In this document: piece after piece, positions 1 through 64,000 of the stretch
How positions within the stretch are numbered: position 1 is the first letter of the stretch
Layout: each line of letters opens with the position of its first letter
Virus record (IMG/VR): IMGVR_UViG_3300031669_000007
Span: 1 to 64,000 of that record
From: a virus
DNA length: 64,000 bases
Direction: 5' to 3' (one strand)
Notes under the pieces: model-generated
The model's input: only the letters and a program-made list of their open reading frames with translations
Told to the model about the DNA's origin: nothing
The model's database searches: none
Program-made: the position numbers and the translations under genes

Positions 1-125
1 ATCGACCCCACTAGAAAAAACGAGTATCCTGCAATGGCGAGATCCACACGGTGAGCCGAGAATGCCACAAGCAATGCACCGACGATATTTCCCGTTACTG
101 CCAAAAAATCACATAGTTTCTTCAT
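1..125 (-). CDS. Small membrane protein, cut by left edge
   Basis: The gene runs off the left edge; 41 codons are visible from an ATG at 125. After a short basic start (MKKLCDFLAV) there is a Gly/Ala-rich hydrophobic helix (GNIVGALLVAFS), a charged turn (HRVD) and the beginning of a second helix (IAGYSFFLVG). At least two membrane segments are expected. The ATG overlaps the stop of the gene at 122-310 (ATGA), so the two are probably translated together. I do not recognise the family. Confidence 0.6.
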   Translation of the reverse strand, partial: MKKLCDFLAVTGNIVGALLVAFSAHRVDLAIAGYSFFLVGS

Positions 126-310
126 ACTGCGTGTTTGCCGAATTCAATTGCCAGCCCGATCAGTTCTATCATAAGAATAGAACCAGCAATGAAGCTTATT
201 GCACCGTAGATTGCTGTTCTCATTCCTGCTTCTTTGCGGATTATTCGACCGAAGTCATCGCCAGCAAACATGAACAGAACTGCGGCAAGAATCATAATAG
301 TGATTGTCAT
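122..310 (-). CDS. Small two-helix membrane protein
   Basis: A 62-residue protein with an N-terminal hydrophobic helix (MTITIMILAAVLFMFAG), a short charged stretch (DDFGRIIRKEAG) and a second hydrophobic helix (AISFIAGSILMIELIGLAIEF). It is a likely inner-membrane protein of the early accessory region. It overlaps the next cistron at its stop (ATGA). No family recognised. Confidence 0.6.
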   Translation of the reverse strand: MTITIMILAAVLFMFAGDDFGRIIRKEAGMRTAIYGAISFIAGSILMIELIGLAIEFGKHAV

Positions 311-349
311 TTGACACTTTCTAAGATTTGTTATGCGATTCTACTGATT

Positions 350-517
350 TTATTTCTTGCTTTTCTTCGGTGCGCGAGCAACTGTATTGATGGCCTTTAC
401 TGCTGCTTCCTGCGACGTGTTAGGCACCTCGCTCATCACAAAACGTGCGGCGCGAGTTGTGTTATATTGCAATCCGTAAACGGCTTTGATTGCTGCATTC
501 TCGATATTTTGGTTCAT
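350..517 (-). CDS. Small basic hypothetical protein
   Basis: A 55-residue protein starting MNQNIENAAIKAVYGL and ending in a lysine-rich tail (RAPKKSKK). The start is fixed by a GGAG ribosome-binding site 8 bases upstream of the ATG at 517. The tail suggests nucleic-acid or membrane contact, but no family is recognised. Confidence 0.55.
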   Translation of the reverse strand: MNQNIENAAIKAVYGLQYNTTRAARFVMSEVPNTSQEAAVKAINTVARAPKKSKK

Positions 518-550
518 TTGTGTTGCTCCTTCTTTGCTGGTTAAAAAAAC

Positions 551-724
551 TTATACTATTGTTTTGGATTTTACCTTTCCACAAATCTCGCATTGTAGAA
601 TATATTTTTTGCCTGTTGCCAATTGCCCTTTTTCTCGAGTCGGGGTATCATATAACGTTGCCTGATTGATAACTTTCCATTTGTGATTGTGGCCGATAAA
701 AAGTCTGTGTAGAAACTCAATCAT
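551..724 (-). CDS. Small protein with CxxC knuckle
   Basis: A 57-residue protein (start MIEFLHRLFIGHNHKW) with a C-terminal CEICGK knuckle that could be half a zinc site. The ATG at 724 overlaps the stop of the 721-813 gene (ATGA), supporting translational coupling. No function can be inferred. Confidence 0.5.
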   Translation of the reverse strand: MIEFLHRLFIGHNHKWKVINQATLYDTPTREKGQLATGKKYILQCEICGKVKSKTIV

Positions 725-813
725 TTCTTGTCCTTCATAATTTTTGCCGCATCTGTAATCGCGCTCCCAATAATAACAGATCCAACAACAATTGCAATAG
801 AGAGCAATATCAT
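721..813 (-). CDS. Single-helix membrane peptide
   Basis: A 30-residue peptide, almost all one hydrophobic helix (LLSIAIVVGSVIIGSAI) followed by a basic tail (KIMKDKK). The ATGA overlap with the next gene and its place between two overlapping cistrons make it likely to be real. Confidence 0.45.
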   Translation of the reverse strand: MILLSIAIVVGSVIIGSAITDAAKIMKDKK

Positions 814-814
814 A

Positions 815-1195
815 TTATTTTACTTTCGGGAAGTCTACGGGATTATCCGTATTTGTTTCGTGAAATTTACCTTCTGCTGCTTCGAGGGCATCCCTTGCTG
901 ATTGGATTGCGAAATCAAAATCTTGCTGGACAAGTGCGCCCTGAATCTGATGGCGTCCTCGTCTCATTGCGCTATATGCTTCGTGAAGTGCGGCGACCAG
1001 TTTCTTACGCAACTGCACCTCAGGGTCATGTTCGTCCCAGTCACACATCTCACAATACATGCCAATCTCTTTTCCGAGAACAACTGGGCAATCCTCGTCT
1101 CCGTATTTGCATCCATGATCTGGGCAACAGTGCGAGTCATGCACTGATTTGAACTCTCGTGTTTTCATTGCTATTTTTCGTTCTTGTGGTGTCAT
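815..1195 (-). CDS. Cys/His-rich early-type protein
   Basis: A 126-residue protein. Residues about 20-55 contain HCCPDHGCKYGDEDC followed by YCEMCDWDEHD, enough Cys and His for two zinc ions. The C-terminal half is helical and charged. The start at 1195 overlaps the stop of the upstream membrane gene (ATGA); an internal ATG at 1168 is an alternative but has no better ribosome-binding site. Putative zinc-binding adaptor; family not recognised. Confidence 0.55.
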   Translation of the reverse strand: MTPQERKIAMKTREFKSVHDSHCCPDHGCKYGDEDCPVVLGKEIGMYCEMCDWDEHDPEVQLRKKLVAALHEAYSAMRRGRHQIQGALVQQDFDFAIQSARDALEAAEGKFHETNTDNPVDFPKVK

Positions 1196-1344
1196 GATAA
1201 TGCCACAATGTAGGCCGTAATTAATGCGGCTGCCTGAAAGTATGATCGCTCAAAAGCTATTAGCCATTCACGTGTTGTGAGAAGCACCCATATGAAATTG
1301 CCGATTGTCAATCCCAGCCAAAGCATAAAGAGTTTTTCTTTCAT
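1192..1344 (-). CDS. Small two-helix membrane protein
   Basis: A 50-residue protein (MKEKLFMLWLGLTIGN) with two hydrophobic segments split by TTREWLIAFERS. GGAG lies 6 bases before the ATG at 1344; an in-frame ATG two codons upstream (1350) overlaps that site and is less likely. Its stop overlaps the next start (ATGA). Confidence 0.5.
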   Translation of the reverse strand: MKEKLFMLWLGLTIGNFIWVLLTTREWLIAFERSYFQAAALITAYIVALS

Positions 1345-1365
1345 TTCCATCTCCGTGCCGGTCGA

Positions 1366-1548
1366 TTAGAAATATCCCATGATCGCGCCAAGTGGCGCAA
1401 CGACGATTCCGAAGCAACGAAGAATAAACATTGCTGTGATCGGATCACTTACTGTGTGGACAATGTCAACGACGTTTGAGATCCAACCATATATTGCTGC
1501 TACCCAAATGCCAAGTATTATTAATCCACCAATTCCTGCTGTTTTCAT
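1366..1548 (-). CDS. Small membrane protein
   Basis: A 60-residue protein with a first hydrophobic helix (IGGLIILGIWVAAIYGW) and a second (FILRCFGIVVAPLGAIMG). GGAG precedes the start. One of a run of tiny membrane proteins at 0-3 kb, typical of host-takeover regions of large phages. No family recognised. Confidence 0.55.
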   Translation of the reverse strand: MKTAGIGGLIILGIWVAAIYGWISNVVDIVHTVSDPITAMFILRCFGIVVAPLGAIMGYF

Positions 1549-1719
1549 TTACTGCTCTCCTTTTGTTGATGTTAATGCACGAATAAAATTTTGTTTCGTG
1601 CGGGCTCGCGACGCGAACTTTCCGTCTTTCGCTTGATGAACTCCTGCACCACTGTTCCCATGTTCTTTGGCGAACTTAGCTGCGTGATTGCGAAATTTTA
1701 TTACCTTTGTATTCTTCAT
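1549..1719 (-). CDS. Small basic protein
   Basis: A 56-residue protein rich in Lys, Arg and His (start MKNTKVIKFRNHAAKF) that reads as a possible nucleic-acid binder. The stop TAA lies directly before the ATG of the 1366-1548 gene. An AAAGAA tract precedes the ATG at 1719. Confidence 0.5.
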   Translation of the reverse strand: MKNTKVIKFRNHAAKFAKEHGNSGAGVHQAKDGKFASRARTKQNFIRALTSTKGEQ

Positions 1720-1747
1720 TTCTTTCTCTTGTTAAGATGTTGAGCAC

Positions 1748-1906
1748 TTAGATATCACACTTGAGGTCAAGGTATATAAGAACTCCAAAAAGCGACAACA
1801 GCAACCCAAATATAGGTTCTTTGTCGCCTATCATCACACCTATCCCCAATATTAGTCCGCCGGCAAAACCTTGATCTGCTGATTTGTTCAGCTTAAATTT
1901 TTTCAT
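1748..1906 (-). CDS. Small membrane protein
   Basis: The start is set at the ATG at 1906 because AAGGA lies 6 bases upstream; the longer in-frame extension to 1933 has no such site. The 52-residue product has a basic N-terminus (MKKFKLNK) and two hydrophobic stretches (GGLILGIGVMIG and IFGLLLSLFGVLIYLDL). Confidence 0.5.
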   Translation of the reverse strand: MKKFKLNKSADQGFAGGLILGIGVMIGDKEPIFGLLLSLFGVLIYLDLKCDI

Positions 1907-1907
1907 T

Positions 1908-1985
1908 CTATTCCTTAATGCAAAACTGTTCAAGAACTGTTTCAGAAAAGTCGAGCATATCTGTTTCGCTCATTTGTATTGTCAT
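1908..1985 (-). CDS. Possible micro-ORF, 25 residues
   Basis: An acidic 25-residue reading frame (MTIQMSETDMLDFSE) whose ATG overlaps the stop of the 1982-2077 frame (ATGA) and whose end carries the ribosome-binding site of the 1748-1906 gene. Position and overlaps fit the local pattern, but the length gives little coding evidence. Confidence 0.3.
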   Translation of the reverse strand: MTIQMSETDMLDFSETVLEQFCIKE

Positions 1986-2077
1986 TCTTTTGCATCTTCG
2001 TCAAATCGCATCGCAAAGCCGTGTGCTCTACACCAGTTGCGAAATTTCTCCATTGACATAAATCCCGGACGATTCAT
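1982..2077 (-). CDS. Possible micro-ORF, 31 residues
   Basis: A 31-residue frame (MNRPGFMSMEKFRNWC, then RAHGFAMRFDEDAKE) filling the gap after the 2080-2370 gene. The W-C and F-DED-A spacing faintly resembles the small tail-family proteins elsewhere in the window, without the terminal L-R-W. Its stop overlaps the next ATG. Confidence 0.3.
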   Translation of the reverse strand: MNRPGFMSMEKFRNWCRAHGFAMRFDEDAKE

Positions 2078-2079
2078 TT

Positions 2080-2370
2080 CTACATCGACCAATATGTTTC
2101 ACTTGCGGGCGAGCAGCAATTTGGCGTATCTTCTGCTTCCATATACTTTTGTCCGCTCAACAAGTTTGTCTTCTCTACCATTTTGACTGGATACAGCACA
2201 CGATATTGATCTGCAGGAATTACTTTCCACTGTCCCACGTTTCCGTATTCTTTGTTCAGCCGTGTGCAAGCTCCTTTGGCACCGCGCTCTGTTTCGTAAT
2301 ATGCCGAGCAAAAATGACCTGGCTTCTTGTAAAGCTGTTCTGTTCCAACATTCACAATAACGTAACTCAT
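2080..2370 (-). CDS. Hypothetical protein (MSYVIVN type)
   Basis: The start is the ATG at 2370 (MSYVIVNVGTEQLYKK), six bases after GGAG; an in-frame ATG at 2382 lies upstream of that site. The 96-residue product has a beta-rich start, a helix with R-G-A-K-G-A-C-T-R-L spacing, and a C-terminus with NCCSPASETYW. I recall similar proteins from early regions of unrelated large phages, without a known role. It is the first cistron after the promoter at 2402-2429. Confidence 0.6.
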   Translation of the reverse strand: MSYVIVNVGTEQLYKKPGHFCSAYYETERGAKGACTRLNKEYGNVGQWKVIPADQYRVLYPVKMVEKTNLLSGQKYMEAEDTPNCCSPASETYWSM

Positions 2371-2401
2371 TTCACACTCCATTTATTAACTGTATAGAGC
2401 T

Positions 2402-2429
2402 ATTATACACTGTTTTACCGGATTGTCAA
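2402..2429 (-). promoter_or_regulatory. Sigma70-like early promoter
   Basis: On the minus strand TTGACA, a 16-base spacer and TATAAT, upstream of the 2080-2370 gene. It belongs to a set of near-identical promoters in this window with AT-rich spacers containing CGGT. Confidence 0.8.
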
Positions 2430-2462
2430 GCACTCTTTTGCTGAAGTAAGTGCTTGATTCTA

Positions 2463-2744
2463 TTAGGCAAATATTGCTTGAACGACCCACCCAAACAATA
2501 ATACCACAAGACCGACGCTAAAGGATTGAATCAGCGCATTTGATATTTCTCTTTTCTGCTGATTGTGTGCTGTGAACATCACTGTTGTGAGCATCAGTCC
2601 GTATAAAACATAGAGTTTTGGGACGGCCAAATGAAATGCCGGCAACAAATACCAGCCCCACATTTTTGAAAAGACCCAAGTGTCGAAAAGGGCCATAGCT
2701 GCTCCGACCAGCATAAAAAATAAAAACTTCAAAAACTTTTCCAT
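2463..2744 (-). CDS. Three-helix membrane protein
   Basis: A 93-residue protein starting MEKFLKFLFFMLVG. The start at 2744 is preceded by AAGGA; the in-frame extension to 2786 has no ribosome-binding site. Hydrophobic segments lie near residues 5-25, 35-57 and 70-92, with the basic loop HNQQKREI between the last two. Probable inner-membrane protein of unknown role. Confidence 0.6.
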   Translation of the reverse strand: MEKFLKFLFFMLVGAAMALFDTWVFSKMWGWYLLPAFHLAVPKLYVLYGLMLTTVMFTAHNQQKREISNALIQSFSVGLVVLLFGWVVQAIFA

Positions 2745-2757
2745 TTCATTCTTCCTT

Positions 2758-2955
2758 TTATTTGTAGTATTCAGAATCAGCGACAATCTGATCGACTAAC
2801 TCATTGAAGTCCGGCAACGTCAATAGTGTGTCAACATCTTTACGCTGAACTGCATCAAGACAGATTGGACCTTTGAAAATCTCGCTGGCAGTCTTTACTG
2901 CTTTAGCAATTGAATGAGTCTTTTTTGTTTTTTCAGAAAACGTGTAGGTGATCAT
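2758..2955 (-). CDS. Hypothetical protein, 65 residues
   Basis: A soluble, charged protein (start MITYTFSEKTKKTHS; end VDQIVADSEYYK) predicted to be mostly helical. It lies in the same cistron run as its neighbours. No family recognised. Confidence 0.55.
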   Translation of the reverse strand: MITYTFSEKTKKTHSIAKAVKTASEIFKGPICLDAVQRKDVDTLLTLPDFNELVDQIVADSEYYK

Positions 2956-2963
2956 TTCTTTTC

Positions 2964-3116
2964 CTAATGTAGGTCTATCTGACGAGGTTTAGTTGTTTGA
3001 CGCATGTTAGCGACATGGTCTAAAAACATTGCTCGGCGACTTTGCTTGTGCCATCTCTTTGACCATCTTGACCACTTGCGTTCACGCATCATCTTTGTTT
3101 CAAAATTTCTATACAT
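2964..3116 (-). CDS. Small Arg/Lys/Trp-rich protein
   Basis: A 50-residue, very basic protein (MYRNFETKMMRERKW, then SRWSKRWHKQSRR). The start at 3116 is preferred over the in-frame extension to 3173 because the extension overlaps the upstream gene and adds nothing conserved-looking. Composition suggests RNA or DNA binding; inference only. Confidence 0.45.
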   Translation of the reverse strand: MYRNFETKMMRERKWSRWSKRWHKQSRRAMFLDHVANMRQTTKPRQIDLH

Positions 3117-3145
3117 TTTTTCTTTAGCTCCCGTTGCTTTTCTGC

Positions 3146-3556
3146 TTATGCCAGAATGTAAGGCTTGTTCCACTTACCAGCTTGGATGCTAATGTAGTAA
3201 GCAGTATGGAAGTAATCAGTCATTATATCGCTCTTGTCGAACCAGGTGTCGCCCTTCATTGCTTCAAGCAACTCGGCCAAACATTTTTGTGCTTTGCCTG
3301 TGAATTGAGTGTGCATCCAATACACGTTGAAGTCGATGTGCTCGCCTTTTTCGCGGCGAAGCGGCTCGCTTGTGGTTTCGCGCTCTGCTGCATAATCGTT
3401 GTAATTTTTTGCGAAGTCGATCTTGCCTGACTTGATTGTGAGAACCAACGTTGAGTGATTATCAACGGACAATGAACCTTTGAGTTTGTATTTTCCCAAA
3501 ACTTTTTTCACATTGGGGGCGATCTTTGCTTTCAACTCTTGGGAAATATATGCCAT
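3146..3556 (-). CDS. Phage conserved hypothetical (MAYISQE type)
   Basis: A 136-residue protein beginning MAYISQELKAKIAP, with a central block NHSTLVLTIKSGKIDF and a C-terminus with TDYFHTAYYISI. I recognise this start and the N-H-S-T-x-V-x-x-I block as a family common in large phages of several hosts. I know of no assigned function. First gene after the promoter at 3589-3616. Confidence 0.7.
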   Translation of the reverse strand: MAYISQELKAKIAPNVKKVLGKYKLKGSLSVDNHSTLVLTIKSGKIDFAKNYNDYAAERETTSEPLRREKGEHIDFNVYWMHTQFTGKAQKCLAELLEAMKGDTWFDKSDIMTDYFHTAYYISIQAGKWNKPYILA

Positions 3557-3588
3557 TTGTTGTGCCTCTTTATTAACTGTATGATGCT

Positions 3589-3616
3589 ATTATACAGCAT
3601 TTAACCGAAAAGTCAA
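3589..3616 (-). promoter_or_regulatory. Sigma70-like early promoter
   Basis: TTGACT, 16-base spacer (containing TTTCGGTTAAA) and TATAAT on the minus strand, followed by AGCATCATACAGTTAATAAA. The same 50-base block recurs almost unchanged at 24219-24246 and closely at 5087-5114. Confidence 0.8.
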
Positions 3617-3648
3617 GCGATTTCTCTATTATTTTGGATTCTGTGGAA

Positions 3649-3960
3649 TCAACGACTTAGCTTGTCCCACATTTCTTGCTGCTCGAGTTTTAAAAATGCT
3701 TCTGAGTGCAAGCGTCGATATTCGTCCACTGTGACTAATGTTCCTCTGTCAGAATCTACAAGTTTGATGCGGACTTTTTCGCTTTTGCCCAACCAACCAG
3801 CGATTTTTCTTGCAAAGTAGGAAATTTTCTTGGGTCCAGTTGGGTCAAGAAGCATAAAATGCTGCACTTCTTCCCATCGACGACCCCAGAGCAACTCTCT
3901 TTTTGATGTGCGCCTGTCGAGCCAGTATGCAACTGTTGAGTATTTTGGTGGGATATTCAT
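3649..3960 (-). CDS. Hypothetical protein, paralogue of 5137-5433
   Basis: Start at 3960 (MNIPPKYSTVAYWLD) directly after the stop of the 3963-4199 gene. The 103-residue product is a paralogue of the protein at 5137-5433: both share PP-K-S-x-V-A-Y-W near the start, E-x-A/V-Q-H-x-x-L-L-D-P, V-R-I-x-L and a terminal M-W. No family recognised outside this pair. Confidence 0.6.
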   Translation of the reverse strand: MNIPPKYSTVAYWLDRRTSKRELLWGRRWEEVQHFMLLDPTGPKKISYFARKIAGWLGKSEKVRIKLVDSDRGTLVTVDEYRRLHSEAFLKLEQQEMWDKLSR

Positions 3961-3962
3961 TG

Positions 3963-4199
3963 TTATTGTTTCTTGAGCAACTCCATTGTCTTTTCTGGAG
4001 TATTGTTTATCCAAGTTTCAATACGAATAGTAAGCTTTCTCAACTTACAATCTGCCCAGAGTCCTATCCTATCGTTTAGTTCTGGAAAATATGTAGCTGT
4101 TATTTTCTCAATAATCCAGCAAGGAAAATATAATACAACAACAGTGATCCATACAGCACAACTAGCGATTTTTTCTCGATTCTCAGAAGTCAATCTCAT
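3963..4199 (-). CDS. Small membrane protein
   Basis: A 78-residue protein with one hydrophobic segment (SCAVWITVVVLYFPCWII) after a polar N-terminus and a long polar C-terminal half (LNDRIGLWADCKLRK). Starts on the stop of the 4196-4414 gene (ATGA). Confidence 0.55.
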   Translation of the reverse strand: MRLTSENREKIASCAVWITVVVLYFPCWIIEKITATYFPELNDRIGLWADCKLRKLTIRIETWINNTPEKTMELLKKQ

Positions 4200-4414
4200 A
4201 GTGTCAGACTCTTGACATATTCAACTGCCTCTTCTTTCGTCGGAAACTCAACTACGGGTGCGCCCATCGTGTATGGATTGACAACCAGCCAGCATGAGCC
4301 GTCTTCTTCAGGAACCACTGAACGATACAGCGAACGGCCGTTATCAAAAGTGAGCGTGACATTAACGCCAGGAACGCCTTTGTTTCGGGTTTCGACTTCA
4401 ACTTTGACAGTCAT
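4196..4414 (-). CDS. Hypothetical beta-rich protein
   Basis: A 72-residue protein (MTVKVEVETRNKGVPG) with alternating hydrophobic residues and a final helix F-P-T-K-E-E-A-V-E-Y-V. The final acidic E-E-A-V-x-Y-V helix faintly echoes the C-terminal tails of the small array genes, without their L-R-W end. Overlaps the next gene (ATGA). Confidence 0.5.
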   Translation of the reverse strand: MTVKVEVETRNKGVPGVNVTLTFDNGRSLYRSVVPEEDGSCWLVVNPYTMGAPVVEFPTKEEAVEYVKSLTL

Positions 4415-4445
4415 TGTGTTGACCTTTCTGCGTACTGCAAAGAAT

Positions 4446-4721
4446 TTATTTGCTGGTGTCAGATGTTGCCATTAAGTATTCTGTGGCAAGACGGTACATC
4501 AACACTGGATAGGACTCTCTTACTTCATATGTCCCTGGAAAAATAAGACGCTTGTATGTGGTTGTTTTGTAAGGCAAATCACCGTGGTCGAGATAACCCT
4601 CGCTTTGAAGAAGTGCCTCGAGATATCCAGCAAAGCGCATTTCTTGATATATCGGATGACTTTGTTGATCCCATCCAGTAAGAACATTGGCGATTCTGCG
4701 TCTATTTGTTAGTGTGGTCAT
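4446..4721 (-). CDS. Hypothetical protein, 91 residues
   Basis: Start MTTLTNRRRIANVLTG at 4721. Contains many Tyr/Arg and a helical C-terminus (LMYRLATEYLMATSD). Lies in the operon served by the promoter at 5087-5114. No family recognised. Confidence 0.55.
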   Translation of the reverse strand: MTTLTNRRRIANVLTGWDQQSHPIYQEMRFAGYLEALLQSEGYLDHGDLPYKTTTYKRLIFPGTYEVRESYPVLMYRLATEYLMATSDTSK

Positions 4722-4730
4722 TTTTGCTCC

Positions 4731-5054
4731 TTAGTCTGCGCGGCTGCAAGCGTAAGCACGGAAGCCGTATTTTTGAAACACTTTGGCAAATGCCGATGCG
4801 CCAGCTTCTTTGACGTCCATGCTTTGCGTTGCCGAACCACCTGTGTTCCAAACGCTCAGACATTTTGGTTTGTAATCTTTGCGGAAGCCAGCTGCAATCA
4901 ATTCTTTAGCTGGTTTGCTGTTTGTGCGGTCAACATAAACTTCGACCCAGGCAAATCCGCAATATGCCATTTCGCCATGCTTGGCACGAAACTCTGCTTC
5001 TGCTGCTTTGGCGGCAGTGACTGCTTCTTGGTAAATAGCTTGAACTGCTGACAT
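4731..5054 (-). CDS. Conserved hypothetical phage protein
   Basis: A 107-residue protein. The N-terminal Ala/Glu-rich helix (AVTAAKAAEAEFRAKHGE) is followed by the block CGFAWVEVYVDRTN, then a Gly-rich loop with WNTGGSATQSMD, and an end F-Q-K-Y-G-F-R-A-Y. I recall this pattern in early regions of other large phages, with no known role. First cistron after the promoter at 5087-5114; GGAG precedes the start. Confidence 0.65.
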   Translation of the reverse strand: MSAVQAIYQEAVTAAKAAEAEFRAKHGEMAYCGFAWVEVYVDRTNSKPAKELIAAGFRKDYKPKCLSVWNTGGSATQSMDVKEAGASAFAKVFQKYGFRAYACSRAD

Positions 5055-5086
5055 TTGTTTCTCCTGTTGTTTAACTGTATGATGCT

Positions 5087-5114
5087 ATTATACAGTCTTT
5101 AACCGAAATGTCAA
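5087..5114 (-). promoter_or_regulatory. Sigma70-like early promoter
   Basis: TTGACA, 16-base spacer with TTTCGGTTAAA, TATAAT on the minus strand, then AGCATCATACAGTTAAAC, nearly the same as the block at 3589-3616. Confidence 0.8.
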
Positions 5115-5136
5115 GAAAAGAATTAACCCTTTAGAA

Positions 5137-5433
5137 TCATGTTTTTAGAATACGCCACATTTTAGTTTTCTCAATTACCAGAGCAATATCCTTATACAAT
5201 TCGTTGTATTCTTGCTCTGTAACGAGTCTTGAGTATCCAAATACTTCAAGTTGAATACGGACCGGCTCTGTTCCTCCACTACGAAAAAGTTTAATTGCAT
5301 CGTAGATTAATGATCCGGGAGCGACCGGATCTAATAAAATGTAATGCTGAGCTCTCTCCCACGGAACATAATCAGAAAAACTATCTATGTCTATCCAATA
5401 CGCAACTACGGAATTTTTTGGTGGTGCCTCCAT
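5137..5433 (-). CDS. Hypothetical protein, paralogue of 3649-3960
   Basis: A 98-residue protein starting MEAPPKNSVVAYWID. Shares P-P-K-x-S-x-V-A-Y-W, A-Q-H-Y-I-L-L-D-P and the V-R-I-x-L strand with the 3649-3960 product and ends in a similar K-M-W helix. The pair points to a local duplication followed by insertion of other small genes between the copies. Confidence 0.6.
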   Translation of the reverse strand: MEAPPKNSVVAYWIDIDSFSDYVPWERAQHYILLDPVAPGSLIYDAIKLFRSGGTEPVRIQLEVFGYSRLVTEQEYNELYKDIALVIEKTKMWRILKT

Positions 5434-5435
5434 AG

Positions 5436-6071
5436 TTAAATCAGTGCGTGAATTTGTTTTGCCTTCTCTAAAACAATCTTAGAGTATTCTCCTGAACTTG
5501 CTGTGCCGTTGTAACAAGCTAACGCTCGAGACATATTGTGATGCTTTTGTCGTAAACATTCTCTTAAAATACTTGCTGCAAGAGTTGAATTGGTGTATGG
5601 ATCATATATGTTTTTAGTTGAGATTTCATCTTCTCTCAACAATAGAAAAACTCTACCTACATGTGGCTTTGTCATAATTTGAAAGAACCCAAGTTCTCCC
5701 TGCGAGCCCAATGCATATTGTTCAAAGTTAGATTCGTGTTTAGCAACTGCCAACTCAATCTCAATTGGTATTCCATACTTCCATGAATTTTCCATAATTG
5801 CATCAGCTAATCTATTTGCAACACTGTCGCTGATATTTGGTCTAACACTTTTGATATAATGAACAATCCGTTGTTGTCTTTTGGCCATTGGCGAAAAAGA
5901 TAACGATCTTGATGGTTGGATCTGCGATGCTTCTGCTGGTGGTATTGCTGCTTTGAGCAATACATTTATTGATACTCCAAATATCAATAAAAATGAAACT
6001 ATTACTACCTTAATCATTGGCACGAAACCTATCTTTGGAACGTAAACCAGTCGTCTTGGTATTTTAGTCAT
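5436..6071 (-). CDS. Membrane-anchored lytic transglycosylase (SLT fold)
   Basis: A 211-residue enzyme predicted to cleave peptidoglycan glycan strands. A basic N-terminus is followed by one hydrophobic helix (residues about 20-40), so the catalytic domain is probably periplasmic. The C-terminal half shows SLT-family motifs: A-V-A-K-H-E-S-N-F with the catalytic Glu, then G-E-L-G-F-F-Q-I and A-L-A-C-Y-N-G. It is preceded by an early-type promoter and a GATAAATA element, so it may be made early and late. It differs from the signal-peptide transglycosylase at 25954-26490. Confidence 0.8.
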   Translation of the reverse strand: MTKIPRRLVYVPKIGFVPMIKVVIVSFLLIFGVSINVLLKAAIPPAEASQIQPSRSLSFSPMAKRQQRIVHYIKSVRPNISDSVANRLADAIMENSWKYGIPIEIELAVAKHESNFEQYALGSQGELGFFQIMTKPHVGRVFLLLREDEISTKNIYDPYTNSTLAASILRECLRQKHHNMSRALACYNGTASSGEYSKIVLEKAKQIHALI

Positions 6072-6100
6072 AACACTTCTCCTTTTTAAGATGCGAGTAG

Positions 6101-6108
6101 TATTTATC
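6101..6108 (-). promoter_or_regulatory. Possible late promoter (GATAAATA)
   Basis: Minus-strand GATAAATA 29 bases upstream of the transglycosylase start; resembles the T4 late consensus TATAAATA with one change. Confidence 0.45.
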
Positions 6109-6138
6109 GGTTAATCCGACAGACACAACATCTTTTTC

Positions 6139-6166
6139 ATTATAACACAACGGTAGAGAAAGTCAA
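6139..6166 (-). promoter_or_regulatory. Sigma70-like early promoter
   Basis: TTGACT, 16-base spacer, TATAAT on the minus strand, upstream of the transglycosylase gene at 5436-6071. Confidence 0.75.
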
Positions 6167-6190
6167 GGACTATTTTGTTCGAAGATACTG

Positions 6191-6424
6191 TTAATTATCA
6201 ACAGTTGTAGAGGTTCCTACCCACTTTAATGCGAATAAAGTAGCATCTTCTTCATTGCTGAAAGTATATTGTTGGTGCCCAAAAACTTCAGACATCTGCC
6301 ATACTCCGCACTCAAAGTTGCCTACTTCGTTTTTAGTCCAGGCAGGTCCATATTGTTGTTCGCACCAATTCCATATTTCAAGCTGCTTGGGATAATACCC
6401 TCTATTTAAGGTAACTTTTATCAT
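6191..6424 (-). CDS. Tail-family small protein (LFALKW)
   Basis: A 77-residue member of the window's largest paralogous family. Layout: N-terminal strand M-I-K-V-T-L, a helix with I-W-N-W-C-E, a middle Trp (GPAWTK), then the tail F-S-N-E-E-D-A-T-L-F-A-L-K-W-V-G. The family's common parts are the W-C-E helix and the final E-x-D-A-x-L-F-x-L-K/R-W. Last cistron of the 6.2-9.7 kb array. Function unknown. Confidence 0.75.
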   Translation of the reverse strand: MIKVTLNRGYYPKQLEIWNWCEQQYGPAWTKNEVGNFECGVWQMSEVFGHQQYTFSNEEDATLFALKWVGTSTTVDN

Positions 6425-6425
6425 G

Positions 6426-6686
6426 TTATTGTTCCGGGCAAATTAATAAAAGCATCGTATAGACCTCATCGGGAATTTCAACTGTCCTAATAAGTGTATC
6501 GTTTTCAATTCGTGTAATAATTATCCCATACTTTTCTCTTACTTCATCATAGAACTCTTTAGTAAAGTCGCTATAATTGTATTTGGTTTTCAGAGAAGTA
6601 AGTAGTCTGGCCATACGTTCTGCTCGAACTTGCGCCTCAAGTCTTTCTTGATGATTTCTATATTCTTCATTAAAATAAAATATCAT
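6426..6686 (-). CDS. Tail-family protein, DEVYTMLLL type
   Basis: Start set at 6686 (MIFYFNEEYRNHQE) with GGAAG upstream and an ATGA overlap with the 6683-6892 gene. Long charged helix, then F-Y-D-E-V-R-E-K-Y-G-I and the tail I-P-D-E-V-Y-T-M-L-L-L. It matches the protein at 57677-57940 (L-P-D-E-V-F-T-M-L-L-L-K-Y) far better than its neighbours, so this subfamily spans both arrays. Its end (ICPEQ) lacks the usual K/R-W/Y. Confidence 0.65.
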   Translation of the reverse strand: MIFYFNEEYRNHQERLEAQVRAERMARLLTSLKTKYNYSDFTKEFYDEVREKYGIIITRIENDTLIRTVEIPDEVYTMLLLICPEQ

Positions 6687-6892
6687 ATTTCTCTTCCTGA
6701 CCAAAGCAAAGAAAACATAACTGCATCTTTCTCGTGTCTAAATAAAAAGATTGACATCTTTAATGGTTTCTCCACGTAGGTTGGATTTACTTCCCAGTCG
6801 ATCCCCTCTTCGCCTATATTTTCTTCACACCAGTCACATCGAGGACTGGTCTCGGGGTATATTAACCTGGGAACAATGACTTTATATTTCAT
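6683..6892 (-). CDS. Tail-family small protein (MFSLLW)
   Basis: Start at 6892 (MKYKVIVPRLIYPET); the in-frame extension upstream reads through the preceding gene's end. Contains C-D-W-C-E-E-N-I-G and the tail F-R-H-E-K-D-A-V-M-F-S-L-L-W-S. Arg/Lys of the L-R-W motif is replaced by Leu. Confidence 0.7.
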   Translation of the reverse strand: MKYKVIVPRLIYPETSPRCDWCEENIGEEGIDWEVNPTYVEKPLKMSIFLFRHEKDAVMFSLLWSGREI

Positions 6893-7133
6893 GACCACTT
6901 TAACAAACAGAGAGTTATGTTTTTTTCGGCGCACCCTTTACAATTTGTATTGCGGGATAATCAATATCACCAGCAAAGTCTGCTCGGTAAAAGCCATCTA
7001 AGTTTACATACTTTTCAATATCACATTCTTTTGCCCACTTAAAGAATTCCTCTTTCTCTTTCTCAGTAGTAAAATCCTTGAGTTCAAGTCCAGTTTGTCC
7101 TTCACTTAAAGTAAGCGTGTTAATAATTTTCAT
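6889..7133 (-). pseudogene. Tail-family gene with tail out of frame (A7 run)
   Basis: From ATG at 7133 the frame stops at 6915 with I-V-K-G-A-P-K-K-T, lacking the family tail. Shifting by one base in the run of seven A gives K-N-I-T-L-C-L-L-K-W-S and a TGA at 6889-6891 that overlaps the next ATG, exactly the usual arrangement. The body has F-F-K-W-A-K-E-C-D where relatives have the W-C-E helix. It may be a -1 frameshift on the A7 run, a decayed gene, or a one-base homopolymer error. Confidence 0.65.
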
Positions 7134-7354
7134 GACCACCTCAACATAAAGAGCATAAGATCTTGTTCACTTGTAAAATCAATATATTCAGTTTTCTCAA
7201 TATTAATTGCTCGCCATTCTAATAATAGCTTAGAGATGATATCATTATCTACCATCTTATGCCCGAGACCCTCGTAGTAATCAACAAAGTTGTCCCACCA
7301 ACCATTGAACTCAAGACTTGCTCCACCATCCTCATATACAGAAATTCGTATCAT
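7130..7354 (-). CDS. Tail-family small protein (LFMLRWS)
   Basis: Start ATG at 7354 (MIRISVYEDGG), overlapping the upstream stop. Shares W-W-x-N-F-V-D-Y-Y near residue 22 and the tail F-T-S-E-Q-D-L-M-L-F-M-L-R-W-S with the next two genes; the three are recent tandem copies. The codons for L-R-W-S and stop (TTGAGGTGGTCATGA) also give the ribosome-binding site and start of the downstream gene. Confidence 0.75.
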   Translation of the reverse strand: MIRISVYEDGGASLEFNGWWDNFVDYYEGLGHKMVDNDIISKLLLEWRAINIEKTEYIDFTSEQDLMLFMLRWS

Positions 7355-7572
7355 GCCCACCTCAATAAAAACAGCGTGACCTCTTCTTCAGTGTTGAAAC
7401 CAATATAGGGACTGTTTTCGACGTTGATTATTCCATATTTCCCCAACGTCTCGGTCATGCCCTCATTTGTTACCATGTCAAACCCTTTTCCTCTATGGTA
7501 GTCAACGAAGTTAGTCCACCATCTATTAAACTGCCTAACACCAGTATTGTCACATACAGTCATCTTAATCAT
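7351..7572 (-). CDS. Tail-family small protein (LFLLRWA)
   Basis: Start ATG at 7572 (MIKMTVCDNTGV). Close relative of the flanking genes: R-W-W-T-N-F-V-D-Y-H and tail F-N-T-E-E-E-V-T-L-F-L-L-R-W-A. Ends TTGAGGTGGGCATGA, again joining the tail codons, a Shine-Dalgarno and the next ATG. Confidence 0.75.
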   Translation of the reverse strand: MIKMTVCDNTGVRQFNRWWTNFVDYHRGKGFDMVTNEGMTETLGKYGIINVENSPYIGFNTEEEVTLFLLRWA

Positions 7573-7790
7573 GACCACCTCAACACGAACAGTAAGTAAT
7601 CTTGCTCGGTTTTAAAACTAATGAATTCAGTTTCTTCAATGTTTGTTGCGTTCCAATCCTCTAATGCTTTGTCAAGTCGATCACCATCTAATAGAAAACT
7701 GCTTAGTTCTTCGTAGTGGGCAATAAAATTTAACCACCATCGATGATTGCTACCTATAGAATCGTAAGCAAATACAGATACCTTAATCAT
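7569..7790 (-). CDS. Tail-family small protein (LFVLRWS)
   Basis: A 73-residue protein, third of the W-W-x-N-F triplet (H-R-W-W-L-N-F-I-A-H-Y). Tail F-K-T-E-Q-D-Y-L-L-F-V-L-R-W-S. ATGA overlaps at its 3' end. Confidence 0.75.
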   Translation of the reverse strand: MIKVSVFAYDSIGSNHRWWLNFIAHYEELSSFLLDGDRLDKALEDWNATNIEETEFISFKTEQDYLLFVLRWS

Positions 7791-8050
7791 TTATTCCACC
7801 TCAACAAAAACAGCATAGCATCTTTTTCTTCTTTAAACATCCAAGTCAACGGAGTCACTGTAGACATTGTATTTAGGGATGTGGTTGTTGGATGCTTGTG
7901 GAATTCATAGACCACGTTTCTCTTATACCATACATCTCTCTCATAGCCAAATATTTCTTCGCACCATTCTTCGCAGGGTCGCCACTGTAGATTTATATCG
8001 GGCACGTTGTGATAAATCTCATACCACCCATTAACAAGTTCATGTTTCAT
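7787..8050 (-). CDS. Tail-family small protein (LFLLRWNK)
   Basis: An 87-residue protein with C-E-E-W-C-E-E-I-F-G, a central W-Y-K-R, and tail F-K-E-E-K-D-A-M-L-F-L-L-R-W-N-K. Its start overlaps the preceding gene by 11 bases. Its end reads TTGAGGTGGAATAAATGA. Confidence 0.75.
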   Translation of the reverse strand: MKHELVNGWYEIYHNVPDINLQWRPCEEWCEEIFGYERDVWYKRNVVYEFHKHPTTTSLNTMSTVTPLTWMFKEEKDAMLFLLRWNK

Positions 8051-8273
8051 TGTTATTGGGATTCACGTTTGTCCAGCGTAGTGAAAATATTACTGCATCT
8101 TCTTCTCTCCTAAACAGGTAGATGGAATTTCCCGGAGAAGAATATGTATCTATATCCCAATCATACTGTCGCCGACCAATACTTTTGGCGCACCAATCAA
8201 CTCTTACATTTACATCTATATTATCACGTAGATTTGATCGACGAAGTGTGGGCAATGTTATCTTATGTATCAT
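8040..8273 (-). CDS. Tail-family small protein (IFSLRW)
   Basis: A 77-residue protein: basic start (MIHKITLPTLRRSN), D-W-C-A-K-S-I-G, a Trp near the middle (YDWDI), tail F-R-R-E-E-D-A-V-I-F-S-L-R-W followed by TNVNPNNNET. Confidence 0.75.
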   Translation of the reverse strand: MIHKITLPTLRRSNLRDNIDVNVRVDWCAKSIGRRQYDWDIDTYSSPGNSIYLFRREEDAVIFSLRWTNVNPNNNET

Positions 8274-8485
8274 GAGAACTGTATAATAAACATCAAATAA
8301 TCTGCTTCGGTCGTAAACTCAAAATCAAGAACTAAATCTTTATAAGGTTTTTGAATAACTCTTACGATATAATCTCCTGGGTAGGTCGTATAGACAAAAG
8401 AACAGATTTCGTCTTCTTCGCTATGAGTGATAATAAAGTTGCCATATATTTCTGTTACTGCCTTCTGTATCTTATCTATTTGCAC
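8270..8485 (-). CDS. Tail-family protein, YPGDYIV type
   Basis: A GTG start at 8485 is supported by AGGA upstream. The 71-residue product has Y-P-G-D-Y-I-V-R-V and ends F-T-T-E-A-D-Y-L-M-F-I-I-Q-F-S. The same Y-P-G-D/N-Y-V/I-V block occurs at 59034-59255 and 60408-60611, so this subfamily is shared by two arrays 50 kb apart. Confidence 0.65.
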   Translation of the reverse strand: MQIDKIQKAVTEIYGNFIITHSEEDEICSFVYTTYPGDYIVRVIQKPYKDLVLDFEFTTEADYLMFIIQFS

Positions 8486-8486
8486 C

Positions 8487-8729
8487 TTAAAAATCCTCTA
8501 TCAAAGTATCCGGCCACTTCATCAACATGATTACTATTAACTTTTCATCAACCCACAGACTATCGCCGCGGTTCTTTGGTTCTATCCAAAGATCCCTGTC
8601 TTGAGTCGTAATCCAATCATACACTTCATTAGAGGCACTGATTAGTTGGAACATATATTCTGTTCCTACACGTTGCTTTGGATTCGTGTTGTTTTCTCTA
8701 ACCCAATGTTTTATTATGGCTATGACCAT
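8487..8729 (-). CDS. Tail-family divergent member (MLMKWPD)
   Basis: An 80-residue protein with V-Y-D-W-I-T-T-Q-D-R-D-L-W and tail D-E-K-L-I-V-I-M-L-M-K-W-P-D followed by TLIEDF. The extension past the Trp resembles the Y-P-E-S-I extension at 25517-25777. Confidence 0.6.
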   Translation of the reverse strand: MVIAIIKHWVRENNTNPKQRVGTEYMFQLISASNEVYDWITTQDRDLWIEPKNRGDSLWVDEKLIVIMLMKWPDTLIEDF

Positions 8730-8941
8730 TTCAATAGATACATCATATAATCAGATTCTGATGAAAGCCATACTTCTGGTCGACCACCCCAGTCATGTTT
8801 AATCTGCCAACCACCGTTGCATGATGCTCTAACCCAAGACATCGATTCTACATGATGATGAGTATTACAATCACATTTATATTTCGGATCAAATACGGAT
8901 ATGTTCGTTGTAGTCGCTGATTGTGTAAAGAAAGAAGTCAT
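8720..8941 (-). CDS. Tail-family small protein (MYLLKWS)
   Basis: A 73-residue protein with a His/Cys-rich N-terminal half (KCDCNTHHHVESMSW), a Gly/Trp-rich middle and tail L-S-S-E-S-D-Y-M-M-Y-L-L-K-W-S. AAGGTGG, encoding R-W of the preceding gene, lies seven bases before its ATG. Confidence 0.65.
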   Translation of the reverse strand: MTSFFTQSATTTNISVFDPKYKCDCNTHHHVESMSWVRASCNGGWQIKHDWGGRPEVWLSSESDYMMYLLKWS

Positions 8942-8942
8942 A

Positions 8943-9167
8943 CTATAACCACCTTAACGAAAACAACATTGCATCTTTCTTGCAGTTAAATGAATATAAT
9001 CTTCCAGGTAAGTCCTCGGACCACAGTAAATGACAATCCCCAAATGTTTTATCGCACCAATCAACTATTTCAATAGAGTTTTCTTTGCGTTCGCGAAATC
9101 TAATTTCGAAGCGAAGACTGCCACGACGTGTTTCCGCCCTCATCCTAGCTTTCTCTAGTGTTGACAT
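8943..9167 (-). CDS. Tail-family small protein (LFSLRWL)
   Basis: Start at 9167 (MSTLEKARMRAETRRG), overlapping the upstream TAA (TAATG). Very basic N-terminus, I-V-D-W-C-D-K-T-F-G, then L-L-W-S-E-D and tail F-N-C-K-K-D-A-M-L-F-S-L-R-W-L. Confidence 0.7.
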   Translation of the reverse strand: MSTLEKARMRAETRRGSLRFEIRFRERKENSIEIVDWCDKTFGDCHLLWSEDLPGRLYSFNCKKDAMLFSLRWL

Positions 9168-9427
9168 TAATGTGATCCCCACTTCAATAAGAACATTGAA
9201 GCATCTTCTTCGTTAAAAAATACAAAATATTCCTTCTTGTTTTCTCTTACGATAATGATACCCTGCGTAAATAGCCAATCCTCAAATTTCTTCATACTGC
9301 CATGATGGCGACTGCTCCCGCCTTGGAAGTAGAATCTTTTCTTCTCTTCTATTTCTAATCCCAGAATCACTTGATTGTGATATTTAAGAAGTTTCTGAAA
9401 ATATGGAAATGCGTGAATTTTTATCAT
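9167..9427 (-). CDS. Tail-family small protein (MFLLKWG)
   Basis: Start at 9427 (MIKIHAFPYFQK) with ATGA overlap. Lys/Gln-rich centre, a W near residue 58 (FEDWLFTQGI) and tail F-F-N-E-E-D-A-S-M-F-L-L-K-W-G-S-H. Confidence 0.7.
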   Translation of the reverse strand: MIKIHAFPYFQKLLKYHNQVILGLEIEEKKRFYFQGGSSRHHGSMKKFEDWLFTQGIIIVRENKKEYFVFFNEEDASMFLLKWGSH

Positions 9428-9732
9428 TGACACTTCCACTTCAAAAGAAAGTAAGAGATAAGAGACTCGTGTTTTTTACTAAGTTTTATCTCAAGAATCG
9501 AAAGATTCTTTTTGTTTAACCTATAATCCCAATCAATGCCACGAATACCGGCTATTTCCATTAGGTCATCGCGATACTGAATATATGACATCAAGTCATC
9601 ATCCGAATATAAAACACAAATAGTCTTTGTTCTGGTCGTTAGCCACCATATACGTTGTTTAAGAGAACCATAGTCAACTAAGTATTTCTTAGTTTCGTTG
9701 TAAAAAATTGATATAGTTGATAACTTAGGCAT
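9424..9732 (-). CDS. Tail-family long member (YFLLKW)
   Basis: A 102-residue protein, first gene of the array. It keeps a G-I-D-W-D-Y Trp and the tail K-H-E-S-L-I-S-Y-F-L-L-K-W-K-C-Q. It directly follows the RNase H gene and the promoter at 10440-10467, so the array is likely expressed early as one message. Confidence 0.6.
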   Translation of the reverse strand: MPKLSTISIFYNETKKYLVDYGSLKQRIWWLTTRTKTICVLYSDDDLMSYIQYRDDLMEIAGIRGIDWDYRLNKKNLSILEIKLSKKHESLISYFLLKWKCQ

Positions 9733-9735
9733 TAA

Positions 9736-10410
9736 CTATTCTGCCATTTCCCAAGCATTAGATGTTTTGCACCATTTAAAAGATACTGTCTTTTCTTTTT
9801 CCAACTCACTCTTTTTCTTATCCGTTATGGATTTTACGAATGGCGGAAACCACTGTGCTTCGCAGTTGTTAACACTATCCCAAGTGCCGAATCCATTGTT
9901 TATCCATAAATGGAACTTCATTATTTTTTTCTCTTTTACTGCTGCTCGAGCCAAATAGTCTGCTCGGCAATTATCTATTATTTGTTTGTGTCCTTTTATC
10001 CAGTGCATCTGTGATAACGCGAGCCAACGCATCAATTTTATCACTGCATGTTTGTCGTTTGGACAGAAGAATTTTTGAAATAACGTGAGACGTTTGTATA
10101 TGTTTGCTCGATGATTACTCTTGTTTGCTCGTTCCAAATGAAATCCTGAATACGCAACCCACGAGCAGTCTGTGTAAAAACTTGTTTGCTCTGGATCAGC
10201 ATTATGTTTTTCTGCGTGAAGAACTGCATGATAAAATGCAAGAAGTTCGTAAAATCCGCCAGCCTGTCGTTTTTCCATGCTGTAATCTACGAACCCGTTT
10301 ATCTCTACTGACTTTCCGGTTAGGTGTCGCGCAACAACTCCCCAACCCTGACGGATAGTGTTTCCTATTTTAGATTCGCTTCCATCAATGTAAAAAGTAA
10401 GTTTTGACAT
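9736..10410 (-). CDS. RNase HI-like ribonuclease
   Basis: A 224-residue protein with the four acidic positions of RNase HI: D in Y-I-D-G-S (residue about 9), E in G-F-Y-E-L-L-A (about 55), D in F-Y-T-D-C-S-W (about 80) and a final D in D-N-C-R-A-D-Y-L-A after W-I-K-G-H. It should hydrolyse RNA in RNA-DNA hybrids, for example replication primers. The C-terminal 60 residues, lysine and tryptophan rich, are extra to the fold. Own early-type promoter at 10440-10467. Confidence 0.75.
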   Translation of the reverse strand: MSKLTFYIDGSESKIGNTIRQGWGVVARHLTGKSVEINGFVDYSMEKRQAGGFYELLAFYHAVLHAEKHNADPEQTSFYTDCSWVAYSGFHLERANKSNHRANIYKRLTLFQKFFCPNDKHAVIKLMRWLALSQMHWIKGHKQIIDNCRADYLARAAVKEKKIMKFHLWINNGFGTWDSVNNCEAQWFPPFVKSITDKKKSELEKEKTVSFKWCKTSNAWEMAE

Positions 10411-10439
10411 GATTGAATATCCCTTGACTTAATAACGCT

Positions 10440-10467
10440 ATTATACACTCTTTTGCTGAAATGTCAA
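10440..10467 (-). promoter_or_regulatory. Sigma70-like early promoter
   Basis: TTGACA, 16-base spacer, TATAAT on the minus strand; drives RNase H and, by layout, the 6.2-9.7 kb array. It lies directly behind a terminator. Confidence 0.8.
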
Positions 10468-10476
10468 GCAAAGAAA

Positions 10477-10507
10477 ACCCCAGAATAATCAACTACTTAT
10501 CTGGGGT
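10477..10507 (-). terminator. Intrinsic terminator after 10530-10793
   Basis: An 8-bp stem (ACCCCAGA paired with TCTGGGGT) with a 15-base loop; on the minus strand it is followed by TTTTCTTT. It separates the AAA ATPase operon from the early promoter at 10440. Confidence 0.7.
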
Positions 10508-10529
10508 AAACCTACATCTTAGGAGATGT

Positions 10530-10793
10530 TTAGTGAGATCCTGACCTGTTATCGCGTATAAAGTCTTGCATTCTTTCGAGTTCTTCGACAGTTTCCCAAT
10601 CTAACTTTTTCATATCATTTGAATCAAGAAGTCTAACTGACAAGTCCTCGTTAAACTCTAGCAGTGAACCACATTTGTAGCAAATGGATAAATCGCCTTC
10701 ACGAGGAATTGCTTCTCCGTCTGTCCCAGTTGCTGCGTTTAATGTCGCGCCGCATCCAGGACATTCGTGATCGTCAGTGAGCGTAGTAACCAT
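10530..10793 (-). CDS. Zinc-ribbon protein
   Basis: Start at 10793 (MVTTLTDDHE) just after the stop of the ATPase gene; the in-frame extension to 10904 lies inside that gene. Residues 11-50 carry C-P-G-C-G and C-Y-K-C-G, a standard zinc ribbon. The C-terminal half is acidic and helical (DWETVEELERMQDFIRD). Position suggests a partner of the AAA ATPase upstream. Confidence 0.65.
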   Translation of the reverse strand: MVTTLTDDHECPGCGATLNAATGTDGEAIPREGDLSICYKCGSLLEFNEDLSVRLLDSNDMKKLDWETVEELERMQDFIRDNRSGSH

Positions 10794-10806
10794 CTTATCT
10801 TTTATA

Positions 10807-11925
10807 TTAGAAGGCATAAGCGTTGTATGTCTGTACGATCTTGGTGAAAGTAACTGTTGCGCCATCATCGTTAGCGTAGACGAATGTTCCTGCGGCCGCA
10901 TCAACTTTCTTCAAGTTAAGATAAGTGAAGTGGTATTCATTGTCTTGATCTTCGCGTCCAACCATACTTGCTGCACCATTTTCTGGTGTTTCGTCCCAGC
11001 ATTCATCGATGTTTTCAGCAGTGTCTGTATCAACTTTAGCGATGCTGAATTTTTCAGAAGTGATTGGGTTACCTCTCCATTCAGCAGGAGCAACTTCGTT
11101 GTCGGGCACCTGAACGCCCTTAACTTTCAGCGACACTTTGTAGCGGCCGCCGTCGCCAGCTTGTGGCTTCGCGTTAAGAAGTTTGATTGCTTCTTGCGCT
11201 GTTTCTTTGTAGCGATTCATTTCTTCGCAAAGTGCCTTGAGCAAGTCGAAGTTGAACTGCGAGAACATTGTGCTAATGCGGCAAACATTGTCGATCTGTC
11301 CTTGGTCATCCAGGTTTTCTTTGCAATACTCAATGATGAAATCAACATCAAGCCCAAGAAAGTCAAGCATGTAAAAAATACGACCAGGACGATTACGCAT
11401 ATTTTCGTCAATGCGCCACTTGTCGTTGCAAGTAAGCACGAACAGTTTCTTGGACGGAAATACGCCGTCGAGCAACGTAAGAATTGCTGTTTGCTCGTTG
11501 CTGTCATACACTTTCTCAAATTCATCAAACAAAATCATGCAGGGCTGCTCGATGGATTGGATAAGCGAATTAAAACCGTCGCCGGAGAAGGGAGTGTTGA
11601 TGATGATTGTTGGCATATTTTGCTCTGCTGCTTTAACAGACAGCATTTTGGCAAGAAGAGTTTTGCCAGAACCTTTTTCTCCAGCAAGCATCACGCCAGT
11701 AGAGTTTGGGCGAGTATTGAAAGTGTTGATCATGCGATCAGCATTTTTCAGAGTGTCGCCATAAATCTTTTGTGACATATCAAACGTGTCAACTATTTCA
11801 AAGAAAAAGTTACCAAACGGATCTTGTTTGATAATGTAATTACCGACCGGCAAGACTTTGTGCAAATCAAGCATTTCTTCATTTGCTGCGCGGAAGGTGT
11901 TGCCGTTCTTCATAAACATTGTCAT
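10807..11925 (-). CDS. AAA+ ATPase
   Basis: A 372-residue protein. Walker A is G-E-K-G-S-G-K-T-L-L-A-K (residues about 83-94), Walker B is C-M-I-L-F-D-E-F-E-K (about 130-140), and sensor 1 and arginine-finger candidates follow (L-T-C-N-D, then R-N-R-P-G-R). The C-terminal 110 residues are a separate charged domain. Classic AAA type, possibly a remodeller of protein complexes; a role in late-gene control or replication is speculation. Promoter at 11965-11993. Confidence 0.75.
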   Translation of the reverse strand: MTMFMKNGNTFRAANEEMLDLHKVLPVGNYIIKQDPFGNFFFEIVDTFDMSQKIYGDTLKNADRMINTFNTRPNSTGVMLAGEKGSGKTLLAKMLSVKAAEQNMPTIIINTPFSGDGFNSLIQSIEQPCMILFDEFEKVYDSNEQTAILTLLDGVFPSKKLFVLTCNDKWRIDENMRNRPGRIFYMLDFLGLDVDFIIEYCKENLDDQGQIDNVCRISTMFSQFNFDLLKALCEEMNRYKETAQEAIKLLNAKPQAGDGGRYKVSLKVKGVQVPDNEVAPAEWRGNPITSEKFSIAKVDTDTAENIDECWDETPENGAASMVGREDQDNEYHFTYLNLKKVDAAAGTFVYANDDGATVTFTKIVQTYNAYAF

Positions 11926-11964
11926 CGTGTTGTCTTTCTATTGAGTTAATTAAATTGTGTAACT

Positions 11965-11993
11965 ACTATACTATGGTTCTTGCTATTTTGCAA
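11965..11993 (-). promoter_or_regulatory. Probable promoter of AAA ATPase
   Basis: TTGCAA, 17-base spacer, TATAGT on the minus strand, 40 bases upstream of the ATPase start. Weaker match than the other early promoters. Confidence 0.5.
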
Positions 11994-12005
11994 CTATTTC
12001 GGTTG

Positions 12006-12182
12006 CTATGATGTGCCTTGCCAGCGTAACGTAAAGAGCAAGGCGTCGGCATCTATCTCAAAATTCATGTAATATGCTTTTCTATACCACCGACCCGCAC
12101 AGTGAAAATCACACCATACCTTATATTCATATAGACGTGTCGTCCAATCTCCGGCACCCCAATCTCCTATATCAACTATCAT
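12006..12182 (-). CDS. Isolated tail-family protein, 58 residues
   Basis: A 58-residue frame from ATG at 12182 (MIVDIGDWGAGDW) with V-W-C-D-F-H and tail F-E-I-D-A-D-A-L-L-F-T-L-R-W-Q followed by GTS. The tail leaves no doubt that it is a family member, stranded between the AAA ATPase and a homing-endonuclease scar. Confidence 0.7.
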   Translation of the reverse strand: MIVDIGDWGAGDWTTRLYEYKVWCDFHCAGRWYRKAYYMNFEIDADALLFTLRWQGTS

Positions 12183-12194
12183 ATTATCGCCGTC

Positions 12195-12347
12195 GGATCA
12201 AAGTATGGACTAAACAATTTCAAAAATGCTGCTCTTACAAGAGTTAAAGAAGGAACTCACCCATCTCAAATTTTAGTATCCTGTATTGTTTGTCACAAAG
12301 CAATTAAGGGAGTAGCTAACCTTACGAAATACCATCAGCACAATTAG
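12195..12347 (+). pseudogene. Remnant of GIY-YIG homing endonuclease 3' end
   Basis: In the frame ending TAG at 12345-12347 the plus strand encodes G-S-K-Y-G-L-N-N-F-K-N, then T-R-V-K-E-G-T-H, and ends C-I-V-C-H-K-A-I-K-G-x-x-N-L-T-K-Y-H. This matches the layout of the end of the endonuclease at 29546-30193 (C-P-Y-C-H-K-L-I-x-x-G-N-Y-S-R-W-H). There is no start and no catalytic domain, so it is a scar. It overlaps the last codons of the 12322-12648 gene on the other strand. Confidence 0.6.
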
Positions 12348-12648
12348 TTATTCGTTCTTTTAAATTAGAATAAAAACTGTCCAGTTCACCACCAAACTTC
12401 CCGATCAGATGTGGCATACCAAAAAGAACCGTTGCGTAATCTTCTTTATCCCATGCTTCGATTACTGCTTGATGTAAATCAGTGAGTCTTTTCATGTCGG
12501 CCATTTCTTCAGGCGGAACCGATGCTGGATCTACGATGCAGTAGGCAGTTTGGTTGTTTCCTGCAATCTCAAATGTCTCGAGTTGAAGAACGACATATTT
12601 TTCTTTTATCTCATCAAAATTTTTGCAGTTGCCAAATATTATATGCAT
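12322..12648 (-). CDS. Hypothetical protein, 108 residues
   Basis: Starts MHIIFGNCKNFDEIKE. Central acidic stretch (PASVPPEEMADMKR) and a helical C-terminus. Its last 9 codons overlap the homing-endonuclease remnant on the opposite strand, so its C-terminus may have been altered by that insertion. No family recognised. Confidence 0.55.
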   Translation of the reverse strand: MHIIFGNCKNFDEIKEKYVVLQLETFEIAGNNQTAYCIVDPASVPPEEMADMKRLTDLHQAVIEAWDKEDYATVLFGMPHLIGKFGGELDSFYSNLKERITNCADGIS

Positions 12649-12690
12649 TTATTATCCTTTAGTTAAATATATTTAGTCTACATTGCGTGG

Positions 12691-12698
12691 TATAAATA
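12691..12698 (+). promoter_or_regulatory. Late promoter TATAAATA, 4 bases before ATG
   Basis: Exact TATAAATA on the plus strand; the endonuclease ATG follows after only 4 bases, so a transcript started at the usual distance would begin at or inside the start codon. Confidence 0.6.
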
Positions 12699-12702
12699 CT
12701 TT

Positions 12703-13455
12703 ATGAAAAAACTTACATTAGATGAATTTCTATATCGATCAGAAAAGCAACATAAAAACAAATATGACTACTCTTTAGTAAATTATCAAAATGTAGATGC
12801 CGAAGTTCAAATTAAATGCATCAAACATAATTTTATTTTTTCTCAAACTCCATATTATCATATGCGTGGTTTTTGTAGATGCCCATCGTGTAAGATTGAA
12901 AAACAAAAAGAAACATTCTTAAAAAATTTCGGTGTTGATAACCCAATGAAAGACACCAACAAACAAAAGCAAGCAATCAAAACTAAAAAACAAAAATATA
13001 ATGATGACTGGAATAACACCAAAAAATTAAGATCTACTTTATTGGAACGATATGGAGTAGACTGGAATTCTAAAATACCTGAGGTGTTTGAAAAACAACA
13101 AAGTAGGCAGCGAACTAATAAATCTTATTCTTTCCCATCTGGCAATACATATAATGTTCAAGGATATGAGTCAATGGCAATCGACCTCTTACTAAAAGAG
13201 GGTTATGCAGAAGAAGATATTCTCTTAAAAAATCGACCATCAATAACTTATCAAACATATGATTCTAAATTAAGTCTATACCACCCAGATATTATCTTAT
13301 CAAAAGAAAAAAGAATAATAGAAGTTAAATCTACATATACGGTTACTATTGATAAAAACTTGCAACAAAAACAAAATGCCTGCAAAAATCAAGGTTGGTT
13401 ATTTGAAGTCTGGGTATTTGATAAGAAAGCAAATTTAGTTAGAAAATTTTCATAA
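12703..13455 (+). CDS. Homing endonuclease, PD-(D/E)XK (Vsr-like) type
   Basis: A 250-residue free-standing endonuclease on the plus strand among minus-strand genes. The N-terminal 65 residues form a zinc-bearing recognition module (H-K-N-K-Y-D-Y-S-L-V-N-Y; I-K-C-I-K-H; C-R-C-P-S-C). The middle holds two F-G/Y-G-V-D repeats. The C-terminus has Y-H-P-D-I-I-L and I-I-E-V-K-S, the catalytic core of PD-(D/E)XK enzymes. It is AT-rich compared with its neighbours and overlaps the 3' end of the HD hydrolase gene by 67 bases. Confidence 0.75.
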   Translation: MKKLTLDEFLYRSEKQHKNKYDYSLVNYQNVDAEVQIKCIKHNFIFSQTPYYHMRGFCRCPSCKIEKQKETFLKNFGVDNPMKDTNKQKQAIKTKKQKYNDDWNNTKKLRSTLLERYGVDWNSKIPEVFEKQQSRQRTNKSYSFPSGNTYNVQGYESMAIDLLLKEGYAEEDILLKNRPSITYQTYDSKLSLYHPDIILSKEKRIIEVKSTYTVTIDKNLQQKQNACKNQGWLFEVWVFDKKANLVRKFS

Positions 13456-13982
13456 GCCTCTGTTGAAGTAAGAATTTCTGGATAATCTTGCAAGTCTCTA
13501 AGAGAGACGGGATAATTTTCTTTTTCCGGCCAGTGTTGACCACGACTATGCATAAAGTGATATGCTTCAATAAACTGCGCTTTCTTATCATAATAATGAC
13601 AAATTTTTTGTTCTTCTTCTGTTGGTTGTCTACCTAAAAATTTCTCATTGACAATAAATAATAGTCGATCTTCAACCTCCTTAACTGCTTTTCTAATAGA
13701 TACAATGTGTTTAACCGGTGACGGTATATCGCCAATATATGTTTCTGCCGCATCATGCAATAAACCTATCATTGCCAATCCATTGTTTTTATATTCGTGA
13801 AACATTAAATCAGCAACAAAAATACAATGTTGAGCAACTGTTGGCGGAACTGCTGTTACCGTCTGTCCGCAGAAGCGCGACATTCGCGATAATCCCCACG
13901 CAATATCTTCAATATTTATAGTGTTTGGGTCAGGGTTTGATAAATCAACGAGTTGCCCAGTAACTGTTTCTAATTTACGCAT
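13389..13982 (-). CDS. HD-domain hydrolase (YfbR-like nucleotidase)
   Basis: A 197-residue protein with the HD-domain metal ligands: Q-H-C-I-F-V-A-D (His, residue about 46), L-L-H-D-A-A-E (His-Asp, about 72) and a later D-K-K-A-Q. Family members dephosphorylate deoxynucleoside monophosphates, which fits a phage with its own ribonucleotide reductase. The last 22 codons lie over the converging endonuclease gene, so the extreme C-terminus may be acquired. Confidence 0.75.
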   Translation of the reverse strand: MRKLETVTGQLVDLSNPDPNTINIEDIAWGLSRMSRFCGQTVTAVPPTVAQHCIFVADLMFHEYKNNGLAMIGLLHDAAETYIGDIPSPVKHIVSIRKAVKEVEDRLLFIVNEKFLGRQPTEEEQKICHYYDKKAQFIEAYHFMHSRGQHWPEKENYPVSLRDLQDYPEILTSTEAYENFLTKFAFLSNTQTSNNQP

Positions 13983-14256
13983 TGTCTTCTTCTTTGTGTA
14001 GTGAGACTACGTTTGATTCGCTAATTTCTTTATATCGGATAGACTTAACATAATCAATCTTAATCTCTAACCACCCATCACTTGTTTGAAAGTTAATAAA
14101 GTGATCGGTAGTCAGAATATTCCAAACCTTGAGCTCCAATACTTCGTTATCAATTAATATAATCTCTACGTCGCCGTATTCTTTTGGTTCATCATCAACT
14201 TCTGTTAGTTCATCGACAACTTCTGTCTGTTTTACTTTATTACTAAATGGCCACAT
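13975..14256 (-). CDS. Hypothetical protein, 93 residues
   Basis: Start at 14256 (MWPFSNKVKQTEVVDE) with AGGAAG upstream. Acidic N-terminal third, then a beta-rich domain (VEIILIDNEVLELKVW; DGWLEIKIDYVKSIRY). Overlaps the HD gene start by 8 bases. Function unknown. Confidence 0.6.
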   Translation of the reverse strand: MWPFSNKVKQTEVVDELTEVDDEPKEYGDVEIILIDNEVLELKVWNILTTDHFINFQTSDGWLEIKIDYVKSIRYKEISESNVVSLHKEEDNA

Positions 14257-14257
14257 G

Positions 14258-14518
14258 TTATTCTTCCTCTTCTTCGTCGTTATTAGTTTCTTTCCTGACA
14301 GGAGCAAATGCTGCCCATAGTATGTATCCAAGAGTTATAACAAGAGCAGAACCAATCAATACAGCAAGAATTATTGGATGTAGAAAAATAAGAATTAAAA
14401 CAGAAATAAGCAACAGGGTGCCGATAATACTTTTCACGCTATTTCTTAGATCTTTTCTTGCCAGTGCTCTATCCTTTTCTGTCGGTAGAATGCCATTGAT
14501 ATACTTCTTAACTTTCAT
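14258..14518 (-). CDS. Two-helix membrane protein
   Basis: Start at 14518 (MKVKKYINGILPTEKD) with AAAGGA upstream and an ATGA overlap with the preceding gene. Two adjacent hydrophobic segments (IIGTLLLISVLILIF and LAVLIGSALVITLGYILW) and a poly-Glu end. Probable inner-membrane protein. Confidence 0.6.
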   Translation of the reverse strand: MKVKKYINGILPTEKDRALARKDLRNSVKSIIGTLLLISVLILIFLHPIILAVLIGSALVITLGYILWAAFAPVRKETNNDEEEEE

Positions 14519-14838
14519 ACTTGTTCCTTTGGTAAATAAGTTAGCACTTCCCATACTCGTTCTTTATCTCTCTCGAGTTCTCGCTCTGTCATTTCTCTTC
14601 GATAAGTATTTTCTGTCCAACACTCACATAAAGAATGCTTGTCTTCCATAAATGTAATATCAGGGAAAAATTCAGGACAGAGACAACCATACCCAATTAT
14701 CTCTGTAACTTTTCCTTTTACAAAAGGATCTTTATTCCACGGATGAGCGTTAATTGGTTGTTGAAACTGACAATTGCAACAACAACTACCGTGAGCTGAG
14801 AATCCATTTATATCATTCTTGTCACACGGGTTATTCAT
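14515..14838 (-). CDS. Cys-rich hypothetical protein
   Basis: A 107-residue protein with an N-terminal Cys cluster (GSCCCNCQF), then G-C-L-C-P-E-F-F and L-C-E-C-W-T: four pairs able to bind two metals. The C-terminal third is a charged helix. No family recognised. Confidence 0.55.
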   Translation of the reverse strand: MNNPCDKNDINGFSAHGSCCCNCQFQQPINAHPWNKDPFVKGKVTEIIGYGCLCPEFFPDITFMEDKHSLCECWTENTYRREMTERELERDKERVWEVLTYLPKEQV

Positions 14839-15602
14839 TATAAAAGTCTATTTGAAGAATATATCTTTTTCATCATTCCTTTGGTCCATCCTTGAGAAAT
14901 ATATTCATCTAACTTTTCTATTTCAATTCGACGAGAAATTTGTGCCCAAGGTAAAGTTGCCCAACAGGTCCCAAACTGTGAATTCTTTTTTCCTTGTGCA
15001 TGACCAATTTTTTTGAATGTATTTTTCTGTTTTTCTCTAGCTTTTGGTGTTTTTGAATTTATTCGTGCCGTGCAGTTTGGATCAAAGAAGGCAGTTTTAT
15101 TTTGTCTTTGAAGATTTGTGGCAGCTTTCCCTCCAAGTTTCCCCCATTTACTCTGTGTCTCTGAACTAAATCTACCCAATTTTCTTTCTCTTAGCATTGT
15201 TACAAATGTCATGTCTCCAGGTTTGTTTGTGACACTGCCGCCGTTTAATCCATTATTGTTGATATAATCAAATCCGCCATCTAATCCATTTTCAGGTTTT
15301 TCATTTGCCCACACCTTTTTGCCGGTTATTGTATCTTTTGCTTTGACAATATCCCATTGTTCTGAACACATTAAAGCAAACTTAGTGAGTTCTTCTTTCT
15401 CTGTATATAAGCAATACCAAATAGTTTCAACTTGATCTTCTCCGTGGATTCGTAGGTGGTTCCCCCAATAATTTCCAGATCCGTTATATTCATATAGTAG
15501 ATAATTTTCTGATCCAGATGTCTTACCCAAATACAATAAGCCGGTAACCGCATGTCGCTTAATATAAAGGTATGTAGGATTAAATATTTTTTCTATTAAC
15601 AC
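14838..15602 (-). CDS. GIY-YIG-type homing endonuclease
   Basis: A 254-residue protein from a GTG at 15602 that overlaps the exonuclease 3' end by 23 bases. The N-terminus has a degenerate GIY-YIG signature (T-Y-L-Y-I-K-R-H-x-V-T-G-L-L-Y-L-G-K-T), then G-S-G-N-Y-W-G-N-H, E-T-I-W-Y-C-L and the asparagine block E-K-P-E-N-G-L-D-G-G. The C-terminal half is a basic DNA-binding region with S-K-W-G-K-L-G-G-K-A repeats. Shares its first 110 residues with the proteins at 29546-30193 and 37518-38108. Confidence 0.75.
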   Translation of the reverse strand: MLIEKIFNPTYLYIKRHAVTGLLYLGKTSGSENYLLYEYNGSGNYWGNHLRIHGEDQVETIWYCLYTEKEELTKFALMCSEQWDIVKAKDTITGKKVWANEKPENGLDGGFDYINNNGLNGGSVTNKPGDMTFVTMLRERKLGRFSSETQSKWGKLGGKAATNLQRQNKTAFFDPNCTARINSKTPKAREKQKNTFKKIGHAQGKKNSQFGTCWATLPWAQISRRIEIEKLDEYISQGWTKGMMKKIYSSNRLL

Positions 15603-16137
15603 CCAACATCCCTAATTCTTTGAAGACTTGCTGAACTCCTCTTGCTTGATGATAGGCATCTGCTAATGCATTATGAGCATCTAAATTATTTTTGGGTCTT
15701 GGGTCTCCTATTAAAGAAAACAATGTTCTGCTGTCTCGGATTTGCCAATAATTCCAAGGGATTGGCTTACCTAACATGCGATATAAGTTTTCTAAAATTA
15801 CAATATCAAATGTCGTCCCGTGAGCATAAATGTCATTGACGCCAACAATATACTTGTTGAGTTGAGTTGTAAAATCTTCAAGCGATATGCGATTCTCTAC
15901 TGAGAATGCTTCTTCTTGCGATTCTTTAGATTGCTTTCCCCACCACTCAACTGTGTCGTGATTTATTGTCCTACCAAGTGCTGTTTGTTCGTCCATATCA
16001 AGTCTCAGATAAATTGCAGACGAATCGTCTGGATCCTTTTCTGAAAACTTATCAAACTTTACTGCACCAAAAGTTAATACTACTGATGTTGGGCTCGTAT
16101 CCAACGTTTCTAAGTCGAGCATTAGGTCTTGAGCCAT
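15580..16137 (-). CDS. dexA: DEDD 3'-5' exonuclease (DexA-like)
   Basis: A 185-residue DnaQ-fold nuclease. ExoI is D-L-M-L-D-L-E-T-L-D (residues 4-13), ExoII is H-G-T-T-F-D-I-V-I-L (about 107-116) and ExoIII is D-A-H-N-A-L-A-D-A (about 155-163), all four acids and the His present. The H-D-T-V-E-W-W block is typical of phage members. It matches T4 exonuclease A in size and motifs. The start overlaps the ClpS stop. Confidence 0.75.
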   Translation of the reverse strand: MAQDLMLDLETLDTSPTSVVLTFGAVKFDKFSEKDPDDSSAIYLRLDMDEQTALGRTINHDTVEWWGKQSKESQEEAFSVENRISLEDFTTQLNKYIVGVNDIYAHGTTFDIVILENLYRMLGKPIPWNYWQIRDSRTLFSLIGDPRPKNNLDAHNALADAYHQARGVQQVFKELGMLGVNRKNI

Positions 16138-16448
16138 TAAATTGCCTGCTCCAAACGAACCAGCAACGGAAATCCGTTGTTTCGTGCAAGAACACTCACG
16201 TCCATGCCTTTTTGTTCTGCGAGCTCGTAAGGTAAAACAGCAACCACCGCTGATCCATCTTCATGAACCTTAGCGCATAGTTCTGCTGCTGATTCTTCTG
16301 AGTGATCAAAAATTTCAACTAAACTCGTGATAACGAATTCCATTGTTGTTATCTCATCATTCATATAAATTACATTATAGAGCGAAGGTGGAGCCAAGTC
16401 AGTTTTAGGCTTAATCTTCTCTCTTGTTGATGTGTCTGTCATTGCCAT
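16137..16448 (-). CDS. clpS: ClpS-like adaptor
   Basis: A 103-residue protein matching ClpS, the adaptor that hands N-degron substrates to ClpAP. The core reads Y-N-V-I-Y-M-N-D-E-I-T-T-M-E-F-V, with N-D and T-T/M positions of the substrate pocket, then A-x-L-C-A-K-V-H-E-D-G and A-V-L-P-Y-E-L-A-E-Q-K. The phage copy may redirect host proteolysis; that role is inferred. Directly downstream of Hsp20 and the hairpin at 16466-16483. Confidence 0.85.
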   Translation of the reverse strand: MAMTDTSTREKIKPKTDLAPPSLYNVIYMNDEITTMEFVITSLVEIFDHSEESAAELCAKVHEDGSAVVAVLPYELAEQKGMDVSVLARNNGFPLLVRLEQAI

Positions 16449-16465
16449 GCTATTTCCTTTAGTGT

Positions 16466-16483
16466 GGGCGGGTTTCCCCGCCC
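16466..16483 (-). other. GNRA-capped hairpin between hsp20 and clpS
   Basis: On the minus strand GGGCGGG-GAAA-CCCGCCC, a perfect 7-bp GC stem with a GAAA tetraloop in the 40-base gap between the two genes. No U-run follows (ACACTAAAGG), so it is not a classic terminator; mRNA stabilisation or processing is possible. Confidence 0.65.
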
Positions 16484-16489
16484 GTTAGT

Positions 16490-16960
16490 TTACTCTGCTT
16501 TTTTCAACTGTTTCAGTTTTCTAATTTCAATCTTTCGAGGTTTATGTTCCTCTGGGACTTCAACTTCAAGGTCGATGATAAGCATTCCGTCTTCGCATTT
16601 TGCTCCTCTTACGACTACATGTTCTGCAAGATTAAATGTGCGCTCAAATGAACGAGCACTTATTCCCTGAAATACATAGTCTTGTTTTTCGCGCTCTTGT
16701 TGTTTGCCTTTAACCGTTAGAACATTTCTTTCTAATGTAATGTCGAGTTCGGAATCTTTAAATCCCGCAACTGCTATATGAATAGCATAGCACATATCGT
16801 TCAATTTTACAATATCATACGGTGGATAATTAACCGAAACCGATGCAGCGGATGCACGGTCTAAGTCGGCGAACATTCGGTCGAATCCGATTGAAGAGCG
16901 ATGTAAGTTTGCAACAAGTGAGGGTAGATCGAGGGTTGTGAGACGTGTAGATTGATTCAT
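16490..16960 (-). CDS. Hsp20 / small heat-shock protein
   Basis: A 156-residue protein of the IbpA type. N-terminal helical region (IGFDRMFADLDRA), alpha-crystallin domain with Y-D-I-V-K-L-N-D, I-A-V-A-G-F-K-D-S-E-L-D-I-T, L-T-V-K-G-K-Q and the A-R-S-F-E-R-T-F-N-L block, and a C-terminal P-R-K-I-E-I. Holds unfolded proteins; in phages it may aid capsid assembly. Late promoter at 17028-17035. Confidence 0.9.
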   Translation of the reverse strand: MNQSTRLTTLDLPSLVANLHRSSIGFDRMFADLDRASAASVSVNYPPYDIVKLNDMCYAIHIAVAGFKDSELDITLERNVLTVKGKQQEREKQDYVFQGISARSFERTFNLAEHVVVRGAKCEDGMLIIDLEVEVPEEHKPRKIEIRKLKQLKKAE

Positions 16961-17027
16961 TGTTTTTCTCCTTTATTAAGCAAGATCAATATATGTAAGA
17001 CCCGGCTAATCCAGCATCTTACATTAT

Positions 17028-17035
17028 TATTTATA
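17028..17035 (-). promoter_or_regulatory. Late promoter TATAAATA (hsp20-clpS)
   Basis: Exact minus-strand TATAAATA 67 bases upstream of the Hsp20 start. Suggests late transcription of hsp20 and clpS. Confidence 0.7.
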
Positions 17036-17084
17036 CGCGGTTATGGGAGAAAAGTAAAGATAACCGGTTAGAAATTTAACCGAT

Positions 17085-17339
17085 TTAATACATCTTCTTT
17101 GGCATTGATTCAGCGGCCAATTTTTTATTCCAACGATTTTTCCCTGCTGCCATCTTTTCCTTACGGCGTGTGGTTGGTTTAACGTATGCTTCTCTACTGC
17201 GTAGGTCAAGCAAAAGACCAGAGTCTCTTACTTTGTTTTTCCATTTTCTGAGTGCTTGGTCGAATTTTCCGTCACGAACATGAACGGTGTTTCCTTCACA
17301 AATTACTGCATCGGTTGTGTTATTTCGGTAGTTTGCCAT
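17085..17339 (-). CDS. rpsU: Ribosomal protein bS21 homologue
   Basis: An 84-residue basic protein with the bS21 pattern: N-T-V-H-V-R-D-G-K-F-D-Q-A-L-R-K-W-K-N-K-V-x-x-S-G, then R-x-R-E-A-Y-V-K-P-T-T-R-R-K-E-K and N-R-W-N-K-K. bS21 sits on the 30S subunit near the Shine-Dalgarno duplex; phage copies may bias initiation toward phage messages. An extra 13-residue N-terminus precedes the core. Late promoter at 17364-17371. Confidence 0.85.
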   Translation of the reverse strand: MANYRNNTTDAVICEGNTVHVRDGKFDQALRKWKNKVRDSGLLLDLRSREAYVKPTTRRKEKMAAGKNRWNKKLAAESMPKKMY

Positions 17340-17363
17340 TGGTTCCTTATTAAGTGTTAGTAT

Positions 17364-17371
17364 TATTTATA
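17364..17371 (-). promoter_or_regulatory. Late promoter TATAAATA (rpsU)
   Basis: Exact minus-strand TATAAATA 24 bases upstream of the bS21 start, with a short leader GGAACCA before the ATG. Confidence 0.7.
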
Positions 17372-17393
17372 TATCTAAAATGCAGTGAAAATA

Positions 17394-19226
17394 TTATTTT
17401 GGTTGATCAAGATACCTTGCAACTTGCTCCTGTTCAGTGTGGTTTAAATCATCGATGTCGTATTCGCCTGTGCTAATCTTTTCAACAAGCAAGCGAATAT
17501 ATTCTTTGTCATATGCGTAAGCTGAAGTGACATCTTTATCAATCTCGATCCACCTTGTGCCTACCCACTTGAACAGCTTGCTTGGCATATAATCAACTCT
17601 TAGAAATAAATCTCCGTTACCTGGATTGGGCGGGAAAATTACACCAAAGCTTGCGTTTCCTCCTTTTGGCATATCTGCTGTTACTACAAATACATTTTCT
17701 TCTGCCTTATCGACATCGCTATTGCTCTCCATTTGAGTATGTTCTTTAACTTTATCAATTGAATTAGATTCTTCGATTTGCTCAAGCAACGAACTTTTTT
17801 CGTGTAGTTCTGTTTGAAGTGCCGAATATAAGTCTTTTATTGTTACTTCTTTATTATATATTTCCTGAGTCAACGATAATTCTTTATCAGTTAGATTTTT
17901 CTTAGCAATGACGATCTCATTATTTTTTTCTTCTATTATTTTTTGTAAGTCTGTTAGGTCTAACAGAGCAGAATTAATTTGAGTATCCTTGCTATCTATT
18001 TCAGCTTGCAATGCTGTTAGCATCTCTTCATACAAAGAACTTTGTTCTTCGCTTGCCTTCTTTGCCTTTTCTTCTAACTCAGATTTCTCATCAAGTAACG
18101 AGTCGTAGCTATCTATTAGCGTTTTAAGCTGTCCCCTTAATGTGCTATCAGCAGTTACTAAATCAGAACACTCTTCCTCAAGTGAGAATATAACAGGAAC
18201 CAAGTTGTTAAAATCGTCTGTTACTTTTTTCAATGACGCAGTAAGCTCTGTTATTTCCTCCTCAATCTGCGAAGTTTCTGCTTGTCGCTGCTGTAACTCA
18301 TCGTTTCTCTTTCTTTCCTCATCAAGCAATGCTGCTAGTCTATCGCTCTCTGATGTATCAACAACAATTTTCTCTGCGACTATTTCTTTAGGAGGTAAGT
18401 CAACTATTTGTTTTGATGCTATTCTTTTTCGTTCTTCTTTAATCCAATCCATCGAAGTTGTTGCCGCAAGCAATAGCATAATTGCAAGCGGATCAAACAC
18501 AACAACGATAATAATAATTACAAGTCTGACTGCTGCTTCAAGAGTATTTTGGTCGGGGTTTGCTCCATAAATAACTGCTGCAATATACTGTATTGGCCCA
18601 ACATCTGCAATCGCAGTTCTTAATTTGCTCGCAATTGGTGCTTTCTCTGATTGCAATTTAACGATATCATTTTGCGCCCTATCTATGTCGTCGGATAACC
18701 TTGCTCTATCTTTTGATTGACTGCGACGAATGTATAAAGCTCTCTCTGCTGCGCTCTGAGTATATGTTCGCCCATCTCTAAGTTTTATATCTCTGCTTGT
18801 GCCCTGAGATATTTCGTTATTTACTACATCATCTAATTGTTTTATAAGATTTCTATCGCTTGCAATGTTATCTCTGTCGTTCTGAATTTTCTCATCAAAC
18901 ACAGAAACCTGAGCTGCAATATCGCCTGACGGAACAGCCTGGTCTAAGTGAGCCTTGCTCAAGAAACCAAACGACCCCATACTGGTAATTCCCATCAATA
19001 TGATAACGGCCGGAACCAAGTAAAGTTTTAGTCTTAGCGGTGACTTATCCCAGTTATAATGCAACCATGCCGTCGTAACAATCTTCGAGAATTCTAACGT
19101 GGCTCCCATTATTATGATAGGAAGTGGCATAGCTGCAAAGATTGCGACCAGTCCCAATACGCTATAATAAGCACTTACAGCAGACAAAGATAGTGCGGCA
19201 AACAAAGTAATCAGTGATACAAACAT
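17394..19226 (-). CDS. Large membrane coiled-coil protein
   Basis: A 610-residue protein. Three hydrophobic segments occur in the first 90 residues, a fourth pair near 225-260 (RLVIIIIVVVFDPLAIMLLLA), a coiled coil between TM groups (about 100-200), and a long coiled coil from about 290 to 500 rich in E, K, L and S. The C-terminal 100 residues form a small domain (G-D-L-F-L-R-V-D-Y; K-W-V-G-T-R-W-I-E-I) that looks like a virion or adhesin cap. I recall similar proteins in marine T4-like phages without a known role. Confidence 0.65.
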   Translation of the reverse strand: MFVSLITLFAALSLSAVSAYYSVLGLVAIFAAMPLPIIIMGATLEFSKIVTTAWLHYNWDKSPLRLKLYLVPAVIILMGITSMGSFGFLSKAHLDQAVPSGDIAAQVSVFDEKIQNDRDNIASDRNLIKQLDDVVNNEISQGTSRDIKLRDGRTYTQSAAERALYIRRSQSKDRARLSDDIDRAQNDIVKLQSEKAPIASKLRTAIADVGPIQYIAAVIYGANPDQNTLEAAVRLVIIIIVVVFDPLAIMLLLAATTSMDWIKEERKRIASKQIVDLPPKEIVAEKIVVDTSESDRLAALLDEERKRNDELQQRQAETSQIEEEITELTASLKKVTDDFNNLVPVIFSLEEECSDLVTADSTLRGQLKTLIDSYDSLLDEKSELEEKAKKASEEQSSLYEEMLTALQAEIDSKDTQINSALLDLTDLQKIIEEKNNEIVIAKKNLTDKELSLTQEIYNKEVTIKDLYSALQTELHEKSSLLEQIEESNSIDKVKEHTQMESNSDVDKAEENVFVVTADMPKGGNASFGVIFPPNPGNGDLFLRVDYMPSKLFKWVGTRWIEIDKDVTSAYAYDKEYIRLLVEKISTGEYDIDDLNHTEQEQVARYLDQPK

Positions 19227-19288
19227 TAATTTTCCTTTTGTGGTAGAGATATCAAGTGTATCTAATATTTACCAAATATTAAAAATAG

Positions 19289-19316
19289 TATATACGACTT
19301 TAATACAGGAAATCAA
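19289..19316 (-). promoter_or_regulatory. Probable early promoter
   Basis: TTGATT, 16-base spacer, TATATA on the minus strand, about 60 bases upstream of the 17394-19226 gene. Same 16-base spacing as the other early promoters but a poorer match. Confidence 0.5.
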
Positions 19317-19329
19317 GAAAACCGAACGA

Positions 19330-19572
19330 TTAAAGAACTGTTGCGTCCTTACCGATACCGCTAACATAGTTAGGGTCTTTTGTGAATGGGTGCGGTTCTG
19401 TTGGAGAAACCGTTCCGGGTGACGTGTATTGGTTGTATGGACGATAACTGTTTGTTCCAACACTCTGTCTATCTGGTGCTGCTTCGACACCCAACTTACG
19501 GTCTCGGCGTTGCGCCTTAGTTAGAGGGTTAAATAACAGGTTATTTCCGAAATTTTGGTATGAGTTGGACAT
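19330..19572 (-). CDS. Probable small virion protein
   Basis: An 80-residue Asn/Pro/Tyr-rich protein (MSNSYQNFGNNLLFNP; YRPYNQYTSPGTVSP) with little predicted secondary structure. A perfect late promoter lies 5 bases before its ATG, so it is late and probably leaderless. Composition suggests a structural or neck peptide; inference. Confidence 0.55.
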   Translation of the reverse strand: MSNSYQNFGNNLLFNPLTKAQRRDRKLGVEAAPDRQSVGTNSYRPYNQYTSPGTVSPTEPHPFTKDPNYVSGIGKDATVL

Positions 19573-19577
19573 ACAAG

Positions 19578-19585
19578 TATTTATA
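19578..19585 (-). promoter_or_regulatory. Late promoter TATAAATA, 5 bases before ATG
   Basis: Exact TATAAATA on the minus strand followed by CTTGT and the ATG of the 19330-19572 gene. It overlaps the 3' end of the 19581-19799 gene. Confidence 0.65.
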
Positions 19586-19799
19586 CAGAATTTCGATTTC
19601 CTTTCAGAATACGCATTATTGCCTCTTCTTCGGTAAGTGAGTCTGATTCTCTAACAATCATCGTGGTTGGGAGTTTAACTCTTTCACTTATTATTTGTAG
19701 AGTTATATATCTGGGTTCTACTGCTATTATTTGGCAGACGTTGTCAGCCCAATAAATCCAAGACCCTATACTCAATTGTGTTTCTTTATCAATTATCAC
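19581..19799 (-). CDS. TEEEA-family protein 6 (SH3/KOW-like)
   Basis: A 72-residue protein from a GTG at 19799. Begins with a small beta-barrel-like region (I-G-S-W-I-Y-W-A-D-N-V-C-Q-I-I) and ends L-T-E-E-E-A-I-M-R-I-L-K-G. Last of six tandem copies sharing 'G-D-x-V/I-x-x-x-N-x-V/C-x-V-I' near the start and 'T/S-E-E-E-A/T-x-M/F-x-L-L-K' at the end. Confidence 0.65.
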   Translation of the reverse strand: MIIDKETQLSIGSWIYWADNVCQIIAVEPRYITLQIISERVKLPTTMIVRESDSLTEEEAIMRILKGNRNSV

Positions 19800-19995
19800 T
19801 CTTTGTATGACCTTTGAGAATGAGCATAGCTGCTTCTTCTTCTGTAATTACTGTCATTTCTGATGATCGATAGGTGCTTAGTCTGAAGTCGTAATTAAAT
19901 CCTGCTCCACGTATTATAAGAATATCCTCAACGTTGATAACCTTACAAACATAGTTGGACCACATAACCCAGTCTCCGACCCTAATAGAAGTCAT
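19789..19995 (-). CDS. TEEEA-family protein 5
   Basis: A 68-residue copy: V-G-D-W-V-M-W-S-N-Y-V-C-K-V-I-N near the start, end I-T-E-E-E-A-A-M-L-I-L-K-G. Closest to the 19581-19799 protein; the genes overlap by 11 bases. Confidence 0.65.
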   Translation of the reverse strand: MTSIRVGDWVMWSNYVCKVINVEDILIIRGAGFNYDFRLSTYRSSEMTVITEEEAAMLILKGHTKSDN

Positions 19996-20216
19996 CTATT
20001 TGCACAGCTCTTTAAGAGAAAAATAGTAACTTCTTCCTCAGTTAGCACTTCTACATCTTTAATTCTACTTTGCGGTATTCTAACAACAACTGATTCATAA
20101 GGACGAAGAAGCATCTCAAGTCTGGTTTTATCTACGGCAACAACTGTTCCAAGATAATTATCATATCCAAGAATATTGCCGATCTTAATTTTTTTTCCGT
20201 TTTTATCAGTTGGCAT
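19992..20216 (-). CDS. TEEEA-family protein 4
   Basis: A 74-residue copy starting MPTDKNGKKIKIGNIL; D-N-Y-L-G-T-V-V-A-V-D resembles a KOW-type turn. End L-T-E-E-E-V-T-I-F-L-L-K. This F-L-L-K end comes close to the F-L-L-K/R-W tail of the larger family. Confidence 0.65.
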   Translation of the reverse strand: MPTDKNGKKIKIGNILGYDNYLGTVVAVDKTRLEMLLRPYESVVVRIPQSRIKDVEVLTEEEVTIFLLKSCANR

Positions 20217-20451
20217 TTTTTAATAAATACATTGTTGTTTCTTCTTCAGAAAGCATTATTAGTTCTTTCTCTGGGTGGTGTGACCACTGTAATCCGACAG
20301 GGAACAAATATTCTTCTTTAAAAGGACGAGTCAGAACGATTGTGGTTCCTTCATACTCATCTAATCCCTGAACAACAAAACATCGTCCCGCAGTGTTTAA
20401 TACTAAACGACCAATAAGTATTTGATTACCATTTATATCGTACGCTATCAT
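20206..20451 (-). CDS. TEEEA-family protein 3
   Basis: An 81-residue copy starting MIAYDINGNQILIGRL. Beta-rich core (RCFVVQGLDEYEGTTIVL) and end L-S-E-E-E-T-T-M-Y-L-L-K-N. Its end overlaps the next start. Confidence 0.65.
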   Translation of the reverse strand: MIAYDINGNQILIGRLVLNTAGRCFVVQGLDEYEGTTIVLTRPFKEEYLFPVGLQWSHHPEKELIMLSEEETTMYLLKNAN

Positions 20452-20698
20452 TTTTTAACAGTTCAAAGACTGCCTCTTCTTCGGTCATTGCAATGATATC
20501 AACTGCATTTTGCCAACATTGCAGGGTTCCACCTTTTAATTTAAGTAGCACAGCATCTGTTCTTATTTTGTATACAGAAGTCTTCAGTGATCTAATTTCA
20601 ACAACATCAAAGACACCATAATCATACATTATGCCACCGCCGAGAACTGAGAAGGCGCAATCGCCAACTTCTATGTTGCGGCCGTTTTTATCCTTCAT
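20426..20698 (-). CDS. TEEEA-family protein 2
   Basis: A 90-residue copy starting MKDKNGRNIEVGDCAF, with F-D-V-V-E-I-R-S-L-K and end M-T-E-E-E-A-V-F-E-L-L-K-N. Overlaps the next gene by 26 bases, the largest overlap of the set. Confidence 0.65.
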   Translation of the reverse strand: MKDKNGRNIEVGDCAFSVLGGGIMYDYGVFDVVEIRSLKTSVYKIRTDAVLLKLKGGTLQCWQNAVDIIAMTEEEAVFELLKNDSVRYKW

Positions 20699-20936
20699 TT
20701 GCTTGCCTCTTCAAGATCCACATGATCATGTCTTCTTCTGGCAAGAGAACAAGAGAGTTGCAAGGTTGATTTTTCTTTTTAGTAGTAGGCGACGGTTCTC
20801 TTAGAAAGATAATTGCATCTCTTCCTTTGAATCTGAATCCCATAATCTTATAAATGTTGTTGAATGAAACAACATGGTCGCCGACTTTAAGAGGGCGACC
20901 AATTATATCTAAATACTCTTTTGGTGATTTATCCAT
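20688..20936 (-). CDS. TEEEA-family protein 1
   Basis: An 82-residue copy, first of the tandem: V-G-D-H-V-V-S-F-N-N-I-Y-K-I-M-G-F near residue 18 and end L-P-E-E-D-M-I-M-W-I-L-K-R. The 'E-E-D-M-I-M-W-I-L-K' end bridges this family and the E-E-D-A-M-L-F-x-L-R-W family. Confidence 0.65.
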   Translation of the reverse strand: MDKSPKEYLDIIGRPLKVGDHVVSFNNIYKIMGFRFKGRDAIIFLREPSPTTKKKNQPCNSLVLLPEEDMIMWILKRQANEG

Positions 20937-21127
20937 TAGTTGAGGCGTTGTTCGGGTGCCTCGATGTAGAAACTGCGACCAACCGCTGCGTTGATTGCGT
21001 CGTCGAAATCAGTCGGCGTGAAAATGTATTGCAGGTCTTTCAAGAGCAATAACAACTCATCTTCAGAAACATTTTGATCGAGCAAATCTGCAAGTATTTC
21101 GCTGTGTTTTTCATTTTGGTCTTCCAT
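20936..21127 (-). CDS. Small acidic helical protein
   Basis: A 63-residue acidic protein (MEDQNEKHSEILADLL; V-S-E-D-E-L-L-L-L-L-K-D-L). First cistron after the promoter at 21170-21197, so it heads the TEEEA operon. No family recognised. Confidence 0.55.
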   Translation of the reverse strand: MEDQNEKHSEILADLLDQNVSEDELLLLLKDLQYIFTPTDFDDAINAAVGRSFYIEAPEQRLN

Positions 21128-21169
21128 GTTAGTCTCCTAAGTTGATCGATTTCTTTATTTACAAGTTAT

Positions 21170-21197
21170 ATTATACACTCTTTTACCGAAAAGTCAA
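21170..21197 (-). promoter_or_regulatory. Sigma70-like early promoter
   Basis: TTGACT, 16-base spacer with TTTCGGTAAAA, TATAAT on the minus strand; heads the operon 21127 to 19581. Confidence 0.8.
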
Positions 21198-21200
21198 GGA

Positions 21201-21506
21201 TTATTTTTGTTTAAGTTTGACCCATGCTTCTGGCTCTGGCTCATAGATTGTTACTTTTGTGTTTTCTTTTTTTCTTTGTTTTTCTCTTTCAATCCGAGCC
21301 AGTGTATCATACATACCAATGGTTGCTTCATCGAGAGTGTTATAAGAACAGTAGTTTAGTTGAGAATCTCGGTCCGCCCATTGATTCGTATCTCTTTGAG
21401 AAAGCCCATACCACGTTAGTTTTTTACGAATTTGAGGAATATATTTTCCTCGAACTTTGATGATACGCTTCTTTTTAAAGAAAGACTTGATTGCTACTAA
21501 AACCAT
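21201..21506 (-). CDS. Hypothetical basic protein
   Basis: Start at 21506 (MVLVAIKSFFKKKRII) with AAAGGAG upstream; a longer reading frame upstream overlaps the 21526-22077 gene in another frame and is a shadow. 101 residues with a basic start, a Trp/Gln-rich middle (YGLSQRDTNQWADRD) and a Lys/Glu-rich end. Confidence 0.55.
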   Translation of the reverse strand: MVLVAIKSFFKKKRIIKVRGKYIPQIRKKLTWYGLSQRDTNQWADRDSQLNYCSYNTLDEATIGMYDTLARIEREKQRKKENTKVTIYEPEPEAWVKLKQK

Positions 21507-21525
21507 AATTAGCTCCTTTCGTAAA

Positions 21526-22077
21526 TTATCGTGCCAATGAGCAAGATTTAAGCAAAGCGATGAGTTCATGCTCTGCTGTTCCTGGTAAATAACGTGCAGT
21601 AATGACGTTATCGTTAATAAAGAAGAAACATTCGCGCGCCTCATATGTCGATTGCGGCATAAATGCTCTTGCATCAAGCAAGTCGGATGCTTTACGAAAA
21701 TCAACTGCTTCGTAGATTTCTTGAGGCAACACGCAACCGCAGGCAGTAATAATTCCGCCAAGAGACTTGCTATCTTCGTTGAATTTTGCAAATGGCAGCG
21801 GAAATGAAAGTGACCGAGACAGTTCCTCGAGTTTGTAATATGTGTCTTCGATGTCTGCATTTGCTCCGCCGTTCAGCACGATTAGCGTTTTGTGATTTGT
21901 TGACCAGTCGCGTAGACGCTTAGATGCAGCAAGTTTCTGATCATCTCGAAGAGAAATGTTTAGTGCTATTGCGTGATACTTGTTAAACATTTCGTGCAAC
22001 ACGTGAAACGACTGAACGCCCTGCTGGATGCTCGACAGGTAAAAATTGACGAATGTATAAAATCGTAAATCGCTCAT
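21526..22077 (-). CDS. Putative peptidyl-tRNA hydrolase 2-like protein
   Basis: A 183-residue protein. I-Q-Q-G-V-Q-S-F-H-V-L-H-E (residues about 17-29) resembles the Q-x-x-H helix of Pth2 enzymes; W-S-T-N-H-K-T-L-I-V-L-N-G-G is a following strand; F-P-L-P-F-A-K-F-N-E-D-S-K-S-L-G-G-I-I-T-A-C-G matches the later strand-loop. Similar proteins are common in large phages. The fold call is tentative, and hydrolase activity is not shown. Confidence 0.55.
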   Translation of the reverse strand: MSDLRFYTFVNFYLSSIQQGVQSFHVLHEMFNKYHAIALNISLRDDQKLAASKRLRDWSTNHKTLIVLNGGANADIEDTYYKLEELSRSLSFPLPFAKFNEDSKSLGGIITACGCVLPQEIYEAVDFRKASDLLDARAFMPQSTYEARECFFFINDNVITARYLPGTAEHELIALLKSCSLAR

Positions 22078-22217
22078 TGTTTTCCCCTCGGTAGCATTGA
22101 AACTAACAATACCAGCATCGACGCGTTAATTGCTAAATTAACCCAGCTGTGTGTCAAAAATGATATAACCGCCGCAAGTGCATTTACGCTTATGGCAACG
22201 ATAAAAAGTTTCCTCAT
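22074..22217 (-). CDS. Small two-helix membrane protein
   Basis: A 47-residue protein (MRKLFIVAISVNALAA) with two hydrophobic helices joined by THSWVN and a basic end (LPRGKQ). Stop and start overlap with the next gene (ATGA). Confidence 0.5.
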   Translation of the reverse strand: MRKLFIVAISVNALAAVISFLTHSWVNLAINASMLVLLVSMLPRGKQ

Positions 22218-22218
22218 G

Positions 22219-22485
22219 TTATTCTTCATCCTTTATTTGTTTAAGCAGTTCTCGGTTATTGCGCTTACGATCAATGCGACGATCAATTACTTTTTCTTTT
22301 GCGATGCCGTGCCTGTTGTTGCCGTGTCGCATAGGACCACGATAGAATTCATCAGACGCGCGATTGAAATCTGCATAGTGGCTATCAGAGCACATCCCCA
22401 CATAAGAGAGTGGGCCGAGCTTCTCTTGCTCTGCTCGCATAAGGCGCTTTAGACTACACTGTTTCTTGCTCACTGAATTTGACAT
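22219..22485 (-). CDS. Small basic hypothetical protein
   Basis: An 88-residue protein (MSNSVSKKQCSLKRLM) with a very basic C-terminal half (VIDRRIDRKRNNRELLKQ). Possible nucleic-acid binder; family unknown. Confidence 0.55.
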   Translation of the reverse strand: MSNSVSKKQCSLKRLMRAEQEKLGPLSYVGMCSDSHYADFNRASDEFYRGPMRHGNNRHGIAKEKVIDRRIDRKRNNRELLKQIKDEE

Positions 22486-22486
22486 A

Positions 22487-22807
22487 TTACTTCACCTTGT
22501 TAGAAAGAACGGCCATCATCAAGTGCTTCTCGACGTCGTCCTTAAAGTTAGGAAAGATTGTAAAAAGTTGAAATGCATCAACTTCGTTGTATTCTTTTTC
22601 GCCGCGAACTGTTGAGTTCTGTTTCTTTCTCTGAACTGCTGCAAGAGTGTGTTGCGAATCATGTTTCTTAAAGGAAAGCTTTTTATCGCGCCTTCCCCAG
22701 CCAGCATAATAAGCATTCCCCATTTTGAATGCAGTCCAAATTTTATCGTGTTTGGTGCCGTTCTCCATGAGAGTGCTCCAACCAATATAAAGAAATTCTG
22801 GTTCCAT
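22487..22807 (-). CDS. WGR-like domain protein
   Basis: A 106-residue protein. F-L-Y-I-G-W-S-T-L at the start, then I-W-T-A-F-K-M-G-N-A-Y-Y-A-G-W-G-R-R-D-K-K-L-S-F-K, which matches the Trp-Gly-Arg signature of WGR domains, nucleic-acid-binding modules also seen with PARPs. A stand-alone copy in phage early regions is familiar to me; its role is unknown. Confidence 0.55.
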   Translation of the reverse strand: MEPEFLYIGWSTLMENGTKHDKIWTAFKMGNAYYAGWGRRDKKLSFKKHDSQHTLAAVQRKKQNSTVRGEKEYNEVDAFQLFTIFPNFKDDVEKHLMMAVLSNKVK

Positions 22808-22819
22808 CTTATCTTCTCC

Positions 22820-22987
22820 TTAAATCAACCACTGCAACGTAACGAAGATCGTTATCCCTGCAGACATTAAATAGTTGTTTGCCTCTGAAATATCCTGCCT
22901 ATATGTTACTTTGGCTATATTAATAAATCCAAAAGCAATGGCTATAAACAAACTAATCATCTTCCCTACTAAAATTAAATCGTGCAT
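22820..22987 (-). CDS. Small membrane protein
   Basis: A 55-residue protein (MHDLILVGKMISLFIA) with two hydrophobic segments around TYRQDISEANN. AGGAG precedes the ATG at 22987. Confidence 0.5.
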   Translation of the reverse strand: MHDLILVGKMISLFIAIAFGFINIAKVTYRQDISEANNYLMSAGITIFVTLQWLI

Positions 22988-22999
22988 CTGATTCTCCTG

Positions 23000-23278
23000 T
23001 TATTGCCAGCGTAAACTGAACATCAGCATATCTTGCTCGTTCTCAAAGTAGTAAATTATGTCGCCCAACTCTGCACCATCAAATGTGCGGTCAACAATAA
23101 CTTTGTCTGTTTTCCAGTCATATCTGGTAGCAGGGGAATATTCTTCTGACGAGTGCTTCCCCGAACAGCATTCGTATTGCCATACCCTACGCGGGTCACG
23201 GTTAACGTGATCAGGGTGACGAGCAAGACAGATAAACCAGTCATATCGTAGAGTAGGACCAACGCGTCTTGCGATCAT
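23000..23278 (-). CDS. Tail-family small protein (MFSLRWQ)
   Basis: A 92-residue member away from the big arrays: basic start (MIARRVGPTLRYDW), a His/Cys/Arg-rich middle and tail F-E-N-E-Q-D-M-L-M-F-S-L-R-W-Q. Overlaps the upstream stop (ATGA). Confidence 0.7.
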   Translation of the reverse strand: MIARRVGPTLRYDWFICLARHPDHVNRDPRRVWQYECCSGKHSSEEYSPATRYDWKTDKVIVDRTFDGAELGDIIYYFENEQDMLMFSLRWQ

Positions 23279-23454
23279 TTCAGCAACTCATACAAGTATG
23301 CAGTTAATTCTTCATCAGCACCTTCGCGCTCACACCAATCTGCATACCACACAGGATCAAGTTCATCTGCCAACTCGCATTGTTCATACATTGGCATGAT
23401 AGAAAGGCGCTTTTTTACGTTGTAACAAAGCCGCTTAAACATTTCGTGTTCCAT
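23275..23454 (-). CDS. Small acidic protein, W-C-E type
   Basis: A 59-residue frame from ATG at 23454 (MEHEMFKRLCYNVKK). It has W-Y-A-D-W-C-E-R-E-G followed by D-E-E-L-T-A-Y-L-Y-E-L-L-K at the end. This resembles the W-C-E helix and tail of the neighbouring family, with L-L-K in place of L-R-W. ATGA overlap downstream. Confidence 0.55.
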   Translation of the reverse strand: MEHEMFKRLCYNVKKRLSIMPMYEQCELADELDPVWYADWCEREGADEELTAYLYELLK

Positions 23455-23490
23455 CTTACTGTTCCTTTGTGCCGGTCATTAGGGTTCTTT

Positions 23491-23868
23491 TCACTTCAAT
23501 CCCAACAGCTCGCGTTCTTCTGGGTCAAGTTTTGCAAGAGCAGCCTGACGCTTTTCATAACGACGCTGTGCTTCCAATCGATCATCGATTTTGCGGTTCA
23601 CTGCTCGCTCAAGCTCTTCGAGAGACCAATCACTTTGACCAGCAAGGCCGAATTCATCGTAGACATAATATTCTGTTTCTGCGTCGCGGTCGTAAAACGT
23701 GTATTTTCCATAGTCGACGTCGACTTTAGTCAACTCAAAACCTTCGTTCACTGCGGCTGCGACTGTTTCACGGAAACGCCGAGGGTATGTTTCCCGACGA
23801 GCCTGCATCAATGCTGCACGTTCTGCTTCTTCACGTGCGCGACGGTCTGCTGCTTTTTCTCGTGCCAT
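23491..23868 (-). CDS. Charged helical hypothetical protein
   Basis: Start at 23868 (MAREKAADRRAREEAE) following the stop of the 23870-24187 gene. The 125-residue product is Arg/Glu rich with a central V-D-V-D-Y-G-K-Y-T-F-Y-D-R-D-A strand region and a C-terminal helix (LEAQRRYEKRQAALAK). Confidence 0.55.
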   Translation of the reverse strand: MAREKAADRRAREEAERAALMQARRETYPRRFRETVAAAVNEGFELTKVDVDYGKYTFYDRDAETEYYVYDEFGLAGQSDWSLEELERAVNRKIDDRLEAQRRYEKRQAALAKLDPEERELLGLK

Positions 23869-23869
23869 T

Positions 23870-24187
23870 TTATACTCCTGCTTTCTTAGATTCAGCGGCG
23901 ATTGCCAGTTGTTTCCAGTAGATGCCAATTTTCATATTGCCATCTTTCATCTTTTTGCGCCAGTATGCAACTTGCTTTGCCGTCAAAAATCCACGATTCA
24001 AATAAAATGTTGCCATCGATGTCCCTACTCGGGCGTGGCACGGGCGAAATCCTTCGCCATTACGATATTTCGTATCTTCTGTTCTTTGTTCGTCTGCTGT
24101 TTGATTTTTGTAGAGCACCACAAGAGCGTGAGCAACTGCTTTGTCATTTATTTCAAGCAATTTTACAATGGCTTCTTTGGATAACAT
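23870..24187 (-). CDS. Conserved phage hypothetical (MLSKEAIVKLL)
   Basis: A 105-residue protein: helical N-terminus, then Y-K-N-Q-T-A-D-E-Q, F-R-P-C-H-A-R-V-G-T-S-M-A, and a conserved-looking end F-L-T-A-K-Q-V-A-Y-W-R-K. I recall this pattern from other phage early regions. No known role. First cistron after the promoter at 24219-24246. Confidence 0.6.
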   Translation of the reverse strand: MLSKEAIVKLLEINDKAVAHALVVLYKNQTADEQRTEDTKYRNGEGFRPCHARVGTSMATFYLNRGFLTAKQVAYWRKKMKDGNMKIGIYWKQLAIAAESKKAGV

Positions 24188-24218
24188 TTTGCGCTCTCTT
24201 TATTAACTGTATGATGCT

Positions 24219-24246
24219 ATTATACAGCATTTAACCGAAAAGTCAA
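24219..24246 (-). promoter_or_regulatory. Sigma70-like early promoter
   Basis: TTGACT, 16-base spacer, TATAAT on the minus strand. The block from -35 through the leader is almost identical to 3589-3616, 20 kb away, a dispersed repeat. Confidence 0.8.
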
Positions 24247-24280
24247 GCGATTTTTACCATCTATGGAATCAACAGTTTAG

Positions 24281-24589
24281 CTATTCGTCTTCGTTGTTTT
24301 TAGCCAGTTCTCGCAACATTTTTAGTTTATCTGATACCGAAATCTTATAAACTATTGGATGCAGGCGAAATTCTATTTTGTCGGTGAATTTAATCCAAAA
24401 ATCTACTGCACGGTGACATATCAAACAATTCTTTTTTGTGAGCATCTCTTTTAAAAAATCAAAGATACCAAATGGTACAAGAGGAAGAGCACTAAGAATT
24501 AAGAATATGAGATATATAAGAACGATCAAATAACCCAACAGCATTCTCGCTGTTGTCTCTGCGTCAATGTTAAATGGATTCACATCCAT
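24281..24589 (-). CDS. Membrane protein, 102 residues
   Basis: One strong hydrophobic segment (LLGYLIVLIYLIFLILSALP) after a polar start, then a Lys/Cys region (KKNCLICHRAVDFW) and a charged end. Probable inner-membrane protein with a cytoplasmic C-terminal half. Confidence 0.55.
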   Translation of the reverse strand: MDVNPFNIDAETTARMLLGYLIVLIYLIFLILSALPLVPFGIFDFLKEMLTKKNCLICHRAVDFWIKFTDKIEFRLHPIVYKISVSDKLKMLRELAKNNEDE

Positions 24590-24789
24590 TTTAATTTAAA
24601 CACCACTGCTTCTTCGTCAGAATAAAACCTAAATTTAACACGGTCAGGTTGTTGTCCGTCTGCCCACCCAACCATCCACGATACGCCATTGTATTCCATT
24701 TTGCCAAATACATTTTCGCACCATTCATAGATTTTAATCATATGCTCGTATTCTTCGTTTGTCCCACGCTCAACAATAAATTCTGTCAT
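24580..24789 (-). CDS. Tail-family small protein (VFKLKWM)
   Basis: Start at 24789 (MTEFIVERGTNEEYEH), in an ATGA overlap, with GGGGAGG upstream encoded by the preceding W-G-G-I codons. I-Y-E-W-C-E-N-V-F-G, then V-S-W-M-V-G-W and tail F-Y-S-D-E-E-A-V-V-F-K-L-K-W-M. Confidence 0.75.
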   Translation of the reverse strand: MTEFIVERGTNEEYEHMIKIYEWCENVFGKMEYNGVSWMVGWADGQQPDRVKFRFYSDEEAVVFKLKWM

Positions 24790-25043
24790 AATTTTATACC
24801 TCCCCAACGCAATGCAAATAATGTTGCATCGTGTCCATTGACAAAGCAGTAATACAAAATATTATTCTCATCTTCGTCTTCGTCTATTTTCCACTCATCA
24901 TATGACGTGGCTTCTGTTGTCCATAACTCATGTCTCTCGCCAATGTTTTCTTCGCACCATATAATTCGGACATGGGTGCGATCGGCAAAACGAACGCTTG
25001 GCACACCTACCCTAAAGATCATTTCTTTTTCCGATTTTGCCAT
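24786..25043 (-). CDS. Tail-family small protein (LFALRWGG)
   Basis: Start at 25043 (MAKSEKEMIFRVGVPS) in a TAATG overlap. I-I-W-C-E-E-N-I-G, W-T-T-E-A, an acidic middle (DEDEDENN) and tail V-N-G-H-D-A-T-L-F-A-L-R-W-G-G. Closest to the next gene. Confidence 0.75.
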   Translation of the reverse strand: MAKSEKEMIFRVGVPSVRFADRTHVRIIWCEENIGERHELWTTEATSYDEWKIDEDEDENNILYYCFVNGHDATLFALRWGGIKL

Positions 25044-25279
25044 TATACAGTTACGTTGGCCCACCGCAATGCAAATAACATTGCATCTTGTTCATTGAGA
25101 AACATGAAAAGAGTTTTCCGATCGTTTCCTTCTCCAAGAGGTAACTTAATTGTCCACGATTTATATATTTCGCCGACGTGTTCTTCGCACCATTCAACTC
25201 TTATCATCGAGTTATTTGAAAAAATAAATTTTGGCACACTTACCGCAAACTTTAGATCTTGCATGTCTTGTCGGTCCAT
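25043..25279 (-). CDS. Tail-family small protein (LFALRWAN)
   Basis: A 78-residue protein with AAAGG before the ATG at 25279. R-V-E-W-C-E-E-H-V-G, S-W-T-I-K-L and tail F-L-N-E-Q-D-A-M-L-F-A-L-R-W-A-N. With 24786-25043 it forms a tandem pair of close copies. Confidence 0.75.
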   Translation of the reverse strand: MDRQDMQDLKFAVSVPKFIFSNNSMIRVEWCEEHVGEIYKSWTIKLPLGEGNDRKTLFMFLNEQDAMLFALRWANVTV

Positions 25280-25515
25280 ATAATGCCTTTTCCCTCAACT
25301 AACAACTCAAACACGTCGTTGACCTGAACAAGCTGTGGCCTGCCAGGCGAGGAGTAGCATTCTGGTGTTTCTTTTGGCTGCTTCACCCAATAGGCGTCGA
25401 TATATTCGTTTGCTTCGGCAATGCTGCGATGATACGAAAACCCGTCAGGCCGTTGACCCCAGCCACGTTCGTATTCAGTCCATTCAACTTCTGTTACTGC
25501 TGATATTTTTGCCAT
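25252..25515 (-). CDS. Hypothetical protein, 87 residues
   Basis: MAKISAVTEVEWTEYE start; Trp, Tyr and Pro rich (R-G-W-G-Q-R-P-D-G-F). It overlaps the following tail-family gene by 28 bases. No family recognised. Confidence 0.55.
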   Translation of the reverse strand: MAKISAVTEVEWTEYERGWGQRPDGFSYHRSIAEANEYIDAYWVKQPKETPECYSSPGRPQLVQVNDVFELLVEGKGIIWTDKTCKI

Positions 25516-25516
25516 A

Positions 25517-25777
25517 TTATTCCTTTGCCCACTCTCTTGGGTTAGTATAAATTTTCTTAATTGACTCTGGGTATTTTAGTAGCAACATTGACTCAATGCC
25601 GTCTATGCGAACAAAATATACGCCGTCGTGCTGCGCGTAGTAGTCATCCTCGCCGAGAAGACTCAATATCCAGTCACATATTTCTGTGCGATTTTTCATC
25701 TCATATTGACTCTTAATTCTTAGGCCAATGAAGCCGCAACTAAGAAGTTTCTTGGGAGTATTTCTAATTTTTAACAC
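25517..25777 (-). CDS. Tail-family divergent member (LLLKYPES)
   Basis: An 86-residue protein from a GTG at 25777. I-C-D-W-I-L-S-L-L-G takes the place of the W-C-E helix; the end is D-G-I-E-S-M-L-L-L-K-Y-P-E-S followed by a 13-residue extension. The L-L-L-K-Y form matches the 56-58 kb subfamily, and the P-E-S extension echoes 8487-8729. Confidence 0.6.
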   Translation of the reverse strand: MLKIRNTPKKLLSCGFIGLRIKSQYEMKNRTEICDWILSLLGEDDYYAQHDGVYFVRIDGIESMLLLKYPESIKKIYTNPREWAKE

Positions 25778-25944
25778 TATTCGCCTTTTTTGATTTGTTC
25801 AAGACGAGCCAAAACTTCTTCAAGTATGTCAACCTTTGCTTCACATTTTGCATACCACTCCTGCTCCTGATATGAACCAGGATGAGCATAATCATCAATA
25901 CGAGATTTTACATACTCAATTGCTTTATCTATTTTTTTTGCCAC
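25777..25944 (-). CDS. Small helical protein, 55 residues
   Basis: A GTG at 25944 opens a 55-residue charged helical protein (KKIDKAIEYVKSRIDD; KCEAKVDILEEVLARLEQ). Its stop and the next GTG overlap. Likely coiled coil. Confidence 0.5.
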   Translation of the reverse strand: MAKKIDKAIEYVKSRIDDYAHPGSYQEQEWYAKCEAKVDILEEVLARLEQIKKGE

Positions 25945-25953
25945 AATGACCTC

Positions 25954-26490
25954 TTACTTTGCTAAACGTTTTTGCAACCAGTACGGAACACCGTTGTTTC
26001 GACCACAGCCAAGTTTCTTGCCGAGTTTTACCAACTTGCCTTTTGGCCAATGTGCATAAACTCGTTTTTGAAGCAAGAATTTGTCGTAGTATGCTTCGCC
26101 GCTATAACGCAACTTATGATTAAGGTAATTTCGAGGGCCGATATTGTATGATTCAACTGCGCCGCGAACTGAGTGTGTCAGTTTGTAATATTCGCGAAGT
26201 TTTGCAATTCCCTGAGCAATGTTTGTGTGAATGTTGAAGGATCCGTTTTGGACTTGCATTAGTCCATTGGACGATTCTCTTGCAGTATGGTTCCTAGCGA
26301 GTGGGTTCATTGAAGACTCGTTACGCATAATTGCGAAAACATCTGATGCTCTTGGGAAATCACTGTAAGCAAGGCGCGTCACAGTTTTTGTTATCTCTCT
26401 GTTTGGAGTGATCTCGCCGCAGGCATATACTGATGCTGTCATTGCTGTCATCGTGAGGGCAAGTGCTAAGAATATCTGACTTCGGTTCAT
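25954..26490 (-). CDS. Secreted lytic transglycosylase (SLT fold)
   Basis: A 178-residue enzyme. Residues 1-24 are a signal peptide (basic MNRSQ, hydrophobic core, V-Y-A-C near the end). Catalytic motif F-A-I-M-R-N-E-S-S-M-N-P carries the Glu; S-S-N-G-L-M-Q-V and A-V-E-S-Y-N-I-G-P are the matching SLT motifs. Acts on peptidoglycan in the periplasm. Preceded by AGGAG and the early promoter at 26519-26546, which is unusual for a lysis enzyme. Confidence 0.8.
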   Translation of the reverse strand: MNRSQIFLALALTMTAMTASVYACGEITPNREITKTVTRLAYSDFPRASDVFAIMRNESSMNPLARNHTARESSNGLMQVQNGSFNIHTNIAQGIAKLREYYKLTHSVRGAVESYNIGPRNYLNHKLRYSGEAYYDKFLLQKRVYAHWPKGKLVKLGKKLGCGRNNGVPYWLQKRLAK

Positions 26491-26518
26491 TATTTCTCCT
26501 TAATTAGGCAACAGTTCT

Positions 26519-26546
26519 ATTATACGCTTTCGGTAAGAAAAGTCAA
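26519..26546 (-). promoter_or_regulatory. Sigma70-like early promoter
   Basis: TTGACT, 16-base spacer, TATAAT on the minus strand, 28 bases upstream of the transglycosylase ATG. Confidence 0.75.
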
Positions 26547-26607
26547 GGTTTTTGTGATTTTAATCACTTTTAGAATCAATGATTTAAAATTTAATCCTGT
26601 GTTTTCA

Positions 26608-26615
26608 ACTAAATA
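26608..26615 (+). promoter_or_regulatory. Late-type element ACTAAATA, 4 bases before ATG
   Basis: Plus-strand ACTAAATA followed by CTGA and the ATG at 26620. Differs from TATAAATA at two positions but has the same close spacing to the start as several others. Confidence 0.4.
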
Positions 26616-26619
26616 CTGA

Positions 26620-27075
26620 ATGCAACTATCAGAAATTAAACCCCAATTCGTAATTGTGATGGGCGGTGCAGGAAGCGGTAAGAACCACTTTATTGCTAAC
26701 AATCCACCCTACTCTGGATACGAACTTATTGACGTCGACGCTATTAAAGGCGAAGTAGGTCTGGATGCAGCTATTTCTCAAATTAAGCCCTTAATAATAT
26801 CATCGTTTGAAGTACAAGAAAACGTAGTTCATCCGACAACAGGTACTAATCTCAAGGCTCAACAAAATAAGATTGCCTTAGCGCATGACTATGGATACGT
26901 TGTTACGCTTATTTTAGTCGATGTTCCCATTGAGCAAGCAATTGATCAAGTCAGACAGCGTGTAAGAGCAGGTGGTCACGATGTATCTCTTGAGAAGATT
27001 GTATCGTCAAATAAGATAGCAAAAGAAAACTTTAATTCTCTTTCCCAGCTTGTAGATAAAGCTCAGGTTGTTTAG
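26620..27075 (+). CDS. P-loop kinase-like protein (zeta/PNK type)
   Basis: A 151-residue plus-strand protein. Walker A is G-G-A-G-S-G-K-N-H-F (residues about 14-23), followed by L-I-D-V-D-A-I-K as a likely Walker-B-like or substrate Asp, and R-Q-R-V-R-A-G-G-H as a lid with Arg. Layout fits small phosphotransferases such as zeta toxins or polynucleotide kinases. The N-terminus MQLSEIKP is a weak match to the capsid-targeting-like leader seen at 34-50 kb. Confidence 0.6.
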   Translation: MQLSEIKPQFVIVMGGAGSGKNHFIANNPPYSGYELIDVDAIKGEVGLDAAISQIKPLIISSFEVQENVVHPTTGTNLKAQQNKIALAHDYGYVVTLILVDVPIEQAIDQVRQRVRAGGHDVSLEKIVSSNKIAKENFNSLSQLVDKAQVV

Positions 27076-27305
27076 TGTACGACGTGCCCTAGTCGAGCAT
27101 GTACTTCTTCTATATCAGTTACTCCGTATAGCTTAAAAATCTCAATTAGCTTTTCTGGAATCTCATCATATACTTCGGGCATTAGAATGGATTTAAGATT
27201 TCCGTCAGCATCAAGTATTATTGCATAATCATCTAACCCAATTTCTTCTAGATCAACTTCGTCTTCTGTATCAACCTCATTCAACTTCTTGTAATCTTCT
27301 TTCAT
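27072..27305 (-). CDS. Acidic hypothetical protein
   Basis: A 77-residue acidic protein (MKEDYKKLNEVDTEDE, then VDLEEIGLDDYAIILD). Converges with the kinase-like gene, overlapping its end by 4 bases. No family recognised. Confidence 0.5.
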   Translation of the reverse strand: MKEDYKKLNEVDTEDEVDLEEIGLDDYAIILDADGNLKSILMPEVYDEIPEKLIEIFKLYGVTDIEEVHARLGHVVH

Positions 27306-27942
27306 GACTGCCCTCTGCTAGTGCTTCATAATACTTAACAACATATAATAATAGTTGATTTACTACCTTATGTTCTCTTCCAAAAGCTGCCTCATAACAT
27401 TTAAACATTGCAGTCTTAGATATGTGTTTAATTGTTATCTTTTTTGGATACTCTTTAATTAGAATATCTACTGCGATTGAATAACCGAAAGCTTCTACTT
27501 CATCTGAGTTGCCCAAGTATTCCTGTTCTAATCTTTTGCTTTCTTCTGTCGATAAGCTTACAAAAATAGTGTGGCCAATATCAAAACCACGCAATCTATA
27601 TTGTGTCTGATGTACAATTTCATGCCCGGAACATTCTATTAGATCAAGACATAACTTTGGCCAATCTATATCCTTCATTAGAATTTTTTTCTGAGTATTG
27701 CTGTATGTGACATATATCACAATAGGCGGGATATTTGATTCGTCATCTTCTGGATCATATGTGCCACTAATCACAATGTGGTTTTTTAATATAGATTTAT
27801 CTCTTGCTGTTCTAACACGAATGTCAGTAGTTGCAATAAGACTGCGTATTAATCTTGTAAATTCTGGTACTGTAAATTTTTTAGTTGAGATGGATTCTCC
27901 GTACTTAATCATCTCTTGATAATGATCTCTAATCTCTGACAT
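27277..27942 (-). CDS. Putative zinc metallopeptidase (HExxH)
   Basis: A 221-residue protein with C-S-G-H-E-I-V-H-Q-T-Q, the HExxH zincin motif (residues about 109-119), and an acidic E in N-S-D-E-V-E-A-F-G-Y about 35 residues later that could be the third ligand. No signal peptide, so a cytoplasmic or virion enzyme. Lies next to the PAAR and virion-like genes. Peptidase activity is inferred from the motif only. Confidence 0.55.
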   Translation of the reverse strand: MSEIRDHYQEMIKYGESISTKKFTVPEFTRLIRSLIATTDIRVRTARDKSILKNHIVISGTYDPEDDESNIPPIVIYVTYSNTQKKILMKDIDWPKLCLDLIECSGHEIVHQTQYRLRGFDIGHTIFVSLSTEESKRLEQEYLGNSDEVEAFGYSIAVDILIKEYPKKITIKHISKTAMFKCYEAAFGREHKVVNQLLLYVVKYYEALAEGSHERRLQEVE

Positions 27943-27946
27943 GGTG

Positions 27947-28237
27947 TCAGCCCACGAAAACGTTCGGTGATCCTGCTGCTGCTATATCACCACATGATAT
28001 AGCATCCCCTATGCGATGTATGAATTTTCCTTCTGCTTGAACTGTAGATGAAGCTCCGACTGCTTTAGCTTCTTGCACGTCTTGTCCGTCATTGCATACA
28101 TGTGTTGTGTAGTGATCTCCTACTCTAAGAACTGAGATACCATTAATAATAACAGTGGATGATCCTTCTATAGGAGTTAGTGGACCGTGACAGTGTCCTG
28201 CGCTTAGATCTACACCTTTTCTAACTGGAGCGGGCAT
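27947..28237 (-). CDS. PAAR-domain spike-tip protein
   Basis: A 96-residue protein with the PAAR-fold pattern: D-L-S-A-G-H-C-H-G-P, V-I-I-N-G-I-S-V-L-R-V-G-D, H-V-C-N-D-G, and I-H-R-I-G-D-A-I-S-C-G. His and Cys in these positions bind the metal at the needle tip. In T4 the equivalent (gp5.4) caps the central spike. Overlaps the 28237-28752 start. Confidence 0.8.
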   Translation of the reverse strand: MPAPVRKGVDLSAGHCHGPLTPIEGSSTVIINGISVLRVGDHYTTHVCNDGQDVQEAKAVGASSTVQAEGKFIHRIGDAISCGDIAAAGSPNVFVG

Positions 28238-28752
28238 TAAAATTTCCCCTTTTTAACACTTGCAACTAATGATGCATTTGCTGATACATAATCCGTTAAT
28301 ACAGTTATATCAAATTTCTGTGTTGAATTGTCCGAAAATAACACATCGACCTGTACTGTTTTGCTTGAAACACTTGGTGCTATGTATTTATACAAAGAGT
28401 TAAAAGTTTCTGGTAATTTGCCGAAAGAGGTGGTCTCTTTATATGCATTGTTAACGTCAAGATAATCAAGTATTCGACTAAACACGTCTTGGAATTGCCC
28501 AGAAATGACAAAGGAATTAGATGGTATATGAATATCAGATAAATGAGTTGCGATAGTTATGCCAGAGTCTACCAATACAGCACTAACAATCTCGGGCTGC
28601 GTGGGAGTAATTCCGATTCCTATACCACCAGAACCTAATCCAGATTCTTCAATCGTATATGTCACAGTTAGCGAAAACGGCGTAAACTCGGTGTAGATAG
28701 GAGTTATTTTGGGCGTTATTACTAACTTTGATGTAGACGATACTGCTGACAT
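28237..28752 (-). CDS. Probable baseplate or tail protein
   Basis: A 171-residue Ser/Thr/Ile-rich, beta-strand-rich protein (S-L-T-V-T-Y-T-I-E-E-S-G-L-G-S-G) with no charged helices, directly upstream of the PAAR gene (TAATG overlap). Virion role inferred from composition and neighbour. Confidence 0.5.
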   Translation of the reverse strand: MSAVSSTSKLVITPKITPIYTEFTPFSLTVTYTIEESGLGSGGIGIGITPTQPEIVSAVLVDSGITIATHLSDIHIPSNSFVISGQFQDVFSRILDYLDVNNAYKETTSFGKLPETFNSLYKYIAPSVSSKTVQVDVLFSDNSTQKFDITVLTDYVSANASLVASVKKGKF

Positions 28753-29051
28753 TATGCTTTCGCTAATGTAATGCCTGTAGTCTTTTGAATATAGTGATCA
28801 GACATTTCACGCATAGTTAAACCGTGCAGCATAATATGCTGGAAATGTATTGGCATTGCCAACTCTGATTCACTTGTAAAGATTGTAGGCACTAATACGA
28901 TACCCTGTTGAGTAGGCATCACTGTCATTGGTTTCTTAATCATAAATCCAGTTTCTGTTTCTTCGTCGAACTTAGCAACAACCTCATCTCCGTTTGAAAT
29001 TTTCATTGAGATGATGTCTCCTGATTTGTATTTCTTTTTATTTAATAACAT
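28752..29051 (-). CDS. LSm-like small protein
   Basis: A 99-residue protein. Y-K-S-G-D-I-I-S-M-K-I-S-N-G-D-E-V-V-A-K-F looks like the first strands of an Sm/Hfq barrel, followed by K-K-P-M-T-V-M-P-T-Q-Q-G and Y-I-Q-K-T-T-G-I. Proteins of this form are common in T4-like marine phages. RNA binding is inferred from the fold resemblance. Confidence 0.6.
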   Translation of the reverse strand: MLLNKKKYKSGDIISMKISNGDEVVAKFDEETETGFMIKKPMTVMPTQQGIVLVPTIFTSESELAMPIHFQHIMLHGLTMREMSDHYIQKTTGITLAKA

Positions 29052-29344
29052 GTTTTTTCCTTTTTAATTGGTTGCCATGTTTGGCAGTATAGATTACTAT
29101 ATTTCTGACGACCCCTAAATTTTCGTCTAATGATCCTAAAATGAAACGAACATCTTTCTGAACGAGTATCAAATGTCATCGGATCGACGTAATTTTTAAC
29201 ATTCTTCTTTATAAAAGGAAGTATGACAGTAAGATGCCAGCCGTTGTGATAGTCTTTTCCTTCAATCTGTTTCCCGAAGCAAATTATGACATCAGCTGGT
29301 GTTCTGCATCCTTCATGGCGATCTTCATATTTAAAGAGTTTCAT
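29042..29344 (-). CDS. Hypothetical basic protein
   Basis: A 100-residue protein (MKLFKYEDRHEGCRT) ending in a basic, Tyr-rich stretch (RRKFRGRQKYSNLYCQTW). Overlaps both neighbours. No family recognised. Confidence 0.5.
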   Translation of the reverse strand: MKLFKYEDRHEGCRTPADVIICFGKQIEGKDYHNGWHLTVILPFIKKNVKNYVDPMTFDTRSERCSFHFRIIRRKFRGRQKYSNLYCQTWQPIKKEKTCY

Positions 29345-29535
29345 TCTGTTCCTGACGAAGTAGGTTTAAACCACCCGTTACCTTTAAGAATAAAGTTTGT
29401 TCCTGATTGATCAAATGTTTTACGCATTGTGCTGCCGCAGTCTGTGCAACTTGCAGGCAAATCACTTTCAGTAACTTTTCTAATCTTTGTTTCTATGTTT
29501 TCACATTTAGTGCATTTGTATGTATATAACGGCAT
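29341..29535 (-). CDS. FmdB-type zinc-ribbon protein
   Basis: A 64-residue protein with the FmdB family start M-P-L-Y-T-Y-K-C-T-K-C and a second pair S-C-T-D-C-G-S. Four Cys bind zinc. The C-terminus is unstructured and Gly/Ser rich. Role unknown; sometimes linked to transcription. Confidence 0.75.
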   Translation of the reverse strand: MPLYTYKCTKCENIETKIRKVTESDLPASCTDCGSTMRKTFDQSGTNFILKGNGWFKPTSSGTE

Positions 29536-29545
29536 TATATTCCCT

Positions 29546-30193
29546 TTAGTTTTTTAATTTACAGTTTTCGCCGTGCCATCGAGAATAATTTCCCTGAGCA
29601 ATTAATTTGTGGCAATAAGGACACTCTATTTTTAATCTAGCTATCCTAAATCTTGGATTCTTTTCGCCTATTTTGCCGAACATTGGATTCTTATCTCCAA
29701 GATGCGATATTGATTTTTTAATTTTTGTTTCTTCGGAATCTTTAATAATTCCGGTTACTCCTTTATTCCATGCTACTACTCCTGGCTTACCTTTATTGTG
29801 TGCTGGTTGACCTTGTCTTGCTTCAGATATTTTAGCTCGGGTTATGTCTGAGTGTCTGCTTCCTGGTGTTGCTCCATCTAACCCGTTTTCTGGTTTTTCA
29901 TTTGCCCATATCTTTTTGCCAGTTAAACTATCTTTGGCATTTACTATATCCCATTGATCTGAACACATTAACGCAAATTTAACTAATTCGTCTTTCTCGG
30001 TGAATAAACAGTACCAAATAGTTTCAACTTTGCTGCCGTGTTTCTTTAAGTGCCTTTTCCAATATCGGCCAGATCCTCTATATGAAATCACTCTGCCATG
30101 ACTACCCGTTGTTTTACAAAAATATTTTAAGCCTGTTACAGAATGCTGTTTAATACACAAATAAGTTGTTCTGAATTCCGCCTCATTATTCAT
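29546..30193 (-). CDS. GIY-YIG-type homing endonuclease
   Basis: A 215-residue paralogue of the 14838-15602 endonuclease: T-Y-L-C-I-K-Q-H-S-V-T-G-L-K-Y-F, R-G-S-G-R-Y-W, E-T-I-W-Y-C-L-F and E-K-P-E-N-G-L-D-G. The usual 'Y-I-G' Gly is changed here (K-Y-F-C-K-T). The C-terminus holds H-S-D-I-T-R-A-K-I-S-E-A-R-Q-G (NUMOD-like) and a zinc knuckle (C-P-Y-C-H) not present in its paralogues. Inserted next to nrdB, a frequent target of such genes. Confidence 0.7.
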   Translation of the reverse strand: MNNEAEFRTTYLCIKQHSVTGLKYFCKTTGSHGRVISYRGSGRYWKRHLKKHGSKVETIWYCLFTEKDELVKFALMCSDQWDIVNAKDSLTGKKIWANEKPENGLDGATPGSRHSDITRAKISEARQGQPAHNKGKPGVVAWNKGVTGIIKDSEETKIKKSISHLGDKNPMFGKIGEKNPRFRIARLKIECPYCHKLIAQGNYSRWHGENCKLKN

Positions 30194-30215
30194 ACTATTC
30201 CTTGAACTATAATAG

Positions 30216-30223
30216 TATTTATT
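30216..30223 (-). promoter_or_regulatory. Late-type promoter AATAAATA
   Basis: Minus-strand AATAAATA 22 bases before the endonuclease ATG, with AAGGA between them. Gives the inserted gene its own late promoter and ribosome-binding site. Confidence 0.5.
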
Positions 30224-30243
30224 CTATTGTTAGAGACGATAAA

Positions 30244-31341
30244 TTAAAAGTCGGTGTCAAACATAATATCGTCGTCATCCTTAGTTACTACTCCGACCTT
30301 GTACTGGTTATTATCCTGTTCTTGTGGTGCTGCCTGTGTCTTACTAATATTAATCCAGTCTTCCATGTGAGGCATTGGATTATGACGAGGAAACTTGTAC
30401 TCGCTTTCCAGATCTAAAAATTTATGAACTGGTGCTGCGTTATACATTACCCACGACTTAACTGTGGCTGCATTTGCTCCAACTAATTCTCTGCCTTCAC
30501 TAAACAAATAGTCAGTCCACACCATCTCTGATTCAACTATGTCATTAAATAGTTTTTCAATACGCGGCTTTAATCTTAAATATGCTTCTTTACCTCGCTC
30601 AGTTTGCAGTTCTACTCTCAATACTTCCTTATCGAGCTCAACGTGTACTTCAAGCTCGTCCTGTGCAATCTTTTGAACTGCTTTTCCAATACTTTGGAAC
30701 CAGCCCGTGCTGCAAATAGTAAATGTGATTGCAAAGCTTGCCATAAATTGCACTCTCTCTAATAAGAACAATGCAATGATTGCCATAAAGAGTGAATCAT
30801 ACGATTGTTCTGCTGTCATCTCTCCTAATGCATAACGATGTGAAACTTTGAATACATCATCAAATACTTCTTTGATAGTAGTTAAGCGAACTAAGCTTTC
30901 TCTTACTGCAAGGATATCTGTTAATACTAACTCTGGATTATCAAAGCTCATACGAACAATTTCACTGTAGGTTGCTGAGTGAATAACCTCGTTATCTGAA
31001 ATTCTTTGCCATGCTGCCCACAATGAACTATCAGTAATGAATGGAGCTAGTACAGGAGCAATGTTTCTTGATGCAACACTGTCTGCTTCCCATTGCCACG
31101 CGAGTGTTCGTATCATCATATCATACACTGACTTAGGACAGTTCTTAAAATCTAAGTTGCACTGACTATAGTCAAACTCATCCTCTGACCAGTCTAAGCT
31201 TTTCATTGTTTTATAGATTGCCCAAATTTTAGGATAGTGTTTATTTACTGTGTCAAACACACCAGGATCTTCACCAAAAAATAGCGGTGACTTATCGTGA
31301 TATTGTTTTACTGTTTTATTTACGTTAAATACTTTTGTCAT
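30244..31341 (-). CDS. nrdB: Ribonucleotide reductase small subunit, class I
   Basis: A 365-residue protein that holds the diiron-tyrosyl radical cofactor. Ligands are visible as W-E-A-D-S (Asp 86), E-V-I-H-S-A-T-Y (Glu 117, His 120 and radical Tyr 124) and the later E-x-x-H of E-L-E-V-H-V-E-L. The acidic end D-D-D-D-I-M-F-D-T-D-F binds the large subunit. With NrdA it makes dNDPs for phage DNA synthesis. Confidence 0.95.
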   Translation of the reverse strand: MTKVFNVNKTVKQYHDKSPLFFGEDPGVFDTVNKHYPKIWAIYKTMKSLDWSEDEFDYSQCNLDFKNCPKSVYDMMIRTLAWQWEADSVASRNIAPVLAPFITDSSLWAAWQRISDNEVIHSATYSEIVRMSFDNPELVLTDILAVRESLVRLTTIKEVFDDVFKVSHRYALGEMTAEQSYDSLFMAIIALFLLERVQFMASFAITFTICSTGWFQSIGKAVQKIAQDELEVHVELDKEVLRVELQTERGKEAYLRLKPRIEKLFNDIVESEMVWTDYLFSEGRELVGANAATVKSWVMYNAAPVHKFLDLESEYKFPRHNPMPHMEDWINISKTQAAPQEQDNNQYKVGVVTKDDDDIMFDTDF

Positions 31342-31365
31342 TTGTCTTCTTTCTTCGTTGTGTTG

Positions 31366-33672
31366 TTATAAACTGCACGACTCACAGTAGTCGTCGCCAT
31401 TATTTGAATCAGATACTGTGTCGCTTGTAATAGCGTTACTACTTTCAATTGCATTTTCATTTGATCCAAGCTCAACGCCCTTGCTTGTTAAACTATTTAC
31501 ATAATAGCGTGATTTCATTCCATACTTTATCATATCTATGTAGTCTTGTATCATTTCCGTACTAGATACTTTCTGGTCACCTTGTATTTTTACAAAGAAG
31601 TCAGCACTAATTCCTTGATCGCACCATTTTTGCATAATAGCATAAACTTTAATCATGTCGCTAGTTTTTATATCCCATGCGAATTGATATTTGTTCTTTA
31701 ACTTTGTTGCGTCAGGAGCACACCAATGGTTGATTAGTGTATCGTTTGTTTTCATTAAATAGAACTCACGGATTGGGTACGGCCCGTTTGTGGTGCCAGA
31801 TGAAATAGTTGAGGATTCTCCTGGCATGTGTGCAACTAACACTGAATTACGAATACCACCGTTCTTAATAATGTCTTTACGCAATAAGTCCCAGTCACGC
31901 TTGTTCTCTACTGTAACTAACTCATCGACACGTTTTTCGTATGTATCAAGCGGTAACCATCCCTGTGGCCATTTTGTTTTGTGCATCCAAGGAGCATTCC
32001 CTAGCTCTTTGCCTAATCTTAGGCTTGCGTTGATTAAGTGCCACATATGAGTCTCTGATAACTCATGAATAAAATCCCTACCGCCTTGCTCTGAGTATAA
32101 GAAACCTTTCTTCGCCATTAGATGTGCAAGACCTAATATACCAACACCTGCGCTCAGTCTTGCTTTTGCTGTGTGTTCCAAGTTAGGGAACACATAGTCG
32201 CTTTTGAAGATACATTTGTCAATCATCTTCAGTGCATAGTAGGCTGCATCGGCGTATTGATCATCTGACTCAATATTACTGACGATAATGCCCGCAATAC
32301 TGCAAAGACCAATTTCTCCGTCGCCTTCTTCGTATTCTTCTTTATACAATTCTGCTACGCTCTCGTATCCTTTAGTTACAAGGTCAATCTCTTGGCACAA
32401 ATTGCTTGAATAGATTTTTTCTAAGAAAGGAGTATGCTGGTTCATCATATCAGTAATATGTAGATATTGAACACCAGTTTCGTAGCTCTGTGTTAAGGCA
32501 CCAAGCAACAACTCACGAGCATTTACTTTGATGGTTGCTTTTCCCGATTCGACATATTCGTTATATAGTCTCTCAAACTCGGATGTATCACTACTGTACT
32601 GTGCTTCGTATAAGTCGGGAGCATCGGCAATAGAGAAGAGGTAAATGTCTTCTTTCTTTGCTACTTTGCGGGCAAAAAACTTGTTTGAACCAAAGCTGTA
32701 ATGACATCCACCAATCTTTTTATTTGCTGGTGTCATTGGGTGACGTAATTTCTGAATTACTTCTACTTCTGGATCATAAGCCGTGTAATGAACAGTGCTT
32801 GCTCCGCCACGCCCATTTTGTAGATTAGCTTGAATAGCACCAACCATTGATCTATAATATGGAAGCTTTCCTTGATGCTGGATCATTCCGCTTCTAATTG
32901 AATCACCCAACGAACGTGTCTTAATATGTGTTCCGATACCTGCACTCATACATGTCATCATATATGAAATGTGATCACCTGCTGCTAAACTTGGAGCAGA
33001 ATCTTTCGTAGTGTAAAGACAGCAAGATGCGTAGCCGTTTAATTTTGTTCCAAGGTTTACGAAGTTTGGTGTTGGGCAGTTAATGCGATTATAACTAAAG
33101 TGATCATACCATGCCTTCACATGAACTAAACGTTCCGCTGGATTTTCGTCTTCGGCAAGAGCCATTGCCATACGCATATAAACAAACTGCGGAGATTCAT
33201 ATTCTTTACCTGTCAGCTTGTTGCGTAAAGAATATTTGTATCTGATTTGATTTAGTTGATAATGTGGATATTTAAGATCTCGCTTATGGTCAATTATCTT
33301 CTCCACTGCACTGTATTCCTCGTCTGAGTAATCTAATGTTACCATTAAACCATCAGTGGCCAATGATCTATGTAGATCATTTACGGTAGGGCGACCGTCA
33401 GGGTAAGTTATGCGCTCAATCAATGACGCATATAGTCTACCGGCCATTCTATTGTATTCCCAAGTTTTCTTACTCAGACACACTTTAATTAATGTTTCTT
33501 GTAGCTGTTGACTTGTGCATTCCTCTGGACATTGGTTAACTGTATCAATTACTATGGTTGACCAATCTACATGTGGTCCGAGAGTTTTTGCTGCCCACAC
33601 TCCCCACCCATTTAATTTACTAGGAATGAATTCTTCCGTAGTACCGTTACGTTTCAAAATAGTTTTTATCAT
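31366..33672 (-). CDS. nrdA: Ribonucleotide reductase large subunit, class I
   Basis: A 768-residue protein with a shortened ATP-cone region, then the catalytic barrel: Y-A-S-C-C-L-Y-T and G-L-C-S-I-A-G supply the redox cysteines, N-L-C-Q-E-I the thiyl-radical Cys with its Asn/Glu neighbours, and S-G-T-T-N-G-P-Y-P-I-R the radical-transfer end. The C-terminal pair C-E-S-C reduces the active site. Adjacent nrdB is downstream. AAAAAAGG lies before the ATG. Length matches T4 NrdA. Confidence 0.95.
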   Translation of the reverse strand: MIKTILKRNGTTEEFIPSKLNGWGVWAAKTLGPHVDWSTIVIDTVNQCPEECTSQQLQETLIKVCLSKKTWEYNRMAGRLYASLIERITYPDGRPTVNDLHRSLATDGLMVTLDYSDEEYSAVEKIIDHKRDLKYPHYQLNQIRYKYSLRNKLTGKEYESPQFVYMRMAMALAEDENPAERLVHVKAWYDHFSYNRINCPTPNFVNLGTKLNGYASCCLYTTKDSAPSLAAGDHISYMMTCMSAGIGTHIKTRSLGDSIRSGMIQHQGKLPYYRSMVGAIQANLQNGRGGASTVHYTAYDPEVEVIQKLRHPMTPANKKIGGCHYSFGSNKFFARKVAKKEDIYLFSIADAPDLYEAQYSSDTSEFERLYNEYVESGKATIKVNARELLLGALTQSYETGVQYLHITDMMNQHTPFLEKIYSSNLCQEIDLVTKGYESVAELYKEEYEEGDGEIGLCSIAGIIVSNIESDDQYADAAYYALKMIDKCIFKSDYVFPNLEHTAKARLSAGVGILGLAHLMAKKGFLYSEQGGRDFIHELSETHMWHLINASLRLGKELGNAPWMHKTKWPQGWLPLDTYEKRVDELVTVENKRDWDLLRKDIIKNGGIRNSVLVAHMPGESSTISSGTTNGPYPIREFYLMKTNDTLINHWCAPDATKLKNKYQFAWDIKTSDMIKVYAIMQKWCDQGISADFFVKIQGDQKVSSTEMIQDYIDMIKYGMKSRYYVNSLTSKGVELGSNENAIESSNAITSDTVSDSNNGDDYCESCSL

Positions 33673-33756
33673 ATTGCCTTTTTTATTGTATTGTATTTAC
33701 GAGTGACGCTGAGTAACCAAACTATTTACTGTTCGATTTGTGTTTTCTTGTTTATC

Positions 33757-34287
33757 TTATATAAATGATATGCTGTTGTAGGTAAGTATTGCAGGATTTC
33801 CTGAAGATGATGTGTATGTCATGCTCAGTGAGTTTGCCGTAATAGTTGTGTTTGGTATCAACGTAATACCCAGATTATTTGTTTCAACGTAATCATCTTC
33901 GTATGCTACTGCAGAACCATCGGACAACATTGCTATTTTCATTGATCCTGTTCTCTCATCTAAATCACGAGTAATTGAGTAACTCATTATAACTGAACTG
34001 AAATTACTGTCAATTACTGTGGATAGAGTCGGTACAGAAACATTTGCAGATAACGGTGTATATAACATGGCTGCCCCGTTTCCGGAAATGCCTGCTAAAT
34101 CTAAGTCAGTTAGTATTCTAGTACTCTGTCCAGGAAGAGGAGAACCTTCAGATAACGTTCCATTGCCAATATATAATTCTCTAGTATCAACTGCCCAACC
34201 AAGTTCTGCGCTTGTTAGTGTGCTTGAAGATAAATCTGATCGTAATCCTCTTCGAAGTTGTATGCGACTGATTTGTAAAATTGCCAT
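33757..34287 (-). CDS. Tail-fibre-like structural protein
   Basis: A 176-residue protein. The start I-Q-L-R-R-G-L-R-S-D and A-E-L-G-W-A-V-D-T-R-E-L-Y-I-G-N-G form the repeat-like unit common at the N-terminus of phage fibre and structural proteins ('LRRG ... GELxxxxDTxxLxIGxG'). The rest is beta-rich and Ser/Thr rich. Virion surface role inferred. Confidence 0.65.
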   Translation of the reverse strand: MAILQISRIQLRRGLRSDLSSSTLTSAELGWAVDTRELYIGNGTLSEGSPLPGQSTRILTDLDLAGISGNGAAMLYTPLSANVSVPTLSTVIDSNFSSVIMSYSITRDLDERTGSMKIAMLSDGSAVAYEDDYVETNNLGITLIPNTTITANSLSMTYTSSSGNPAILTYNSISFI

Positions 34288-34302
34288 TGTTTTATGTCCT
34301 AA

Positions 34303-34872
34303 TTACTCAATAATTGCTGTATAATCTTCTTTAATGTATGATGAACCTGTCTTAAACATTGGCCAGTCAGAAAAATCGCCAGTATTTTCTATCATAATAC
34401 GCCAATCCGTAGATCCACCACTACTGTAAAAATTATTTAATGTATCAATATCAAATGGTTCATTCTGCCCAGCTTTGATATTATGCCATTGTTTCTTAAA
34501 TCTTGATAATCCCTTAACTACTTCTTGCATATCAGGAGAATGTATCTTACCCAAAAATAATGGGTTTTTCGCCAATCTTGATTTATAAAACCAGAGCATT
34601 TTAGAAAATATCTTTTGTCCTCTATATTCTTCTTTAACCCAAATATCATCGACTATGTTCTTATCATTCAATGAAGTATATGCTATTAGTTGATTCCTGT
34701 ACCATAAAGAATAATAGTCATTATATTGTCTAACTTGATATTGTTCAATATCTGCGATATATTTCCCGTGTGTTAGCCACAACTCAGAGTGTTCTTCCCC
34801 AAACTTTTTTGCAAGGTTAGAATAATCTGGACCTCGCCAAGGCATTTCGCTTATAAATTCTATGGATCTCAT
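34303..34872 (-). CDS. GNAT-like acetyltransferase with capsid-targeting-like leader
   Basis: A 189-residue protein. The N-terminus M-R-S-I-E-F-I-S-E-M resembles the T4 internal-protein leader, with a cleavage-type I-S-E. The body has W-V-K-E-E-Y-R-G-Q-K-I-F-S-K-M-L, matching GNAT motif A (acetyl-CoA binding). Start 34872 is chosen because CATAAATA ends 4 bases upstream; an adjacent in-frame ATG at 34875 is possible. Likely packaged and delivered enzyme; inference. Confidence 0.55.
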   Translation of the reverse strand: MRSIEFISEMPWRGPDYSNLAKKFGEEHSELWLTHGKYIADIEQYQVRQYNDYYSLWYRNQLIAYTSLNDKNIVDDIWVKEEYRGQKIFSKMLWFYKSRLAKNPLFLGKIHSPDMQEVVKGLSRFKKQWHNIKAGQNEPFDIDTLNNFYSSGGSTDWRIMIENTGDFSDWPMFKTGSSYIKEDYTAIIE

Positions 34873-34876
34873 CATG

Positions 34877-34884
34877 TATTTATG
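34877..34884 (-). promoter_or_regulatory. Late-type promoter CATAAATA abutting start
   Basis: Minus-strand CATAAATA followed by CATG-ATG. A transcript started at the usual distance would begin in the start codons. Confidence 0.5.
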
Positions 34885-35595
34885 CTAAGAGAGGCGATAG
34901 AACTTCTCAACCCTCGCCAACCATTTTTCTACATAAATATCCCACTCATCGCCTTCGACCACCCACTGTTGATACTCACATGCTCGACTACACATTAAGA
35001 TAACGCCAGTGCGTATATTTGTTTTATGTACTTCGTTGTGTGCCATTGCATAGGCAACAAGCTGAGTCTTATAATCCTCAACCCACTCGTCCTTTTTAGG
35101 CTTATTGGTCTGTTTATAGTCGAGAATTGACTCTTTTCCGTTCCAAATACCAGCCAAATCTGTTGACCCTGCATAGAGTCCTGGATAGTAAACGGGGACT
35201 TCCGTTCCCCATATCTCGTCCATATGAACTAGGCCCTTTTCTATAATTTGTTGTGCCATTGGATGAGCAATCTGTTGAACAGTGTTTGTTCCTGGGGCTT
35301 TGGATTCACCCAAGCAATATTGTTCGAGCATCTTATGCATCGTCGTTCCAACTCCGGCTGCTTCTGTTGTGATAGTTTGGGCTGCTTGATGTCCTACTCT
35401 TTTACGCCAATTTTGTAGGGCTGCTTTAGATTCCTCAGACTTGGTCTTATCTAAGATAGTTGTGACCGAGGGGAGTTTGCTACCGTCAGGAGTATCATAT
35501 AATCGTTTGCCATCTACTATGGCTCTGGACATTGCTTGATACGTGAATTTTTCTACAATCGGTATTTGTTTTTGTGGGTTAGTTATAAGTGTCAT
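34885..35595 (-). CDS. PD-(D/E)XK nuclease (RecB/Cas4-like)
   Basis: A 236-residue nuclease. G-T-T-M-H-K-M-L-E gives the N-terminal His; Y-A-G-S-T-D-L-A-G-I-W gives the first Asp; S-I-L-D-Y-K-Q-T gives the D-x-K pair; Y-K-T-Q-L-V-A-Y-A gives the Q-x-x-x-Y motif. Likely acts on phage DNA during recombination or packaging. The Cys cluster of Cas4 is absent. A TTGCTT-16-TATACA promoter lies upstream. Confidence 0.75.
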   Translation of the reverse strand: MTLITNPQKQIPIVEKFTYQAMSRAIVDGKRLYDTPDGSKLPSVTTILDKTKSEESKAALQNWRKRVGHQAAQTITTEAAGVGTTMHKMLEQYCLGESKAPGTNTVQQIAHPMAQQIIEKGLVHMDEIWGTEVPVYYPGLYAGSTDLAGIWNGKESILDYKQTNKPKKDEWVEDYKTQLVAYAMAHNEVHKTNIRTGVILMCSRACEYQQWVVEGDEWDIYVEKWLARVEKFYRLS

Positions 35596-35603
35596 GCATT
35601 AAT

Positions 35604-35631
35604 TGTATAACAACATACCATCAAAAAGCAA
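35604..35631 (-). promoter_or_regulatory. Possible promoter of the nuclease gene
   Basis: TTGCTT, 16-base spacer, TATACA on the minus strand just before the nuclease ATG. Weaker than the other early promoters. Confidence 0.4.
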
Positions 35632-35633
35632 GT

Positions 35634-36056
35634 TTATTGGCGATTTTTTGCTGCGCTTTTTGCCATATTCGAAACTGTTTCTTCCGAATCTTGTTCCGGC
35701 GACGTGTGTTCTTCACCGCTATCTTCGCCGTCGCCAGTATGCTCTTCATCGGAATCTTCATCCGAATCAGATGCAAGCTCGATTGTATCTTTATTGAAGG
35801 TTTTGATTAGGTCTTTTACTGCGTCATTGTTTTCGAATGCGTCAACAAGTGCATTATAATCGAATGTAGTATCGCCAGCGTTCTGAACCAATTGAATCAA
35901 GCTATCGGTGCGTAGTTTTGCAGATAGTTCTTTATCTTCAGAACGCTTCTTTAAGAACATAAGAACAGGCATAAGATTTGAAGATAGTGTATCTTCGCCG
36001 CCACCTAATTGATCTTCTGCTGATGCATCTTCAAATACTATTTCTCTTATTTTCAT
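35634..36056 (-). CDS. Acidic protein with capsid-targeting-like leader
   Basis: A 140-residue protein starting M-K-I-R-E-I-V-F-E-D-A, which fits the T4 internal-protein leader with an F-E or V-F-E cleavage position. The C-terminal 45 residues are extremely acidic (repeats of D-S-D-E-D-S-D-E-E). Acidic tail and leader fit a head-core or packaged protein. Starts at the stop of the 36056-36787 gene. Confidence 0.55.
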   Translation of the reverse strand: MKIREIVFEDASAEDQLGGGEDTLSSNLMPVLMFLKKRSEDKELSAKLRTDSLIQLVQNAGDTTFDYNALVDAFENNDAVKDLIKTFNKDTIELASDSDEDSDEEHTGDGEDSGEEHTSPEQDSEETVSNMAKSAAKNRQ

Positions 36057-36787
36057 TAACGACGCTCTCTACCAAGTGATTCCGGACCACCTGCGGCTGC
36101 ATCATCTGCGCCAAATTCATCTGGAGGAGCTTCACCGCCAAACTCATCTGCGCCGCCCATTTCGTCTGGAAGTCCTGCACCAGGCATACCTTCTGCTCCT
36201 GCTACGCCCGACATATCCATTGGTTCTTCTTGAGCTTCGCCGGTTAATGCGCGAGCTGCGCCGTCTACGCCATCGCGTGATTGGTTAAGTTGTTGTGATA
36301 ATGTTCCTAATACTTGTCCTACTGAGTTTTTGAATTGATCTGCTTGTGCTGCGCCAATCTGATCACGGATAGTGTCAATAAGTGCAGGAAGCTGTTCGTT
36401 CTGTAGTTTGCCTACTTTTTCGATCATGTCTTGAACTGTGTCAACCATGTCTTTTGCTGCAAGAATAGCTTCTGACTTTCCTAGCTCGCCTTCTTTTAAT
36501 TTACGCTTTGTTCTTTCTTTTGATTCTACTAATTTAGTTGCATCAATGAAGCGGGATAATCCTTCAAAGACAATAAGCATTTCTAAATACTGCGGGTCTT
36601 GTTCAGCTGTATGGATTAGGCTGCTTTTACGGATAGCATTGACTGCCTCCATAATCTTATCACGCATTGCTTCTGCTTTTGCTAGTGTTAGAGCTTCATA
36701 ATTGATTTTGAATCCAAAACGTGACTCGGTCACTTTGTTTAGTTTCTTCATTGATGGCTTGTTTTTTGTCATATCTGTCAGTTTCAT
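36056..36787 (-). CDS. Putative prohead core/structural protein
   Basis: A 243-residue protein: basic start (MKLTDMTKNKPSMKKLN), a helical body with long amphipathic helices (about 30-170) and a Gly/Asp/Glu/Pro-rich C-terminal 60 residues (M-P-G-A-G-L-P-D-E-M-G-G). Candidate V-T-E-S and L-K-E-G sites could be prohead-protease sites. Behind an exact late promoter at 36819-36826. Head role is inferred. Confidence 0.5.
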   Translation of the reverse strand: MKLTDMTKNKPSMKKLNKVTESRFGFKINYEALTLAKAEAMRDKIMEAVNAIRKSSLIHTAEQDPQYLEMLIVFEGLSRFIDATKLVESKERTKRKLKEGELGKSEAILAAKDMVDTVQDMIEKVGKLQNEQLPALIDTIRDQIGAAQADQFKNSVGQVLGTLSQQLNQSRDGVDGAARALTGEAQEEPMDMSGVAGAEGMPGAGLPDEMGGADEFGGEAPPDEFGADDAAAGGPESLGRERR

Positions 36788-36818
36788 GTTTGTGGTTTCC
36801 TATTAAAAACGCTTAATG

Positions 36819-36826
36819 TATTTATA
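36819..36826 (-). promoter_or_regulatory. Late promoter TATAAATA
   Basis: Exact minus-strand TATAAATA 31 bases upstream of the 36056-36787 gene, with AGGAAA near the ATG. Confidence 0.7.
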
Positions 36827-36840
36827 CTCAATTAAATAAT

Positions 36841-37347
36841 TTAAGAAAGTTTTCTAATTAATCGCTTCACCGCTGCAACATTGTTCTCTAAATCTTGTTT
36901 AATTAATCTAAGTTTACCTTTTGTTTCTTCATAGCGGCTTGAGTATAAGTCTATCTTAAATTGATCCTTGGCCGCATGAGCAGCATCTAATCTAACCCTG
37001 AATATAGACTTATCCAAGTCAAGTTTCCCTACATATAAATCTATTCTATATAATTCTTTTGCGGCATCTACTCTGCCCAAGTGCATTAAAGAACAATAGA
37101 AAATAGCACTTCTCTTATCAGTGAACTCTAACTCTTCTACACGCCAACATATATCTGACACCTTCTCTACTTTATATGTTGCAACGAGATAGTCTCCATT
37201 CTGAAGTAGCATACAGATGGGTAACTTGCTCTTTTTTTGAAGTTCTAGCAGTTCGTTTCTTGTCCACTCAGTTACGCGATGTAAGCCGTATGCCTCAATG
37301 ACGTCTAATTTTTTATCGGATTTTTTTAAGATAGATTGTTTTGCCAT
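36841..37347 (-). CDS. Conserved T4-like phage hypothetical
   Basis: Start at 37347 (MAKQSILKKSDKKLDV). The 168-residue product contains I-E-A-Y-G-L-H-R-V-T-E-W-T-R-N-E-L-L-E and R-S-A-I-F-Y-C-S-L-M-H-L-G, a pattern I associate with a protein family widespread in marine T4-like phages. The C-terminal half is helical with Tyr/Lys repeats. Function unknown. Confidence 0.65.
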   Translation of the reverse strand: MAKQSILKKSDKKLDVIEAYGLHRVTEWTRNELLELQKKSKLPICMLLQNGDYLVATYKVEKVSDICWRVEELEFTDKRSAIFYCSLMHLGRVDAAKELYRIDLYVGKLDLDKSIFRVRLDAAHAAKDQFKIDLYSSRYEETKGKLRLIKQDLENNVAAVKRLIRKLS

Positions 37348-37522
37348 CGTTTTTAGTTCTCTTAAGGACATCTTTCTTAACTAGGCTACTGGCAATTAGC
37401 TGTTCTCTTGGATTTAGACTCTTCTTAAATACTCCGCCTGTCTCATTAAATTTCGACAATACTTCCCATTCCTCATTATTAAGTGGTATAGAAATATTGT
37501 TTAATAACTCGACGATTTTAAT
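37313..37522 (-). CDS. Hypothetical protein, start codon lost or ATT
   Basis: The frame ending TAA at 37313 encodes I-K-I-V-E-L-L-N-N-I-S, E-E-W-E-V-L-S-K-F, R-E-Q-L-I-A-S-S-L-V-K-K-D-V-L and D-G-K-T-I-Y-L-K, an ordered helix-turn-helix-like sequence. It has no ATG, GTG or TTG at the expected place. An ATT at 37522 lies 7 bases after GGGAG and overlaps the stop of the homing endonuclease upstream. That insertion probably replaced the original start. 69 residues; may still be translated from ATT. Confidence 0.55.
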   Translation of the reverse strand: MKIVELLNNISIPLNNEEWEVLSKFNETGGVFKKSLNPREQLIASSLVKKDVLKRTKNDGKTIYLKKIR

Positions 37523-38108
37523 TTTGTATCTCCCTGTTCTTTTTACGTTTAAGCCCTGTCCTAATTTTAACCCAGGCTTCTTTGCGTTCAGCCGACCATT
37601 TCTTGTCTGTCATTGCCTTAGCTATTTTCTTGCTTGTTTCTTTTAATTTAGGGCTCGTTTCTTTAGTAAGTCCGGTATTCCAGGACGTTGATACACCAAG
37701 CTCTTTTTTAAGTTTATTGTTCTTCTTTCTTGATTCATTCAGATTACGGGTATGTTCAGCAGTGCGTGGTTTATGATAAGCATGTTTACTGCATATTCTA
37801 CCCTTCTCGCCACCACCGTTTAATCCATTTTCAGGTCTTAAATTAGCCCAATTTTTTGATTCAACTATCTTTTCTTGTTCTGAAAAAATCTCAGCAAATT
37901 TTTTGCATTCTTCTTTATCATAAAATAAACAGAACCAAACTGTTTCAACATATTCTTTACCGTGTTTCATATTATGATTTTGCCAATATTTTCCAGATCC
38001 AAAATATGTAAGCATTTCTTCATAATTAGCAACCGTTTTGCCAAAATACAACTTGCCGGTTATGCGGTGTCTCTTTATATAAAGATATGTTGGTTTAAAC
38101 TCTCTCAT
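37518..38108 (-). CDS. GIY-YIG-type homing endonuclease
   Basis: A 196-residue paralogue of the genes at 14838 and 29546. Start at 38108 (MREFKPTYLYIKRH) overlaps the upstream stop (ATGA). Keeps T-Y-L-Y-I-K-R-H-R-I-T-G-K-L-Y-F-G-K-T, E-T-V-W-F-C-L-F and R-P-E-N-G-L-N-G-G. C-terminus is a basic NUMOD-like region (T-R-N-L-N-E-S-R-K-K-N). It has fitted itself into an operon using overlaps at both ends. Confidence 0.75.
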   Translation of the reverse strand: MREFKPTYLYIKRHRITGKLYFGKTVANYEEMLTYFGSGKYWQNHNMKHGKEYVETVWFCLFYDKEECKKFAEIFSEQEKIVESKNWANLRPENGLNGGGEKGRICSKHAYHKPRTAEHTRNLNESRKKNNKLKKELGVSTSWNTGLTKETSPKLKETSKKIAKAMTDKKWSAERKEAWVKIRTGLKRKKNREIQN

Positions 38109-38539
38109 GACTGTAGCCAAGGCTCGATAAAAATATTCTTAATGGCACCGTATGGGTGAAAGATGGGTAATATAAAACGTGCCGTCTCATCTAATCCAGT
38201 GATGACTGGCACTTGCTCAAAATCGGCATTTAGTGCAGACATTGGCTTGCCAGGCAAGTCATATACGCCCTCTGCTTCAATGGCCCAAGACCACTGCCAT
38301 ATAGTCTGGACTCCCGAGTAGAATTCTCCGAAATTATAAAAATCTACGTTGTCTTCGAATTTCTGCGGTAATTTGATATTCAAGGGTTGTGTTTTTAATC
38401 CAATACATTGTAGCACTGTTTCCCAGTTGCGCTGCTGGTTTCTTGCGATATCTTCTGTGTCAGAGCTTCGTGTTACTCCGGTAGCAGTTATATCTACTAA
38501 GGAATAGCCTATAAAGAATTGTGGATTCGCCGCGCTCAT
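38105..38539 (-). CDS. Probable virion protein, 144 residues
   Basis: Starts MSAANPQFFIGYSLVD. The block R-N-Q-Q-R-N-W-E-T-V-L-Q-C-I-G-L-K-T-Q-P is one I associate with a structural protein of marine T4-like phages. Trp/Phe rich centre (QTIWQWSWAIE). A GCTAAATA late-type element ends 4 bases before the ATG. Baseplate or tail role inferred. Confidence 0.6.
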   Translation of the reverse strand: MSAANPQFFIGYSLVDITATGVTRSSDTEDIARNQQRNWETVLQCIGLKTQPLNIKLPQKFEDNVDFYNFGEFYSGVQTIWQWSWAIEAEGVYDLPGKPMSALNADFEQVPVITGLDETARFILPIFHPYGAIKNIFIEPWLQS

Positions 38540-38543
38540 ACAG

Positions 38544-38551
38544 TATTTAGC
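38544..38551 (-). promoter_or_regulatory. Late-type promoter GCTAAATA, 4 bases before ATG
   Basis: Minus-strand GCTAAATA followed by CTGT and ATG of the 38105-38539 gene. Directly behind a terminator, so a promoter is expected here. Confidence 0.5.
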
Positions 38552-38571
38552 TTATGAAGTTATAGTCACAA

Positions 38572-38601
38572 AAAAGCCAGGTCTGACCTGGCCTGGCTTT
38601 T
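38572..38601 (-). terminator. Intrinsic terminator, works both ways
   Basis: AAAAGCCAGG pairs with CCTGGCTTTT over 10 bp around a 10-base loop. A-run on one side and T-run on the other make it usable on both strands. Ends the unit containing 38625-39047. Confidence 0.8.
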
Positions 38602-38624
38602 AATGTGTGGATTCTAATTAACTA

Positions 38625-39047
38625 TTAAGCTAACTTGAAACCTTCTGTGCTTGAAACTGTGAAACCTACTGGCACAATGTTAGCAACGTTTGCAGTTGTA
38701 GATAACACCGGCGAATTCAATGCTGTTGCAAGAGTTGTGTCAGTGAAGCCTGTTGCTTCAACTAACAAGCTGATTACTGAACCGTCAACTTGATACATAG
38801 TTGTTGTTGATTCAACACCAACTCTGCGTAGTGTTGATTCAACAACTCCGCCCACTCCCATTTCAACTGTCAAATCTACGTTTGAAGTAAGTTTGAAAGC
38901 TGTTGGGCTTTTTGTAAGACCAGGTGCAATGATAATTCCAACTGAATTATCACCTGTCATACCGATATCGAAGTTAACAACACCGTCTGCATCTCCGTGT
39001 ACTCTTGTTGCGCCTAATGGTTGATTATTGTTGATTGGTAATGCCAT
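38625..39047 (-). CDS. Probable structural (capsid or tail) protein
   Basis: A 140-residue protein, Val/Thr/Gly rich and Cys-free, starting MALPINNNQPLGATRV. It stands alone between an exact late promoter and a strong terminator and has AGGAG before the ATG, the layout of a highly expressed structural protein. Head decoration or tail-associated role possible; not recognised. Confidence 0.6.
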   Translation of the reverse strand: MALPINNNQPLGATRVHGDADGVVNFDIGMTGDNSVGIIIAPGLTKSPTAFKLTSNVDLTVEMGVGGVVESTLRRVGVESTTTMYQVDGSVISLLVEATGFTDTTLATALNSPVLSTTANVANIVPVGFTVSSTEGFKLA

Positions 39048-39093
39048 AATATTTCTCCTAAAGTAAGTGGGATCTATACGATCCGCATATACT

Positions 39094-39101
39094 TATTTAT
39101 A
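39094..39101 (-). promoter_or_regulatory. Late promoter TATAAATA
   Basis: Exact minus-strand TATAAATA 46 bases upstream of the 38625-39047 gene. Confidence 0.75.
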
Positions 39102-39152
39102 CGAGTGGAGAAAAATCGTCGAATTTCGATCTGAAGATTTATCCAACTGCAT

Positions 39153-40412
39153 CTACTTTTTAATGACCTTACCGTCCTGTACGTATAGGAATCGTCTGAT
39201 CCATTCTGCGGTTGATTCTAGTATTTCTCTCTCATCCCTAGTGTAGAAGTGATCTGATGACATCATATGTACAATGACGTCGTCTATATCTTTAATCATT
39301 GGCACATCTTCCTCATCGTTCATATATATTATGGCTGCTTCTTTAAGCTTATCTACACCTGGGTTAATTGCATCTAATATCAGTTCATACTCTCTTTTTG
39401 CGTCGTCGTTATAATATAAATAACCAGGTGCATTTTCATAATCTACGTCACCGTTTTCGTCGACGAACCCTTCTTCCTGAAGCCAAGTATAATAATACTC
39501 GTCGTTCACTTCCCAGTCCGTCAGTCTATCGTCTGCTGACTCTGATGCATATTCACTGATCTGGTCAATGATCCTATTTAATACATTATCATATGCAAAT
39601 ATAATCATCTTAGAAAAATTAGGGTCAAACTGACGTAAGTTATTAATTAAATTACCAAAGCGTTTAGTTAATATATCAATTGGATCAACTGGCTCATCCT
39701 CTTCGTTCATAAACTGACCTGATGCAGCATGAACCTGATATTTTTCACCGTCGTATGCTGGCTGCTTAGGCAGAAGAATAAACATTGGTCCCTGGCGATT
39801 ATATCTGTCAAACATGTTATTATTCGTCGCTGCCGTGCACCAGGTTGTGCCCTGACCATAGTAGCAGGCTGCATCAGTATCTTCTGGCTGTACAATTCTG
39901 ACCGCTGCGTTACTATATATCTCTTTTGATTTGCCCTTAGGTATTGCTGTCTGAGCAGCGGTCTTTAGCTTATCTACTAATTCTGGTGTATGGGTAATCG
40001 TATATAGATCCTTAAAATTAATTCTATTTATGTCTCTGAGTTCGACCGGCAATATCTTTCTAAGTTTCATTTGTGCGAAGGTTTTGAGCCAGTCTGCGCC
40101 CTTTGATAATATGTCCTCTAGTGCCACGCCGCCGTTAGCATAAATTTTAGCCAGCCATGGTGTGTATTCTTTGTGTGTGGTAGGGTCTGCATTCTTCAAG
40201 AATTCAAGTATAAGATTTGAAATATGAGAAATAGTCTGCTGGTCGAGTTCTATTCCCTTCATGTCTGGTGATAGTAATAAAGATATCTGCCTATCTAAGG
40301 CAGGAGCAGGCATATTCCTTTCGTCTTTAAGCATGGCATTGACCAGTTTGCGCCCAAAGACCTGTATTGTCTTAGCTTGATTATATTCTACTAGAAATTC
40401 ATTGGCTCTCAT
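39153..40412 (-). CDS. Large packaged-type protein (WCTA motif)
   Basis: Start at 40412 (M-R-A-N-E-F-L-V-E-Y-N-Q); the leader has L-V-E before Y, like a prohead-protease site. The 419-residue product has a central block C-Y-Y-G-Q-G-T-T-W-C-T-A-A and R-Q-G-P-M-F-I-L-L-P-K (residues about 190-215), and a very acidic C-terminal third. I recognise the G-T-x-W-C-T-A block as recurrent in proteins of marine T4-like phages, with no known activity. Confidence 0.6.
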   Translation of the reverse strand: MRANEFLVEYNQAKTIQVFGRKLVNAMLKDERNMPAPALDRQISLLLSPDMKGIELDQQTISHISNLILEFLKNADPTTHKEYTPWLAKIYANGGVALEDILSKGADWLKTFAQMKLRKILPVELRDINRINFKDLYTITHTPELVDKLKTAAQTAIPKGKSKEIYSNAAVRIVQPEDTDAACYYGQGTTWCTAATNNNMFDRYNRQGPMFILLPKQPAYDGEKYQVHAASGQFMNEEDEPVDPIDILTKRFGNLINNLRQFDPNFSKMIIFAYDNVLNRIIDQISEYASESADDRLTDWEVNDEYYYTWLQEEGFVDENGDVDYENAPGYLYYNDDAKREYELILDAINPGVDKLKEAAIIYMNDEEDVPMIKDIDDVIVHMMSSDHFYTRDEREILESTAEWIRRFLYVQDGKVIKK

Positions 40413-40413
40413 C

Positions 40414-41064
40414 TTATGCAACCCATGGGTCGACGATCACCGGGAAGTCTGATCCTCTAGACATTACGTTGTCGTTATGTAAATCCCAATACCAGTTCTT
40501 CTTGTCGGATATATTGAATAAATCAAGTATAGTAGACAATAATAAAGCGGTCTTCTCACGTCCAAGATTCTTGGTTAATTGATTAAACCATTTTTCTCCA
40601 TCGTGCTCTGCCTCTGTGCCCAGTTCGTGAAACACATTTGATGCATTTAGTCTATGAGCTGACCAAGAAATATTTACGCCTGCTCTTGCGACTGCTAACC
40701 CAATGACATCATTTTCATTGAGTTTCTCCTGACGAATCTGTAGATATGGGTTACCATTGAACATAAAGCTCTCAAACCCATAGAACTTAGGTAGAAAAGG
40801 ATTGTTTTGTCTATCCATGCAATACTTGGCCCAGAAGAAGAACATTTTTTGCCCTTTAGTAAATTGCGGTTTTCCCGACGTCGTTAGACCTTTCCCAAAC
40901 TGAGTTCCAAATATCTTTAAGACTTGACCCGTGCTTGGTTCTAAGAATGCCATCTGATCGACTCCCTGACCCAACTTCTTATATCCTTTTGCCCTAAGAA
41001 TCTTAGTAATGTCTACGTGATTATCGCTATATTCATCTATTTGTTCTATTTCGATTATTTTCAT
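40414..41064 (-). CDS. Protein-kinase-fold protein with leader
   Basis: A 216-residue protein. Leader M-K-I-I-E-I-E-Q-I-D-E. Kinase-like features: L-G-Q-G-V-D-Q-M-A-F (glycine loop), V-L-K-I-F (Lys), W-D-L-H-N-D-N-V-M (catalytic loop with D-x-H-x-x-N) and V-I-V-D-P-W at the metal-binding Asp. It is shorter than typical kinases and ends just after the last motif. Likely a phosphotransferase delivered with the DNA; substrate unknown. Confidence 0.6.
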   Translation of the reverse strand: MKIIEIEQIDEYSDNHVDITKILRAKGYKKLGQGVDQMAFLEPSTGQVLKIFGTQFGKGLTTSGKPQFTKGQKMFFFWAKYCMDRQNNPFLPKFYGFESFMFNGNPYLQIRQEKLNENDVIGLAVARAGVNISWSAHRLNASNVFHELGTEAEHDGEKWFNQLTKNLGREKTALLLSTILDLFNISDKKNWYWDLHNDNVMSRGSDFPVIVDPWVA

Positions 41065-41660
41065 CTTATTCTCTTTGTAGCAACTAGTTCCATATTTTTA
41101 GCATCTAATAGTTCGGGACTGTATTCTCCACCGTAATCCCAGGTATCTGTGTCTTTTGAATGAGTATATTCTGGATCGCGCATATCTACATTGACTGGCT
41201 TCCCGTTTAACCATCCGTGTATCTCAACATTTTTATGATACTTCTGTAGTTGTTTCCACACTGCGTGGCCACCAGGCGATTGGCTTGATGCAACTAATGT
41301 CTTCCCTAATTTAGTAATTAAAAAGGCATAGAAATTATGAGCCTTGAGTGTATTATTTTTATTAATAGCGTATAGACTTATATTCGTTAATATATTATTA
41401 TCTTCGTTTGCCCCAACTACTAAATCAACTTTTCCGTCTGGCGACACAGCATAATATCCATGCCAATCCCCGCCCTGAGGATCTTTCTCAAAATATACTT
41501 TGTGACCGTCTGGCATCTTAGCAATCTGAACACCGCCAATCTTTAGAAGTTGCTTTTCGTTAGATGGATCTTCCGGGTGCCATTTCCCCTTACGTTTAGT
41601 AATATAATCAAGCTCTTCAACCTCGTCAATTGTAGTCTGAATTACTTCATTGATTTTCAT
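41061..41660 (-). CDS. Packaged-type protein with leader MKINEV
   Basis: Start at 41660, overlapping the preceding stop (ATGA); leader M-K-I-N-E-V-I-Q-T-T-I-D-E. The 199-residue body is beta-rich (H-K-V-Y-F-E-K-D-P-Q-G-G-D-W) and ends in a segment L-G-K-T-L-V-A-S-S-Q-S-P-G-G-H-A-V-W-K-Q-L, a block I recall from hypothetical proteins of marine phages. Activity unknown. Confidence 0.55.
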   Translation of the reverse strand: MKINEVIQTTIDEVEELDYITKRKGKWHPEDPSNEKQLLKIGGVQIAKMPDGHKVYFEKDPQGGDWHGYYAVSPDGKVDLVVGANEDNNILTNISLYAINKNNTLKAHNFYAFLITKLGKTLVASSQSPGGHAVWKQLQKYHKNVEIHGWLNGKPVNVDMRDPEYTHSKDTDTWDYGGEYSPELLDAKNMELVATKRIR

Positions 41661-43153
41661 AAATCTAATTCCCAATAGTTTCCGCTGTCATTATGATCAA
41701 CGGACTTAAATCCTGCTTTCTTAAACATATCTTTTGAACCCACATTAGTCCATTCCGTGTATGCCTTAACCGTGTAATAACCATGTGCTTTTGATTGCTC
41801 AACTATGTATTTAAGCAATTCTGAGCCAAACCCTTGTCCCGTAGGTGTTGCGTCTATGCGATTAATATATGCAATTCCAGAACTATTATCTAAATCTAAC
41901 GTGGCTGATCCGCGTTTTGCTTGTGTTTCGCCTATTCTATCAATCCAGTTCTTAGCTGAGTTTGTTATGTGTGCATTTAAGAATACTCTCAGATTCCAGT
42001 CGCCTTTCTCTTCTATGTCTAATCGTTCTGTTTCTGACGATTCTTTTATTGATATCGACTTAATTTTACGAACTATTTCCCAGGTGTTTAACCCCTCCGA
42101 TATTGTTAATTTAGATTTAAATTCAAATTCAGGAAAATACTTACTGATAGATTTGGCAAATCTATCATATAATTTATTTCGACTTGGTAAATCTATCTTA
42201 CTTGAAAAGTAAATAGCTCCTATAGATTTATTTTCTCTGTCAAAATCAACGAGAATCAATGATAATATTTCTTTAATAGTTGCAAAAATTCTAAATGCAT
42301 CCCCTGTATTTTCTATATCCTGACTCAAATCCGACTTTTCTTCTCCTTTAATCAATGAAAATAAAACATTGATTACATTCTCATTCCCTCTAAATTCTTT
42401 TGCATATTTGACGGTAACAAGATAAGCTAATCCCGAATCAGTCTTAAATTTATAAGATTTTTTCGGCATTAAAGAATCTGAGTTATTGCTGTATTCGGGG
42501 GAATACTTAAACGGATACGGAGCATCGGCTAACTCGGTTAGCATTTTATTATCTTCTAATACAGTAGATGACTCTGTAATCTTAAATTCTGATTTATACC
42601 ACAAGTAGATGTCTGCAGAAGAACAACGCTTGTCGAACTCTCTGCGTAAGATATAATAAATTTGCTGTTTATCTGCTCTCGATAAATCATCCCAGTTACC
42701 AATGTCGCGACGCAATTGCCTTAATAAGGAATTAGACGATAGCTTTAGATAATCTTCTAATCTCCAAAAGAATGTAACATCGTCGTTGTGAGATGATTTT
42801 GACTTAGTCTTAGATGCCAATACACCCAAGTATCTATTAATTTGGAATAACGGAATGCTCACGCCGATATGAGTTTTAATATCCTTCTTAAATGTGTCTT
42901 GGTTATTTAATACAGCAAGCAAATTGCCCAGGTCAGAGCCTGAATAATGCAGTTGATCATAGGTATTATATTTTAGTGTATCTCTTGCGTAATCTGCTGT
43001 ATAATTTGGTTTGTAATGTCTTATTACTTCTAACATCATAAACATCAAAAAGACTATCTGTGCTATTTCGTCAGCAGACATGCCTTTAATGTCCTTTACT
43101 CCATAAAACATGCGAGCTTCGACGAGAGAATCAATGAAAGGTAGTAGTGACAT
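41657..43153 (-). CDS. Large protein with C-terminal GNAT domain
   Basis: A 498-residue protein. N-terminus L-L-P-F-I-D-S-L-V-E-A-R fits a leader with cleavage after L-V-E. A 350-residue helical region of unknown type is followed, from about residue 390, by a GNAT domain: R-I-D-A-T-P-T-G-Q-G-F-G-S-E-L-L-K-Y (acetyl-CoA loop) and M-F-K-K-A-G-F-K. Likely acetylates a host protein after delivery; inference. Confidence 0.6.
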   Translation of the reverse strand: MSLLPFIDSLVEARMFYGVKDIKGMSADEIAQIVFLMFMMLEVIRHYKPNYTADYARDTLKYNTYDQLHYSGSDLGNLLAVLNNQDTFKKDIKTHIGVSIPLFQINRYLGVLASKTKSKSSHNDDVTFFWRLEDYLKLSSNSLLRQLRRDIGNWDDLSRADKQQIYYILRREFDKRCSSADIYLWYKSEFKITESSTVLEDNKMLTELADAPYPFKYSPEYSNNSDSLMPKKSYKFKTDSGLAYLVTVKYAKEFRGNENVINVLFSLIKGEEKSDLSQDIENTGDAFRIFATIKEILSLILVDFDRENKSIGAIYFSSKIDLPSRNKLYDRFAKSISKYFPEFEFKSKLTISEGLNTWEIVRKIKSISIKESSETERLDIEEKGDWNLRVFLNAHITNSAKNWIDRIGETQAKRGSATLDLDNSSGIAYINRIDATPTGQGFGSELLKYIVEQSKAHGYYTVKAYTEWTNVGSKDMFKKAGFKSVDHNDSGNYWELDL

Positions 43154-43161
43154 CTATATCC

Positions 43162-43716
43162 TTATGGCATGTTGGGCCAAGTTAAGTTATTCTTGGTAAT
43201 ATTTTGTTTTGCTTCTAGTATCTGCAAATTCGCGAGACAGTGTAATCCTTGTACGAGCGGCGAGTTAAGTGGCACAATGTGATCTACGTGATAAGACACA
43301 CCTGTTAATTCAGTCAATGCTTTTGCTTGAGAATATAATGCCAAAATCTGATCTTTCTCGGCGATCGCCCATTGAGGTGTCGCCTGTAGCTTAGTTGCTC
43401 TTCTATTTGCGTTTTTTGCGTTGATCTTATCTGGATTGTTCTTTCTCCATTTTCTATTTGATTCTCTATGAAATTCTGGATTATTGCGCCTGAACTTATT
43501 CACTGATTCTTTGCTTCCTTCCGGATCTGCTATATATCTTTTATGAGCCGACTTCGTTTTATACAATGCAACCTTGTCTAAGTTGGCAGATTTCCATGCA
43601 TCGTTTTCAGTATTAATACAGATTTTGCATCTTGTCGTTAAGCCGCACTTATAGCCTTTATTTTTATAGAAAGAATCAAGCGATTTACTTTCGTTACATT
43701 TTGTGCATGTTTTCAT
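43162..43716 (-). CDS. HNH homing endonuclease
   Basis: A 184-residue protein. Zinc site at the start (C-T-K-C-N-E-S-K and C-K-I-C), a basic middle with N-P-D-K-I-N-A-K-N-A-N-R-R-A, and an HNH core Y-H-V-D-H-I-V-P-L-N-S-P-L-V-Q-G-L-H-C-L-A-N-L-Q. Paralogue of the endonuclease at 55294-55758. It sits within the packaged-protein block behind GATAAATA. Confidence 0.85.
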   Translation of the reverse strand: MKTCTKCNESKSLDSFYKNKGYKCGLTTRCKICINTENDAWKSANLDKVALYKTKSAHKRYIADPEGSKESVNKFRRNNPEFHRESNRKWRKNNPDKINAKNANRRATKLQATPQWAIAEKDQILALYSQAKALTELTGVSYHVDHIVPLNSPLVQGLHCLANLQILEAKQNITKNNLTWPNMP

Positions 43717-43722
43717 AATAAG

Positions 43723-43730
43723 TATTTATC
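43723..43730 (-). promoter_or_regulatory. Late-type promoter GATAAATA, 6 bases before ATG
   Basis: Minus-strand GATAAATA then CTTATT and the ATG of the HNH endonuclease. Confidence 0.45.
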
Positions 43731-43772
43731 TTAGTGATGGCTCCAGTCTGGAGCAACATACGGTGTCTCTGG

Positions 43773-44549
43773 TCATGTAATAGGAGTGCCGCCAACGCGA
43801 AGTGTTTCTAATAGATCAGATCTAACTATAATACACGGTCCGCCTATCCACAATTCTTTATCTCGCATTCCACCGCCAGCAAATTCTTCTAAGTCATATA
43901 ATTGAAACCCGGTATTTTGTGGAGCCATTGCTTCTTCAATTTCTGGTAAAAAATCCTTAGGCTCAATTGGTTTAATTTTATTATCTTTAATTAAGTAGTT
44001 CAGTTCTCTCGCGAAGAAATCAGATTGAACTTCTTTAACCATTGAATTATAGTCCTGAGATAATCTCAGGTCTTCAAGAAATTCATTTAGGTCTGGAAAA
44101 TCAAGACCACTATAGACAAACGGTAGATCAATTCGTGTTTCCCATATATCAATGGCAGGACACACGGCAACCTTAACTCCTCTTGCTGGAAATACGGCAT
44201 AGGTTGCAGCCGACCACGGTGCTCCATGAGCATAATCAGATGCTCTGTCAAATTCAGTTGAACAAATTATGCTTCTACTTCTTTTTGGCCATCCATTGAA
44301 ATAAGGAGAATTATCCATTAATTCTGTGTAATAGTTAGATGTATTTTGTGATTGTCTAACGCCTGTGCTTGGATAAATCTTTAATATCTCCTGATTATGA
44401 TTGTTAAATCCGCGCCAGATAGGTTCTCTAATTAGTTCATCTACTACGGGGCAGAATTGCCTTAGTAATGTCTCTACCTTGTCGGTGTTGATTACTTCTT
44501 TTTCGTAAGGTTTAACCTCTGCTTCAGATATTATCTCATTGATTTTCAA
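43773..44549 (-). CDS. ADP-ribosyltransferase-like protein with leader
   Basis: A 258-residue protein from a TTG at 44549 that overlaps the preceding TGA (TTGA). Leader M-K-I-N-E-I-I-S-E-A, an exact I-S-E/A prohead-protease-type site. The body has I-W-R-G-F (Arg), S-R-S-I-I-C-S-T (Ser-Thr block) and D-K-E-L-W-I-G-G (Glu), the R-S-E order of ADP-ribosyltransferases. T4 Alt is a packaged ADP-ribosyltransferase with the same kind of leader. Activity is inferred. Confidence 0.6.
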   Translation of the reverse strand: MKINEIISEAEVKPYEKEVINTDKVETLLRQFCPVVDELIREPIWRGFNNHNQEILKIYPSTGVRQSQNTSNYYTELMDNSPYFNGWPKRSRSIICSTEFDRASDYAHGAPWSAATYAVFPARGVKVAVCPAIDIWETRIDLPFVYSGLDFPDLNEFLEDLRLSQDYNSMVKEVQSDFFARELNYLIKDNKIKPIEPKDFLPEIEEAMAPQNTGFQLYDLEEFAGGGMRDKELWIGGPCIIVRSDLLETLRVGGTPIT

Positions 44550-45307
44550 AATGGGTCATCCTCTATTGAATCATTGTCATCGTCGGCAGTGTCGTTTGTA
44601 TATCCTACCGTGCTACCCGAGAAAGGATTATATCCGGCTGCAATAGAACTGCCATTGTCTTGAAGAGGATCAGTTAATACTAATTGTATGCCAGTTGGTC
44701 CAAGCCGAATCATTATATTCCCTGCGTGTACATCAGTGCTAAACGCTGAATTAGAGTTATATACTTCTTGAATTAACTGTATAGCTTGAATTAATTTTTC
44801 ATCACTGAAAATCTCGTACATATTAATGCTTGACTCAATTCCTTTTTCAATGTCACTTGAAATATTCCACAGTAATAATTCTCCTAGACGATGGTAGGCC
44901 AGAGCTTTCTCAGTGTAAATCTTTTCGGCTATTATCTCAACTAAGTTTTCTATCTCAGAGTTTGCTTCACTAATTGTCATTAGTTTTTCCATATTATAAG
45001 CTGGTTTAACTAATCCATCGCTATATCTTTTAAAGACAACTTCATAGACTCTTGGGAAATATGGGTTGCTTTTCATAAAAGGAGAACATGCTTTGATATA
45101 TTGATAATATGCATCGTTCTTTAGATTAGATGGCATTCTTATTTTCTTACGATACATGTGAGTATCAAGAGGATCTGGTGTCCCACGAGCATACGCCCCA
45201 CCATTTGTAGTGTCGATTTTTTGTCTTTGCCCCATCTTTTCAATGTTGTATGGTTTGCTTATCGGACGCTCGACATGTATTGGTTCTATTATCTCATTGA
45301 TTTTCAT
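44546..45307 (-). CDS. Second kinase-fold protein with leader
   Basis: A 253-residue protein with leader M-K-I-N-E-I-I-E-P. Kinase-like elements: P-R-V-Y-E-V-V-F-K-R (strand and Lys), L-G-E-L-L-L-W-N helix, S-T-D-V-H-A-G-N-I-M-I-R (D-x-H-x-x-N catalytic loop) and L-V-L-T-D-P-L (metal Asp). The glycine loop is not clear. Acidic end (TADDDNDSIEDD). A paralogue in fold, not in sequence, of 40414-41064. Confidence 0.55.
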   Translation of the reverse strand: MKINEIIEPIHVERPISKPYNIEKMGQRQKIDTTNGGAYARGTPDPLDTHMYRKKIRMPSNLKNDAYYQYIKACSPFMKSNPYFPRVYEVVFKRYSDGLVKPAYNMEKLMTISEANSEIENLVEIIAEKIYTEKALAYHRLGELLLWNISSDIEKGIESSINMYEIFSDEKLIQAIQLIQEVYNSNSAFSTDVHAGNIMIRLGPTGIQLVLTDPLQDNGSSIAAGYNPFSGSTVGYTNDTADDDNDSIEDDPF

Positions 45308-46432
45308 TTATGTATTCCTTGCGAAATTAGCCTGGCTAAATTGGGTGCGATTAACCAATTTAATTGGTCCTCCCTCGTCGCTAGATACATAGCCCTCACC
45401 GCCACGTGCGCCTGCAATGTGTGCGATAACTGTTCCTTCATGTGAATCTAATTGATGAAGTATATCTAATTTTAGTCCGGTAATTAAATCGAATATATTA
45501 AATACTGCCTGTAATCCTGCTGCGTTTTGTTCTGAATAGGCAATTACCTTACCGACCATTGCCTTAGATATCTTTGGGTTAGATTGAACCCAAGAACCGA
45601 ACTTAGCATATAGATTGGTTAAATCTCTTGTCTTAACCTGTGCATTGACGTATGTGTATAATAGATCAGGCAATGCTGCCATCTTTTGTTCACGCAATAC
45701 ATCTTCGTCAAGGAACGCATCTACCACTTTGGCATTCTTCTTAACGTATTGTGTGATCTGTTTGGCTTTTACTTTGTCTGCTTGAAGAGTAGCTTCGTTC
45801 TTAATCTCCGGGCCTAAGATGCATAATGGGCCATTGAGGTTTAGTCCTGCTGTATTCTTTAATGGAACACCGTCTGCACCCACGTCTGAATAAAAGGTGT
45901 GAACAGCCATCCCAGCTTTTGATTGAGCTATGTGATGTCCGAGTTCAGAGTTCTTATCTACTTCATACGTTACCGTATTAGGCGTAAAGATGAATCGCTT
46001 AGTTGTTTCTTTTAGTTCGCCAGGGAACCACATAATATCGCCAAACACAAAACCACGATAATTAGAAGGCACCGAAGCCTGAACGATAGGCCAGATTGCG
46101 ACGATTTTAGCGAGATAATCTTCATCTCCACCTTTGCTGCGCTTTTGCTTAACAAATTCTTTAGCTGATTTATATAGTCCATTGTATCCTTTCGCGCCAA
46201 ATCCCGCTTTGTCAGTGAAGATGAATTCTCCATCTTCATTACGACCGAATACACAACTTGGTTTTCCATCCCATTTGATTGACAAAATATCTTTACTCTT
46301 GCTTAGACTTAATAAGTTATTAACTGCTCTGAGAGCACCAGCAGATTTTTCCCAAAAAACTAAGTCCTCGGCGTGCTGAATGCGAGCACCCTCATTGAGA
46401 ACTGATTCTACTATTATTTCATTGATTTTCAT
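45308..46432 (-). CDS. Ligase-like nucleotidyltransferase with leader
   Basis: A 374-residue protein with leader M-K-I-N-E-I-I-V-E-S. L-S-I-K-W-D-G-K-P-S (residues about 50-59) matches motif I (K-x-D-G) of the covalent nucleotidyltransferases; G-F-V-F-G-D-I-M-W is like motif III, E-G-T-V-I-A like motif IV and P-I-K-L-V like motif V. Similar proteins occur in many marine T4-like phages. DNA or RNA ligation is not shown; capping-type or decayed activity is possible. Confidence 0.6.
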   Translation of the reverse strand: MKINEIIVESVLNEGARIQHAEDLVFWEKSAGALRAVNNLLSLSKSKDILSIKWDGKPSCVFGRNEDGEFIFTDKAGFGAKGYNGLYKSAKEFVKQKRSKGGDEDYLAKIVAIWPIVQASVPSNYRGFVFGDIMWFPGELKETTKRFIFTPNTVTYEVDKNSELGHHIAQSKAGMAVHTFYSDVGADGVPLKNTAGLNLNGPLCILGPEIKNEATLQADKVKAKQITQYVKKNAKVVDAFLDEDVLREQKMAALPDLLYTYVNAQVKTRDLTNLYAKFGSWVQSNPKISKAMVGKVIAYSEQNAAGLQAVFNIFDLITGLKLDILHQLDSHEGTVIAHIAGARGGEGYVSSDEGGPIKLVNRTQFSQANFARNT

Positions 46433-47174
46433 TTTTTAATCGTTCCTTTAGTAATGGCAACAATGTTTTTCTAAATTCATTCTCATTCATATGCCCTTTA
46501 ACAGTATTCACTATTCTAAGACAAAAGACTAAATTTTCTGCGGCGGCGGTTTTCTCAGTAGGCCAGTTATAAAAGAATGCTTCATTGACCGAAATCTTAT
46601 GATCGATTGTCCTCTTCAGCGGGTCATTTGGGTTGACTTTTTCTAATAAATTGTCATTGAATGCAATGTCGGTATAATAGCATGTGTTAGGTATTAGGTT
46701 AATTTTCTTAATTTTGTCAACCTGTTTTTTAGTCATTGACTCTACTTCTTTTCTATAATTATTAAATTCCTCATTGATTTTTAATTTTTTATAAGGTATT
46801 AAGTTTTGTTTCTTGAACCCTTCTCCGGGTCGTTGGCCATTATTAATAACGCCATATCGATTAAGCATTGATGCCTGCATTTTACTTTGTCTCTTATCAT
46901 TGGTGTTTTTACCGCTAATCCCTTCATAAACACCGCCCTTCTTCAAAATTTCTGTGATCAAATTTCGCAATTTCCCACCAAAAACTTTAGTGCTTTCTTT
47001 CTCAATAACATATTTACAACATTCAGAAACCGAATATGTCTCTAAGTAATACTTAGCTATATAATCATTGAGAACATCCTTTAATCGTAATACTTCCTTC
47101 TGATAATCAGAACAATTTCTAAAATGAGCCGTATTTCCCTTAGGTATCTCTAATCCACAAACACATTCACACAT
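46419..47174 (-). CDS. HNH-type homing endonuclease
   Basis: A 251-residue protein. N-terminal C-E-C-V-C-G zinc motif with a later H-F-R-N-C, a basic middle with R-Y-G-V-I-N-N-G, and an HNH-like core R-T-I-D-H-K-I-S-V...A-A-E-N-L-V-F-C-L-R-I-V-N-T-V-K-G. Family differs from the other two HNH genes. Overlaps the start of the leader-bearing gene downstream by 14 bases. Confidence 0.65.
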   Translation of the reverse strand: MCECVCGLEIPKGNTAHFRNCSDYQKEVLRLKDVLNDYIAKYYLETYSVSECCKYVIEKESTKVFGGKLRNLITEILKKGGVYEGISGKNTNDKRQSKMQASMLNRYGVINNGQRPGEGFKKQNLIPYKKLKINEEFNNYRKEVESMTKKQVDKIKKINLIPNTCYYTDIAFNDNLLEKVNPNDPLKRTIDHKISVNEAFFYNWPTEKTAAAENLVFCLRIVNTVKGHMNENEFRKTLLPLLKERLKNENQ

Positions 47175-47442
47175 AATAGTTCTCCTTACTATTATTTATG
47201 CTGGATAGCGTCTTATCTAATAGAAGTTCGTTAATCTTCATAACTTCCATCCTTTCTGAGATAGGTACAGTTAATAATATTTGTTCAACTTTCTCATAAT
47301 ACTGATATGCGTCCATAATTCTTGGAATGGCAATACCAACACCGAGAGATATAATACCGGCAGCGGCCAATTTAGCAACTTTTGCTTTAATACTTTCTTC
47401 AAGTATTTGTGATTCTGTTAATATAAATTCGCTTGATTTCAT
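47167..47442 (-). CDS. Small leader-bearing membrane-type protein
   Basis: Start at 47442 (M-K-S-S-E-F-I-L-T-E-S-Q), an ATGA overlap; L-T-E/S is a good prohead-protease-type site. The 91-residue product has one hydrophobic helix (KLAAAGIISLGVGIAIP), so it could insert into the membrane after delivery. Its 3' end overlaps the HNH gene start. Confidence 0.5.
   Translation of the reverse strand: MKSSEFILTESQILEESIKAKVAKLAAAGIISLGVGIAIPRIMDAYQYYEKVEQILLTVPISERMEVMKINELLLDKTLSSINNSKENYYV
47193..47200 (-). promoter_or_regulatory. Late-type promoter CATAAATA
   Basis: Minus-strand CATAAATA 18 bases before the HNH gene at 46419-47174, with AAGGAG in between. Confidence 0.5.
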
Positions 47443-48197
47443 AATGTCCATCCCTCATTCTGATAATAGTGTTTAGCCAAAACAAGCCAATTTGAATTAA
47501 CCACTATTGCTTTGTCTGCTATTAGCATTATTTCGTGTGATGATCTAATGCCACCTATTAAATCTTTATTAAACTGATAATCACCGTCGATCATAAAATC
47601 ATTGACATAATTATAATTATCGAATACTTGTTTCATCTTTTCTTTTAAAGAAAAAGAACTAGCGTGTTCATCTCCGTCGCCAGCTGCATCAGTGAAGTGT
47701 TCCATACTTTCATACATATCGACATAATTTCTGGACCAGCAGAAGCTAAAATTACCCATTGGTATTACCACGACGGTATCACCGTATCCAGATGCCTTAG
47801 CTTCCTTACCAAAACAAAATAACGATTGGCGTCTAATTCTGATGTTTGTTCTTTCTTCAAACCAATCATCTATTGCTGCGCTAACATTCTTGGGTGTGTC
47901 TTTTGGGTTACGGTCTTTTCTGATGTTCACAGTGTTAAACGGATGCTCTTCTGGTATATCCATTGCCTGATGGTCAGGAATACCCACACCTCTGAATAAC
48001 GGGTAATTAAACAAAGCATTCTCGATGCCGCCGACCTGAGTCAGGTATGGTTGTGATGTTCTCGTCAGAAGAGCCGCTAACTCTGACAGCGACGATTTTA
48101 TTTTATTTACTTCATTTGCATCTGACCATTCGATATCATTCTCTATTTTTGCTGTGTCAGAATCAAGGTCTTCTAAGATTATGTCTTTAATTTTCAT
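47439..48197 (-). CDS. ADP-ribosyltransferase-like protein with leader
   Basis: A 252-residue protein with leader M-K-I-K-D-I-I-L-E-D. Core motifs: Y-P-L-F-R-G-V (Arg), R-R-Q-S-L-F-C-F-G (Ser block), V-V-V-I-P-M-G and S-S-H-E-I-M-L (Glu). Clear paralogue of the next gene (48194-48862): D-D-W-F-E-E-R and D-Y-Q-F-N-K-D are shared. ADP-ribosyl transfer is inferred from the R-S-E order. Confidence 0.55.
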   Translation of the reverse strand: MKIKDIILEDLDSDTAKIENDIEWSDANEVNKIKSSLSELAALLTRTSQPYLTQVGGIENALFNYPLFRGVGIPDHQAMDIPEEHPFNTVNIRKDRNPKDTPKNVSAAIDDWFEERTNIRIRRQSLFCFGKEAKASGYGDTVVVIPMGNFSFCWSRNYVDMYESMEHFTDAAGDGDEHASSFSLKEKMKQVFDNYNYVNDFMIDGDYQFNKDLIGGIRSSHEIMLIADKAIVVNSNWLVLAKHYYQNEGWTL

Positions 48198-48862
48198 TCT
48201 GGCTCCACCAATTTCTTTAAGAATTTCTGTCGTATTACTAATGCCTTTTTACAGGAGAGCATTATTTCTGTCCCGGAAAATATCGCACCTCGAATATTGG
48301 TATCAAATCGATAATCTCCTGAATCCATAAATTCGTTTATTCTAGCTTTGTAAAACTGTTCTGCCTCATGCACAGACATGCCAGCACCTCCGTTGGGCGG
48401 CTTGTAGTTAAATTTGCCTAATGCAACAAATAAGTCTCTATACTGGGCAGAATATGCATAGTGGTATTCTCCCATTGGTATTACAATTAATGCACCGGTT
48501 GCCATTCCTGAATAAGAAATAGCGATATCAAATCGACCAGTGCAATGCAACGATGTCTGTCTAAATCTGACACCTACACGCTCTTGAAACCAGTCGTCAA
48601 TGAGAATCTGAACTCCTTCAGGGGTATCTGTCGGAATCCGATTTTGATTTACTATAACAGTTTTGGCGTGAGAACCAGGCGGAAATTCTATTTTCTCTAT
48701 TCCTCGATACATTGGATAGTCGATTATTGCAGCGTCGAATCCACCTATCTCTTGAAGATATGGTTGACATTGTTCTTCTGCGAACATTCTTATGCCAGCA
48801 AACTCTTTAAGAAGCTCTTTTTTAGTGTCACTGTCTTCAGTAATTATCTCTTGTATTTTCAC
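48194..48862 (-). CDS. ADP-ribosyltransferase-like protein with leader
   Basis: A 222-residue paralogue of 47439-48197: leader M-K-I-Q-E-I-I-T-E-D; Y-P-M-Y-R-G-I, R-Q-T-S-L-H-C-T-G, L-I-V-I-P-M-G and G-T-E-I-M-L. The I-T-E/D site matches the T4 cleavage pattern. ATGA overlap on both sides. Possible target: host RNA polymerase or ribosome, by analogy with T4 Alt; speculative. Confidence 0.55.
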   Translation of the reverse strand: MKIQEIITEDSDTKKELLKEFAGIRMFAEEQCQPYLQEIGGFDAAIIDYPMYRGIEKIEFPPGSHAKTVIVNQNRIPTDTPEGVQILIDDWFQERVGVRFRQTSLHCTGRFDIAISYSGMATGALIVIPMGEYHYAYSAQYRDLFVALGKFNYKPPNGGAGMSVHEAEQFYKARINEFMDSGDYRFDTNIRGAIFSGTEIMLSCKKALVIRQKFLKKLVEPE

Positions 48863-49620
48863 TTTGGGTTCACCATCTGAGATAACGATCTATACCAGGA
48901 TGGAGAACCTACTTGAATAGATTCTGGCAAGTTAATTAATCCCTTTTTGGCATCTTCTCTTGCCTGTGCTAGTTTTGCATCTCTAGCTGGGTCAGATGCC
49001 AATGCTTTCATTATTGTTTTAATGCTGGCCAGGTCTGCTGCTGTTGCCTTAGGATTAAGCAGTATCTTAGCCACAGAATCTTTGTCGTCTGCTACCACCA
49101 CGCCTGTCTCTCTGTTAACTAGCTTGCCCTCAAATGGGCTGAACTTTAAGCCTAATGATTTGGCAATGCTTGAATATAATATGAATAGCTGACCGCCCTT
49201 AAAGTCTGGATCATCGTATTGTCCTGACGGACCATGCTGATGGAACGGTGCGACTTTAGCTGCATTCGGAATGACCATAATATCTAGCTGAACAAACGTG
49301 CCATCTGGCACTGGCATACGAACGTGGACATTACGTCCCGACAATGCGACCTGAAACCCCTCTTTCTCAATGTATTGCTTTAATGCTAATTTAGTATATT
49401 TCTCGTCTGGTGTATTAAATAACTGTGCTAATTTACCGGCATCAACAAATACATCCATGTCACCTGACTCAACCTTATATCCAGCCGATCCGATATCTGG
49501 AATAATATTAATTCCAAATGGCATTATCTTCTGAATATCTTTAATTATTCCTGGGACATATTCTCTTTTAATTGGAGATACGTCAGGAAATACATTTCCG
49601 CCTTCATTTAATTGATGCAT
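48859..49620 (-). CDS. Pol-beta-type nucleotidyltransferase-like protein
   Basis: Start at 49620 (M-H-Q-L-N-E-G-G) with AAAAGGA upstream; L-N-E/G is a prohead-protease-type site. The 253-residue body has I-G-S-A-G-Y-K-V-E-S-G-D-M-D-V-F-V (residues about 45-62), the G-S-x(n)-D-x-D pattern of pol-beta nucleotidyltransferases, and V-Q-L-D-I-M-V-I as the third Asp strand. Nucleotide transfer onto RNA or protein is possible. Confidence 0.6.
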   Translation of the reverse strand: MHQLNEGGNVFPDVSPIKREYVPGIIKDIQKIMPFGINIIPDIGSAGYKVESGDMDVFVDAGKLAQLFNTPDEKYTKLALKQYIEKEGFQVALSGRNVHVRMPVPDGTFVQLDIMVIPNAAKVAPFHQHGPSGQYDDPDFKGGQLFILYSSIAKSLGLKFSPFEGKLVNRETGVVVADDKDSVAKILLNPKATAADLASIKTIMKALASDPARDAKLAQAREDAKKGLINLPESIQVGSPSWYRSLSQMVNPK

Positions 49621-49621
49621 A

Positions 49622-50605
49622 TTAATTCCTTTTAGCTTTACCGCCATATGTTGGAGCTAACACCTGGTTCAACGTTGGCTTGTCCTTAGGCAGTGGATCA
49701 TTGACTGTTTTGTGCCATTCTTTGCCGGTTCTCGGCGTATCTAAGCTATTTTTCTTCTTTTTATTTTTTGCTTCTTCTAACTTCTCTTTCTTTAAGCGTC
49801 TGACAGCCATCTCCTTAACTGTGTATTCATTGATCAGCTTTTTAGCTTTGTTAATTGATTCGGTCATTTCTAGTTCCTCGTTATTTGTGCTGCGATTACC
49901 GACTATGCGGTTATACAGATCTGGCCGTACTCCGACTTTATCAGTGTGCTGTTTTGTTGCCTTAGCATAATAGTTGCCGGCCAAGTTCTTAGATATTTCA
50001 TTGACTTGTGATTCTTCGGTTGGCTGCGGTTCTTGCTTAGGCCGTCTATTAGCTCTAGCTTGCATTCTTCTTTGATAGCTAGGAGCCATTTTGTAAGGAG
50101 TTTGTGGAGATGGTGGAGCAGGAATAAACGTTCCTGTCTGATTGTCGGCCATTTTCTCTAATGCCTGAACTTGTGTAGGATCGACAATTTTTTGATTTAA
50201 TTCATTGACCCAACCTGCATTAGTTTTATAATATTTTCCCTTACTTCTAGGGTCAATGATCATAAACTTTTCCCCTGGCCTTAGAGCAGGCTCCTTCTGA
50301 GGCGTCTGAGACGTCTGACCTTGAGTAGGCATATTTGATGCTCTATTTGGGTTTGGTTTTACTTGCATCTGAGCTTGGCTTCTGGCTTGCGTAACTTCTT
50401 GGCGTTTTTGTTGAAAGTTTTTTTCTGCTTGATGACTTAAACTATGCTCTAAGTCGTGGGCGCCTAACCCCCTTGCCAGACCAGAATAGGCATTAGCGTT
50501 TCTATCAATGTGGCTACTAGCTGCGGCAGCGGCGTTAGCTGCACCCTTCTTAATAGCGTCCCATATTCCTTCGTCTAACTCACTGCTAAATTCATTGATC
50601 TTCAT
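49622..50605 (-). CDS. Basic, disordered internal head protein candidate
   Basis: A 327-residue protein. Leader M-K-I-N-E-F-S-S-E-L-D-E-G. Long Gln/Pro/Asn/Arg-rich, low-complexity body; further L/I/V-x-E sites (V-N-E-I, M-T-E-S, I-N-E-Y) could be cut during maturation. Lysine-rich end (KKEKLEEAKNKKKKN). This resembles the composition of T4 internal proteins that bind packaged DNA. Confidence 0.55.
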   Translation of the reverse strand: MKINEFSSELDEGIWDAIKKGAANAAAAASSHIDRNANAYSGLARGLGAHDLEHSLSHQAEKNFQQKRQEVTQARSQAQMQVKPNPNRASNMPTQGQTSQTPQKEPALRPGEKFMIIDPRSKGKYYKTNAGWVNELNQKIVDPTQVQALEKMADNQTGTFIPAPPSPQTPYKMAPSYQRRMQARANRRPKQEPQPTEESQVNEISKNLAGNYYAKATKQHTDKVGVRPDLYNRIVGNRSTNNEELEMTESINKAKKLINEYTVKEMAVRRLKKEKLEEAKNKKKKNSLDTPRTGKEWHKTVNDPLPKDKPTLNQVLAPTYGGKAKRN

Positions 50606-50846
50606 TCTTGTTCACTCTCCTGACTCCCCGGGCGAACTTTGATGTGTCTTGTGCTCTGATGCTATTAAGTAATCTACGCTCTAAGTCAGCGGCTGTTTCG
50701 GGGTCATAGTTCTCCCGTATCAAATTGATTAAATTAATTGCACCCTGAATAATGTGCGTGGCGCGGCTTTCTAGTAGTTTTTCTCTATCTCGATGGACTA
50801 ATAGACTATCGAGCTCATCTAAGATGCTTTTTGTTTGTTTTTTCAC
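50592..50846 (-). CDS. Small helical protein, GTG start
   Basis: An 84-residue protein from GTG at 50846, preceded by GGGGAGAGG. Helical: K-S-I-L-D-E-L-D-S-L, H-I-I-Q-G-A-I-N-L-I-N-L, T-A-A-D-L-E-R-R-L-L-N-S-I. I recall similar proteins of marine T4-like phages in the same place before structural or internal proteins. First cistron of the leader block after AATAAATA at 50875-50882. Confidence 0.55.
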   Translation of the reverse strand: MKKQTKSILDELDSLLVHRDREKLLESRATHIIQGAINLINLIRENYDPETAADLERRLLNSIRAQDTSKFARGVRRVNKNEDQ

Positions 50847-50874
50847 AAGAAATGCCTCTCCCCTGGGGTTATTG

Positions 50875-50882
50875 TATTTATT
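50875..50882 (-). promoter_or_regulatory. Late-type promoter AATAAATA for packaged block
   Basis: Minus-strand AATAAATA 28 bases upstream of the GTG at 50846. By layout it may start the message for the 47-50.8 kb leader-bearing genes. Confidence 0.5.
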
Positions 50883-50897
50883 CGGAATTGTGAATGG

Positions 50898-51134
50898 TTA
50901 CTTTTTAATCGACGAAGCAATGACCTTAAGGTCATTGAATTCTTCTTCAGAATACTCTTTTCCGTATAGATACCAACGCTGCCAGATCGGAAAGCATAAT
51001 TCTTTGGCATATATAACTGCAGGACCATCTTCCCTATGAAAGATATTATTAAGCATATAGAATTTACTACCATTTGAATCAATGATAATCTTAGTCTTTA
51101 AGACATTGATAAGTTGATCGTCTGTCAGTTCCAT
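50898..51134 (-). CDS. MORN-like small protein
   Basis: A 78-residue protein with F-H-R-E-D-G-P-A-V-I and R-W-Y-L-Y-G-K-E-Y-S-E-E-E-F, one unit of the 'HREDGPAx...WYLxGK' repeat common in phage and bacterial MORN-like proteins. Sits between the helicase and the late block. Role unknown. Confidence 0.6.
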   Translation of the reverse strand: MELTDDQLINVLKTKIIIDSNGSKFYMLNNIFHREDGPAVIYAKELCFPIWQRWYLYGKEYSEEEFNDLKVIASSIKK

Positions 51135-51135
51135 A

Positions 51136-52569
51136 TTATTTCTTAGCTCCTAATCCTGATATCATTGATTTAAGTCTGGCGGCATTAATTTCTCCTGCTC
51201 CCTTACCTGTAATCTCTGCCTCAGTCTGACTTACTGCGGTTGTGGTTGTTGATTTTGGCTTAATCTTACTCAGGATACTATTTGCTACTGATGGTGGTAT
51301 TCCCGAATCTTCCTCGCCAGTTCCGGCATCTACAATACGCAAGCTGTCTACATTAAAGTCTAATTCCACCTTGGTGCCGATACCAGAGCTTGAACGAGTT
51401 TTCAACAGTTGAAGTTGATACTTGCCGCGCTCTCGCATTGCGCGGGACGTAAAGATACCAAACACGTTATCTGCTGTGTTGATCTTGCTAATACCGCCTG
51501 AAATGTGACTGTGGTCAAATTCAACTTCATCTACTGCTGATCTATTTAACTGTGATGCTGTAATGAATAAAATATTTAATTCCCTAGCCAAGTTACGCAA
51601 TTCTTCTGAAACATACTTATCCTTGACGAATAAGTCGTTCGGGCTAACCTTGGCTGATACTGGCATCAGCAGATCCAAATAATCCACCATTAAGAAATCT
51701 ACCTTCTTTCCAGTCTGAATCTGAAACTCTCTAATATAAGCACGAATATCGTTTACGTTAGATTGCGCTGGCATATATTTAATTTGAAATGCTCCAGACT
51801 TCTTAGCTGCCATTCGAACCTTAAGTTCTACGTCGTCTAGGTTCTTAAATAGCTCACGTGTGCTTACGTTTGCAATCATTGAATCGATACGCATTGAACA
51901 TAGGCCCTCGCTTAATTCTAATGTTAAATAGATACCATTTAATCCCGCCGTAATCCAGTTTACGGATATATTTTGCATGAATAATGATTTACCTGAGCCA
52001 GATCCTCCCGCAAAGATGTTTAGCTCGCCTCTATTCATACCGCCAAATAATGCTTTATCCAATGCTGGCCAACCTGTGCTAAATTGCCCGTTGCCTGACT
52101 TAATTGCCATAAGCCGCGCTCTTGGGTCTGCAAAGTAATCAGTTCCAATATCCTTAACAAGTCCAATTTGAACTGCATCTTTAATTAACTTCTCAATTGG
52201 TGCGCGATTGCCTTTCTCTAAGTAGTCTGCTGCCTTTAATATGGCGCGTTCTAATGCTTTACTCTGACTAAATCCCTCAAACTCTTCTAAGAACCAATCA
52301 GTGTGTTCTTCTGTCAGATCCTTTGTCGGTTTAAGCGTTGTGCCAACCGACGCGTTAATTTGCTCGATTGTTGGCATTGCTTTATATTTCTCTGTGTGCT
52401 CTTTAATGAATGTTGCCGCTGGCTGCAATGAACGAGCAAAGTTCTTTGAATCAAATATATTCTGCACCCTGACATATGATTCGGGGTGGTCTAACATTAT
52501 TTCTAAGAATAGTTTCTGTAGGTCGTCGGTATATTCTTTTGCTTGTGTTTTTTCTTCTTTATTATACAT
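51136..52569 (-). CDS. DnaB-type replicative helicase (T4 gp41-like)
   Basis: A 477-residue protein. N-terminal helical domain, then RecA-like core: Walker A F-A-G-G-S-G-S-G-K-S-L-F-M, Walker B F-L-M-V-D-Y-L-D-L-L, and downstream S-Q-L-N-R-S-A and G-K-Y-Q-L-Q-L-L-K-T-R-S (motifs H3/H4 region). It unwinds the fork 5'-3' and is coupled to the primase whose gene overlaps its start by 8 bases. C-terminal 50 residues are polar and variable. Confidence 0.9.
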   Translation of the reverse strand: MYNKEEKTQAKEYTDDLQKLFLEIMLDHPESYVRVQNIFDSKNFARSLQPAATFIKEHTEKYKAMPTIEQINASVGTTLKPTKDLTEEHTDWFLEEFEGFSQSKALERAILKAADYLEKGNRAPIEKLIKDAVQIGLVKDIGTDYFADPRARLMAIKSGNGQFSTGWPALDKALFGGMNRGELNIFAGGSGSGKSLFMQNISVNWITAGLNGIYLTLELSEGLCSMRIDSMIANVSTRELFKNLDDVELKVRMAAKKSGAFQIKYMPAQSNVNDIRAYIREFQIQTGKKVDFLMVDYLDLLMPVSAKVSPNDLFVKDKYVSEELRNLARELNILFITASQLNRSAVDEVEFDHSHISGGISKINTADNVFGIFTSRAMRERGKYQLQLLKTRSSSGIGTKVELDFNVDSLRIVDAGTGEEDSGIPPSVANSILSKIKPKSTTTTAVSQTEAEITGKGAGEINAARLKSMISGLGAKK

Positions 52570-53641
52570 ACTTCTTCCTCAATAATTTTATCTTTAGTGG
52601 ATTAGATTCTATAGAATCTAATATAGTTTTAAGCACGAATAATTTTCCATATTTTTGAACTGCTTGGTTAATATCTACGCACGTCTCTGCCCATATTGGG
52701 AAACTAACTGACCAGGAATTGGCCAGTGCCACATCTATAAGATTTCCGCCAGTCTTGTTCCAATCCGGAACCACAATAATTTCTCTATCTAATCCTTCTA
52801 TAATATCAATTTGAGTTTTGGTTATGTCTGATTTAAGAACAGCGACCGCATCAATACTTATCGCATCAAATACACCCTCGCAAACAATTACAACCTTCCA
52901 GTCTTTTTTCTGTTTATCAATATTAAATACATAACCAGTGTCGATATGCTGAATATACTTAGGCGTAATGTCATCATTTAATGCTCTGGCGGTAAATCCT
53001 ATTATTTCATTTTTCCAAGTAAATGGTATAATCACCCGTTTATTCATTTTATTTTTCGTATCTGTTGACCAATAGAAATCATATTTTTGCATGTCTATCT
53101 TACGGTCATATACATATTCAACCGAATCTATTAATCCTCGAGGAAGTGGTTTAAAGTGTTCAGGCGTGGGTTGATGCTCGTCTATTCCTTCATTTGCTAA
53201 GATAAAGAAATCCATCATACCCATGAAAGATAGTGCCTCGTCTGGTAAAGGTTCTTTCTTAAAGTCTACCTTTACTTCTTCTTTCTTGTGTTCAATCTTT
53301 ACCAAGCCGAGAAGTTCTTGTCTTTGCTGTTCACGCTTTGCTTCAATGTTTAGCCGCTGTATCTCTGCTTCGTCTACGTTGAGCCATCTTAGCAACTTAC
53401 GGAATTTGTAGTATAGCGGATAGCCTGGAGTATAACTGGCTCTGAAGTTGCAGTTGAAGCAAGAATACGACACTGTTCCATCAGCATTTGCAATCATTCC
53501 TCCACGACCACGCGTATCTGCACTTTCGCCATTGTGCGGGCAGCAGACGGCATTACCTGAGATCCATCCCTTAGCATCGCGCCTTGTCTTCCTGCCGCTT
53601 GTCCATGCGCTTACTGCCGTCGATTGTATAGGGTTAGTCAT
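52562..53641 (-). CDS. DNA primase, zinc ribbon plus Toprim (T4 gp61-like)
   Basis: A 359-residue protein. N-terminal zinc ribbon with C-C-P-H-N-G-E and S-Y-S-C-F-N-C-N-F; core primase region with I-P-F-T-W-K-N-E-I-I-G-F-T-A-R-A-L; Toprim motifs V-I-V-C-E-G-V-F-D-A-I (Glu) and I-V-V-P-D-W-N-K-T-G (Asp). It makes primers for lagging-strand synthesis with the adjacent helicase. First gene of the minus-strand unit. Confidence 0.9.
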   Translation of the reverse strand: MTNPIQSTAVSAWTSGRKTRRDAKGWISGNAVCCPHNGESADTRGRGGMIANADGTVSYSCFNCNFRASYTPGYPLYYKFRKLLRWLNVDEAEIQRLNIEAKREQQRQELLGLVKIEHKKEEVKVDFKKEPLPDEALSFMGMMDFFILANEGIDEHQPTPEHFKPLPRGLIDSVEYVYDRKIDMQKYDFYWSTDTKNKMNKRVIIPFTWKNEIIGFTARALNDDITPKYIQHIDTGYVFNIDKQKKDWKVVIVCEGVFDAISIDAVAVLKSDITKTQIDIIEGLDREIIVVPDWNKTGGNLIDVALANSWSVSFPIWAETCVDINQAVQKYGKLFVLKTILDSIESNPLKIKLLRKKYV

Positions 53642-53706
53642 AATATATTATATAGAATCGTGCTTACAAGAAGCAAGTAATTCGAAGTATTCAGCACTAA
53701 AACCGG

Positions 53707-53735
53707 TTGACATTCTAACCGAAAGAGTGTATAAT
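53707..53735 (+). promoter_or_regulatory. Perfect sigma70 promoter
   Basis: TTGACA, 17-base spacer (with TAACCGAAAGAG), TATAAT on the plus strand. The ATG at 53742 lies 6 bases after the -10 box, which would make the message leaderless. The spacer element is the inverse-complement-like relative of the CGGTTAAA element in the minus-strand set. Confidence 0.85.
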
Positions 53736-53741
53736 AGTCTT

Positions 53742-54002
53742 ATGATACATGTCAAAACACTAGTCGAGGATTTCCCGCATCTCGTGCATAAAGCACGGAA
53801 AATCTGGTGCATCGAAACCTTTGGGAAACCATTTGGCGGTAAGCCTGCACCCGGAAAGAATTCTGAAACTAAGTGGGTAGACTGTCGCTGGTCACAGTAT
53901 AATACATATTTTCGGTTTAAGTATGAAGAAGATGCAATGATATTCATACTTAGGTGGGGCGGAGAAGTTAAGAATAAAGTTAAATGGAAAGTAAAAGAAT
54001 GA
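53742..54002 (+). CDS. Tail-family small protein on plus strand (IFILRWGG)
   Basis: An 86-residue protein (MIHVKTLVEDFPHLVH) with K-I-W-C-I-E-T-F-G, W-V-D-C-R-W, and tail F-K-Y-E-E-D-A-M-I-F-I-L-R-W-G-G followed by a basic extension. The only family member on the plus strand, under its own strong promoter. The reading frame is open further upstream but the promoter lies inside that extension, so 53742 is the start. Confidence 0.7.
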   Translation: MIHVKTLVEDFPHLVHKARKIWCIETFGKPFGGKPAPGKNSETKWVDCRWSQYNTYFRFKYEEDAMIFILRWGGEVKNKVKWKVKE

Positions 54003-54412
54003 AAAACACATGGGATAACTTGCCAAACGGAAAAGCCATTGATCGAGTCTTAGTCGATGTCTTTAAGAATCCACAAATTTGGGAAGAAATGTATAACGAA
54101 ATGTATAATATTCCTGTAGTGTCAGACCAAAGAAATAGTAATTGTTGGAATGCAGTGTGGATCAGATCCAGAGAAAAGTTAAAAACTATGGATCGTTATG
54201 ATCTGTGGTTAGACATTTCAGAAAGAATAGTCACACCGGAAAATGAAATGTCATGGGAAGGTGCAAAGATTTGTGCTAGAAGCACGATTTTAGGGTTGCT
54301 TAGTAACGACGAGTGCGGAAATCTTCTAGACAGTGATCCTGAACATATCAAGTTACTAACGATTCTTGGTGACGATTCAATAATGATGATATGCCCGGCT
54401 GTATGTCGTTAA
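53999..54412 (+). CDS. Hypothetical protein, 137 residues
   Basis: Start at 53999 (MKNTWDNLPNGKAIDR), overlapping the tail-family stop (ATGA); an in-frame ATG at 53984 is an alternative. Cys/Trp containing (R-N-S-N-C-W-N-A-V-W-I) with a helical middle. Pattern of small phage proteins built around W-N-A-V-W-I-R; no family recognised. Confidence 0.55.
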   Translation: MKNTWDNLPNGKAIDRVLVDVFKNPQIWEEMYNEMYNIPVVSDQRNSNCWNAVWIRSREKLKTMDRYDLWLDISERIVTPENEMSWEGAKICARSTILGLLSNDECGNLLDSDPEHIKLLTILGDDSIMMICPAVCR

Positions 54413-54424
54413 ATCCTAATCGAG

Positions 54425-55204
54425 TTAAACACGGTATAAAATCTGAGTCACATGTGACGGATTAACGTTTCCGCTTGTTGGCGCAACAACAAACCTAACC
54501 GCAGTATAAACACCATCAAAATTGCAATATGATGTGGCCGTTTGTGCTGTATAATTTAAGATAGATGTGTTTCCTGACAACGGCATGACATTTGCAGTTG
54601 ATGTCAATTCAACGACTCCCCAACTTACCTGTGGGCTCCCCGCTCCAACCAAAGCCAATGAATCAAGCGTTCCCTCTACAGTAATATTTCCGGTAAAGCC
54701 AACTGTATCAAAATTGATCTGCGCTGTGTGATGTGCCGACTGTTGTAGTGAATTAATATCTGCACTAATTGCAGCAGATGTAATCGTAGTATTGTTATTG
54801 CTTGGCAAATCTACAACTATGCTAGGCAATAGCGTTGGATATGGACCATCTCGTAGTAGTATTTCTCCACGAGATTCATAGTTTTCGTCGGTGTAGACCA
54901 CCTCTGTTATTCCTGTTACTGGGTCAGATACCGTTAATGCATAGTTATAGTAGGGTTGTGATAAGTCAATGAGATCAAAAGCAGTTAATCGAACAGAGAT
55001 AATTCCTTTGACTGCATCAACGATTGTAATTCCGCCGTTTGTGTTACTATTCTTAGTTACTACAACTGCACTCTCAGAATCTGATATCATATTAAATGTA
55101 ATGACCCAACCAGTGATATTAACTGCTTTCTGATCTGAGTTTTTCCATACAAACTGTATGATGTTGTCAACGCCTTTATAAATCTTTACTTGTCTTTGAT
55201 ACAT
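54425..55204 (-). CDS. Probable tail or baseplate protein (BppU-like N-terminus)
   Basis: The start is set at ATG 55204 (MYQRQVKIYKG) because GAGGTGG lies 6 bases upstream; an in-frame ATG at 55282 is possible. N-terminal domain V-K-I-Y-K-G-V-D-N-I-I-Q-F-V and I-T-G-W-V-I-T-F-N-M, G-G-I-T-I-V-D-A, I-I-S-V-R-L-T-A resembles the beta-sandwich at the start of BppU-type baseplate proteins. The rest is a Ser/Thr/Asn-rich beta region. Virion role inferred. Confidence 0.55.
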   Translation of the reverse strand: MYQRQVKIYKGVDNIIQFVWKNSDQKAVNITGWVITFNMISDSESAVVVTKNSNTNGGITIVDAVKGIISVRLTAFDLIDLSQPYYNYALTVSDPVTGITEVVYTDENYESRGEILLRDGPYPTLLPSIVVDLPSNNNTTITSAAISADINSLQQSAHHTAQINFDTVGFTGNITVEGTLDSLALVGAGSPQVSWGVVELTSTANVMPLSGNTSILNYTAQTATSYCNFDGVYTAVRFVVAPTSGNVNPSHVTQILYRV

Positions 55205-55293
55205 GGTTTTCCACCTCGCGGTAATAGTTGGGTCAAGGTTGCATTGAACCGTGACGGAGTTTGGATAAAAATAAGTGTTCATTCTTTGCAAAA

Positions 55294-55758
55294 TTACCTC
55301 TTTTCAGAATCTGGCATATCGAGCCAAGTTCTATTTCCTTTTGATATATTTATCTTACCCTCTAATATCTGTAAATTGGATAGACAATGGAAACCCTGAA
55401 CAATTTTTGAGTTAAGTGGAACGATATGATCTACATGATAATCTATATTGGTAATTATAGATTTTGTGTGTGCAACAATATATAATTCGGTTATACATAA
55501 TTTCTCTAACCAATTATCTGACCATGCAGGTGTGGCCTTTATTTTCTTGGCTCTTCGTTTAGCATTTATCTCTTTGACTTTTTCTGGGTTAGCAGTGCGC
55601 CATTTCTTATTGTATTCTGCATTCTTTTCTGGATTGGCATCTCTCCATTTTTTGATCTGTTCTGTTCCAGATTCTCTAAACTTTTTTTGATATTGCCTAA
55701 CTTTATCCGCATTTTCTTTACGCCATATCAGGCGGTGATTTTCTTTTTTAGTGTCCAT
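55294..55758 (-). CDS. HNH homing endonuclease
   Basis: Start at 55758 (MDTKKENHRLIWRKEN). A 154-residue protein with tandem basic repeats (W-R-D-A-N-P-E-K-N-A-E-Y-N-K-K-W-R-T-A-N-P-E-K) and HNH core Y-H-V-D-H-I-V-P-L-N-S-K-I-V-Q-G-F-H-C-L-S-N-L-Q. Close in layout to 43162-43716 but without the N-terminal zinc site. CATAAATA ends 3 bases before the ATG. Confidence 0.85.
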   Translation of the reverse strand: MDTKKENHRLIWRKENADKVRQYQKKFRESGTEQIKKWRDANPEKNAEYNKKWRTANPEKVKEINAKRRAKKIKATPAWSDNWLEKLCITELYIVAHTKSIITNIDYHVDHIVPLNSKIVQGFHCLSNLQILEGKINISKGNRTWLDMPDSEKR

Positions 55759-55761
55759 TAT

Positions 55762-55769
55762 GTATTTAT
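55762..55769 (-). promoter_or_regulatory. Late-type promoter CATAAATA, 3 bases before ATG
   Basis: Minus-strand CATAAATA followed by CAT and the ATG of the HNH gene at 55294-55758. Confidence 0.5.
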
Positions 55770-55801
55770 GCAAGTTTTTCTTCCGCACCTGATTCCGAAT
55801 T

Positions 55802-55809
55802 GCTAAATA
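55802..55809 (+). promoter_or_regulatory. Late-type element GCTAAATA, 5 bases before ATG
   Basis: Plus-strand GCTAAATA followed by TTCGT and the ATG at 55815. Confidence 0.45.
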
Positions 55810-55814
55810 TTCGT

Positions 55815-56192
55815 ATGGAAGAAAACGATATTAAACGTATTATGGCAGACAAGCCTTACCTGTCACTATTGACGTATGGCGGCAATGATTATTTGGGTAT
55901 TATTCAGAACATCGACGACACCATTACCACAATCTATGATTTTGGTTCTCTCAAAACAGAAGATCAGAAGATTGTATTCTTAGAGTTGGCTGAGATATGG
56001 TGGATGGAGAGTAATCGACTTGTCCCAATCAATGTATTCTTGCGCGTAGAATGGGCAATCTTCCGTCCTACACTAAAGACACTAAACTCTAAGGATGTTG
56101 ATGTTAAGCTAGGTCCTCATCTAAGTCTTAAAGAGATGGCTGCTAAGAAATCAAAACGTAGATCAATTACTCTTGTTCGTCGTATGCAGTAA
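55815..56192 (+). CDS. Conserved T4-like hypothetical protein
   Basis: A 125-residue plus-strand protein (MEENDIKRIMADKPYL). L-T-Y-G-G-N-D-Y-L-G-I-I-Q-N and E-I-W-W-M-E-S-N-R-L-V-P-I-N-V-F-L are blocks I recall from marine T4-like phages. Basic end (KKSKRRSITLVRRMQ). Late-type element immediately before the start. Role unknown. Confidence 0.6.
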   Translation: MEENDIKRIMADKPYLSLLTYGGNDYLGIIQNIDDTITTIYDFGSLKTEDQKIVFLELAEIWWMESNRLVPINVFLRVEWAIFRPTLKTLNSKDVDVKLGPHLSLKEMAAKKSKRRSITLVRRMQ

Positions 56193-56424
56193 ACGGCGAT
56201 CCATACTTAATAACTGCCAATGGATAGGTTTCATCAGTAAACTCTAATGAGTCGAGAGACTTATTAAACTTCCCTTTCCCCAAGTTTGCTTTACAATTCC
56301 ATTCGTTTTCTAACCAGCTTAGCCAGTCAGGTATATCACCGTCGTATTGAGCACGGTGTTGATCATTTATGATTTTCTTCCAATTATACGGATATGGATT
56401 AGGACCGCTAAACGATATTTTCAT
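56167..56424 (-). CDS. Tail-family protein, LAVIKYGSP type
   Basis: An 85-residue protein starting MKISFSGPNPYPYNW. W-L-S-W-L-E-N-E-W-N-C-K-A-N-L-G is the helix, and the end is F-T-D-E-T-Y-P-L-A-V-I-K-Y-G-S-P. Close tandem copy of the next gene. Confidence 0.7.
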   Translation of the reverse strand: MKISFSGPNPYPYNWKKIINDQHRAQYDGDIPDWLSWLENEWNCKANLGKGKFNKSLDSLEFTDETYPLAVIKYGSPFTAYDEQE

Positions 56425-56660
56425 AATGCAGGTGGTCCATACTTAAGAACTGCTAAGAGATAGTTATCATCCTCAAAGATTAGTGCAGCTATGCATTTAT
56501 CATCACCAAATTTCCCCATCTCTACTTTACATTTCCATTCGTTTTCTAACCAGTTTATCCACTCAACTAAATTACCGTAATACATTATGCTGTGTTGATC
56601 TGAGATAACCATAGCCCAGTTAGTTGTCTTTTCATAATTATCTTTAAACGATATTTTCAT
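56421..56660 (-). CDS. Tail-family protein, LAVLKYGPP type
   Basis: Start at 56660 (MKISFKDNYEKTTNW), overlapping the previous gene by 17 bases. W-I-N-W-L-E-N-E-W-K-C-K-V-E-M-G and end F-E-D-D-N-Y-L-L-A-V-L-K-Y-G-P-P. About half the residues match 56167-56424. Confidence 0.7.
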   Translation of the reverse strand: MKISFKDNYEKTTNWAMVISDQHSIMYYGNLVEWINWLENEWKCKVEMGKFGDDKCIAALIFEDDNYLLAVLKYGPPAL

Positions 56661-56916
56661 TGTTTGCATACCTCAATAATAAAAGTGTGTAATGTTCATC
56701 ATCTACTTCTATCCTCGTAATTTTTTCATCTCTGATAGTGATTACAATTCCTAGCGTATTATATGCCCACTCTATAAATATTCTCTCGCCTACAGATGAC
56801 TCAAGGTCTTCTTTTGGTAGAGAATTTCCAATGGATTCCATAAAGTCATCCCATACACCAGCTATAGGCGGCCTGTCAGGAACATTGTCTAATGTATCAA
56901 TAGAAAAGAGTATCAT
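56644..56916 (-). CDS. Tail-family protein, LLLLRYAN type
   Basis: A 90-residue protein: F-I-E-W-A-Y-N-T-L-G-I-V-I-T-I helix-strand and tail V-D-D-E-H-Y-T-L-L-L-L-R-Y-A-N. The final Trp of L-R-W is Tyr throughout this 56-58 kb subgroup. Confidence 0.7.
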   Translation of the reverse strand: MILFSIDTLDNVPDRPPIAGVWDDFMESIGNSLPKEDLESSVGERIFIEWAYNTLGIVITIRDEKITRIEVDDEHYTLLLLRYANNENIV

Positions 56917-57191
56917 GCGGCATACTGTAATAAAAACATTGTTAATTCTTCATCATCTACTGTTACGGCATAGATAGCGTTTTCTTCTTTATCTTTGCCA
57001 ATCTTTCTTCTTTTATAGATGACCTTGCTTGATGGTATTCTTTCAGTCAATGACTGAACATATTCTTCTGTTGTTACGTCTGTTCCATCGTCGAATACTT
57101 CTCTAAAATACCTGGCCGCTGCTCTCTTAAAGGACTCGGCGTTGTGGTCGAGATATTTTCCATCTACAGCTTCAAAACTAATTGTTATCAT
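56913..57191 (-). CDS. Tail-family protein, MFLLQYAA type
   Basis: A 92-residue protein (MITISFEAVDGKYLDH) with a helical middle and tail V-D-D-E-E-L-T-M-F-L-L-Q-Y-A-A. ATGA overlap on both sides. Confidence 0.65.
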   Translation of the reverse strand: MITISFEAVDGKYLDHNAESFKRAAARYFREVFDDGTDVTTEEYVQSLTERIPSSKVIYKRRKIGKDKEENAIYAVTVDDEELTMFLLQYAA

Positions 57192-57472
57192 GGCGGAAAC
57201 CTTATTAAGAGCATAGTATAGGCAGAGTCCTCTACATCTATTCCGGCAATATGCCCAGGAAAAAGTCCGCCCGGATCGTTAAGAACTGTTATCTGCCAGG
57301 TATCTTTAAGCCAGGCACGAAACTCTTCGTATTCATTGGCATGACCAATTCCCTTCCACGGGGATTCTTCTCTAAGTGCTCGAAGTATCTTAGCCCAATG
57401 AATAGGCGAAGTGCCTCTAATTGGAAAATATCCGGCATAATCAACGATGCGATCAGTGAAAGATACTATCAT
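57188..57472 (-). CDS. Tail-family protein, MLLIRFPP type
   Basis: Start at 57472 (MIVSFTDRIVDYAGYF) by ATGA overlap; the long upstream extension is a shadow of the 57469-57684 gene. F-R-A-W-L-K-D-T-W-Q-I helix, end V-E-D-S-A-Y-T-M-L-L-I-R-F-P-P. Confidence 0.65.
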   Translation of the reverse strand: MIVSFTDRIVDYAGYFPIRGTSPIHWAKILRALREESPWKGIGHANEYEEFRAWLKDTWQITVLNDPGGLFPGHIAGIDVEDSAYTMLLIRFPP

Positions 57473-57684
57473 TCTCCGAACCTCAACATAAAAAACATTG
57501 CGTCCTTCTCCTCTTTGAAAGCATAAATGTGATACTTTAAGAAAACTACCGTCCAATCTTCGTTTTTCTTCCCCATACAAGTATTAAGCCAAGCTAAACG
57601 ATTACAGTAGTCTTGATAGGTATGCTTCTTATTAGCTCTAATAATATAGGGAAACCTGGCGTTATAGGGTAATTTTTCAATCAT
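57469..57684 (-). CDS. Tail-family protein, MFFMLRFGE type
   Basis: A 71-residue protein: C-N-R-L-A-W-L-N-T-C-M-G-K-K-N-E-D-W and tail F-K-E-E-K-D-A-M-F-F-M-L-R-F-G-E. Its end TTGAGGTTCGGAGAATGA provides GGAG to the next gene. Confidence 0.7.
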   Translation of the reverse strand: MIEKLPYNARFPYIIRANKKHTYQDYCNRLAWLNTCMGKKNEDWTVVFLKYHIYAFKEEKDAMFFMLRFGE

Positions 57685-57940
57685 ATCCGTATTTTAAGAG
57701 TAGCATGGTAAAAACTTCGTCGGGCAAATCAATATATTCAAGGTGTCTAACCATTGTATATTTTTCGGAAAACATAGCATCTATGCCGTGTTCTCCTCTG
57801 ACATAATTGTAGAAATCATCATCAAAGAAGCCAAACCCGGCATCATTTCTTAAATTAATCAAGATCTCTGACATCTTCCGACGAAGAGCATACTCTTTTT
57901 CACCGGGTGCAGGAAGGTGGTTATTGTATATTATTCTCAT
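57677..57940 (-). CDS. Tail-family protein, DEVFTMLLLKY type
   Basis: An 87-residue protein: M-R-I-I-Y-N-N-H start, long charged helix, F-Y-N-Y-V-R-G-E-H-G-I and L-P-D-E-V-F-T-M-L-L-L-K-Y. Its nearest relative in the window is 6426-6686, 51 kb away. Confidence 0.65.
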   Translation of the reverse strand: MRIIYNNHLPAPGEKEYALRRKMSEILINLRNDAGFGFFDDDFYNYVRGEHGIDAMFSEKYTMVRHLEYIDLPDEVFTMLLLKYGYD

Positions 57941-58172
57941 TCAAATATTTAAGTAACAAAAATGTATATTCTTCATCATTGACCTCTAATCCTATAATGT
58001 TCGAATTGATATCATCATTTTTAAATGTTAAATTGATTGTCCATTTTTTGTTAAGCATTGATATAAAGCCCTCTTTATCAATTTGATCGCTTTTACTGGT
58101 CACTTTATACTCTTCCGCAAGTCCGCGCAATACAGCAAAACAGGGGTGACGGTTAGTTGGTTTTATTTTCAT
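57921..58172 (-). CDS. Tail-family protein, FLLLKYLN type
   Basis: An 83-residue protein: helical N-terminus, W-T-I-N-L-T-F strand and tail V-N-D-E-E-Y-T-F-L-L-L-K-Y-L-N. Starts inside the last codons of the DnaE-like gene (20-base overlap). Confidence 0.65.
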   Translation of the reverse strand: MKIKPTNRHPCFAVLRGLAEEYKVTSKSDQIDKEGFISMLNKKWTINLTFKNDDINSNIIGLEVNDEEYTFLLLKYLNENNIQ

Positions 58173-58785
58173 TCTTAAATTCCCACAACGAGTTTTTCTC
58201 TTGTTCTGCTATTAAATTCATATGGACCACAACAAGGTGAGCATATCCAACAGCATGTGCTTTCTTGAAGGTGTATCCATCGTCTGTTTTATCCCATATT
58301 GTTTTTGCAATCTCTGCCCAACTCTTTCCTTGCAAGTGTTTCTTTCCTGGACGGATCAATGCTAGGAACATAGCCATGCGTGGTATTGAATTGATTGGTT
58401 CCGGCAGCTTGCTTATCGTTTCGTGATAATTGCCAATGTGTATTAACTGCTCGCAAAAGTCTTTCTCAAGCAATCGTGTCCACGGCGGATCAGTAAGCAT
58501 CAGTTTCAACAAGTGTGCCTCTGATTGAACTTTTTCATATACTGATACATTGAGTAGGTCTACTTTAAAATACCCGCGTTCTTCCGCTGCCTTATAGTCA
58601 ATTGTTGCCAAGTTATTTACATCGTGCGGTATGTCTGTAAAATATACACCGGTCGCATGTTTACTAAGAGCTGCATCTGTTCTTATCATGCTCGCGTTGA
58701 TATGCTTGAGATGAGCCAAAGCAGCATCTCTGCTGCCAAAGTCTATGTCGATGTCACCTTTAAATTTTTTAATTTCTTCGCTCAT
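58153..58785 (-). CDS. Miniature DnaE-like (C-family polymerase) protein
   Basis: A 210-residue protein whose segments line up in order with bacterial Pol III alpha: G-D-I-D-I-D-F-x-x-R (the P-D-x-D-x-D-F metal Asp pair), H-A-T-G-V-Y-F, Y-K-A-A-E-E-R-G-Y-F-K-V-D-L-L-N (third Asp, K-x-D-F-L-G-L), A-M-F-L-A-L-I-R-P-G-K, and F-K-K-A-H-A-V-G-Y-A (F-N-K-S-H-A-A-A-Y). It keeps the palm acids but has lost most of the fingers, PHP, beta-binding and tau-binding parts; about one sixth of DnaE length. Whether it polymerises DNA is unknown. Confidence 0.7.
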   Translation of the reverse strand: MSEEIKKFKGDIDIDFGSRDAALAHLKHINASMIRTDAALSKHATGVYFTDIPHDVNNLATIDYKAAEERGYFKVDLLNVSVYEKVQSEAHLLKLMLTDPPWTRLLEKDFCEQLIHIGNYHETISKLPEPINSIPRMAMFLALIRPGKKHLQGKSWAEIAKTIWDKTDDGYTFKKAHAVGYAHLVVVHMNLIAEQEKNSLWEFKNENKTN

Positions 58786-59037
58786 GCTGTAATAAACTCC
58801 AACGGACGTGGTTCTATTCTTATTTCTACGGGAAACCTCGGTAAACTCTCGTCTAACTCTTCGTCACAGTATATACCGTCAGCTACAATGTTATCACCTA
58901 AGAAATAAACAAACTTCTCTATCGACGGCCGCGATGCTCCTGAGTCAAATATAATAAAGTATATACGGGTCAGGATTCTTCATCGCTGCTAAAATCTGCT
59001 TTGAAAATCTTGCCGTTACGTTGGTTACTCCATTCAT
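58782..59037 (-). pseudogene. Gene with +1 frame break at ATT-TGA-C
   Basis: From ATG at 59037 (ATGA overlap with the upstream gene) 30 codons run to TGA at 58945-58947. The next frame is open from before that stop to TGA at 58782-58784, which overlaps the DnaE-like ATG, but has no start codon. A +1 shift at ATT-TGA-C gives an 84-residue protein (...Y-I-L-Y-Y-I / D-S-G-A-S-R-P-S). The site resembles the CTT-TGA-C of the prfB frameshift, without the upstream Shine-Dalgarno. A decayed gene or a one-base error is equally possible. Confidence 0.55.
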
Positions 59038-59255
59038 TGCTGATACCTTAGAATAAACATTGTTTCGTCTTCTGGCTTATCAAATACTAACTTTGCTTTA
59101 AATGCCATTCTATGAAAATCGTAGTATTCTTGTACGACATAATTCCCAGGATAATTTTTTTGCATTTGTTCTGCCACATATAGTATTGTATCCTCTTTGC
59201 CAGGATTGAATGTTTTCTCTGAGTAGATCTTATCTAAATATCTGTTATAGTTCAT
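59034..59255 (-). CDS. Tail-family protein, YPGNYVV type (MFILRYQQ)
   Basis: A 73-residue protein (MNYNRYLDKIYSEKTF): Y-P-G-N-Y-V-V-Q-E-Y and end K-P-E-D-E-T-M-F-I-L-R-Y-Q-Q. Same subfamily as 8270-8485 and 60408-60611. Confidence 0.7.
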   Translation of the reverse strand: MNYNRYLDKIYSEKTFNPGKEDTILYVAEQMQKNYPGNYVVQEYYDFHRMAFKAKLVFDKPEDETMFILRYQQ

Positions 59256-59274
59256 GCTTTATTCTCAATGACGA

Positions 59275-59484
59275 TTATCTTCCCCACCGCAGTGAGAACA
59301 ACGTCGCATCTATATCGTTAAAAAATCTAATGCCTGATCTTCCTGTCCCATCGTTTGCTTCCCCTATAGTCCAACGCTGTTCATCTGGAAGCGGAGGATT
59401 AGGCATGTTTTCCTCTAACCACAAGCCTATATCTATCTCGGACTTACCCTTTGTTGCCGAGAAGTAAAATTCTAAATCAACCAT
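59275..59484 (-). CDS. Tail-family small protein (LFSLRWGR)
   Basis: Start at 59484 (MVDLEFYFSATKGKSE), TAATG overlap. G-L-W-L-E-E-N-M, R-W-T-I-G-E and tail F-N-D-I-D-A-T-L-F-S-L-R-W-G-R. Confidence 0.75.
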   Translation of the reverse strand: MVDLEFYFSATKGKSEIDIGLWLEENMPNPPLPDEQRWTIGEANDGTGRSGIRFFNDIDATLFSLRWGR

Positions 59485-59717
59485 TATGCCCACTTCAATG
59501 CGAACAATATCGCATCCTTCTCGTTGTCGAAGCACCACACTACTTCTCCTTCTTTGACACCTGCGTATGTAATCATACTGCTATCGTCATCATCAAGACA
59601 AGTATTTTCTTCGCACCACTTTGCCATCTCTTCCATTTTTGCATTTCGAGACTTTCCCCAAATTGAGTCTAATATAGTTGATACTCTGTGGTCACCAAAC
59701 AACGAATCTTTCTTCAT
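59484..59717 (-). CDS. Tail-family small protein (LFALKWA)
   Basis: A 77-residue protein: M-A-K-W-C-E-E-N-T-C, E-V-V-W and tail F-D-N-E-K-D-A-I-L-F-A-L-K-W-A. GGAG before its ATG is encoded by the W-S codons that end the preceding gene. Confidence 0.75.
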   Translation of the reverse strand: MKKDSLFGDHRVSTILDSIWGKSRNAKMEEMAKWCEENTCLDDDDSSMITYAGVKEGEVVWCFDNEKDAILFALKWA

Positions 59718-59718
59718 G

Positions 59719-59940
59719 CTAACTCCACTTCAATAAAAACAAGGTAAACTGTTCTTCATCCATATATGCAGTCCACAGGGTTGATCCTTTGTATATTTCT
59801 ACGGTTAGACCAAATTTTCTATCGAGTAATCTCTTAATTTCTTCTATGCTTATTAACGCAGTAGAAAACTTGTTTGCGTTCATCTCAGATCTAAAGCAAT
59901 CATAAAACTTTGGATAATCCTGGAAATCAAACTGTATCAT
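59719..59940 (-). CDS. Tail-family small protein (LFLLKWS)
   Basis: Start at 59940 (MIQFDFQDYPKFYD). L-D-R-K-F-G-L-T-V helix-strand, L-W-T-A-Y and tail M-D-E-E-Q-F-T-L-F-L-L-K-W-S. AAGGTGG upstream encodes L-R-W of the preceding gene. Confidence 0.75.
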   Translation of the reverse strand: MIQFDFQDYPKFYDCFRSEMNANKFSTALISIEEIKRLLDRKFGLTVEIYKGSTLWTAYMDEEQFTLFLLKWS

Positions 59941-60167
59941 TTCCACCTTAATAAGAAAAGCATCAAGTCTTGTTCATTAACAAAATAATATGTATCACCA
60001 TTTACTATATACCAATCTGACTCTTTAAGATTGTCTTTCAACCAATCATATCTATTTTCGAAAAGATCGCTGTTCGTTTTTCCATATCTATTTTCGAAAA
60101 GATCGCTGTTCGTTTTTCCATGCAGCCTTGTCTTAAAGGGCCAAATCTTTTTATTCAATTCTCTCAT
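59937..60167 (-). CDS. Tail-family small protein with internal 12-residue repeat
   Basis: Start at 60167 (MRELNKKIWPFKTRL). Contains the exact tandem G-K-T-N-S-D-L-F-E-N-R-Y twice, then Y-D-W-L-K-D-N-L-K-E-S-D-W and tail V-N-E-Q-D-L-M-L-F-L-L-R-W-K. The repeat is a recent 36-bp in-frame duplication. Confidence 0.75.
   Translation of the reverse strand: MRELNKKIWPFKTRLHGKTNSDLFENRYGKTNSDLFENRYDWLKDNLKESDWYIVNGDTYYFVNEQDLMLFLLRWK
60047..60118. repeat. Tandem 36-bp direct repeat, two exact copies
   Basis: Two identical 36-base units (60047-60082 and 60083-60118) inside a tail-family gene. The length is a multiple of three and keeps the frame. Confidence 0.9.
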
Positions 60168-60406
60168 AGCCAACGCAATGTAAACATTGTAGCATGAATT
60201 GGGTCACGAAAGTAGAAGATCATGCCGTCTCTATACCACATTTTTTCACCGAAAGTCTCCGTGCAATAGGGTTCATATTTGAATCCCTCTGACATAAATG
60301 CTCTTGTTGTCATCTCAACTCGAACCCAAAAGATTTCTTTCCACAATAGATGCAACGGCATACTTGTTATTGTTGTTAATTTATCGAACCAAGTCTCTTT
60401 TCTCAT
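60164..60406 (-). CDS. Tail-family small protein (MFTLRWL)
   Basis: An 80-residue protein: basic N-terminus (MRKETWFDKLTTITS), Y-C-T-E-T-F-G-E-K-M-W-Y and tail F-R-D-P-I-H-A-T-M-F-T-L-R-W-L. Confidence 0.7.
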   Translation of the reverse strand: MRKETWFDKLTTITSMPLHLLWKEIFWVRVEMTTRAFMSEGFKYEPYCTETFGEKMWYRDGMIFYFRDPIHATMFTLRWL

Positions 60407-60407
60407 G

Positions 60408-60611
60408 TCAGCTACACTGTAAGATAAACAATGTTAGATCTTCTTCTGTATTAAATATTATCGAAAATACCAAGTCTTCTGCGACTTCAACCACATAGTT
60501 TCCTGGATATTGAGATTTGATGTAACTTTCAACTTTTTCTTGTAGTCTTGTATCTATGGGTTCTCCTCGAAATCGAGTAGAAACGTCTTTATATAAATTA
60601 TCTAATATCAT
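60408..60611 (-). CDS. Tail-family protein, YPGNYVV type (LFILQCS)
   Basis: Start at 60611 (MILDNLYKDVSTRFRG) because it overlaps the TGA that ends the preceding gene once its frame is restored. Y-P-G-N-Y-V-V-E-V and end F-N-T-E-E-D-L-T-L-F-I-L-Q-C-S, with Cys in place of the final Trp. Confidence 0.7.
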   Translation of the reverse strand: MILDNLYKDVSTRFRGEPIDTRLQEKVESYIKSQYPGNYVVEVAEDLVFSIIFNTEEDLTLFILQCS

Positions 60612-60807
60612 TGCCATCTCAACCTAAAAGCAATGCGTCGGGTTCGTATTTGAACCAAAAAAGAACAGAGGTTTGGAACGTGATTGGGTTTGTGACTCCT
60701 GCAGTTTTAAACCAATTATCCTCGCCTACTCCGTGATTTAACCACTCAACTATTTTTTCTCTGTTTTCCGTAACGCAGTCGGATGACAGTTGAACCTTAT
60801 ATTCCAT
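60608..60807 (-). pseudogene. Tail-family gene with tail out of frame (T4 run)
   Basis: From ATG at 60807 (MEYKVQLSSDCVTENR) the frame has I-V-E-W-L-N-H-G-V-G, N-W-F-K and reaches Y-E-P-D-A-L-L-L-G then stops at 60619. A -1 shift in CTTTTA gives D-A-L-L-F-R-L-R-W-Q and a TGA at 60608-60610 that overlaps the next ATG. One missing T explains everything. Decay, a sequencing error or -1 slippage cannot be told apart here. Confidence 0.7.
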
Positions 60808-61018
60808 TGTTACCCATCCACCGTAACGCGAAAATAGTTGCGTCCTCTGACTGACTAAACCAGAACCGTGTTCGACCAACTGAGTATGATCCATCGCTCT
60901 CATATTCCTCGCACCATCTCTGCATTTTACCAAACTCTTCGGGCATCAAGTGTTCAGCTATAGTCACTCTATACCAAGATCCTATCTGTTCCATATTTAA
61001 TGCGCCAGAATAGTTCAT
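60797..61018 (-). CDS. Tail-family small protein (IFALRWMG)
   Basis: A 73-residue protein (MNYSGALNMEQIGSWY): M-Q-R-W-C-E-E-Y-E, R-F-W-F-S-Q and tail S-E-D-A-T-I-F-A-L-R-W-M-G. Overlaps neighbours at both ends. Confidence 0.75.
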   Translation of the reverse strand: MNYSGALNMEQIGSWYRVTIAEHLMPEEFGKMQRWCEEYESDGSYSVGRTRFWFSQSEDATIFALRWMGNNGI

Positions 61019-61245
61019 CTGCTGTGCCTTAATAAGAATAAAGTAGCATCTTCGTCATTTTGAAAATATACGCTAGAATAGCTAGATGTGTATTCAAGAT
61101 TGCCTTGATATTTTATATTGAACCAAGAAATCACAAATGAATATACCTCGGCGTTAGAAAAATCTTTACCCGCAACAATATCACATTCTCGACTGAATTC
61201 ATTTATAATTTTGTTAAGATCAAAGTTAGTAATTTTTGTCCCCAT
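61015..61245 (-). CDS. Tail-family small protein (LFLLRHSR)
   Basis: Start at 61245 (MGTKITNFDLNKIINE), just after the stop of the 61247-61414 gene; the longer upstream frame is a shadow of that gene. Tail F-Q-N-D-E-D-A-T-L-F-L-L-R-H-S-R, with His for the final Trp. Confidence 0.7.
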   Translation of the reverse strand: MGTKITNFDLNKIINEFSRECDIVAGKDFSNAEVYSFVISWFNIKYQGNLEYTSSYSSVYFQNDEDATLFLLRHSR

Positions 61246-61246
61246 C

Positions 61247-61414
61247 TTATGACCACCGTAATAAAAATAAAGTCGCGCCTTGTTCACTCTCAAAATACCA
61301 ATCTTTACCACAAGCAATAAATGTATCTCTCCCGAAGTTTTTTATTGCCCATTGATATGCTGTATGCCAGGATGTATTATCCCACAATGACAAACCAGAA
61401 ACAACGTGTATCAT
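61247..61414 (-). CDS. Shortest tail-family protein, 55 residues (LFLLRWS)
   Basis: A 55-residue protein from ATG at 61414 (MIHVVSGLSLWDNTSW): A-Y-Q-W-A-I-K-N-F-G-R-D, D-W-Y and tail F-E-S-E-Q-G-A-T-L-F-L-L-R-W-S. It begins M-I-H-V like the plus-strand copy at 53742. Confidence 0.7.
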   Translation of the reverse strand: MIHVVSGLSLWDNTSWHTAYQWAIKNFGRDTFIACGKDWYFESEQGATLFLLRWS

Positions 61415-61415
61415 A

Positions 61416-61658
61416 CTAACTCCATTTCAGTAAGAACATAACAAGATCTGAGTCAGTTGCAAATTCCAACGATACTGTTTCTATCCAGGATGTACCGATT
61501 CCTTCATGCAGCACTCTATTTACCTTTACACTGTTTTCTTTTTCCATATATTTAATGTGGTCGTCTGGCACAAGGTGATAATACTGATGTCCGCCCTCAT
61601 TTCTATAAGCGTTTCGAAACGGAGTAGATATCTTTTCGATGGGGATTACTATGCTCAT
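61416..61658 (-). CDS. Tail-family small protein (MFLLKWS)
   Basis: An 80-residue protein (MSIVIPIEKISTPFRN), first of the array: H-I-K-Y-M-E-K-E-N, S-W-I-E-T-V and tail F-A-T-D-S-D-L-V-M-F-L-L-K-W-S. Its ATG overlaps the zinc-finger gene stop. Confidence 0.7.
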   Translation of the reverse strand: MSIVIPIEKISTPFRNAYRNEGGHQYYHLVPDDHIKYMEKENSVKVNRVLHEGIGTSWIETVSLEFATDSDLVMFLLKWS

Positions 61659-62353
61659 ACTTTGGCCTCTATCAACACAGATTTAATAAACTCGGTGTCG
61701 GCAACATAGTCTTTGAATTTGCGATTCCAAAAGTCTGGGTCAATAAATCTGAAGATCAATGTGACTTGTTCTTCGTTTAGTCCAGATAAGAATGCTATGC
61801 CGCTATCGCAGTTATATAGAATCCACGGAGAGATACGACCATTGACTATCATATTGCATATCTTATTGGGTGCGCCTTCTCGGAAGATATTGTTAAACTG
61901 TTTGTCTGTATCGTCTGCCCAGTTCTGCATCTCAGTGAATGAACGCTCTAATGCATCATTGGGATGTTCTTTACGCAGATAGTCGTGTAAGTATTCGTCG
62001 TAGAACGATTCCTTCGTCCATTGATCTAACTTTTTGTTTTCTTTAATGATCCACGCAATAAACATAGGCACATTGATTGCGCGTATTTGCACCAAGTATT
62101 GACCAAACTTAACAAATGCAGAATAGTATGGCGAATCTACAAAGTCGGCATAGGTTTTGGTCTTTGCTGATCCCTGTGTCATCTCATAGAATTTGAGATA
62201 TGCTTGCATACCAAGTCTTACTCCTGATTCGTTCTCTTGCTGATATCTGCGTTTCTTTTCACACATATGAACAGACAGCGTAGAGAGTTTTCTAAAACTC
62301 TTCTCGCAGTATTTACAAGTATATTTTTCTACTGTTGCTTCAATATTTGCCAT
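61655..62353 (-). CDS. C2H2-type zinc-finger phage protein
   Basis: A 232-residue protein. Residues 12-33 carry C-K-Y-C-E-K-S-F-R-K...S-V-H-M-C, a C2H2/C2HC finger. The rest (G-M-Q-A-Y-L-K-F-Y-E-M-T-Q-G; A-F-V-K-F-G; R-I-S-P-W-I-L-Y-N-C) matches a family I recall as conserved in marine T4-like phages. Function unknown; DNA or RNA binding likely. Confidence 0.7.
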   Translation of the reverse strand: MANIEATVEKYTCKYCEKSFRKLSTLSVHMCEKKRRYQQENESGVRLGMQAYLKFYEMTQGSAKTKTYADFVDSPYYSAFVKFGQYLVQIRAINVPMFIAWIIKENKKLDQWTKESFYDEYLHDYLRKEHPNDALERSFTEMQNWADDTDKQFNNIFREGAPNKICNMIVNGRISPWILYNCDSGIAFLSGLNEEQVTLIFRFIDPDFWNRKFKDYVADTEFIKSVLIEAKV

Positions 62354-62583
62354 ACTTTATTCATTTCCATGTAGTCTACAACACAAACAAACCTATCTTC
62401 TGAAAGTTGTTTGACCGGCAACAGCCCATAAAAAATATATTCCCCGTTATCAACAATACTAGCTTTCTTCCCCAGACTTATTCCATTACTTCTTACTGTG
62501 AACGCAGAGAATATTGCTTGCTTGTCAACATAAGAACACACTGGCAAACTCTCTACATCAAGATCCACTTTAGTAGTTGTCAT
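62329..62583 (-). CDS. Hypothetical protein, 84 residues
   Basis: Start MTTTKVDLDVESLPVC. A beta-rich protein ending in a helix (DYMEMNKVWQILKQQ). Overlaps the zinc-finger gene by 25 bases. The end V-W-Q-I-L-K faintly echoes the array tails. Confidence 0.5.
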   Translation of the reverse strand: MTTTKVDLDVESLPVCSYVDKQAIFSAFTVRSNGISLGKKASIVDNGEYIFYGLLPVKQLSEDRFVCVVDYMEMNKVWQILKQQ

Positions 62584-62648
62584 TTGATACTAGTCTTTTC
62601 TAGTTGTTTCCACATAGCTGAGTATCTTCCGAAGAAGATCAACAAAAA

Positions 62649-62762
62649 ATGTTAGATGTTCGAGCAACTCGAAAAGGTGCTGCTGGAGATGCAGCAAGAA
62701 AAGAGTTAGAACAAAAAAGAATTCTTGAAGAAATTAGATCAAGAAATCGATCAAGAAATTGA
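62649..62762 (+). CDS. Possible plus-strand micro-ORF, 37 residues
   Basis: A 37-residue charged helical frame (MLDVRATRKGAAGDAA; ILEEIRSRNRSRN) in the only sizeable gap of this region. No convincing ribosome-binding site. May be a fragment of a longer lost gene. Confidence 0.3.
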   Translation: MLDVRATRKGAAGDAARKELEQKRILEEIRSRNRSRN

Positions 62763-63008
62763 TGATTCATCTTCTCTCATGAGAATCCAGATACCAAGAA
62801 TTGCACGAATTATAAATACAACTAATGCAGCAAGTGGACTAAAAATAATAGCAACTACTGCATAAAAAATACAGTTAAGTAAAAATTTAGTTGATGATTT
62901 TAAAGGGAAAATGCTTGGTTGTTCTTTAATGATTTCGAATACTTCTGCTATTATAAAGAAAAGAATTAAAGCAACAAAAACGGAAAGAACTGAATAAAGT
63001 GCTGACAT
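62751..63008 (-). CDS. Two-helix membrane protein
   Basis: An 85-residue protein: N-terminal hydrophobic helix (LYSVLSVFVALILFFIIAEVF) and a C-terminal pair (NCIFYAVVAIIFSPLAALVVFIIRAILGIW quoted in part only as F-Y-A-V-V-A-I-I-F and A-L-V-V-F-I-I). Exact late promoter upstream and AAGGAG before the ATG. Confidence 0.6.
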   Translation of the reverse strand: MSALYSVLSVFVALILFFIIAEVFEIIKEQPSIFPLKSSTKFLLNCIFYAVVAIIFSPLAALVVFIIRAILGIWILMREDESSIS

Positions 63009-63035
63009 TAGTGACTCCTTAAAATTATGTAATAG

Positions 63036-63043
63036 TATTTATA
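63036..63043 (-). promoter_or_regulatory. Late promoter TATAAATA
   Basis: Exact minus-strand TATAAATA 27 bases before the membrane-protein start at 63008. Confidence 0.65.
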
Positions 63044-63221
63044 CAAGTGTATCTGACCATTTTTTTAAATATTCAAGTTTCTCCGTTCTTCTCTGCTCTA
63101 TCTCCGGGTACTTAAGAATACAAAACTCTTTTATCTGTTTGAGCATATCTGCCAGTGCTTCGTCTGTCTCTGCCAATGCAACAATTTCTTCAACCTCTGA
63201 TGTTGTAAATATTTTCCCCAT
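63039..63221 (-). CDS. Small helical protein (LAETDEAL)
   Basis: A 60-residue protein: E-I-V-A-L-A-E-T-D-E-A-L-A-D-M-L and C-I-L-K-Y-P-E. Paralogue of the next gene (shared L-A-E-T-D-x-A, L-L/M-K, V/I-L-K). ATG follows the upstream stop directly. Confidence 0.6.
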   Translation of the reverse strand: MGKIFTTSEVEEIVALAETDEALADMLKQIKEFCILKYPEIEQRRTEKLEYLKKWSDTLV

Positions 63222-63419
63222 TTAACCTGGTCCTGGATAGTCTGTTCCTTTAATTGCTGGTTGTCGATATCTCGGTGAACCTTTGAGAACATAATATACC
63301 TCGGCCTTATCCAAGAGTTCTTTCATTGCGGGATCAGTTTCTGCAAGTTGCATGATTCCCTTCATGGTGTTTATTCTCTTTTGTTCTTTTTTTACCCAAC
63401 CATCAATCCATGTTGCCAT
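63222..63419 (-). CDS. Small helical protein, paralogue of 63039-63221
   Basis: A 65-residue protein: M-Q-L-A-E-T-D-P-A-M-K-E-L-L-D-K-A and Y-V-L-K-G-S-P-R-Y. Tandem duplicate of the gene downstream with a basic N-terminal extension. Overlaps the clamp-loader-like gene by one base. Confidence 0.6.
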   Translation of the reverse strand: MATWIDGWVKKEQKRINTMKGIMQLAETDPAMKELLDKAEVYYVLKGSPRYRQPAIKGTDYPGPG

Positions 63420-63892
63420 TATCCAAGTTCTTTCTTAATCTGTTCTTTAGTCATTCCTAAATCTACGGCCAACTTTTTAATATCTGCCGCTGTGTTTAGA
63501 TTTGCCATTAGAGTAATGTCCTCTGCCTTCATTGTTGGATACATCTTTACTAAAAACTTTTCTGCCTTGTTGTTTGCTGCTGCCTTCTTAGGCGCTGCTA
63601 ACCACTGATGATTTTGATTGCCCATACCAGGAGAAATCGTTGATGCTGCGAGCCAGTTCAGTTTATCGTGTGCTTTTTTGATATCAAAAAAGTTTTTGTT
63701 CAATCGCAAGTTAGTCGACTGTAGATAATATTGCTGTAGTTCAGGAATACCGCTCACGCTTGAACCATATCGTATCATCAAGAAAGTGCTGAACTTTTTC
63801 TTTTCCTCATCTGTGAGACTATCGTAGAACTCGCGGTCTTTTGAATCAAGAGCCCGCATCTCTGATGCTACGCTAAGTCTATCAATTGCCAT
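63419..63892 (-). CDS. Putative clamp-loader small subunit (gp62-like)
   Basis: A 157-residue protein: S-V-A-S-E-M-R-A-L-D-S-K-D-R-E-F-Y-D-S-L-T, F-S-T-F-L-M-I-R-Y-G, Y-Y-L-Q-S-T-N-x-R-L-N-K-N-F-F, T-I-S-P-G-M-G and a C-terminal helix-turn-helix-like end. I recall this sequence type as the clamp-loader accessory protein of marine T4-like phages; no resemblance to T4 gp62 is obvious by eye. If right, the large subunit and clamp genes should lie beyond the right edge. Confidence 0.5.
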   Translation of the reverse strand: MAIDRLSVASEMRALDSKDREFYDSLTDEEKKKFSTFLMIRYGSSVSGIPELQQYYLQSTNLRLNKNFFDIKKAHDKLNWLAASTISPGMGNQNHQWLAAPKKAAANNKAEKFLVKMYPTMKAEDITLMANLNTAADIKKLAVDLGMTKEQIKKELG

Positions 63893-63995
63893 CTTTTATC
63901 ACATCCAAAAGTGTTCCGTTTTTTCTAAATCTGTCGATGAATATGTGGTCTCTTGAGTAATATGTCTTCAGCCATATAGTTTCGTCTTCGCTCAT
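63882..63995 (-). CDS. Small or partial gene at right edge
   Basis: A frame with stop at 63882 encoding S-E-D-E-T-I-W-L-K-T-Y-Y-S-R-D-H and D-R-F-R-K-N-G-T-L-L. An ATG at 63995 gives 37 residues; the gene may start further right outside the window. Overlaps the clamp-loader-like ATG by 11 bases. Confidence 0.45.
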   Translation of the reverse strand: MSEDETIWLKTYYSRDHIFIDRFRKNGTLLDVIKDGN

Positions 63996-64000
63996 ATATG

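Follow-up and report, generated by a model that had tools for sequence, protein, structure and literature searches.

The C-terminal half of a putative two-piece DNA polymerase III alpha in an uncultured phage

We analysed 64,000 nucleotides from an uncultured phage (positions 1 to 64,000 of IMG/VR record IMGVR_UViG_3300031669_000007; hereafter the window), and consider with good confidence that one of its genes encodes half of a C-family nucleotidyltransferase assembled in trans, namely the C-terminal half of a minimal core of the DNA polymerase III alpha (Pol III alpha) type. The evidence comprises homology to Pol III alpha, a fixed split point, conservation of the half-site on each of two proteins, pairing of the two genes across phages, a shared gene context, and purifying selection. 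The gene and the motifs within it are as follows.

58153..58785, minus strand: probable C-terminal half of a trans-split minimal Pol III alpha, phrog_11778, 210 amino acids (family, fold, and profile alignment)
58738..58755, minus strand: DIDIDF metal-binding motif, D11, D13, and D15 corresponding to E. coli D401, D403, and D405 (18-member alignment, hhalign block 397-420)
58648..58662, minus strand: KHATG motif, corresponding to E. coli KHAGG 510-514 (family alignment and hhalign)
58558..58566, minus strand: K-V-D motif, K74 and D76 corresponding to E. coli K553 and D555 (family alignment and hhalign)
58342..58353, minus strand: RPGK motif with R145, P146, and K148 invariant, compare E. coli FRPG 638-641 (family alignment)
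58243..58269, minus strand: FKKAHAVGY motif, compare E. coli FNKSHSAAY 756-764 (family alignment and hhalign)

Relationship of the Window Protein to Pol III Alpha

The open reading frame at 58153-58785 (minus strand) begins with ATG, and a GGAG lies about 11 nt 5' of this codon. Against PHROGs, the 210-residue product matches phrog_11778, annotated as "DNA polymerase" and representing the family of C-terminal halves, over nearly the full length of the profile (E = 3.7e-58; residues 6-195 on positions 3-194 of 197). Homologues were identified by tblastn in 63 phage records, with identities of 33-51% among the matches listed; the carriers include Rak2-like, 121Q/PBECO4-like, CBB/GAP32-like, and PA5oct-like phages as well as Atu_ph07, Phosso, SCTP-2, XacN1, and others, and they infect very different hosts. 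A further 29 loci were found on uncultured viral contigs, the closest of them at 67-72% identity. Close pairs of C-terminal halves have dN/dS values of 0.01-0.14 (median 0.07); the protein is under strong purifying selection.

Comparison with an alignment of DnaE sequences using hhalign returned three colinear blocks, corresponding to E. coli residues 397-420 (PDFDVDF; E = 2.2e-3), 508-566 (KHAGG...KFDFLGL; E = 6.8e-6), and 740-773 (FNKSHSAAYA; GYGFNKSHSAAYA; E = 5.9e-4), each value being that of a single comparison. The IRPG block of the family, in which R145 and P146 are invariant, lies between the second and the third of these. Across 18 diverse members including the window protein, the residues D11, D13, D15, H43, K74, D76, R145, P146, K148, F173, K174, H177, and Y181 are all invariant, and in this alignment the catalytic DxD and K-x-D of the window protein are intact; D11, D13, and D76 align with D401, D403, and D555 of E. 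coli DnaE, the known catalytic acids of that enzyme. For two regions, E. coli 421-507 and about 567-739, hhalign gave no counterpart in the family except for the short RPG motif; by domain limits in the E. coli structure, they comprise the thumb and the greater part of the fingers. The thumb is missing between DIDIDF and KHATG, and most of the fingers before FKKAHAVGY. The PHP, clamp-binding, and tau-binding parts of alpha are likewise absent from the 210 residues, and the dNTP-binding GS motif is found on a second conserved protein instead.

The predicted structure of the window protein (pLDDT 82.6, pTM 0.74) has Pol III alpha chains as its top six solved matches (Z 6.6-8.0, a middling range according to the tool itself), with the next unrelated chain at 3.1. 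Foldseek with this half by itself also ranked Pol III alpha first, at E-values that are not significant (1.1 and above). Scans of Pfam and NCBIfam with the window protein gave no match, phmmer against the PDB gave chance matches only, and the profile of the family found no DnaE among PDB sequences; since these searches were empty, it is PHROGs, hhalign, and the fold that support the link to Pol III alpha. An earlier note on this DNA, made from the letters, had described a miniature DnaE-like protein with palm acids intact and conserved blocks colinear with bacterial Pol III alpha. The hhalign blocks and the invariance across 18 members bear out the colinearity and the acids, a DNA polymerase family is the best match in the profile search, and the fold agrees. 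What stands is therefore a reduced C-family core; that it is self-contained is unlikely, since the GS motif of the palm resides on another protein.

The Second Half, the Split, and the Gene Neighborhood

The N-terminal half is a protein of about 170 residues, phrog_11127, which matches Pfam DNA_pol3_alpha (2.1e-8). In phage CBB it is encoded as a separate 172-residue "DNA polymerase III alpha," CBB_328, with CBB_287 being the relative of the window protein; the authors of that study took CBB_328 for a truncated polymerase (PMC5259590). The GRGSS motif is invariant in the CBB_328 family. In nucleotidyltransferases of the Pol-beta type, the triphosphate is held by a G-S loop that precedes the DxD strand. 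Alignment places the N-terminal half on E. coli 285-393 (hmmsearch of the PDB) or 317-392, and all 81 distinct sequences end at [ED][FY][LFM][KR] or no more than about ten residues past it. A model from a close relative of the window phage (pLDDT 92.4) has DnaE or PolC as its top 15 solved entries (Z 7.5-12.0; next 2.2). Close pairs of N-terminal halves give dN/dS of about 0.05-0.28; the median of 0.40 over wider pairs includes near-saturated ones and is not relied on.

On E. coli DnaE, the N-terminal half ends at about residue 393 and the C-terminal half starts at about 397. The predicted folds of the two halves occupy adjacent, nonoverlapping parts of Thermus Pol III alpha (2hpi; 296-455 and 456-838), and there is likewise no overlap on the M. 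tuberculosis (5lew; 307-413 and 419-808) and E. coli (2hnh; 279-393 and 403-784) chains. Because they abut on the same solved chains, the palm itself is divided, with the GS loop on one side of the break and the DxD strand on the other. None of about 100 open reading frames encoding an N-terminal half was seen to be fused to a C-terminal half.

The two genes occur together. Exactly one C-terminal half is present in all 13 uncultured contigs of at least 200 kb that encode an N-terminal half; among the shorter contigs, two hold both and the five that encode only the N-terminal half are 104-191 kb in length. Both halves are found in every complete genome checked. Alishewanella phage Slicko01, with a circular genome of 141 kb, was considered as an exception to the pairing and rejected as such, its N-terminal half being recovered by profile search (E = 8e-18). 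The sole record checked with a C-terminal half and no N-terminal half is PP728206, an unverified entry of 109 kb from a genus with genomes of about 346 kb; otherwise, the search counts for the two halves agree by phage genus name. The genes are at least 11 kb and often 30-50 kb apart (about 33 kb in CBB and RaK2, 43 kb in PA5oct, 50 kb in the uncultured relative G002, 15 kb in XacN1, and 11 kb in Slicko01). In the 92.6-kb record from which the window derives (G000), itself a fragment, no N-terminal half was found; the close relatives G002, whose C-terminal half is 66% identical to that of the window, and G013 both encode one, G002 holding the complete pair. We infer that the phage of the window carries its N-terminal half outside the sequenced fragment.

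Four neighbors of the gene were assigned in the window.

61655..62353, minus strand: C2H2-zinc-finger-like protein, phrog_11058 (profile match)
54425..55291, minus strand: virion-structural-like protein (profile match), also so annotated between the C-terminal half and the primase in relatives
52562..53641, minus strand: DNA primase, a conserved neighbor (profile match and relatives)
51136..52569, minus strand: DnaB-like replicative helicase, a conserved neighbor (profile match and relatives)

Read along the minus strand, the contig has UvsW, the C2H2 protein, the C-terminal half, the structural-like protein, primase, and DnaB; it keeps the order of its relatives, in which UvsW and small conserved or C2H2 proteins are followed by the C-terminal half and then by primase and DnaB helicase. 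In the PA5oct-like phages, a C2H2 protein lies directly upstream of the C-terminal half. The gene for the N-terminal half is located in relatives near GroES and/or a clamp-loader subunit. A B-family polymerase is encoded by 8 of the 11 long relatives tested, and also by Slicko01 and RAS14; none was found in G000, G002, G013, or G016, an absence given no weight since these contigs may be fragments. In Slicko01, this polymerase lies in two open frames of 578 and 322 amino acids (OQ508956.1, 3529-5033); a split PolB with a split intein has been published for phage MIJ3 (PMC6892783).

The gene lies inside an array of small open reading frames sharing a C-terminal tail, as the earlier note had also claimed: 36 frames with the tail pattern occur in the window against 2.7 in shuffles, on both sides of the gene, and the 210-residue protein itself lacks the tail. 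The arrays (56421-61682, minus strand; also 6191-9735, 12006-12197, and 23000-25294, minus strand) comprise about 32 frames of 60-130 amino acids with only the tail, of the type D-A-x-L-F-x-L-R-W, in common. Out of four array members compared with PHROGs, three had no match and the fourth matched weakly to an entry of unknown function; loci of C-terminal halves in relatives have 0-5 tail-motif frames each. A separate run of frames at 40414-50605 (minus strand) shares N-termini like MKI-x-E-I-I-x-E (for example MKINEIISEAE, MKINEIIVES, and MKIQEIITED), while the remaining sequences differ; to us, these N-termini recall the capsid-targeting leaders of T4 internal proteins. Three related frames (14838-15602, 29546-30193, and 37518-38120, minus strand) have starts similar to T-Y-L-x-I-K-x-H-x-x-T-G-x-x-Y-x-x-K-T and resemble GIY-YIG-type homing endonucleases, one with a zinc-finger-like CPYC...WHGENC at its C-terminus.

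Predicted Activity of the Proposed Two-Piece Enzyme

In the enzyme that we propose, the metals would be bound by three aspartates of the C-terminal half, which would also provide the K-x-D strand and what is left of the fingers, including F-K-x-x-H; the N-terminal half would contribute the palm helices that come before these and, with GRGSS, the loop that binds the triphosphate. As neither protein has the complete G-S ... DxD ... D signature, an active enzyme should need both, docked into one palm; such physical assembly and catalysis are predictions. The docked pair would then most likely add nucleotides at the phage fork, genes for which are encoded alongside (UvsW, primase, DnaB helicase, and, next to the N-terminal half, the clamp loader). 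We infer an accessory role beside the phage B-family replicase, which could consist of primer extension or the filling of lagging-strand or recombination gaps.

Whether template-directed DNA synthesis is the main reaction of the pair we judge to be an even question. Templated synthesis may be weak or absent in an enzyme that lacks the thumb and keeps little of the fingers, and the loss of the thumb leaves room for tailing or strand starting in place of the copying of long templates. A split nucleotidyltransferase that is active without being a templated polymerase, and that tails 3' ends, adds a few nucleotides to primers, or modifies another molecule, is accordingly a possible if less favored reading: The palm residues are all invariant in both halves while the DNA-gripping domains (E. 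coli 421-507 and about 567-739) are missing, which suits such an enzyme, but the F-K-x-x-H motif of the fingers is retained and the gene adjoins primase, helicase, and UvsW in the relatives examined, both of which fit templated synthesis.

Two further readings are less likely. The extreme reduction in size, together with the B-family polymerase in most long relatives, could point to a relic of a once full-length DnaE that has lost catalysis and serves a structural or regulatory role; this is improbable, as the metal ligands and GRGSS are invariant on the two proteins and the C-terminal half evolves at a dN/dS of about 0.07. The earlier note had also suggested a decoy or inhibitor of host Pol III, that is, a mimic of alpha titrating its partners. 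A phage-encoded protein resembling alpha invites this idea, but we regard it as very improbable: The protein has no counterpart of the regions with which alpha binds clamp and tau, a decoy would not need invariant catalytic residues, which both halves keep, the complementary half-site is maintained in parallel on a second gene, the family occurs across phages of very different hosts, and the gene order is one of replication and recombination.

Should the proposed two-piece enzyme prove active, its two chains, with about 380 residues between them, would make a very small catalytic unit of the C family, from which one could learn what Pol III alpha cannot do without and how a palm may be put together in trans. 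It could also explain why phages with a B-family replicase retain a bacterial-type polymerase.

Origin and Comparison with Known Systems

The palm is also broken between its GS and PD-D-D halves in Bacteroides phage BS-TP1, where a full-size DnaE is encoded in two genes (locus L058, 866-2599 and 3842-5542) broken at the position of the jumbo-phage split. Intein-like sequence follows FLLPERAG and precedes SLPDVDNDF, a Dda-like helicase gene lies between the pieces, and the gene for the C-terminal part carries no annotation. A similar arrangement is suggested by phrog_13169, to which the N-terminal half matches at positions 339-409 and an intein N-terminal segment at 403-463. The BS-TP1 pieces differ from the window family, which has no intein sequence, in keeping PHP-like, thumb, and fingers regions and intein-like ends; for these reasons, they are probably rejoined. 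The intein-flanked break in BS-TP1 and phrog_13169 makes it possible, by analogy, that the split pair arose when a gene was fractured and its intein was subsequently lost; Iyer et al. favor descent from a minimal ancestor (PMC7824862). The more far-reaching proposal of a single active site kept on two permanently separate chains across a wide phage lineage, in a thumb-less and nonprocessive enzyme serving, for example, primer start-up or end tailing, with possible descent from a fractured gene minus its splicing ends, seems to us rather unlikely taken as a whole.

Two other kinds of gene breakage were observed. Outside the window, the record G000 encodes a UvsW helicase in two pieces (66586-69386, minus strand; locus L048, 2586-5386) with an intein N-part (CLAPGTLIKTPTGE...) and C-part (...NHNYVANGLVVSN, then CHG), the pieces flanking a free-standing homing-endonuclease-like gene in a "fractured gene" arrangement. 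Gordonia phage Terapin (L059) and Microbacterium phage Krampus (L060) also have DnaE-like polymerases in two genes; there, the break precedes the palm, the upstream gene being annotated as Pol III alpha and the second aligning from E. coli 293 or 318, and the split differs from that of the jumbo phages.

In comparison with bacterial DnaE and PolC, the C-terminal half shares with the E. coli and Thermus proteins the palm aspartates, KHAGG, K-x-D, RPG, and F-x-K-S-H in the same order, as well as the predicted palm fold; it differs in having no PHP, thumb, helix-hairpin-helix, OB, or tau-binding parts and little of the fingers, and in a palm that is not complete in one chain, with the GS motif on a separate protein. 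Members of phrog_11778 such as CBB_287, PBECO4 gp488, and the "DNA polymerase III alpha" of PAC2 match over their full length and have the same neighbors. The window protein is 46% identical to the members from Pseudomonas phages and about 36-39% to those of Rak2-like and related phages, and its gene differs from the other loci in its position inside the array of small tail-motif frames.

For jumbo phages of their group 2.2 that also have a B-family polymerase, Iyer et al. (2021) described a minimal Pol III alpha encoded as two proteins, the N-terminal one binding NTP and the C-terminal one Mg2+ and template, and suggested that the pieces reconstitute an enzyme (PMC7824862). The combination that the earlier note had called unexpected, a reduced C-family core in a phage with a B-family polymerase, was hence already on record; a limited literature search found no experimental follow-up of the split polymerase. 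The window family shares with group 2.2 the two distant genes, the genes for recombination-dependent replication, and, in most of the long relatives tested, the B-family polymerase, and differs in that the window comes from a fragment of an uncultured phage with the N-terminal half presumably outside it, and in that the split pattern extends to the complete 141-kb genome of Slicko01, which is not a jumbo phage. The two-piece arrangement is therefore already known, as predicted in 2021, and the window adds another member; new here are the fixed break point, the complementarity of the two folds on one chain, the pairing count, and the non-jumbo carrier.
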